A DNA stretch of 25,463 nt from a virus: IMG/VR virus record IMGVR_UViG_3300021197_000007, positions 1 to 25,463 of that record, one strand, 5' to 3'. Made by a program: the position numbers and the translations under genes. How positions within the stretch are numbered: the first letter of the stretch is position 1; every line of letters begins with the position of its first letter. Positions 1-25,463 of the stretch are shown here, piece after piece. The notes under the pieces were generated by a model, which was not told the DNA's origin, made no database searches, and saw only the letters and a list, made by a program, of their open reading frames with translations.

Positions 1-5
1 GCAAT

Positions 6-386
6 TTACTCAGGTTTGTCAACTGTGACCTTTCTATAATAAACCACAACATCTTTTAATTCTGTTATATATCTCTTTAATTCTTGCATGTTATAAGCCA
101 TAACTTCGTAATCAGGAATTGTCATAGCAAGAAAAACTAACTCACCTTCTTGTTCTTCTATCATTGCTAACTGGTCTTCCCAGTTTTCAGGAGTTATAAC
201 AATCCATCTTGGTTCTTGGAGATGAATTTCTCTAGGCATTACAGGTTGAACAATCTTCCTGTCTAATGGTTTTGATGATACCTCTATTTGTTTAGTTGGT
301 ATCAGGCTGCAACTGCAAACCATCATCAAGGTCATCAACTGTACTGCTGATTTTCTCAATGTCTTGCATAATATGTTTTGTTCCAT
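6..386 (-). CDS. Outer-membrane spanin-like lipoprotein (Rz1-type)
   Basis: A 126-residue protein starting at ATG 386, preceded by a good ribosome site (AAGGAAG about 8 bases upstream). It begins with a short basic stretch and a hydrophobic segment ending in V-C-S-C at residues 23-26. Cys26 is the likely lipidated residue, though the lipobox is imperfect. A proline-containing stretch (residues 30-60) follows, then a mixed C-terminal domain. Its start lies inside the 3' end of the preceding membrane/coiled-coil gene, with a 95-base out-of-frame overlap. That is the classic arrangement of phage inner and outer spanin genes, whose products bridge the two membranes and disrupt the outer membrane in the last step of lysis. 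The call rests on architecture and context, not on a recognised domain. The protein is longer than lambda Rz1, so a separate-function lipoprotein remains possible. Confidence 0.6.
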   Translation of the reverse strand: MEQNILCKTLRKSAVQLMTLMMVCSCSLIPTKQIEVSSKPLDRKIVQPVMPREIHLQEPRWIVITPENWEDQLAMIEEQEGELVFLAMTIPDYEVMAYNMQELKRYITELKDVVVYYRKVTVDKPE

Positions 387-687
387 TGTTTATCTTCCTT
401 TCCATTTCTATAGGGTCAGCTAATATTTTAGCTGCTAGTTCATAGTTCTGTATAAATTGTGTATATCTATTTAACTCTCTTTGTGCTGCCTGTGATTTAA
501 TAGTTAAGTCATTCATTTGTTGTGTTTGTAACTCAAAATCAGCTTGTATAGATTTTATTGCTTCTTCTTGTGTTGCTATAGCACCCTCTAATGCAAGATT
601 GTTAGCTGCTAATGTTTTATTTTCATTAAATAAATAGTAAGCAGTAAACCCTAAAAATAATATTATGCCTATTAATACTTGTTGCAT
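292..687 (-). CDS. Inner-membrane spanin-like protein (Rz-type)
   Basis: A 131-residue protein with one N-terminal membrane segment (about residues 4-20) and a long, Gln- and Ala-rich predicted coiled coil (about 25-115). This is the usual build of an inner-membrane spanin: the membrane anchor sits in the cytoplasmic membrane and the coiled coil spans the periplasm. The ATG at 687 overlaps the stop of the upstream 74-residue gene as TAATG, so translation is probably coupled. The lipoprotein gene starts inside its 3' end. The position at the end of the visible late cluster fits lysis. No endolysin or peptidoglycan-binding motif is present. The role is inferred from topology and the overlap. 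Confidence 0.65.
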   Translation of the reverse strand: MQQVLIGIILFLGFTAYYLFNENKTLAANNLALEGAIATQEEAIKSIQADFELQTQQMNDLTIKSQAAQRELNRYTQFIQNYELAAKILADPIEMERKINNGTKHIMQDIEKISSTVDDLDDGLQLQPDTN

Positions 688-911
688 TATGCGTCCTCTA
701 TTATGTAATTTAGACCACTAGCACTTCGGTATTCAATAACATTATTATCTTCATCTTTAAATTTAAGGTGTTTTTCTTTTTTTGTTATAATTTTTTTAGA
801 AATGTAAGTTTTATCATCTGCATCACCATATTCTTTATTAAATGACACAGTGATTTTATAGCGTGTTTGAAATAAACTTATAAGCCATTTGAGTATTGTT
901 CTAAACTCCAT
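687..911 (-). CDS. Small hypothetical protein, possibly membrane-associated
   Basis: A 74-residue, Lys-rich protein whose N-terminus (about residues 6-16) is amphipathic or hydrophobic and whose remainder is polar and probably beta-rich. The ATG at 911 has an AGGTG ribosome site about 5 bases upstream, lying inside the end of the cyclase gene; the two genes overlap by 34 bases. Its stop overlaps the start of the inner spanin gene as TAATG, placing it in the same transcript as the cyclase and the lysis genes. I do not recognise the family. It could be a small lysis accessory or a host-takeover protein, but nothing in the sequence decides this. Confidence 0.6.
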   Translation of the reverse strand: MEFRTILKWLISLFQTRYKITVSFNKEYGDADDKTYISKKIITKKEKHLKFKDEDNNVIEYRSASGLNYIIEDA

Positions 912-2671
912 GTATACACCTGTAACTTTTCGCTTTTACCTTTAGCAGCAATTGGGTTTAATGGTACTAAATCAAATTCTATCGCATTTTCGGTACTTTG
1001 ACCAATAAGGATATCAACACCAGCACTCTTAGTACCTGATTCAAGTCTAGCAGCAATATTAACTGCATCACCTATTGCTGTGTAATCAAATCTATTTTTA
1101 CTACCCATATTACCTATGACTGCATATCCAGTATTAATACCTATTCCGATTGCAACTGGTTCTATTCCTTTATTAACAAGTACATAATTAAGTTCAATCA
1201 TATTTTTTTGAATATCCATAGCACAAGCTAATGCTTTTTCTTCGTGATTTTCTAAATCAAGAGGTGCGTTAAATATTGCCATCATGGCATCACCAATATA
1301 TTTATCTACCATGCCACCATGCTTTTGAACTGCTTTTTGTTGAGCTGTAAGAGCTTGATTCATTATGTAAGTCACCTGTTCAGGTTCTAATGTTTCTGAC
1401 AAAGCGGTAAATCCACGAACATCTGTGAATAAAAATGTTGCGTATCTTTTTTCTCCACCAAGTTTTAAAAGTTTAGGGTTATCTTGTAATTGCTTAACCT
1501 GTCTTGGGTCTAAATAATGCTCAAATTGTTTTTTAATCTGAAGTCTAAGTTTATATTGTTCTCTGAATCTTAAATAAAAAGCTATTGCACCTGTTATAAA
1601 CTGAGATATCAAAGTCCATGTCACATCAATCAATATACCCCTGTGGATAAGTGCATATCCTGTATAAGCTGTTAATAACATTATTGTTAAAGCTGATACC
1701 AAACCCCAAGTTATGCCTAAAGCGTTCAATACAAGCCATATAAGGCTCACAGATAATAAAAATATAAGTATTTCTAAAGCTATTGCCCAATCAGGTATAT
1801 AAGGGCTATCTTGTATTAAGATTGATTCAGCAAGTGCTGCTTGTATCTTATGTGGTTCCATAATTTTACCATTAGGTACACCTATTTGTGGCATGACACC
1901 ATTAGCAGTCACACCAACAAACACAAACTTACCTGCCACATTCATTTCTTGTAAATCTGTTTGTGGTGTATCAACCCAACTAATCCACTTACGACCAAGA
2001 CTGTCTGTTTTTACTGGTGGTATTCCTCTAATTGATATTTCTTCTATACCATTATCATTAGTTTTTATAATGTAAGTTTTTACACCAAACAATGCTTTGT
2101 ATATTTGTGTGCCAAATGCAGGAATCCAGTTGTTATCAGGTGTGCTTACAAGTAATGGGATTCTGCGGACTAAAAGGTCAACTTCGGTGGGAGCAATGGC
2201 TAGACCCTGCAATGTATTATCTTTTAGAGTGTTCAGGTTTTCCTTAACTCCCATAGAAACTATAGCACGAACATCATTACCTTTGACAACAGTTCCTTCA
2301 GGTTTTGGATAATTTCCACTGTTATCTTCAAACATAGCTAAAACAGATGGTACATATCCAAGTGTTGTTGCAAAGACTTCATCACCACCCATTCTATCCG
2401 CTTGTGGAAAAGATATAACCCAACCGACTCCAATAGCACCTTCATTAATTAAATCTACTTGTATTTGTGCAAGTGTTCTTCTTGGAAAGGGATAACCACC
2501 TTCTCTTTCTACATCTTCTTCTGTTATGTTTAGAATTACAAAATTACCTGATGGTTCTTGCTGCTTTACTAATGCATCAAAAGTTCTTAGTTTTAATATT
2601 TCAGTTGGTGTGCTTTGAAATATAAGTGGAAGTGATAATAGTATTACTATCGGAAACAGAAATCTTTTCAT
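878..2671 (-). CDS. CHASE2-domain class III adenylate cyclase, membrane-bound
   Basis: A 597-residue protein from ATG 2671. An in-frame TTG at 2701 would add ten residues but lies inside a terminator hairpin, so I prefer the ATG. An N-terminal hydrophobic anchor (about 1-19) precedes a CHASE2-like extracytoplasmic sensor region (about 20-290). Three membrane spans follow (about 295-315, 323-342, 346-367), then a short linker and a class III cyclase domain (about 408-590). Catalytic residues look complete: metal-binding Asp417 (FTDVRGF) and Asp461 (GDAMMA), adenine-selecting Lys457 and Thr531, and transition-state Asn538 and Arg542 (VNIAARLE). The Lys/Thr pair points to ATP and therefore cAMP as product. 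In bacteria CHASE2 cyclases often lie beside FecR-domain proteins, and one is found here at 3213-4331. No clear ribosome site is visible. A strong terminator lies just upstream, so expression may need read-through or a separate promoter. Confidence 0.92.
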   Translation of the reverse strand: MKRFLFPIVILLSLPLIFQSTPTEILKLRTFDALVKQQEPSGNFVILNITEEDVEREGGYPFPRRTLAQIQVDLINEGAIGVGWVISFPQADRMGGDEVFATTLGYVPSVLAMFEDNSGNYPKPEGTVVKGNDVRAIVSMGVKENLNTLKDNTLQGLAIAPTEVDLLVRRIPLLVSTPDNNWIPAFGTQIYKALFGVKTYIIKTNDNGIEEISIRGIPPVKTDSLGRKWISWVDTPQTDLQEMNVAGKFVFVGVTANGVMPQIGVPNGKIMEPHKIQAALAESILIQDSPYIPDWAIALEILIFLLSVSLIWLVLNALGITWGLVSALTIMLLTAYTGYALIHRGILIDVTWTLISQFITGAIAFYLRFREQYKLRLQIKKQFEHYLDPRQVKQLQDNPKLLKLGGEKRYATFLFTDVRGFTALSETLEPEQVTYIMNQALTAQQKAVQKHGGMVDKYIGDAMMAIFNAPLDLENHEEKALACAMDIQKNMIELNYVLVNKGIEPVAIGIGINTGYAVIGNMGSKNRFDYTAIGDAVNIAARLESGTKSAGVDILIGQSTENAIEFDLVPLNPIAAKGKSEKLQVYTWSLEQYSNGL

Positions 2672-2687
2672 CACAAAATAATAGCAT

Positions 2688-2713
2688 AAAAAAAGGGTCA
2701 ATTAAGACCCTTT
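2688..2713 (-). terminator. Rho-independent terminator downstream of the 122-residue gene
   Basis: On the minus strand a perfect 8-bp stem (AAAGGGTC with GACCCTTT, arms 2706-2713 and 2692-2699, loop TTAATT) runs directly into a U-tract (A run at 2688-2694 on the plus strand). Two more inverted repeats lie just upstream in the same gap: arms of 7 bases around one base at 2711-2725, and arms of 6 bases with a 4-base loop at 2723-2738. The hairpin ends a few bases before the cyclase start codon at 2671. Confidence 0.85.
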
Positions 2714-2741
2714 GTTTTAAACAAAGATGCAAATCTTTACA

Positions 2742-3110
2742 TTAAACCTTTTCAGTCACAGGATTTTCAAAAGTAGCCATAAGGCTTCCATCTTTAGAAT
2801 AAATTTTATGATTACCATTGTACAAGAACCCATTAGAATCAAAGTTATCTATCACTTCTGTATCACCCCAATTTTCGTAACTTTTATTACCATTACGACC
2901 ATTACCCATTGGAACTAAAAAGTAAGTGACATCATCATGAACTAAAACATCACCTTCTGACGTGCTTCTGTAACCTTCATCAGACCATGCTTCGTCTATA
3001 TTTTGTGTTTTTCTATATGCATATTGAAAAGACTCTGTATCAATAGTAGCTACGAGTTTGTAAGGTTTTTCGTTATTTGCGAATTCTGTTGCTTGGTATA
3101 CTTTTATCAT
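2742..3110 (-). CDS. Hypothetical soluble protein with RSTSxGDV motif (independently transcribed)
   Basis: A 122-residue, acidic, soluble protein without signal peptide or membrane segment. The start at ATG 3110 has an AAGGA ribosome site about 8 bases upstream. A conserved-looking core reads TQNID (35-39), Trp42, then RSTSEGDV (48-55). The combination TQNID...W...RSTSxGDV resembles a motif I associate with YodL-like and other small phage or plasmid proteins of unknown function; this is recollection, not a search. The gene is flanked by a predicted sigma70 promoter (3156-3184) and a strong terminator (2688-2713), so it looks like a self-contained moron-type unit inserted between FecR and the cyclase. 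It is not CsgE: it has no signal peptide and none of the CsgE sequence pattern. Function unknown. Confidence 0.7.
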   Translation of the reverse strand: MIKVYQATEFANNEKPYKLVATIDTESFQYAYRKTQNIDEAWSDEGYRSTSEGDVLVHDDVTYFLVPMGNGRNGNKSYENWGDTEVIDNFDSNGFLYNGNHKIYSKDGSLMATFENPVTEKV

Positions 3111-3155
3111 TTTATTTTTCCTTGCTTTTTAAAGCGTTTTTCATTTTATACAACT

Positions 3156-3184
3156 ATTATCGTTTATTTTGGTGCAGATGTAAA
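3156..3184 (-). promoter_or_regulatory. Predicted sigma70 promoter for the 122-residue gene
   Basis: On the minus strand a -35 box TTTACA (3179-3184, five of six consensus bases) and a -10 box GATAAT (3156-3161, five of six) are separated by exactly 17 bases. Transcription would start near 3149, giving a leader of about 39 bases with an AAGGA ribosome site before ATG 3110. An AT-only dyad (3198-3212, arms AATAATT and AATTATT) directly follows the FecR stop codon. It may be a weak terminator or just AT-rich sequence. The promoter is predicted by eye and an AT-rich genome raises the chance of false matches. Confidence 0.55.
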
Positions 3185-3212
3185 CCCATTTTGGAATAAT
3201 AATTAAATTATT

Positions 3213-4331
3213 TTATTCACTCTGTGTAATGGTAATTACTGAATCTCCACCACCATTAATCTTAACAACATTAGAGACACCATCTTGTATGATAATAAGA
3301 GTATAGGCATCATTGCCATCTAAGTCTAACCTGACTGAATCATTTACACTTCTTCTAACGCTTATTACATCACCAGCTACTAAAGTTGTTATTTGCGTAT
3401 CTTTATCTTGACCAACTCTAGTACCTTTAATATCTATGCCACTCGTATCAGCCAACACATCTTCATCTTTACTAATAGCAAGAGAGTCTAATACATTAAG
3501 CAAATCTTCAAGAAAGTTTGTATCAAGGTAATTAATATCTAATTCTGTAAACTCTAACTCATCTTCTCCAAGAAAGTCCTCATCAAGATAATCTATGTCT
3601 AAGTCATTGAAATCTAAAATGTTTTCTTTTGAGTTTTGTGATACTTCTTCTGTAATTGATATTTCTTTTTCAGGTGGTGTGACAATTAACATATTATCAA
3701 TAATGTCTAATGTTAAATCTAAGATAACTGGTTCACTAGGTTTAGATTCAAACACACTGACTGTAGTTGCTTGATAAGGTTTATTTAATAAAACAGTACC
3801 CATAGCAGTCACTACTTCTATTTCTCCACTAGACAATCCTAGAGCATCAGGTAAAAGTATTATTAATGACCTACCTAACTCATCAACTGTAGCTGTAAAG
3901 TCTGTTCCACGAATAGCAATATTAGCAGTAGGTGTTTTTAGCTTTATGTTTTGCTTATCTATTCTATTTAGATTACCTGTAATAAACCTTGCTGTTCCTA
4001 ATCCAAATGTCAGAGCCATCTTAGATTTAGATGGGTCAGGGTCATAGATGTATTCATCTATTAATAGTTGTGAGTGTTCTGTAAGTTTTACAATTGAATC
4101 ATCAAGAAATGTAATAGCCATTCTGCCATTAGATGTAATAGCTTCATCATTGCTTTGTATAGCAAATTCTAAGGTAGCATCTAGTGGCTCGTCTCTTACT
4201 ATTTGTGCTGAACCATTTAGTTCAGAAATGTCTCCAATATCAACAGCTTGTGCTTGTACCTTGGTCGTTTTGGATAACACACACAGTAGAAGTAGCATTA
4301 CCACCAATTGATATGATTTTAAGCCAGTCAT
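3213..4331 (-). CDS. Secreted FecR-domain protein with acidic linker and curlin-like C-terminus
   Basis: A 372-residue exported protein. A signal peptide (1-29) ends at AQA, giving a mature start near Val30. A FecR domain (about 60-190) follows, with the typical ITSNGRMAITFLDDS and TANIAIRGTDF (135-145) motifs. Next is a very acidic linker (about 236-285) with two related copies of a D-I-D/N-Y-L-D-x-x-F-L unit. The C-terminal 30 residues alternate beta residues in a pattern (IIIQDG..N..KI.GGGDS..TITQ) like a single curlin repeat. FecR-type domains bind periodic surface or cell-wall polymers or act in envelope signalling, and many lie beside CHASE2 cyclases, as here. The ATG at 4331 lies 92 bases inside the curlin-like gene, so the whole signal peptide is encoded in the overlap. 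No good ribosome site precedes it, so translation may be coupled. It could be an amyloid nucleator, tether or sensor; that is inference. Confidence 0.85.
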   Translation of the reverse strand: MTGLKSYQLVVMLLLLCVLSKTTKVQAQAVDIGDISELNGSAQIVRDEPLDATLEFAIQSNDEAITSNGRMAITFLDDSIVKLTEHSQLLIDEYIYDPDPSKSKMALTFGLGTARFITGNLNRIDKQNIKLKTPTANIAIRGTDFTATVDELGRSLIILLPDALGLSSGEIEVVTAMGTVLLNKPYQATTVSVFESKPSEPVILDLTLDIIDNMLIVTPPEKEISITEEVSQNSKENILDFNDLDIDYLDEDFLGEDELEFTELDINYLDTNFLEDLLNVLDSLAISKDEDVLADTSGIDIKGTRVGQDKDTQITTLVAGDVISVRRSVNDSVRLDLDGNDAYTLIIIQDGVSNVVKINGGGDSVITITQSE

Positions 4332-4971
4332 TGTCTTGTGTACTCAGTTGTTGAATATTAAATGTTCTTTGTCCACCTGTATGGTCTAAGTAAAAATATC
4401 CACCTGCTGAATCAGTAACACCTGTACCTGTATAATTAACTGTATTATCACTACCATCTATATCCATGTAGTTTGTAGCACCATCAATGTTGATAGTAGA
4501 AGTAACTGTATTATTAGAACCTTGTATAATCCAGTCTAAATCTAAAGTATCTGCTAAAGCAGTTGTTCCTTGATTAAGGGTAAATGTATTACCAGTACCT
4601 GTAACTTGTACATTTTGATTAGATGAATCAGCACCATGAGTGTTTGATGGGTCTACTTGGATTGTAAAAGTATTTGTATTACCAGTAAATTCATAGAATC
4701 CTGTGAAACTATCTGCCCATATATCACCTAGAAACTTATTAGTGTTTCCAATCATATTAATATCAATGGTCATTGTAGTTCCGTCAATATCAAAAGCATT
4801 TAAATTACCTGCAGTTGAATTAAGTCCACCAATGATGTTTGATATGCCTAGTTGTTCTATATCAAGATTTAAAGTTGTGCCACTTTGGTCTAAATATATT
4901 TCGTTGTCAGCCGCGAATGTCGGCAATGCAATCAGCATCACACTCAGGCTCATTAATTTCAGTTTCTTCAT
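4240..4971 (-). CDS. Curlin-like secreted amyloid-type protein
   Basis: A 243-residue protein with a clear Sec signal peptide (1-20, cleavage after TFA). The mature part is acidic, with few Lys and Arg and many Gly, Asn, Thr and Asp residues. It shows irregular curlin-type repeats: IYLDQSG..LNLDIEQLG..N at 25-45, then recurring G-x-x-N-x-(V/F/I)-x-(I/L) units such as GNTNKF (75-80), GNTNTF (97-102), GTGNTF (125-130), GSNNTV (151-156) and GSDNTV (173-178). This is the expected build of a substrate of the CsgG pore. The regular spacing of E. coli CsgA is only partly kept. Two cysteines (231 and 243) close the C-terminus, unlike CsgA. The ATG at 4971 lies 65 bases inside the CsgG gene and the 3' end overlaps FecR, so translation of the cluster is probably coupled. 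Whether it forms fibres is not shown by sequence. Confidence 0.8.
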   Translation of the reverse strand: MKKLKLMSLSVMLIALPTFAADNEIYLDQSGTTLNLDIEQLGISNIIGGLNSTAGNLNAFDIDGTTMTIDINMIGNTNKFLGDIWADSFTGFYEFTGNTNTFTIQVDPSNTHGADSSNQNVQVTGTGNTFTLNQGTTALADTLDLDWIIQGSNNTVTSTINIDGATNYMDIDGSDNTVNYTGTGVTDSAGGYFYLDHTGGQRTFNIQQLSTQDNDWLKIISIGGNATSTVCVIQNDQGTSTSC

Positions 4972-5776
4972 GTTTCCAAAAACTCCTATCGTATCCGATA
5001 TTTATTAGTTCTAAGACTGCACCTTCAATAGCTTTCATCAGAGCAATCGTTGTTGACTCGTTGCGTGAATTTCCTAATTCCACCTCAACAAGTTCAGTAC
5101 CCATTTCTATGAATCTAAAAACATCTTCTGACTTACCATAACTAAATATGGTTTTTTGGCTTAACACTTCTATAAGTATCTCACCTGTTGCAACTGATAC
5201 CATGCGAAGACTAACTGTTATATTGTCTTCTCTGTATTGCATACTTGTACCTATTCCTAGATATCTAGCACCAACTCCACCAGTTGACAAGTTACTATCA
5301 TAACTTATAACTGCACCTTCTAACAAGACACCTGCAAATAGCAGTGGTGGTACATTGTTGCTTTCACCTTCTTTTGCAAATTGTTCTCTAGCTGACCTTA
5401 TCAATTGTCTTTCTTTTGTTAGGTTGTCTAAACCTACTCTTTCAACAACTCTAAAGAACTCACCATTACTAGAATGTTTTAATGCTCTAATTAATAAAGT
5501 GTAGGGTGCTTGGGTGACAGCAGTAGAAAATAAAGCAAACTCACTATTACTTTTTCTTTGTCCTGTTTGGTCTGTAAATGCTGAAGGATAGACAGCTACT
5601 ATAGGTTGAACTTCAGGTTTTTTTACATTAGCTAGTTCTTTAGAATGAAGTTCATCAATTCTAACTACATCATGTTCTTTAAATCTTTGTTCGTATGTAT
5701 CTTCATACTGGTCAAATATAGAACAACTAGAAAGTAAAAGAACCGATAGGAATTGTAATTTCTGTGACTGTGCCAT
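4907..5776 (-). CDS. csgG: CsgG-like outer-membrane curli secretion pore lipoprotein
   Basis: A 289-residue protein, close to the E. coli CsgG length of 277. A lipoprotein signal ends in L-S-S-C with Cys18 as the lipidated residue. Across most of its length it matches CsgG: the TDQTGQ and FSTAVTQ region (68-89), VVERVGLDNLTKERQLIRSARE (110-131), the strongly conserved GGVGARYLGIG (166-176), and a C-terminal helix with MKAIEGAV and INIGYDR (247-263). CsgG forms a nonameric outer-membrane channel that exports curli subunits without ATP. Phe83 appears to match the constriction residue Phe56 of E. coli, while the neighbouring Asn55 is Leu here. It starts at ATG 5776, 50 bases inside the CsgF-like gene, and overlaps the curlin-like gene by 65 bases. 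The C-terminal tail (270-289) is acidic with two cysteines and looks lineage-specific. Confidence 0.95.
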   Translation of the reverse strand: MAQSQKLQFLSVLLLSSCSIFDQYEDTYEQRFKEHDVVRIDELHSKELANVKKPEVQPIVAVYPSAFTDQTGQRKSNSEFALFSTAVTQAPYTLLIRALKHSSNGEFFRVVERVGLDNLTKERQLIRSAREQFAKEGESNNVPPLLFAGVLLEGAVISYDSNLSTGGVGARYLGIGTSMQYREDNITVSLRMVSVATGEILIEVLSQKTIFSYGKSEDVFRFIEMGTELVEVELGNSRNESTTIALMKAIEGAVLELINIGYDRSFWKHEETEINEPECDADCIADIRG

Positions 5777-6260
5777 CTGCTTCTGTTATTTTAAGTGTTA
5801 AAAAAGAACCATCAGATGAGTATTCTATTGTATTACCCTCTAATGATATAGTGCCACTGTCTTGTGGTGTTTCACCAAATAAATTAGCGATAAGCTGTCT
5901 GCTTAATTCTGCATATACCCTGCTTTCAAAATTACGAATAAATCTCTGCACTGTTGAGTTCTCTTTATCTCTTTCTGCTTCTTCAATAGCGGCTTTGATT
6001 TCATCTTTAATTACTTTTCTACGATTAAACTCTTGGTTCTCAATAGTCAGATAATGACTAGATGTATTTACACCATTAAAAGATGGTGATTTAAACTTAT
6101 GTACTATTTGGTCTGCTTTTATATTTTGTACAAATATACCTATAAATAAAGCAACTCCTATAGCCATTACAAGCCATAGAATTTTATCTTTTTCAGCTTG
6201 CTCTTTTCTACGCTTAAGTTCAGCGTTGCTTGGTCTGCCTCGTTTCTTTTTTTCTACCAT
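5727..6260 (-). CDS. csgF: CsgF-like curli assembly factor with N-terminal membrane anchor and AT-hook-like motif
   Basis: A 177-residue protein. The first 26 residues are strongly basic and include KKRGRPS (5-11), the core of an AT-hook. One membrane segment (27-46) follows, and then a CsgF-type domain (about 50-177) with the F-x-S-P-S-F-x-G-x-N start (56-65), which in E. coli CsgF inserts into the CsgG channel, and a C-terminal beta region (136-177). In curli systems CsgF helps the pore and anchors the nucleator at the cell surface. The start at ATG 6260 is supported by AGAGGTG about 7 bases upstream. E. coli CsgF has an ordinary cleavable signal peptide. Here the N-terminus may be an uncleaved signal anchor, or be cut after IKA at residue 49. 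Adjacent to CsgG with a 50-base overlap, which strengthens the call. Confidence 0.85.
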   Translation of the reverse strand: MVEKKKRGRPSNAELKRRKEQAEKDKILWLVMAIGVALFIGIFVQNIKADQIVHKFKSPSFNGVNTSSHYLTIENQEFNRRKVIKDEIKAAIEEAERDKENSTVQRFIRNFESRVYAELSRQLIANLFGETPQDSGTISLEGNTIEYSSDGSFLTLKITEADGTVTEITIPIGSFTF

Positions 6261-6501
6261 TTTTATTCACCTCTTGTTCTTTTAGTTCTAAAACAGTATT
6301 GACTTTCTGTTGTAAGCGTATCATATCTTGGTCTAACAGTCTAAGTTGGTCAGTAAGTCTAATAATAGTTGTTTTCATTTCTGAAACAGCAGGGTCTATA
6401 GTATTAGTGATTGTTTGCCATACGAAGTAAACAAAGTAACCTAGACCAACTACCATAATAGTAGTGAAACCAAACTTTTCTACTAAAACAATAATGTCCA
6501 T
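6220..6501 (-). CDS. Small single-span membrane protein with coiled coil (copy 2)
   Basis: A 93-residue protein with one membrane segment (about 11-31, containing GYFVYFVW), a coiled-coil stretch (about 38-75, with LDQDMIRLQQKV) and a very basic C-terminal tail. The ATG at 6501 overlaps the previous stop codon as TAATG. The plan, size and motifs (GYF in the membrane span, then N/D-x-DMIR in the coil) match the gene directly upstream, so the two look like diverged duplicates. It overlaps the CsgF-like gene by 41 bases. Possible roles include holin or antiholin, inner-membrane accessory of the curli cassette, or lysis regulation; the sequence does not decide. Unrecognised family. Confidence 0.65.
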   Translation of the reverse strand: MDIIVLVEKFGFTTIMVVGLGYFVYFVWQTITNTIDPAVSEMKTTIIRLTDQLRLLDQDMIRLQQKVNTVLELKEQEVNKNGRKKETRQTKQR

Positions 6502-6794
6502 TAATCCCTTCTAGCATCTATCTTCCCATCTTCTACAAAGTTTTCTGCTCTCGCTATTCTATCTAGGTCAGGAGATAAATTTAATGCACTAGATACACTT
6601 GTATCAATGCGAATCATATCGTTATTCATTATTGATGCTCTTGTTATAAGCATTTTGGTTATGCCTTGTACAGTTTTTATATCACTTACAAGGTTTCCCA
6701 TAAGCTGTTTCATAATTAAAAATATAAAGTAACCCATGATAAGACCACCTGCTATAGGCAAACCTACTTTATCTATAAGATTAAAAACTTCCAT
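6501..6794 (-). CDS. Small single-span membrane protein (copy 1)
   Basis: A 97-residue protein with a short N-terminus, one membrane segment (about 10-31, containing GYFIFLIM) and a soluble, partly helical C-terminal part with NNDMIRID (57-64). The start overlaps the stop of the holin-like gene as TAATG. It resembles the next gene in topology and in the GYF and DMIR motifs, which suggests tandem duplication and divergence. Such small one-span proteins are common beside phage lysis genes, but I see no diagnostic holin motif. Function not assigned. Confidence 0.65.
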   Translation of the reverse strand: MEVFNLIDKVGLPIAGGLIMGYFIFLIMKQLMGNLVSDIKTVQGITKMLITRASIMNNDMIRIDTSVSSALNLSPDLDRIARAENFVEDGKIDARRD

Positions 6795-7192
6795 TATTGC
6801 GTATTATCTTCACCTTTAAAGCCTTTGCTTTGACCTGACTTACCTGAGTAAACACCAAAAACAACACCCATAGCACCAACAACAACAGATACTAAAGCTG
6901 ATTGTTCTAAATTAGGTTCAGGTAAATTCATAAACCATATAACAGATTCATACATAAGATATATGTATACAACTACAAAGATTCTTGGAAATATACGCCA
7001 TGAGTCTACTGCTCTAGCTAAATGTATAACTTTTTGCCAAGGGTTCACATTTGTTGCATCTTCTAGTTCTCTTATTTTATCTTTTAGTTCACTAATTTCT
7101 TGTATCATAGCCATGAACTTATTTAAATCCATTTCTACTTCATTTCTATCCATGTCGCCACCAAAACGACCACTACCCATATTGTTATCCAT
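6794..7192 (-). CDS. Putative holin-like membrane protein
   Basis: A 132-residue protein. The N-terminal half (about 20-55) is a charged coiled coil. An amphipathic linker is followed by two membrane segments (about 69-90, IFPRIFVVVYIYLMYESVIWF, and 98-117, SALVSVVVGAMGVVFGVYSG), and the tail is short and polar. The start at ATG 7192 is supported by AAGGAG about 8 bases upstream, one of the few strong ribosome sites in the tail-to-lysis junction. Two closely spaced hydrophobic spans and the position after the tail genes fit a holin, which would permeabilise the inner membrane to trigger lysis. The coiled-coil N-terminus is not typical of small holins, so another phage membrane role is possible. 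Confidence 0.55.
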   Translation of the reverse strand: MDNNMGSGRFGGDMDRNEVEMDLNKFMAMIQEISELKDKIRELEDATNVNPWQKVIHLARAVDSWRIFPRIFVVVYIYLMYESVIWFMNLPEPNLEQSALVSVVVGAMGVVFGVYSGKSGQSKGFKGEDNTQ

Positions 7193-7206
7193 AATTTACT
7201 CCTTTT

Positions 7207-7584
7207 TTAAGTTGGTTCTGTGGGAAAAGTTACATCATCTGCTGAAGATGCACTAGAGTTGTTTGCAGGTAAGTCTCTTAAAGATTGTCTATAAGTTACC
7301 CATTCTGCTTTTTTTGAATCTGTTAAAGGCGAATCAAGGGTTTGTGTCCAGTCAGATTCTGTGAGCAATGTGTTTCTTGCAATTCTTAATCCTATCCAAA
7401 AATCTACTGTTTGTGCTACTGCTTCACCACTAATTATTTTGTAATCACCAACATCATATATACCCTCTATAACAGACTGACCTGACTCTAAAGGCACTTC
7501 TGAAAGTTGCACATTTGTTGCACCACATTCTAATATTTCTCCAGTTGAAGTTTTATATTTGGTATATTGTATTATTGTGTTCAT
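7207..7584 (-). CDS. Tail fibre/tail assembly chaperone-type protein (Phage_tail_APC-like)
   Basis: A 125-residue soluble protein. The C-terminal half carries the recognisable pattern of phage tail-fibre assembly/chaperone proteins: RNTLLTESDWTQ (70-81), then DSPLTDSKKAEWVTYRQSLRDLP (84-106). These small proteins usually follow the gene of the fibre or tip protein they help to fold. Here the ATG at 7584 overlaps the stop of the 1178-residue tip gene as TAATG, consistent with that role. The N-terminal part (1-60) is less typical and beta-rich. Family call from motif memory; the partner is inferred from adjacency. Confidence 0.7.
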   Translation of the reverse strand: MNTIIQYTKYKTSTGEILECGATNVQLSEVPLESGQSVIEGIYDVGDYKIISGEAVAQTVDFWIGLRIARNTLLTESDWTQTLDSPLTDSKKAEWVTYRQSLRDLPANNSSASSADDVTFPTEPT

Positions 7585-10500
7585 TATTGTGTGTTATCTA
7601 TAAATACATAAAGTGATTGATAAGTGCTTCTTAATTTTGTTATCCATCTTACTCTCCAAAAAACCTTGTTTGCATTTGTGCCTGAAGTTGCTAATCCTGA
7701 TATTGTGCCATTATAAGCAAAGATATATGTTCTAAATGTACCTGCTGCAAAAGTAACATTTTGTATTCCACCTGCAGCTTGTACATAATTTGAACCACCA
7801 TCTACGCTGTATTCAAGAACACCATTAGTGCAATCTCCATAGACACCAGTCCATATTGCTTCATAAGAAGCACCATCTCTTACATTATCAACATTCATAC
7901 TAAGATATGTTCCTGTTGATTGTGTTTGAGTTGTAAAATTGGTAGAACCTCTTTGAAACGCACTAGCAAAACTTGATAAAGGTACTGCTGAACCTGTATG
8001 TGAAATTATATCTGCACTCACATCTGCAAAGTGTTTTACATTTAAAGTATCAACATTAATTTGTGTACCTGTAATTGTTCCTGATGCTATTTCTGATGCT
8101 GTAATAGTATTTGAAGCTATTGCATCTGCTGTCACTGCATTTGAAATAATTTGGTCTGCACCAATAGAATCTGCTGCCATTTGTGTAGCTGTAATAGTTC
8201 CACCAACAATATTAGCTGCAACAATCGCATTAGCTGCTACTTTGTCTGCTGTCACTGCATCTGCATTAATCTTAGCTGCTGTTACTGCATTAGCTTGAAT
8301 ATTAGATGCAACTATACTATCGGCTGCTAACTTTCCTGCAACTATAGCTCCAGCAGTAATTTTGGCACTGGTTATTGCGTTAGCTACAATTTTATCTGAT
8401 GTAATTGCATCTGCGTTTATCTTTACAGCAGTGATTGCATTAGTGGCAATTGTGTCAGCAGTTATTGCTCCTGCATTTATCTTTGCAGTTGTAATAGCAC
8501 CAGCATTAATTTTTGCTGTTGTTATAGCATTCGCAATTATCTTGTCTGCAGTTACAGCATTTGCATTTATTTCATTAGCTGTGATTGCATTAGCAGCAAT
8601 CTTTGCTGTAGATATGGCATCATCTGATATTTTTGTTGTGGTTATTGCACTAGCTGCTACAAGGTCTGCTGTAATTGCATCATTGGCAATTTTTGCAGTT
8701 GAAATGGCATCGGCTGCTATTTGTGCAGTGTTTACAGCATTATCTGCAAGTTTGGCATTAGTGACAGCATCAACTCCCAATTTAGCTTCAACGATTGCTC
8801 CTGCTGCTATAACATCACCTTGAATGGCATCTACTGCTATTTTTGCATTAGTTACTGCTTCTGCTGCTATTTTTACGCTTGTTATAGCACCATCTACTAT
8901 TTCACCTGCACTTACATTAGTAAAATTACCTGATGCACTACCTACAAAAGCAGAATGCACATCTGACTGATTTACTGACCTAACCCAAAAGTAATATGTA
9001 GTACCTGCTGTCAATCCATCCTGTGTTCCAAATAATGTACTAGTCACTTTGCCATTTAATCCATAGATGGTTTCTACTAGATATGTGTCATCTGTTGGTG
9101 TTGTGTTGGATGTTCTTCTATATATCTTAGTGGCTTTTAAATCAGCACTTGTTGAATTTGTCCAAGATACAAGAATGTTAAATGCTTGTCCTGTTGATGC
9201 ACTAAGACTTGTTGGAACTGCTGGTGCATCTGTTGGTGCTGATATTGTTATATTGACTACACTGGTATAAGCACTAGCAACACCATTCACATCTATATGT
9301 CTTGCTTTCACATTATATGTTTTACCAACTACAACATTAGGGAGAAGGGCTACAGCAACACCTTTTCCTACAGTGAAGTCTGAGGTAAATGCACCATCTG
9401 TACTTAGCTTATACGCCACCTCTGTAAGTGTGACCTTATCACTAGAGTTGTTAGTCCATGATGCTTTGATATCTACTTTAGTTGTGACACCATCTTTATT
9501 TGTTTGTTGAGCAAGAGAAAGGTTGCTTGGTGCTGTGACTGAATAATCTCCAGTAGTAACATCGCTACCTTCTGATTGACCAGTTGTATAATCATTAGTA
9601 GCAAAGTCAAATACACTTGATGCTATTTCTTTAAGCTCTAACCTAGTTGCCATGACTGGCACTTCACCACTTTGTAAAACTTCCATATTTGTTGATATAA
9701 CTTCAAATACTTTTTGACTGTAGTTTAATCTTTCATTTGTTACATAAACCCAATCATTAGGTTGCAACCTCATATATTGTAGTGTCACCAAACAAGCTAA
9801 AGATGTTGTTTGTCTTTGACTTTTTAAGGCTATTCTGCCTAATCTTTGTGCCATAGTATCTGTTACTGTAAATGGTAGTTGTGTTTCCATTTGTTTAACA
9901 TAATTTGCTGTTGACTCACCTGTAGGTGTATCAGCATTCAGCATAGTTGTATCTCTATACACTTCTGCATCAGCAGCTACAAAGTTTTGTGTAGAGTCTA
10001 CATATACAGGCTTAACACTGTTAAATAAATTACCTGAATTAGGATTAGTTTGAATTTGTACTTGTTCTAATAAATCATCATCAGTAATAGTCAAAGAAGG
10101 TGTTTGTGAAGCACCTGCAAACACATTAAATTTACCATTAACATAAGACATTTTTCCTGCCATAGAGCTAAGTAATGATTCAATTACTCCATTACCATTT
10201 GCACTAAAAGTAGTAAACCCATTTGCTGTGTATCTTTTTTCTGTAGTAGAGCCATCAGCAAGAGTTACATTCTGCTCACAAGTATTGGCTGCTGAAGAAA
10301 AACCACCTGCGTTTGTAGTGTCATTGATTTCTGTGGTTGTTGCTTTTATACCATATTCAGTATTTGTTAAATAATCTCTAATATGTAAAGCAGGATTATT
10401 TGTCCATGCTGTAGCATTACTTCTAGGGTCATAGCACTTCTTACCTTTTACAAGAAATGAAGTTGGTGGAATACCACCACCAAATGCTTCTGCATCAAAT

Positions 10501-11120
10501 ACCATCTGTATATAAACATAAGCAACACCAAGAAACTTATCAGACGTACCCATAGAACCTAGTTGTGCGTTCATAAATCCATCTACAGCAGTTTGACTAC
10601 CATCTTGAACTATATATCGCATCAATCTGCCACTACCAAAATTATTTTCATTGTCAGAATTGGTGTAATCAGAATTAGTGACTGTATAAACAGTTGAACC
10701 ATTTATTGTGCTTGTGGTTGTTGATAGGTCATTATCATTTAATCTTATTTTTGTAAGTTCTTCTATCTCATGTCCTGCTATAGCTATCACCATGTGTAAA
10801 AGATAATTGTCTGTGCCTGATGTTTCCATGTGTACAATTGTTCCACCCACTCTAGCTTGACCATATATTATCTGTCTTGGTGCAATGGCTTCTCTGTTAG
10901 CAAATTTTGTACCAAAATTACCTGCTGATGCTTCTATACCTTTAGAGTTCATTTTACCTATAAGACCACCTAACAAAGTGGTACCAAAGGTCATAACAGC
11001 CATAGTTGTTGCAGTGCCTATAGCAAAAGTACCAAAAGCACCAATAGCTGCACCACCAGTTACTGCAACTACAAATACAACTAATGCTGCAATTACAGCT
11101 GCTTTTATTTGTTTAGCCAT
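7584..11120 (-). CDS. Tail tip / host-specificity protein (lambda J / GTA megatron-like)
   Basis: A 1178-residue protein at the position of lambda J and of the GTA g15 tip protein. The N-terminus has a long hydrophobic, Gly/Ala-rich segment (about 7-55), which in this family may act during DNA passage. Next come the J-type hub region (about 60-520, including IIYGQARVGG and a KCYDPR motif), two fibronectin type III-like domains (about 527-630 and 630-738), 28 tandem decapeptide repeats (744-1023) and a C-terminal beta domain of about 150 residues that probably forms the distal, receptor-binding part. It overlaps the upstream peptidase-like gene by 8 bases. It likely forms the trimeric tip that contacts the host. 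The receptor cannot be read from the sequence. Confidence 0.85.
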   Translation of the reverse strand: MAKQIKAAVIAALVVFVVAVTGGAAIGAFGTFAIGTATTMAVMTFGTTLLGGLIGKMNSKGIEASAGNFGTKFANREAIAPRQIIYGQARVGGTIVHMETSGTDNYLLHMVIAIAGHEIEELTKIRLNDNDLSTTTSTINGSTVYTVTNSDYTNSDNENNFGSGRLMRYIVQDGSQTAVDGFMNAQLGSMGTSDKFLGVAYVYIQMVFDAEAFGGGIPPTSFLVKGKKCYDPRSNATAWTNNPALHIRDYLTNTEYGIKATTTEINDTTNAGGFSSAANTCEQNVTLADGSTTEKRYTANGFTTFSANGNGVIESLLSSMAGKMSYVNGKFNVFAGASQTPSLTITDDDLLEQVQIQTNPNSGNLFNSVKPVYVDSTQNFVAADAEVYRDTTMLNADTPTGESTANYVKQMETQLPFTVTDTMAQRLGRIALKSQRQTTSLACLVTLQYMRLQPNDWVYVTNERLNYSQKVFEVISTNMEVLQSGEVPVMATRLELKEIASSVFDFATNDYTTGQSEGSDVTTGDYSVTAPSNLSLAQQTNKDGVTTKVDIKASWTNNSSDKVTLTEVAYKLSTDGAFTSDFTVGKGVAVALLPNVVVGKTYNVKARHIDVNGVASAYTSVVNITISAPTDAPAVPTSLSASTGQAFNILVSWTNSTSADLKATKIYRRTSNTTPTDDTYLVETIYGLNGKVTSTLFGTQDGLTAGTTYYFWVRSVNQSDVHSAFVGSASGNFTNVSAGEIVDGAITSVKIAAEAVTNAKIAVDAIQGDVIAAGAIVEAKLGVDAVTNAKLADNAVNTAQIAADAISTAKIANDAITADLVAASAITTTKISDDAISTAKIAANAITANEINANAVTADKIIANAITTAKINAGAITTAKINAGAITADTIATNAITAVKINADAITSDKIVANAITSAKITAGAIVAGKLAADSIVASNIQANAVTAAKINADAVTADKVAANAIVAANIVGGTITATQMAADSIGADQIISNAVTADAIASNTITASEIASGTITGTQINVDTLNVKHFADVSADIISHTGSAVPLSSFASAFQRGSTNFTTQTQSTGTYLSMNVDNVRDGASYEAIWTGVYGDCTNGVLEYSVDGGSNYVQAAGGIQNVTFAAGTFRTYIFAYNGTISGLATSGTNANKVFWRVRWITKLRSTYQSLYVFIDNTQ
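8052..8891 (-). repeat. 28 tandem 30-base repeats encoding decapeptides in the tip protein
   Basis: The encoded units follow x-A-I/V-T-x-x-K/D-I-x-A, for example DAISTAKIAN and NAITTAKINA. The array is exactly 840 bases with no frame slip. DNA copies are diverged, so this is an old protein repeat under selection for its periodicity. The same decapeptide occurs in shorter runs near the N-termini of the fibre proteins at 20664-25463. Confidence 0.9.
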
Positions 11121-11529
11121 CTATACGCCACACTTTTAAAATATTTACATTATTTTTCACACCTACACAGTCATCTGTGGGTGTAAGAATATTCATACCA
11201 TCAGATATACCTACTAATTCTGATTCTTCTTTGTAAACTACAAGGTCACCTTTAGTAATATATGCTTTGCCTATCTCATTCACATTTTTAGCCCTACAAG
11301 CCTTTTCAATACTTTTTAATAGTGTTTTGTTATATTTTTTTATTGCCTTCATAGCACTTGTTTCATCTTTCCATTTAAGATTTTTTGGTATTAAATCTTC
11401 ACCAGTAATTTCTTTAATAAGAGCATTAGAAAATTTGCAACAATCCCATGTTCCCCATTTAAAAGGTTTGTTTTTATTTTTTTCAATAAATAAGTTAAAT
11501 TTAATTTCCCAATCTATTAATTTTTTCAT
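11113..11529 (-). CDS. Tail-tip peptidase-like protein (DUF6950 / NlpC-P60-position gene)
   Basis: A 138-residue, Lys-rich protein. It has the FKWGTWDCCKFSNALI motif (23-38) with Trp-Gly...Asp-Cys, then GDLVVYK (about 93-99) and a C-terminal KVWRIDG. This pattern fits DUF6950-like proteins and it sits where lambda K and GTA g14 (an NlpC/P60 peptidase) lie, between the hub and tip genes. Cys30 or Cys31 could be the nucleophile. However, the segment after GDL, where NlpC/P60 enzymes carry the catalytic His before a VGI-type strand, shows ELVGI with no His. It may therefore be inactive or use other residues. Its Lys-rich composition differs from its neighbours. It overlaps the tip gene by 8 bases and the hub gene by 4. 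Confidence 0.65.
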   Translation of the reverse strand: MKKLIDWEIKFNLFIEKNKNKPFKWGTWDCCKFSNALIKEITGEDLIPKNLKWKDETSAMKAIKKYNKTLLKSIEKACRAKNVNEIGKAYITKGDLVVYKEESELVGISDGMNILTPTDDCVGVKNNVNILKVWRIDG

Positions 11530-12170
11530 TTTTGTATTCTATTTTCTGCAATTTGTTCAGCTCTTTGATTACCACCACCACCACTTGTACCGCCTGACGT
11601 ATCTGATGTTTTACCCCATACAATTTCTTTATCTTGTAAAGATGCAACTCTATTAAATCCAGTATCACCATTGTGTAGAAAGTTTTGAGATTCTTTTGTA
11701 TATCTAAAATTAGAAGGTCTGTCTAAATCAATTAATCTGTTTTCAGCATTAATAGATATAGTTGAGCCTTGTGGTGTGTCAGTTATGCTCAGTGTTGTCA
11801 TTCTACCTTTAAACAAAACTAAAGTTCCTGCCACTTCATTAGTTTTGCCCATAACATATCCTAAATATAAAGTTATAAATCTGTTTTGATAATTTTCTGT
11901 TAGTGCTAAGTTTAAAACAGTTGTGTCCATTCCAGTTATACCAACTGTTAGACCTGCTGATTTTAAATCAGTGCTTTCTTCTACATTGCTTATTGATAAT
12001 AACTGTCCTGCACCAATATAGGCTTCTGAACTTATTGTTAAATCATCAATACCAGTCCACAATCTTATTGTTCCTGAATCAAACTCTGCGTTAATTGCAA
12101 GAAACATAGATTGCTCATCTGCACCTAGACGATTTACGATAGAACTATCTAATCCTTGTCTAGTTGCCAT
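11526..12170 (-). CDS. Tail hub protein (DUF2163 / lambda L / GTA g13-like)
   Basis: A 214-residue protein from ATG 12170. The pattern FDSGTIRLWTGIDDLTI (30-46), Y51-x-GAGQLLSI, then a long beta-rich region ending in IDLDRPSNFRYTKESQNFLHNGDTGFNRV resembles DUF2163-type tail proteins, which form the hub between the distal tail ring and the tip. The C-terminus is Gly/Ser-rich and flexible. Its position between the distal tail gene and the peptidase-like gene matches lambda M-L-K-J and GTA g12-g13-g14-g15 order. Starts one base after the stop of the preceding gene. Confidence 0.75.
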   Translation of the reverse strand: MATRQGLDSSIVNRLGADEQSMFLAINAEFDSGTIRLWTGIDDLTISSEAYIGAGQLLSISNVEESTDLKSAGLTVGITGMDTTVLNLALTENYQNRFITLYLGYVMGKTNEVAGTLVLFKGRMTTLSITDTPQGSTISINAENRLIDLDRPSNFRYTKESQNFLHNGDTGFNRVASLQDKEIVWGKTSDTSGGTSGGGGNQRAEQIAENRIQK

Positions 12171-12171
12171 A

Positions 12172-13026
12172 TTAAATTACCTCAATACATGAAAAGCTAA
12201 TACCATAGTTTGAAATTCTATCTGCTGACCAACTTACTTCATTACTTGTTAATCTAAAATTACCTTTTGGATTTGTAAAAACTACATAATGTCCACTTGC
12301 TAAATCTGACCTTAACTTTGGTTCTGTTTTTACAGAATAAAAATCATTTCCTGAATCAGTTGTTGCTGTTGCATCTTCTACAACCATAACTAATTGTGCA
12401 GGTGTTCCTGTGGAACTTGCTGCTGATTGGACACTTAGGTAGTCTCCTTTCTTAATAGTGCCACTAGCACCAGTTGTGGATGCCCTAAGAGATAATCCTG
12501 TAGCACCTTTTACATTGGTTCTAACTTTACAACTTGCTGTACTACTTTCGGTAGTAAAATCAGCATCAGTCACTACAATAGTATTACTTGTGACTGTGGT
12601 GACTTTATGTGTTCCATTGTTTTCTTCATTAACAGCACCTGTGACAACAATAAAATCGCCAACTTTAGTATTTGCAAAAGTGGATGCACCTGCTGTAAGC
12701 GTTCCATTAGTAGCAAAAGATAAAGTGACACTTGTATTATTAGTTCTTAACTCTGATGTTAAATGTGCTGTTGTATATGTTCCTAAATTGCTTAAAGCAT
12801 CAGGGTCTGCAAATTTAAAAGTATTAACAGGACCATTGAGGTCAAGTAAAAATGATTGCCAATTTAAAGCAACATCTCTACGCATGGGTGGTAATGAAAC
12901 TTCAGCAGTCCAATAAACACCATCAAACTCTTGTGTTTTAGTTTTACCTGTGAAAGGTGATACAGTTGTTCCTACAGTTCTAACAAGTGAAAAATTACTT
13001 GTAATAAAATTAGGGGTTGTAGGCAT
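12172..13026 (-). CDS. Distal tail-type minor tail protein (lambda M / GTA g12 position)
   Basis: I choose ATG 13026 (protein begins MPTTPNF, 284 residues). An upstream start at 13074 would add 16 residues running back into the tape-measure gene and looks unlikely. The N-terminal part (1-85) includes SPFTGKTKTQEFDG and W-T-A-E-V-SLPPM, and the C-terminal part (about 235-284) ends in an ISFSCIEVI strand. Together they read like the two halves of a distal-tail/minor tail fold. Between them lies a Thr/Ser/Val-rich beta segment (about 88-165, with GDFIVVTG and GTHKVTTV) that looks like an inserted domain. Such proteins form the ring that joins the tail tube to the hub. No clear ribosome site; 10 bases separate it from the tape-measure stop codon. 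Confidence 0.65.
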   Translation of the reverse strand: MPTTPNFITSNFSLVRTVGTTVSPFTGKTKTQEFDGVYWTAEVSLPPMRRDVALNWQSFLLDLNGPVNTFKFADPDALSNLGTYTTAHLTSELRTNNTSVTLSFATNGTLTAGASTFANTKVGDFIVVTGAVNEENNGTHKVTTVTSNTIVVTDADFTTESSTASCKVRTNVKGATGLSLRASTTGASGTIKKGDYLSVQSAASSTGTPAQLVMVVEDATATTDSGNDFYSVKTEPKLRSDLASGHYVVFTNPKGNFRLTSNEVSWSADRISNYGISFSCIEVI

Positions 13027-13036
13027 AGTTATTAAT

Positions 13037-15043
13037 TTAGCCACCTTGTAACATTCTCCTATAATTACCACCACGCATTGATGCTTCTGCTACAGCACCT
13101 TTAGTCACATCTGCTATTTGTGGCATCATTTTCATAACTTCTGCTCTAACAGTTGGTACAACACCTGTAGCAAAGTTTATTGATTGATTTATTATTGTAG
13201 TTCCGCCACCACCCACAGCATTTTTACTATTCATGTTATTCATAATATTTCCATTACTATGTGGCACAAATATTTCAGGACCTCTTTCACCAACTATCAT
13301 AGGTTGACCCCCATAAGCTGAACCACCACCTGCCGATTTTTTAAATGTAGGCAAAGCATCAGATGTACCTGTTAAACCAAATACTGAATTAAGAATTTCA
13401 TTTACTACTGCCATCTGTAAAAATATTGAAATTATTTGACTAACTATGTTTTTAGCAAAATCTTTAAAACTATCTAGAGCATTACGACCTTCTAGTAATG
13501 CATTAACGAAATTATTAGTGAAAGAAAGTGAAATACTCTGTATTGCAGGTGCTAATGCTTCACCAAATGTTTGTGCTACATCACTAGTAGCATTTTGCAT
13601 ATCTTGTAATACTGTTACTAGTCTTGGAGCAGACTCAATTCCAATTTCATCTAATAATAATTTATATTTTTCAAAAATTTCATTAGCACTTTCTTGTCCA
13701 AATTTAAGTAATTCAGTGTTTCCTAATATACCTTCTTGATGTTTTTGAACTAGACCCATGATACTAGCCATTTTACCTTGTAGTAAAAGCGATTTTACTT
13801 GTTCATCATTAAATTGTTTTTCAGTTTGCGTGGATTGGTTAAATGCATCTCTTTGTTTTAATAATTCATCAGTCAAATTTGCAACAACTGATGATGCTGC
13901 ATCACTAGTTATATCTAAATCAGTTAATAAACCTATTACTGTTTTTAAAGCACTTTCTGCCATTCCTACACTAGGAGCATTAATAAATGAAGCTAATGCA
14001 TTACCTATAATTCCTCTATCACCTTCTGATATTGATGTCATTTCTTTAATTTTATTGTTTATTGCATCAATATTAGCAATAGCAGCTCTACCTCTTTCAG
14101 ATTGCATTTGGTCAAACGACATATCTGACTTAAATTTTGGTGCTTCTAAAGTAATTCCTAAACCTGAACCTCTCATCTCTGCCATAGCTACTGCTAAATT
14201 ATTAATAATACTTGTAGTTTGGTTTACCATAGATTTTAAACCAACTCCCAAAGGACCTAAAAATATTTCATTACCTAAATTTTTAAACGCTATCTGCATA
14301 TTAGATACGCTGGTGGAAAGGTTATCCATTTTGCTAACCATTGCACCGCCAAACTGTCTTTCTAAAACATTTGTTAATGATTCAACAATTATTTTTGCTC
14401 CATCTGCTGTTTGACCAAAATCAGCTAACTCTAATCTTGATAGACCTAATTCATCTTTTAAACCTTTAAATACATCAATACCTCTGTCAGCTAACATATT
14501 TAATTCTTGCAGTCCTAATGCACCTGCTTCTGCTCTTTGCACTACTCTTATTAATGCTTCAAAAGCTCCTCTTTGGTCAACTGCAACTGATGCTGTATCA
14601 GCAAATACTTGCATCATTCTTGAAGTTGGTTCAATTCCAACTGAACCAAGTGATATAAAGGCTTTTGTGACTGTATCTATTTGGAATGGAGTTGTTTGTG
14701 CAAAATCTAATATTCTTTTAAATTGTTTATCACCTGCTTCTACAGAACCAAAAACTGTGTCAAGTGAATCTTTTAAATCTTCAAATTCCATACCTGCTCT
14801 AGCTGCAAAAGCACCAAGTTTACCTACACCTACAACAACAGCACCAATTGCAGCAGGACCTGCAAGTTTTTTTAGACTACCTGCTAAAGCACCTGATGCA
14901 CCACCCATAGCACCAAATGCAGCACCACCTGCAGCTCCAGTAGTTTTAATCTTGCCTTGTATATCTTTGAGTTCTTTTTTAAGCTGACGAGTGTCAGCCT
15001 TAATCTCAATAATTAATTGGTCTACTGTCTTTCCACTAGCCAT
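13037..15043 (-). CDS. Tape measure protein
   Basis: A 668-residue protein. The N-terminus has a charged helical stretch and a Gly/Ala-rich hydrophobic region (33-80), followed by the typical tape-measure core (about 85-260: EDLKDSLDTVFGS, FAQTTPFQ, ALGLQELNMLADRGI). A long helical region and a hydrophobic segment near 535-560 come next. The C-terminus has the MIVGERGPEIFVP motif (582-594) found in lambda-type tape measures. The protein fills the tail tube, sets its length and is released on infection. By the usual rule of about 0.15 nm per residue the tail would be about 100 nm, which fits a siphovirus. The start at ATG 15043 overlaps the preceding gene by 8 bases. Confidence 0.93.
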   Translation of the reverse strand: MASGKTVDQLIIEIKADTRQLKKELKDIQGKIKTTGAAGGAAFGAMGGASGALAGSLKKLAGPAAIGAVVVGVGKLGAFAARAGMEFEDLKDSLDTVFGSVEAGDKQFKRILDFAQTTPFQIDTVTKAFISLGSVGIEPTSRMMQVFADTASVAVDQRGAFEALIRVVQRAEAGALGLQELNMLADRGIDVFKGLKDELGLSRLELADFGQTADGAKIIVESLTNVLERQFGGAMVSKMDNLSTSVSNMQIAFKNLGNEIFLGPLGVGLKSMVNQTTSIINNLAVAMAEMRGSGLGITLEAPKFKSDMSFDQMQSERGRAAIANIDAINNKIKEMTSISEGDRGIIGNALASFINAPSVGMAESALKTVIGLLTDLDITSDAASSVVANLTDELLKQRDAFNQSTQTEKQFNDEQVKSLLLQGKMASIMGLVQKHQEGILGNTELLKFGQESANEIFEKYKLLLDEIGIESAPRLVTVLQDMQNATSDVAQTFGEALAPAIQSISLSFTNNFVNALLEGRNALDSFKDFAKNIVSQIISIFLQMAVVNEILNSVFGLTGTSDALPTFKKSAGGGSAYGGQPMIVGERGPEIFVPHSNGNIMNNMNSKNAVGGGGTTIINQSINFATGVVPTVRAEVMKMMPQIADVTKGAVAEASMRGGNYRRMLQGG

Positions 15044-15245
15044 CAGGATATAACTCCATCATTTCTTCTAACCTATTTTTAGTCATAGGTTCTTCTTCTT
15101 CTGTAGAACCATTAAATTGTTTAAAGCCCTTTAATGCTAAATACATTTCACGAGGGGATATGTTCCAAAAATCGTCAGGTCGCATATTCATCATACCAAC
15201 ACAAATCTTATAGAAGTCAGACCATTGTATTGGTTGAGTGTTCAC
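15036..15245 (-). CDS. Tail assembly chaperone second component (GTA g10.1 / Rcc01693-like)
   Basis: A 69-residue protein starting with GTG at 15245, in a GTGA overlap with the stop codon of the gene before it. It contains the W-x-x-F-Y and M-x-x-x-P-x-D-F-W-N-x-(S/T)-P-R-E-M motif (about 8-30) and a K-x-F-x-x-F stretch, typical of the very small gene between the chaperone and the tape measure in GTA-like tails (phage conserved family TIGR02216). In many siphoviruses the second chaperone product comes from a programmed frameshift. Here, as in GTAs, it is a separate overlapping gene. Role: shielding the tape measure before tube assembly, inferred from position. Confidence 0.7.
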   Translation of the reverse strand: MNTQPIQWSDFYKICVGMMNMRPDDFWNISPREMYLALKGFKQFNGSTEEEEPMTKNRLEEMMELYPDG

Positions 15246-15589
15246 GCTTCCGCTTTTTTTTTATCTACTTCCTCATCTGAGTCGTGGTCGGTTAATGTAG
15301 AAGCTAAGAGTTTAGCTACTTCGGTTGATGCTACAACTATGCCAACATCTTGGATAATTGAGCCTATTTTTTTATCGTCAAAGTCGTTGCCACCACCTCG
15401 TAAGGCGTGTTTTAAAACAACTATGAGAGTTCTGATACGCACTTTAGCTTCAGCAATGGCAGTAGCTAACTCTAAAATGCCCTTATCAAGTTCATCTTCT
15501 ATTCTTACCAATGCATCTATTGTAAGTCTGCATTTATAAGTTTCTTTACCTAATGTTAGAGGTATTTCACCCTTTAGTGGATTCGCCAT
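15242..15589 (-). CDS. Tail assembly chaperone (GTA g10-like)
   Basis: A 115-residue protein resembling GTA gp10-type tail assembly chaperones: a short beta N-terminus (GEIPLTLGKETYKCRLTIDALVRIEDEL, 6-33) followed by helices (LIVVLKHALRGGG at 55-67) and a charged Asp/Glu/Lys tail. It lies between the tail tube and tape measure genes, the standard site. The start at ATG 15589 overlaps the previous small gene by 23 bases, and its stop overlaps the next start as GTGA. It would bind the tape measure before tail-tube polymerisation. Confidence 0.8.
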   Translation of the reverse strand: MANPLKGEIPLTLGKETYKCRLTIDALVRIEDELDKGILELATAIAEAKVRIRTLIVVLKHALRGGGNDFDDKKIGSIIQDVGIVVASTEVAKLLASTLTDHDSDEEVDKKKAEA

Positions 15590-15800
15590 CTGACTTTATC
15601 TCCTTTGGTTTACTTGCGATTGCAAGATTTATTGTTTGTATATTATCTCTTAAATTTACTTGTGATGATAATACTTTTGTATCAACACCATCAATATTAA
15701 GAGTTTCGCCAATCTTTACATCGGCAGGTATTGTTAAAGAATCTTTATACAATAAACCATCAATAAGACCTTTATTGTGCTTTATCTTTACTTCTTTCAT
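15567..15800 (-). CDS. Small hypothetical protein in the tail operon
   Basis: A 77-residue protein directly after the tail tube gene (one base between stop and ATG 15800), overlapping the chaperone gene by 23 bases. It is Lys- and Ile-rich with a probable small beta fold (VKIGETLNIDGVDTKVLSSQVN at 28-49) and a charged tail. No family recognised. It could be a small tail-tube-associated protein or chaperone, judged only from position. Confidence 0.6.
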   Translation of the reverse strand: MKEVKIKHNKGLIDGLLYKDSLTIPADVKIGETLNIDGVDTKVLSSQVNLRDNIQTINLAIASKPKEIKSDGESTKG

Positions 15801-15801
15801 A

Positions 15802-16245
15802 TTACGCTGCTGCGAATGTTATATAACCTGCTGATTCAAAAGACATTGAATATGTTGCTTCACCATTATACTCACCTGCATATTCAATACTTGTTATCTG
15901 AAAAGAACCTGTATAAGTTCCTAAATCAGTCACTAAGAATTGAAAGTTTTTAAATGCTGGTGTTTGTGCTTGAGAACCATCTGATGTATTTTGTTGAGCT
16001 GCATAACTTGTTCTTACAAGCACTTCAGATGTTGAATCTGTAAAGACTCCTGAACCACTTATTGAAATACTGTTTACTCCTGCTCCTGCTAATAAAGTTC
16101 GTGTTCCTGCACTATCTTTATTAGTTATATCTACTGATTCATCATTCAATGTTATTGATGTAGACCTAAGACCACCAACAGTAACATAAGTGCTACCACT
16201 GGTATTAATTTTCATTAATATATCTTTACCTTTCTGTGCTGCCAT
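15802..16245 (-). CDS. Major tail (tube) protein
   Basis: A 147-residue beta-rich protein beginning MAAQKGKDILMKI. It has the pattern of TP901-1/GTA g9-type tube proteins: TVGGLRSTSITLNDESVDITNKDSAGTRTLLAGAG (17-51), ISISGSG, then Y-x-G-x-F-x-x-x-x-(I/V)-E-Y-x-G near 115-128, and a final F-E-S-A-G. It forms the stacked rings of the tail tube. A strong AGGAGA ribosome site lies 7 bases before ATG 16245, in keeping with the high expression a tube protein needs. No sheath gene accompanies it, which supports a non-contractile tail. Confidence 0.85.
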   Translation of the reverse strand: MAAQKGKDILMKINTSGSTYVTVGGLRSTSITLNDESVDITNKDSAGTRTLLAGAGVNSISISGSGVFTDSTSEVLVRTSYAAQQNTSDGSQAQTPAFKNFQFLVTDLGTYTGSFQITSIEYAGEYNGEATYSMSFESAGYITFAAA

Positions 16246-16260
16246 TTTTTTCTCCTAAAA

Positions 16261-16665
16261 TTAGTTTGTTCCTAATATTATTGCTCGGAATCGCATGACT
16301 CCATGTCTAGTAACACCATCTGGGTCTCTCATTATATCACTATATTCAAATCTGAGGTTAATCAGATTGAAACCTGTGACAGTTAAGTCTATATCATGCA
16401 ATAAATCGTGTACCTTGTCCATTATTTGTTTAGTCTCCTTACTACCTTTGTATTGAGACCAAATATGAATATTAATTGTGTATTCACCACCTGTTAAATC
16501 TTTTGTTCCATAATCAATAGATGTTTCTTCACCAAGTGTGATAAATGGGTATGAATTACCCTCTATAACTTCGTCATAAACACCACATGATAATGTGCTT
16601 GTGATTGCACTTACATTAAGAGCAGTGTACACAGCACTTTGTAATTGAAATTGTCCTATACTCAT
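16261..16665 (-). CDS. Tail terminator (DUF3168-like)
   Basis: A 134-residue protein. The pattern LQSAVYTALN (8-17), GVYDEV (28-33), YPFITLGE (39-46), then H-I-W-S-Q-Y-K-G-S-K-E-T-K and LLHDIDL fits DUF3168/GTA g8 tail terminators, which cap the tube and join it to the head. The ATG at 16665 forms an ATGA overlap with the stop of the gp10-like gene. It lies directly before the tail tube gene, as expected. Confidence 0.85.
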   Translation of the reverse strand: MSIGQFQLQSAVYTALNVSAITSTLSCGVYDEVIEGNSYPFITLGEETSIDYGTKDLTGGEYTINIHIWSQYKGSKETKQIMDKVHDLLHDIDLTVTGFNLINLRFEYSDIMRDPDGVTRHGVMRFRAIILGTN

Positions 16666-17093
16666 TTCAGTACACCTTTTTTAAACATCCTTTCTATTTT
16701 TCTTTTATTCTTTTCTAATGCAGGTTGCATAAATGGTCTTTCAGTCATCTGTGTTGTTCCAAACTCTAAAGCTGCTGAATAGGGTGCTGCTGATATTATT
16801 TGACCAACAACAGTTCCATTTGTTTTTACATCAACATTCATTGTTATTTGACTGACTAAAAATCCTGTATCACTTGCAGGTGGTTGATTCGGTGCTGATG
16901 CTGTATGTGTTCTTCTTGGTTCATACTTCTCGTATGTAATGCCAGTTCCACCTCTTAAAATGCTTTCTTTAGCTGTGTTTTGAACCATCATAGTTCCACG
17001 AGTCACATATTCTTTAACTTTGTTATCTTGCAATCTTTTGTTCAGCTTTTTATTAAATGCTTTGAGATTAGATATTTTTAAATCAATACTCAT
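16662..17093 (-). CDS. HK97 gp10-like neck/tail completion protein
   Basis: A 143-residue basic protein. It shows the family hallmarks RGTMMVQNTAKESI (32-45), D-T-G-x-L near 77-81, PYSAALEFGT (103-112) and ERPFMQPAL (118-126), and ends in Lys-rich helix. Members act at the head-tail joint or as tail-completion factors; the exact step is not settled. Both ends overlap neighbouring genes by ATGA junctions, a sign of translational coupling in the connector operon. Confidence 0.85.
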   Translation of the reverse strand: MSIDLKISNLKAFNKKLNKRLQDNKVKEYVTRGTMMVQNTAKESILRGGTGITYEKYEPRRTHTASAPNQPPASDTGFLVSQITMNVDVKTNGTVVGQIISAAPYSAALEFGTTQMTERPFMQPALEKNKRKIERMFKKGVLK

Positions 17094-17419
17094 ATTGCTA
17101 CGCCTTCTTCACATAATAACTTTAGGTATCTATCTCTTTCATCAACATTCACAATACCTTTGATATTAAAATTACGAGTTCCATAACTTACTCTACTATT
17201 AGTAGATATATTCTTCATATAACGAATTGTGACCTCGTGTGTGACCTTCTCTTGGACTATCCCTTGTCTGTATGTGCTATTGGCATTTGTGGGCTTAATA
17301 TTGGCGTAAATAAATGTGACTGGTGAATAAGTTTGTGAAAGACCACCACCTGCATCACGAGTATTAGTAGCATTTTCTACCTTAACTCTATATCGCATCT
17401 TGCCGATACTATTAGCCAT
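17090..17419 (-). CDS. Head closure / stopper protein (head-tail joining family)
   Basis: A 109-residue beta-rich protein beginning MANSIGKMRYRVKVE. Its pattern (DAGGGLSQTYS at 22-32, IYANIKPTNANS, EKVTHEVTIRYM and a final GIVNVDERDRYLKLLCEE) is that of phage head-tail joining proteins (SPP1 gp16/HK97-type). It would close the connector below the adaptor and stop DNA leakage. One base separates it from the upstream stop, and it overlaps the gp10-like gene by 4 bases. Confidence 0.85.
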   Translation of the reverse strand: MANSIGKMRYRVKVENATNTRDAGGGLSQTYSPVTFIYANIKPTNANSTYRQGIVQEKVTHEVTIRYMKNISTNSRVSYGTRNFNIKGIVNVDERDRYLKLLCEEGVAI

Positions 17420-17420
17420 T

Positions 17421-18077
17421 TTATCCCAACGCCATCAACGAAGATGAACCTAATCCTTTATGAACAACATAAGGTGAATATAAAGACCTTAACATTGGTG
17501 GATAAGGTAATTTAGCATCATACATATCTCCTCTATGCTCATAAAGAAAAGCTATGTGTTGAAGTATGCCTAATCTTAGTGGTTCAGGAATACTGTATTG
17601 TGATGTATAACCTGCTATGTATTTTACTTCTATAGCATTGGCTACTCTTAATGCCGTAGGAAAGGTACTACCTGTTCTTAAAACTATTCTTGCAGGTTCT
17701 CTTGCATTGTCTACATAGTATTCAGTAGCAGCCATTGTAGTAGCTGTATCTGAATCATCATAAGTTTTTACATGGGATACAGAAGCTACAGGTGAACGAG
17801 GTAATACTATATAGTTTTTATAATAGTTTAAATAAGGACCAGTTCTCATGCCTTCCCATAAAGGGTCATCAATATCCTGAAAAGCATCAAGGTATAAGAT
17901 AAGTGTTTGAGTCATTAAGGCTCTACCAGTGTGTTCTTCACAAAACCTTCTAGCTGTTTCTATAAATGGTCTTATGATTCTCTCATCTGTAGAATCATCA
18001 ACTCGTAAGTATTCTTTGACTTCTTGTAATGTAACTGGTTCTTGGGTTGGCTCTGTATGTATTGTAAGTCCTGCCAT
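17421..18077 (-). CDS. Head-tail connector adaptor (gp6-like)
   Basis: I choose ATG 18077 (protein begins MAGLTIHTEP, 218 residues) because it forms a TAATG junction with the upstream stop, as at several other gene borders here. A start at 18131 would add 18 residues of unlikely N-terminus. The helical pattern PVTLQEVKEYLRVDD (about 14-28), then FIETARRFCEEHTGRALM and a C-terminal PEPLRLGILQHIAFLYEHRGD, is typical of gp6-like/phiE125 gp8-type connectors. It would form the ring below the portal to which the stopper binds. It begins the connector-tail series that continues to 7584. Confidence 0.9.
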   Translation of the reverse strand: MAGLTIHTEPTQEPVTLQEVKEYLRVDDSTDERIIRPFIETARRFCEEHTGRALMTQTLILYLDAFQDIDDPLWEGMRTGPYLNYYKNYIVLPRSPVASVSHVKTYDDSDTATTMAATEYYVDNAREPARIVLRTGSTFPTALRVANAIEVKYIAGYTSQYSIPEPLRLGILQHIAFLYEHRGDMYDAKLPYPPMLRSLYSPYVVHKGLGSSSLMALG

Positions 18078-18277
18078 TAGATAAATGCTCCTATAATTTG
18101 TGAAGCTATAATTAGAGCATATAAACCCCAAATTTGTTGCTCCATACGAACAAATCTTTTAGAGCCTGATTCCATACGCCTTTCTATGTTTTCATAGCGT
18201 AAAGAACATATCTGCTCATGTAGTTCCAACTTACTTAAATCAGTTGGGTTTGTTGTCTCCACTTTCGGCATCTTCAT
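18077..18277 (-). CDS. Small membrane-anchored hypothetical protein
   Basis: A 66-residue protein with a charged, helical N-terminal part (about 17-45) and one C-terminal membrane segment (about 48-65, WGLYALIIASQIIGAF). ATG 18277 is chosen; GTG 18280 and ATG 18271 are in-frame alternatives and a GGAAG lies just upstream. It overlaps the preceding gene by 38 bases and shares a TAATG junction with the connector gene. The plan (coiled coil then C-terminal anchor) resembles XhlA-type small phage membrane proteins, but no family is certain. Confidence 0.55.
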   Translation of the reverse strand: MKMPKVETTNPTDLSKLELHEQICSLRYENIERRMESGSKRFVRMEQQIWGLYALIIASQIIGAFI

Positions 18278-18548
18278 CACTTGCTTCCATTTCTTCAGGC
18301 AAATTATCTTTTAACTCTGCCATAAAATGATTAATGAGTACATCTGCTTTTTCTATTTCAAATTGAGCATTTGTAACCATGTCATTCTTTTGTTTTTGTA
18401 TGATGGCTAGTTTGTTATAAATTACTTTACCTTCATCGGACATATCGTCTATTAGGTATTTCTTTTCAACATCTTTGTCATCTACCTTTTCAGTAAGTGT
18501 TAAAACCTTTGGTTCTTCATTTACTATATTTTCGTTAGCTTCTGCCAT
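18240..18548 (-). CDS. Small acidic coiled-coil protein (DUF6447-like)
   Basis: A 102-residue acidic protein. The central YLIDDMSDEGKVIYNKLAIIQKQ (32-54) and the following helix resemble small proteins (DUF6447-like) that I recall beside tail-fibre genes of marine phages. The start at ATG 18548 has a good AGGAG site 8 bases upstream. It directly follows the third fibre gene with a 35-base gap that contains nothing beyond the ribosome site. Role unknown; a fibre-associated or scaffold-type role is possible. Confidence 0.6.
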   Translation of the reverse strand: MAEANENIVNEEPKVLTLTEKVDDKDVEKKYLIDDMSDEGKVIYNKLAIIQKQKNDMVTNAQFEIEKADVLINHFMAELKDNLPEEMEASDEDAESGDNKPN

Positions 18549-18583
18549 AATTAATTCTCCTAATTAAAAGTATTAGTCTATCA

Positions 18584-20662
18584 CTATCCTTCTAATGTTT
18601 CTATTCTAGTTTTTAAATCGTCTATTATTGATTGTTGTTCTTGTATAGCTTTTACCAAGTAAGGTGTAAGTTTTCCATAATCTACACCCCAAGGTTCTTC
18701 AGTAACATCCTCTCCACCTTCTTGTACTACATTTGGTATTACCTCGTTTAATTCTTGTGCAATAACACCAACTTCATGATGACCATTATTTTTCCAATCA
18801 AATTCTCTAATTTGTATATCGTTAATTACTTCCAGTTGAGAAGCAGCATCTACAATATTTTCTTTCATTCTTCTATCAGAAGATGTGTTGTAAGCTACAG
18901 TTGTTCCACTTGCTGCTGATACAGAACCCATAACACTATTACTATCTCTAAATCTTATAAATTGACCCCCAGTAGCATCTGTATCACCGCTAAATGAAAG
19001 TAACTGAATTAGATTTGAAGAAGCAACAGAACCATCAGTGTCAAAAAATGCTACTATTCCACCATGCCCTGCTGTTTCACCACCAGCAGAAACCTGTAAT
19101 TTACCATAAGTAAGCGCACTAGAAGTTTGGTTTATCAACAAGTTGCCTGAAGAATCAATACGCATTCTTTCTAATGAGTTTGTATAAAATGCAGCATGTG
19201 CAGATGTGCCTGTTTCTGTAGCTGCACCTATAGCTAGACTACCACCACCTATTCTATAAATAAAAGGACTGTCTTGATTGGTTGGAAAAGCACCTGATTT
19301 AAACAATACAGCACCTGAAGAATCAATACGCATTCTTTCTGTTGCATTAGTAAAAAATCTTTGTCCTATTCCAGTAGTACCATAAAAATCATAATAACCT
19401 GAACCACCACCTACTATTGATGATTCTCCAATAGTAAATTTAGCTGCACTACTTTCATCAAATCTTAAATATGGTGTATCAGCATCATTATCTAAAATTA
19501 AATTTGCATTAGTACCATTAACAGAAGATTTAATTGTGCCTGAAGAATCAATACGCATGGCTTCTGATGCGTTAGTTGCAAATCTCATATAATTTGCTGT
19601 ATGCTCGTATTGAATAAATCCTCTATACGCATCATCTCCTGAAGTTCCATCTGCAAAATGAATATTACCTAAATGTGATGTTCCTGATGCTATGGTAATA
19701 CCTGTATGACCAGTCGTAGCAACAACCAAATTATCTGCATTTGCTTGATAACTTGAAGGACTATCAGTCCCCAACCCAAGATTTCCTGATGAATCTATTC
19801 TCATGCGTTCTGTATCAGAAGTTTCAAATACTATATTACCTGCTTCAACAGCTTCAATATTTAAGTTACCAGTACCTCTATGTCTTAAATCAGTATTGCC
19901 ATTAGCACCACTATTTCTTAAAATTCTAAAACCAAAATCTGTATATGTTGTATCACCAGTTAAATCAACTATAGCGTTTGCATTAGAAGCACCGCCTGTA
20001 CCTATTTCTGCATTATCAGCAACGACTGTACCTGTTACGTCTATGCCTGTTGAGGTTGTGGCTATTTTGGTTGCATCATCATATCTAAGTTGTACAGCAC
20101 CCCCATCTACTGCCAATATATATGTTTTATTTCCAGCACCATTATTTAATTCAATATTTGTGCCTTCAAGTTTTAAATTGCCAGTTCCAGTTTCTTTAAT
20201 ATGAGATGCAGAACCTGAATGATAAATTTCTAAATCTGAACCTGCTCCAAAGATAGCTTTACCATTATCAGCAAATGTAGCGTTGCCTGTGACACTAACC
20301 CCTGCACTGCTTGTAGCTAGTTTTACAGCATTATCGTGATAAAGACTTACTGCACCATCAGCTGCACATATTATGCTTTCTTCGTTAAGTTTTGCCTGTA
20401 TATGAACTGCACCATTGGTATCACCTAAATAGATATTACCTGTTGAGTTAGAGATATAAGAGTTAGAACCATCATGATAGATTTCTAAATCACCACCTGT
20501 TCCTATCTTAATCTTGTCGTTGTCACCCATAACTAGATGGGTAGCTAAAGTGACTTCACCTGTGACACCTAAAGTTCCTGAGATTGCAATATTAGTATCT
20601 AGCTTTGCACTGGTAATTGCTCCATCTACTATTAACTCTGTTGGTACTAATGTATATGCCAT
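18584..20662 (-). CDS. Tail fibre with C-terminal S74 chaperone domain (fibre 3)
   Basis: A 692-residue protein. A short N-terminus with one decapeptide-like unit (IVDGAITSAKL, 11-21) is followed by repeated beta-structured units of the types LEIYHDGSNSYI, T-G-N-L-x-L-E and ERMRIDSSG (at least four copies of the last), which are common in marine phage fibres. The last 99 residues form an S74-type intramolecular chaperone: SSDRRMKENI with the Ser595/Lys600 dyad, VGVIAQELNEVIP, VDYGKLTPYLVKAIQEQ, and a terminal coiled coil. This domain assists trimer folding and then cleaves itself off. The start at ATG 20662 is one base from the upstream stop. Fibres of this type usually bind the host surface; the receptor is unknown. 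Confidence 0.88.
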   Translation of the reverse strand: MAYTLVPTELIVDGAITSAKLDTNIAISGTLGVTGEVTLATHLVMGDNDKIKIGTGGDLEIYHDGSNSYISNSTGNIYLGDTNGAVHIQAKLNEESIICAADGAVSLYHDNAVKLATSSAGVSVTGNATFADNGKAIFGAGSDLEIYHSGSASHIKETGTGNLKLEGTNIELNNGAGNKTYILAVDGGAVQLRYDDATKIATTSTGIDVTGTVVADNAEIGTGGASNANAIVDLTGDTTYTDFGFRILRNSGANGNTDLRHRGTGNLNIEAVEAGNIVFETSDTERMRIDSSGNLGLGTDSPSSYQANADNLVVATTGHTGITIASGTSHLGNIHFADGTSGDDAYRGFIQYEHTANYMRFATNASEAMRIDSSGTIKSSVNGTNANLILDNDADTPYLRFDESSAAKFTIGESSIVGGGSGYYDFYGTTGIGQRFFTNATERMRIDSSGAVLFKSGAFPTNQDSPFIYRIGGGSLAIGAATETGTSAHAAFYTNSLERMRIDSSGNLLINQTSSALTYGKLQVSAGGETAGHGGIVAFFDTDGSVASSNLIQLLSFSGDTDATGGQFIRFRDSNSVMGSVSAASGTTVAYNTSSDRRMKENIVDAASQLEVINDIQIREFDWKNNGHHEVGVIAQELNEVIPNVVQEGGEDVTEEPWGVDYGKLTPYLVKAIQEQQSIIDDLKTRIETLEG

Positions 20663-20663
20663 A

Positions 20664-23498
20664 TTATCCCTTTAGTTCCTGTATTTCGGCTTTTAATTCA
20701 TCTACTGTTGTAGACAGTTCTTGTATCGCTTTTGTTAGCATAGGTATCAAGGCTGAAGGTGCTACTTGTTGTGTTCCATCAGGGTCTTCAACCCAAATAT
20801 TATGTCCGTTTGCTACATCTGAATGTGCGTCAATAACTGTTTTAACTTCTTGAGCTATAAAACCGTGATGAGCTTTACCGTCTCCATACACTGGGTCAGA
20901 AGAACTTGCATCATATTTAGGTAAAGTATTTGCAATAGCGTTTTTTGCGTTCCATTTAAACGTAACAGGTCTTAAAGCCTTAATAAAGTTAAGACCAACT
21001 GTTGAATCTGCTATATCTTTTTTAAGCCTTTCATCAGAAGCAGCAGCCCAAGAAGTATCTGAACCGTCTAAGTTAAGCGTTGCTGTTCCAGAAGCTAAAC
21101 CTATTCTTACTGTGTCAGTACCTGCTCCAAATATATCATTTCCTATAACAATATTTCTTTCTGCACCTGCTGAGTTATTTTCAACATTATGACCAATTAA
21201 AATATTTTCATTTCCTGAAGTAACTGATTCACCTGCTCCCTGTCCTATACAAGTATTACTGTGACCTGTTATAGCTTTACCTGCAAAATGACCTACTGCT
21301 GTATTGTTATAACCTGTAATAGTTGCTCCAAGTGCATCTCTACCAATTGCAACATTATTTGCAGCTGTAGTATTAGCATCTAAAGCTCCATTACCGACAG
21401 CTACGTTATCAGAACCTGTAGTGTTTGAGTACATAGCTTGATAACCGACAGCTACGTTTTCATTACCTGAACTATTTGAGTACAAAGCATTAGTTCCAAC
21501 AGCTACAGTATCGTAACCAGAAGAACTATTCATTAATGCTTGATATCCTACTGCTACAACTCCAGTAGTAGCTATATCTTGTGCAGCTTGAAATCCAACT
21601 GCTACGTTTGTAGCTTGTGTAGTTGATGTTGATAAAGCTCCTTTACCCACAGCTACGTTACTAGTACCTGTAGTACAAGCACCTAGTGCAGATGTTCCGA
21701 CTGCTACATTTTGGTCACCTGTGGTACAAGCGTCTAAACTAGAAGCTCCAACTGCTGTATTTTGAGTTGCTGTCGTGTTTGCTGCTAATGCACTATGACC
21801 TACTCCTACACAAGAATGACCTGTAGTGTTTGCTGTTAAAGCAGAATCACCAATTGCTGTGTTGTTAGAAGCTGTTGTATTAGCGTCAAGTGCATTTCTA
21901 CCTATAGCTACATTTTCACTACCAGTTGTATTAACTGCCATAGCATTTTGACCGATAGCAATATTTCTATCGCCTTCAGTATTGCTTGTTAAAGAACTTT
22001 CTCCAACTGCTGTATTACTATGCCCACCAACATTAGCATCAAGTGAGTTTCTTCCTACTGCTACGTTATCGTAACCTGTAGTGTTTTCTGTTAATGCTTT
22101 ATGCCCAATAGCTGTATTATTACTAGCAGTTGTATTTGCATCTAATGAACCACCACCAAATGCTGTATTAAAACTACCTGTTGTATTACTACCTAAAGCG
22201 TTCCAACCACCAGCAGCATTTTCAGTACCTGTAGTATTAGCGTCCATTGAGTTATAACCAATAGATGTATTATAAGAACCTGTAGTGTTTGCTGATAAAG
22301 CAGAATGACCAACTGCGGTGTTGTTACTAGCAGTTGTGTTTGCATCTAAAGCTAAAACACCTACTGCTGTATTTGAACCACCTGTAGTGTTTACAAGTAG
22401 TGCATTTTTACCGACAGCTACGTTATCTCCACCAGTTGTGTTCGCACTCATAGAATCAGCACCTATGGCTGTATTACTATTCGCAGTAGTATTCGCATCT
22501 AAAGCGTTTGCACCTACTGCTACATTTGATGCACCTGTGGTGTTTGCTCCTAAAGCTGCATAACCTACTGCTGTATTGTTGTCTGCTGTAGTGTTAGCAT
22601 CTAAAGATGCTTGTCCAACAGCTGTATTTTGTGAACCTGTTGTATTAGCTCCTAAAGCGGACATACCAATACCAGTATTAAAATCACCAGTTGTATTAGC
22701 TGTTAATGCAGTTCTACCTAAAGCTGAATTTCTTTCTCCACTTGTATTTGCTGTTAAAGCAGCATGACCTATAGCAACATTAAAGTCACCACCACTTGTT
22801 AAGCTATCTAAAGCTGTATCACCTAAAGCTACGTTTTGTGTTTCGTTTGGATAATTACCATCAAGTTTAATTGTTCCACCATCTACTGAGACATTACCTG
22901 CTACTGTAAGACCATCTGTGACTGCTGTACCTGTTACGTCTATACCACTACTTGTTGTTTCAAATTTCTTTGCACCTGCATAATATAATGCAATTTCTGC
23001 TCCAGTATTTGCAAGTAAATAAATTTGTGAACCATCTGCTCTTTGAAATTGTAAATTACCTGCTCTTACTAATAGATTACCTGTACCTGCATCATCTATA
23101 TAGCTATTACTACCATCATGATAAATCTGTAGGTCTGCACTTGCACCCATCTTTAGTATGTCACTGTCACCCATGTTTAGATGTGAACCTACTGTAAGTT
23201 CACCTGATATAGATATATTGGTATCTAACTTAGCACTTGTGATTTGTCCATCTCTTATATGTGCTGTATCTATAGAAGCATCTACATATTGGTCGCTATC
23301 AACACTATTAGCTGACATCTTTGCGTTAGTGATTGCACTGTTTGAAATCTTAGCTGTAAGAATTGCATCATCACTAATCTTAGCTGTGGTTATAGCATTA
23401 TCGGTAATAGAAGCTGTAACAACTGCGTTAGGTGCTAACTGGTCTGCACCTACTGCATCATCTTTAATTACACCTGTAGTTACCTTAGTATTAGCCAT
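20664..23498 (-). CDS. Tail fibre with YadA-like 17-residue repeats and S74 domain (fibre 2)
   Basis: A 944-residue protein. The N-terminal part (20-90) has decapeptide-like units (AITTAKISDD and similar) and a fibre block shared with the next gene (QIYHDGSNSYI, 124-134). Then come about 33 tandem 17-residue repeats (222-774) of the type N-T-A-V-G-x-x-A-L-x-A-N-T-T-G-x-x, like the left-handed beta-roll of YadA/Hia trimeric adhesin heads but with a 17- rather than 14-residue period. The C-terminal 125 residues form an S74 chaperone with ASDERLKK (Ser821/Lys826), GFIAQEVK and LIPMLTKAIQEL motifs and a terminal coiled coil. It would form a long, rigid, trimeric fibre. It overlaps fibre 1 by 8 bases. 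Confidence 0.9.
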   Translation of the reverse strand: MANTKVTTGVIKDDAVGADQLAPNAVVTASITDNAITTAKISDDAILTAKISNSAITNAKMSANSVDSDQYVDASIDTAHIRDGQITSAKLDTNISISGELTVGSHLNMGDSDILKMGASADLQIYHDGSNSYIDDAGTGNLLVRAGNLQFQRADGSQIYLLANTGAEIALYYAGAKKFETTSSGIDVTGTAVTDGLTVAGNVSVDGGTIKLDGNYPNETQNVALGDTALDSLTSGGDFNVAIGHAALTANTSGERNSALGRTALTANTTGDFNTGIGMSALGANTTGSQNTAVGQASLDANTTADNNTAVGYAALGANTTGASNVAVGANALDANTTANSNTAIGADSMSANTTGGDNVAVGKNALLVNTTGGSNTAVGVLALDANTTASNNTAVGHSALSANTTGSYNTSIGYNSMDANTTGTENAAGGWNALGSNTTGSFNTAFGGGSLDANTTASNNTAIGHKALTENTTGYDNVAVGRNSLDANVGGHSNTAVGESSLTSNTEGDRNIAIGQNAMAVNTTGSENVAIGRNALDANTTASNNTAIGDSALTANTTGHSCVGVGHSALAANTTATQNTAVGASSLDACTTGDQNVAVGTSALGACTTGTSNVAVGKGALSTSTTQATNVAVGFQAAQDIATTGVVAVGYQALMNSSSGYDTVAVGTNALYSNSSGNENVAVGYQAMYSNTTGSDNVAVGNGALDANTTAANNVAIGRDALGATITGYNNTAVGHFAGKAITGHSNTCIGQGAGESVTSGNENILIGHNVENNSAGAERNIVIGNDIFGAGTDTVRIGLASGTATLNLDGSDTSWAAASDERLKKDIADSTVGLNFIKALRPVTFKWNAKNAIANTLPKYDASSSDPVYGDGKAHHGFIAQEVKTVIDAHSDVANGHNIWVEDPDGTQQVAPSALIPMLTKAIQELSTTVDELKAEIQELKG
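21177..22835 (-). repeat. About 33 tandem 51-base repeats (YadA-head-like) in fibre 2
   Basis: Each unit encodes 17 residues with conserved N-x-A-V/I-G at its start and A-N-T-T-G near its end. Two units are 16 and one is 18 residues, always in frame. Copies are well diverged at DNA level. The array makes up more than half of the fibre and is expected to fold as a regular beta-roll. Confidence 0.9.
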
Positions 23499-25463
23499 TG
23501 TCTTTTAGTTCCTGTATTTCTGTTTTAAGTATTTCTATTTGTGCTTGTTGTTCTTGTATAGCTTTGACTAGTAATGGTGTAATTCTTCCATAATCCATGC
23601 CTTGCATTATTTCATCATCTTTTTCACCGCTTACAGCATCAGGAAATATTGCTTGTACTTCGTGAGCTATAAAACCCTCACTAGATGTTCCATCTTCTTT
23701 CCAATCAAATTTAACTGGATTAAGTTGATTAAGTCTTTCTAAACCATTTTGAATTGGTTCAACATTTTCTTTTAATCTATAGTCTGAAGATGTGTTATAA
23801 GCAGTTGATGAAGCATTTGTAATAATAGTACCAACAGTTCCATTATCATTATAAAAAGTCATTGCCTGTCTTGAATCTGTAAGTCCATCAGCACCAACAG
23901 CAATACCAGCAGTACTTGAATTTAGTTCAACTACTAATCTATGGTTTCCAATATTAACTGGATTTGAATTAGTAGTACCAATTATTAAATTACCTGAAGA
24001 ATTAATACGCATCCTGTCAGTATTATTAGTTCTGAACGATAAGTCTTGACTGTCTGATGTACCAATAATTGCAAAATTACCTTTTGAATATAAAACATTT
24101 GCACCACTATCGCCCCAAAAATCCCAAGACTGACTAGCGGTTCTACCAAAAGAAACTCCATTACCCTGAGATACATTTCCATGTATAACTTCTAACTTGG
24201 CTGAAGGATTAGTCGTTGAAATACCAACATTGCCTGAAGAATCAATGGTCATTCTATTAGTACCATTAGTTTGAATTCTTAAATCATGGTTTGAACTTGA
24301 ACCAAAGAATACAGCACCACCATCTGAAGCTAGTAATCTAGCTGTAATTGGAGAGCCTGAAGATGTACCTTCAACATATAACGAACCTTCTCCAGTACCA
24401 CCATCAACATTTAAAATACCTGTTCCGCTTGTTGCTCCGATATGGACTTTTCCATCAGCTCCAATTCTGAGCCTCTCACTTGAACCACCAGTAGCTATAG
24501 CAAATTCGTTTTCACTTCTTAAACCTAAAGCTGTATTTGAACCACCTGATGCTAATATAGAACTTGTTTGACCTATAAAACCATAATTAGAGCCTTGATT
24601 TTGTAATCTAAAAGCACCATAACCTGCTGTTGTATTATCAAAATTACCATACAAAGTATTTGCAGGTGATTTAAAAATAAAGTTACCAGCAACATCTAAA
24701 GGTGCAGCAGGACTATCATTTTGAATTCCAACATTGCTACCAACCACATTCATTACAACAGAACCAGCACCACTACCTGTTCTAAAGTTTATGCTTTCAC
24801 CATCACCATTACCCCATATATCTAATTCCCCACCTGATAAAACCGATATAATACCAAGCTCAGAACCATTATTTAAACGAATATGTTGATTGGTGCTTGT
24901 AATATTTAAACCAGCAGTGGCATGAGGTGCTACGCCTAAACCCAATCTTGTTGCTTGAGCTGTACTATCTAAAGTTGTAGCACCTGTTACATCTAATGTT
25001 CCTGCTATGTCTATATTGTTTGTTAGCTTAGAGCCGTCTACAGAATCATTAGCTAAATCTGCAGTTACGATTGTTCCATCGGCTATTTTTGCACTTGTGA
25101 TCGCACTATCAGCAAGTTTTGCAGTAGTAACATTTGCATCTGTAATCTTAGCTGTTGTAACTGCATCATCTGCAAGTTTTGCTGTTGTTATATTTGCATC
25201 AAGTATCTTAGCTGTTGTGATATTAGCATCAAGAATCGTGCTAGTAGTTACGCTATTAGATGCTGGTACATTAACAGAAGTTTGACTAAACATAATCACT
25301 TCTATAGCTGTTCCATTCACAGGAGCAGTATCAAAAGTAAGAGTAGTTCCACTTACTGCATAAGTTGATTTGTGTTGATATACACCATCTACATAAACTT
25401 GAGTGTTATCTTCGTTAGTTGGACTGATTGATAAAGTGTAGGCAACTGTTGAGCCATCTCCAC
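23491..25463 (-). CDS. Tail fibre with S74 chaperone domain (fibre 1), 5' end cut by the window
   Basis: The frame is open to the right edge. The first possible start inside the window is GTG 25320, but 47 more codons upstream read as good fibre sequence (SPTNEDNTQVYVDGVYQ and TLTFDTAPVNGT), so the true start lies outside. About 656 residues are visible. Near the N-terminus are about eight decapeptide-like units (ITTAKLADDA type). The middle has the IDSSGNVGI-type beta units also seen in fibre 3. The C-terminal 99 residues form an S74 chaperone domain with SSDYRLKENV (Ser and Lys of the dyad kept), GFIAHEVQAIFP and LLVKAIQEQQ. It is the first of three paralogous fibre genes in a row. Confidence 0.88.
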   Translation of the reverse strand, partial: GDGSTVAYTLSISPTNEDNTQVYVDGVYQHKSTYAVSGTTLTFDTAPVNGTAIEVIMFSQTSVNVPASNSVTTSTILDANITTAKILDANITTAKLADDAVTTAKITDANVTTAKLADSAITSAKIADGTIVTADLANDSVDGSKLTNNIDIAGTLDVTGATTLDSTAQATRLGLGVAPHATAGLNITSTNQHIRLNNGSELGIISVLSGGELDIWGNGDGESINFRTGSGAGSVVMNVVGSNVGIQNDSPAAPLDVAGNFIFKSPANTLYGNFDNTTAGYGAFRLQNQGSNYGFIGQTSSILASGGSNTALGLRSENEFAIATGGSSERLRIGADGKVHIGATSGTGILNVDGGTGEGSLYVEGTSSGSPITARLLASDGGAVFFGSSSNHDLRIQTNGTNRMTIDSSGNVGISTTNPSAKLEVIHGNVSQGNGVSFGRTASQSWDFWGDSGANVLYSKGNFAIIGTSDSQDLSFRTNNTDRMRINSSGNLIIGTTNSNPVNIGNHRLVVELNSSTAGIAVGADGLTDSRQAMTFYNDNGTVGTIITNASSTAYNTSSDYRLKENVEPIQNGLERLNQLNPVKFDWKEDGTSSEGFIAHEVQAIFPDAVSGEKDDEIMQGMDYGRITPLLVKAIQEQQAQIEILKTEIQELKDNG

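Follow-up and report, generated by a model that had tools for sequence, protein, structure and literature searches.

Why would a virus equip itself with a membrane-bound adenylate cyclase, and place it next to a periplasmic protein of the FecR type? This question is raised by a 25,463-nucleotide stretch of DNA from a marine phage, IMG/VR record IMGVR_UViG_3300021197_000007, which was analysed as a whole and is referred to here as the window. A preliminary description had placed a FecR gene and a CHASE2-cyclase gene at positions 878–4331, and these positions were borne out, with both genes on the minus strand. The two are probably the signalling end of a larger unit, a curli/type VIII secretion cassette with the order CsgF-CsgG-curlin-FecR-cyclase.

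Organization of the Cassette

The genes that matter for the argument are all on the minus strand and are given below in the order in which they would be read.

13037..15043, minus strand: tail tape measure protein (Pfam TMP_3, 1.2e-12)
7584..11120, minus strand: lambda J-like tail tip protein, ahead of the cassette (tblastn to phage J-like tail tip and tail proteins)
6794..7192, minus strand: small membrane protein (phrog_10198)
6501..6794, minus strand: small membrane protein with one span and a coiled coil (phrog_18771, sequence reading)
6220..6501, minus strand: small membrane protein with one span and a coiled coil, holin-like by appearance (phrog_18771, sequence reading)
5727..6260, minus strand: CsgF (Pfam CsgF, 3e-16, above cut-off)
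4907..5776, minus strand: CsgG outer-membrane curli secretion channel (Pfam CsgG, 1.1e-48, above cut-off)
4240..4971, minus strand: curlin-like secreted repeat protein (homology to family members with Curlin_rpt)
3213..4331, minus strand: periplasmic FecR-domain protein (Pfam FecR, structure model)
2742..3110, minus strand: 122-aa protein between FecR and cyclase (no Pfam or PHROG match)
878..2671, minus strand: CHASE2 transmembrane class III adenylate cyclase (Pfam CHASE2 and Guanylate_cyc, conserved catalytic sextet)
687..911, minus strand: short ORF in the cyclase–Rz interval (roughly one locus in four)
292..687, minus strand: Rz-like inner-membrane spanin (phrog_739, 1.1e-10)
6..386, minus strand: Rz1-like outer-membrane spanin (phrog_812, 6.8e-12)

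Two sets of neighbours had been overlooked in the preliminary description: CsgF, CsgG and the curlin-like gene upstream, and the Rz/Rz1 spanins downstream.

The pair proposed at the outset does exist, FecR lying one gene upstream of the cyclase with a single ORF (2742–3110) between them, but it is not free-standing, as the three curli genes are immediately upstream. A stand-alone FecR/cyclase pair is ruled out, CsgG being found before every FecR examined. The order CsgF-CsgG-curlin-FecR-cyclase is maintained across viral loci: CsgG stands ahead of FecR in 169/169, a cyclase comes after FecR in 172/173, and, counted from the cyclase, FecR stands ahead of it in 161/166. FecR can exist without the cyclase, since one locus (L261) has none between FecR and Rz and in another (L341) none was found downstream of FecR. 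Pfam Curlin_rpt was detected in 14 of the 21 members of the curlin family that were scanned (best 5.2e-8); the window's own curlin-like protein has no Pfam match to it. The 122-aa gene is present in only four of the compared loci.

The Cyclase

The longest reading frame for the cyclase covers 878–2701 (minus strand) from a TTG codon. Since its relatives start at an ATG 10 codons later, the gene probably occupies 878–2671. Both the CHASE2 domain (6.5e-22) and the Guanylate_cyc catalytic domain (6.1e-21) score beyond their curated Pfam cut-offs. By hydropathy, the protein has one N-terminal hydrophobic stretch and two clear ones after CHASE2, while a putative third span after CHASE2 falls under the cut-off used.

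The claim that all class III catalytic residues are present held, all six being found in the alignment: the two metal-binding aspartates (D417, D461), the purine-selecting Lys/Thr pair (K457, T531) and the transition-state Asn/Arg pair (N538, R542). The earlier Asp417/Asp461 numbering is correct when counted from the ATG at 2671; from the TTG, the residues become D427, K467, D471, T541, N548, and R552. Catalytic residues are conserved among 83 homologues, in which the two metal-binding aspartates are invariant, and dN/dS against six relatives is ~0.13–0.22. Together these make the gene more than a chance ORF, and, judged by its substitutions, purifying selection acts on the catalytic domain. 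The reading of the product as a regulated cyclase is well supported by its sequence.

Substitution of catalytic residues in close relatives had been named as what would refute an active cyclase, and here the outcome divides by lineage. The sextet is intact in 142/142 window-like copies and in 40/41 HTVC008M-like copies, the remaining one being truncated, hence in all 182 assessable copies of these two groups. In Melnitz-like cyclases, however, the active-site Asn is replaced by Ser and the Thr by Asp in 79/80.

The FecR-Domain Protein

The product of 3213–4331 carries a FecR domain (Pfam FecR, 3e-9, above cut-off) within a layout made of a predicted signal peptide, a FecR/PupR-like domain, an acidic linker, a helix, and an all-beta C-terminal domain. 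The structure model was built from 48 diverse sequences (mean pLDDT 77), used instead of a set of 24 similar ones that gave a mean pLDDT of only 31.7. It begins with a helix at residues 6–21, followed by a beta domain starting at 33, and PF04773 is the sole family common to the 48 relatives. Residues 59–217 of the model match the periplasmic signalling domain of the sigma regulator PupR (PDB 6ovk) with Z 15.6 and an rmsd of 2.6 over 137 residues. Unlike FecR/PupR sigma regulators, the window protein continues into an acidic linker and ends in an additional all-beta domain, and neither the model nor the Pfam scan contains a cytoplasmic N-terminal anti-sigma domain.

At the C-terminus a pattern Q...IxIxQ is conserved, with Gln370 invariant in the 48 diverse sequences. 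Against a curlin-repeat profile this end scores 9.2 (shuffles 3.5 ± 2.3, maximum 10.9), and a curlin-repeat HMM run on FecR C-termini gives a median of 2.4 (shuffled 95% point 1.1, shuffled maximum 8.1). As there is no Pfam Curlin_rpt match, the profile scores only modestly exceed those of shuffles, and structure comparison of the C-terminal part returns weak Ig-like rows (Z ≤ 3.8), we do not call this end a curlin repeat; the likeness is weak and is kept as a lead.

Genomic Site and Carrier

Judged by its tape measure, distal tail and J genes, the carrier is a long-tailed, siphovirus-like phage with a lambda-like tail, and further contigs show the tape measure gene and the cassette together. 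The cassette has tail tip and fibre genes on one side and spanin and endolysin genes on the other, in agreement with the phage late or lysis-region location first proposed. What is new here is that a phage whose tail is lambda-like carries it, at a site flanked by tail genes and spanin genes. In this siphovirus-like lineage every contig that extends to the site has the cassette; contigs lacking it stopped short of the site and so offer no empty-site comparison. A genome scan for a full cassette on a bacterial chromosome returned just two relatives, both from metagenome bins and both rejected: one (L084) is a contig of phage origin that had been placed in a Pelagibacter bin, and the other (L085), binned with Flavobacteriaceae, is phage-like by gene order.

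Related Systems in Phages and Bacteria

A curli/type VIII secretion module has already been described in pelagiphages, both in HTVC023P-type podoviruses and in pelagimyophages (PMC9599517, PMC7029224), and it shares the CsgF, CsgG, curlin, FecR, cyclase order with the window. The same cassette is borne by HTVC008M, isolated on SAR11 HTCC1062 (identity to the window 32.5% for the cyclase and 34.7% for FecR), and the gene set is also that of the Methylophilales phage Melnitz (29.5% and 35.1%; PMC9004378). The window differs from the pelagiphage module in its lambda-like tail and in the position of the cassette beside spanins. It also has one curlin rather than two: at the place of the second curlin of HTVC008M and Melnitz stands the unrelated 122-aa gene. 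For Melnitz, which has two curlins in our comparison, the published account says that csgA and csgB are missing (PMC9004378). A histidine kinase ahead of CsgF is reported to be always present in the pelagiphage module (PMC9599517); a Pfam scan at E 0.5 of the genes preceding CsgF in the window found no kinase domain. Ocean viruses carry the cassette in abundance, and very different tailed phages inherit it as a unit, a pattern that implies strong selection for whatever it does.

FecR-CHASE2 cyclase neighbourhoods were already said to be known from bacterial chromosomes, and this is confirmed: FecR lies within ~8 kb of 19/40 bacterial CHASE2-cyclase loci and in 0/20 control windows, in line with the partnerships published for Campylobacterota (PMC9239204). 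In these clusters (Campylobacterota, and Alphaproteobacteria in the present analysis) a FecR-domain protein stands beside a class III cyclase, as in the window, but the size of the FecR partner varies widely, some being short proteins and others ORFs that exceed 1000 residues, and CsgG is absent from all 40. In the biofilm-linked BiofilmReg operon of Burkholderia (PMC5192318), a periplasmic FecR-domain protein likewise neighbours a CHASE2 membrane sensor; the output there is a histidine kinase with a response regulator, against a cyclase in the window.

How Might the Cassette Work?

Late in infection, the CsgG/CsgF pore would be made and the curlin-like protein exported through it. The periplasmic FecR may sense or gate either this export or envelope status, and would contact the cyclase at its periplasmic CHASE2 domain. 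CHASE2 would relay the signal across the membrane through the helices, the conserved linker would hand it on to the class III catalytic domain, and the activated cyclase would then produce cAMP in the infected cell. This model is built from gene order, domains, catalytic residues, purifying selection, the predicted fold and signal peptide of FecR, and the fact that CsgG, FecR and cyclase almost always occur together. In its fullest form, FecR would read curli export with its curlin-strand-like end and switch the cyclase, and cAMP would be a messenger imposed by the phage on hosts that themselves have neither cyclase nor CRP, working through an unrecognised receptor to time lysis; so detailed a reading is offered tentatively, and is quite unlikely to be right as it stands.

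What could such cAMP act upon? The preliminary description had looked to a CRP-type read-out, in which the phage enzyme raises host cAMP and transcription is then redirected by a CRP-family regulator of the host. The intact catalytic residues are in its favour. The window may itself have a CRP-bearing host: some tail proteins are nearest to Roseobacter phage proteins, and Roseobacter hosts may have CRP. Moreover, the CHASE2-cyclase CyaD1 works with the CRP-family protein Clr in Sinorhizobium (PMC5498481). Against it, HTVC008M infects SAR11, and cNMP-binding domains occur in just 11/147 Pelagibacterales genomes, 136 having none of any kind; in the one inspected of the 11, the domain is fused to an acyltransferase. 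Nor do the phages encode a CRP: no cNMP-binding domain was found in 22 and 8 phage records (0/30), which include the complete HTVC008M and Melnitz, the window itself being a fragment. CRP as the target is therefore not supported, and host-CRP rewiring is unlikely. With no phage CRP found and SAR11-type hosts mostly without one, any cAMP target would be a host protein that the searches used here do not recognise. The puzzle is that a cyclase catalytically intact by sequence enters hosts mostly devoid of both class III cyclase and cAMP-binding protein.

The position of the cassette, between tail genes and Rz/Rz1, nuclease and endolysin, with three small holin-like membrane proteins directly upstream, has suggested a module for lysis timing, in which CsgG/CsgF and these small proteins perturb the envelope while FecR and the cyclase report its status and set the time of lysis. 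A lysis role for CsgGF has been proposed for Melnitz (PMC9004378). This too is a doubtful reading: HTVC008M and Melnitz annotate no lysis gene beside the cassette, the small membrane proteins have no holin match, and no cAMP effector is known among lysis genes. An iron-regulator role for the cassette FecR, acting as in ferric citrate signalling to control the cassette, was suggested in PMC9599517 and could draw on the FecR domain and on the fit to the FecR/PupR periplasmic domain. It appears extremely improbable, because the PupR-like domain follows a predicted signal peptide and comes without an anti-sigma part. Furthermore, a Sigma70_r2 protein occurs in 0/22 records, mostly fragments, with a short match only in the T4-like HTVC008M and Melnitz. 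These results speak against the iron-regulator label.

It could also be argued that the cyclase is a passenger or non-catalytic, with selection falling on its membrane and CHASE2 parts, as the altered Melnitz-like copies and the two loci that appear to lack it would allow. Purifying selection on the catalytic domain and the intact sextet in the window-like and HTVC008M-like lineages make this very unlikely. Catalysis may nevertheless be dispensable in some carriers, since Melnitz-like phages retain the cassette despite the Asn to Ser change. Set beside the intact lineages, their altered active site provides a clean natural comparison.

A known cassette in a new carrier

The FecR gene and CHASE2-adenylate cyclase that a preliminary description placed at 878-4331 are both there, Pfam domains and coordinates agreeing, with a single ORF between the pair, which leaves FecR one gene upstream as described. 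They belong to a set of genes on one strand, in which CsgF, CsgG and the curlin-like gene overlap head to tail and FecR, the 122-aa protein and the cyclase follow:

5727-6260, - strand, CsgF (Pfam 3e-16)
4907-5776, - strand, CsgG (Pfam 1.1e-48)
4240-4971, - strand, curlin-like gene
3213-4331, - strand, FecR-domain gene (Pfam FecR 3e-9)
2742-3110, - strand, 122-aa protein with no function assigned, between FecR and cyclase
878-2701, - strand, CHASE2 class III cyclase ORF (Pfam CHASE2 6.5e-22, Guanylate_cyc 6.1e-21)

The csgF/csgG genes of this module were first reported in PMC7029224; PMC9599517 later described it as a type VIII secretion module found in both podovirus and myovirus pelagiphages and listed FecR and adenylate cyclase among its genes. 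The phages HTVC008M, from SAR11, and Melnitz, from OM43, both have the order CsgF-CsgG-curlin-FecR-second curlin-cyclase, whereas in the window the 122-aa gene (2742-3110), which few relatives carry, fills the slot of the second curlin. The HTVC008M second curlin (10638-11963) has a long N-terminal extension, probably a PA14 domain, which one member of the curlin alignment matched. The window is a new carrier, with a lambda-like tail, of an already known cassette, on which it places useful new constraints; no paper in the literature searched reports the cassette in a siphovirus, which is not proof of absence.

Beyond the window cyclase come a small ORF and the Rz/Rz1 spanins, while the opposite flank encodes the tail: a tape measure, a distal tail protein, a J-like tip and fibres. 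After the spanins, related contigs carry a nuclease and, if they reach that far, a phage lysozyme; in L084, a podovirus-like contig, terminase and portal come next. Since spanins, nuclease and lysozyme adjoin it, the cassette is located at the lysis module in the window's lineage, and the lytic-region setting first proposed holds. Three small membrane/coiled-coil proteins with a holin-like look (6220-7192; phrog_18771 twice, phrog_10198) directly precede CsgF, where PMC9599517 places histidine kinases; a Pfam scan at E 0.5 found no kinase domain in them. The tail tip and fibre genes (7584-11120, 18584-25320) carry long arrays of a short AVTxxKIAxxAIT-type repeat, and several fibres terminate in regions resembling intramolecular chaperones.

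Among viral loci, CsgG precedes FecR in 169/169, FecR precedes the cyclase in 161/166, and the cyclase follows FecR in 172 of the 173 with enough sequence; because the loci were collected with the cyclase, FecR or tape measure protein as query, these counts show linkage, not ocean frequency. The window tape measure protein was found together with the cassette in 4 of 25 other viral records tested. Every tape-measure-fetched contig that continues beyond the J gene as far as the site carries the cassette, and no cassette-free site was seen among them; the cassette therefore appears to be a core component of the siphovirus-like lineage. One siphovirus contig has the cassette minus only the cyclase, with Rz directly after FecR (L261, 9691-11347). 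L084, from a Candidatus Pelagibacter MED605 bin, is clearly phage: it carries terminase (nearest to HTVC023P-type podoviruses), portal (found in seven other records) and lysozyme. From its cassette order, a Flavobacteriaceae ARS19 bin contig (L085) is probably phage as well; the reading frame of its cyclase is interrupted somewhere in 5598-5650.

Conservation of the cyclase

Because relatives begin at an ATG ten codons inside the ORF, the gene probably spans 878-2671. Inspection of the sequence bore out all six class III catalytic residues. Across 83 homologues no change is seen at the two metal Asp, the Lys or the Arg; the Thr position holds Thr or Ser in all except one, and only Melnitz has lost the Asn. 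Substitution in close relatives would have counted against the original reading; the D-K-D-(T/S)-N-R sextet is intact in 142/142 window-like copies, as in 40/41 HTVC008M-like copies, the remaining one being truncated. Melnitz-like cyclases (L003, loci L352-L431) read D-K-D-D-S-R in 79/80 copies, a lineage-wide change in which Ser replaces Asn and Asp replaces Thr, with metal Asp, Lys and Arg unchanged. A Lys/Asp purine pair is also normal elsewhere among class III enzymes, but Asn to Ser affects the transition-state pair. Compared with six relatives, the window has a dN/dS of ~0.13-0.22 in the cyclase and ~0.07-0.20 in FecR.

The FecR protein

A structure model built from 48 diverse phage sequences (mean pLDDT 77) begins with a hydrophobic helix, interpreted as a signal peptide. 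Next comes a periplasmic domain of FecR/PupR type, which aligns with 6ovk over 137 residues (Z 15.6, rmsd 2.6); an acidic linker modelled with low confidence and a helix then lead to an all-beta domain at 307-370 that is predicted with confidence. The model has no cytoplasmic anti-sigma part, which argues against calling the protein an iron-dependent regulator. A second similarity, of residues 29-122 to 5ix9, a cell-surface anchoring domain (Z 6.9, rmsd 2.5 over 72 residues), may just reflect a common arrangement. A curlin-repeat-like Q...IxIxQ pattern is conserved in the last strands, with weak statistics.

A possible signalling route

Chromosomal FecR-CHASE2 cyclase neighbourhoods, invoked earlier as precedent, are real: of 40 alphaproteobacterial windows, each taking in 16 kb around a CHASE2 domain that almost always belongs to a cyclase, 19 contain a FecR-domain gene, versus 0/20 control windows drawn from those genomes. 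The literature also describes clusters of FecR with a CHASE2-cyclase in Campylobacterota (PMC9239204) and, in Burkholderia, an operon of FecR with a CHASE2-kinase that is tied to biofilm (PMC5192318). CsgG occurs in 0/40 of the alphaproteobacterial CHASE2 windows; the phage cassette couples the sensor pair to a curli exporter. Genes, order, conservation and predicted FecR fold are the established part of the favoured mechanism, in which periplasmic FecR would contact CHASE2 and, presumably late in infection, relay a signal, perhaps the state of the envelope or the export of curli, to a cyclase that would produce cAMP.

The preliminary description was right about genes, residues and places, and only partly so in its interpretation, of which the CRP-type read-out is not supported. 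A cyclic-nucleotide-binding (cNMP) domain was found in none of 30 phage records (22 window-like; eight myovirus, including complete HTVC008M and Melnitz) and in 11/147 Pelagibacterales genomes, so a classic CRP route is unlikely if the window's host is SAR11-like. A class III cyclase occurs in 1/147 of these genomes, the lone case being the phage contig binned with Pelagibacter. The Pelagibacterales cNMP matches lie mainly within long open frames, most of them of 870 codons; in the one examined (L093, 919-3264) an acyltransferase is joined to two cNMP-binding domains, and such a protein is a candidate cAMP receptor for the minority of Pelagibacterales that encode it.
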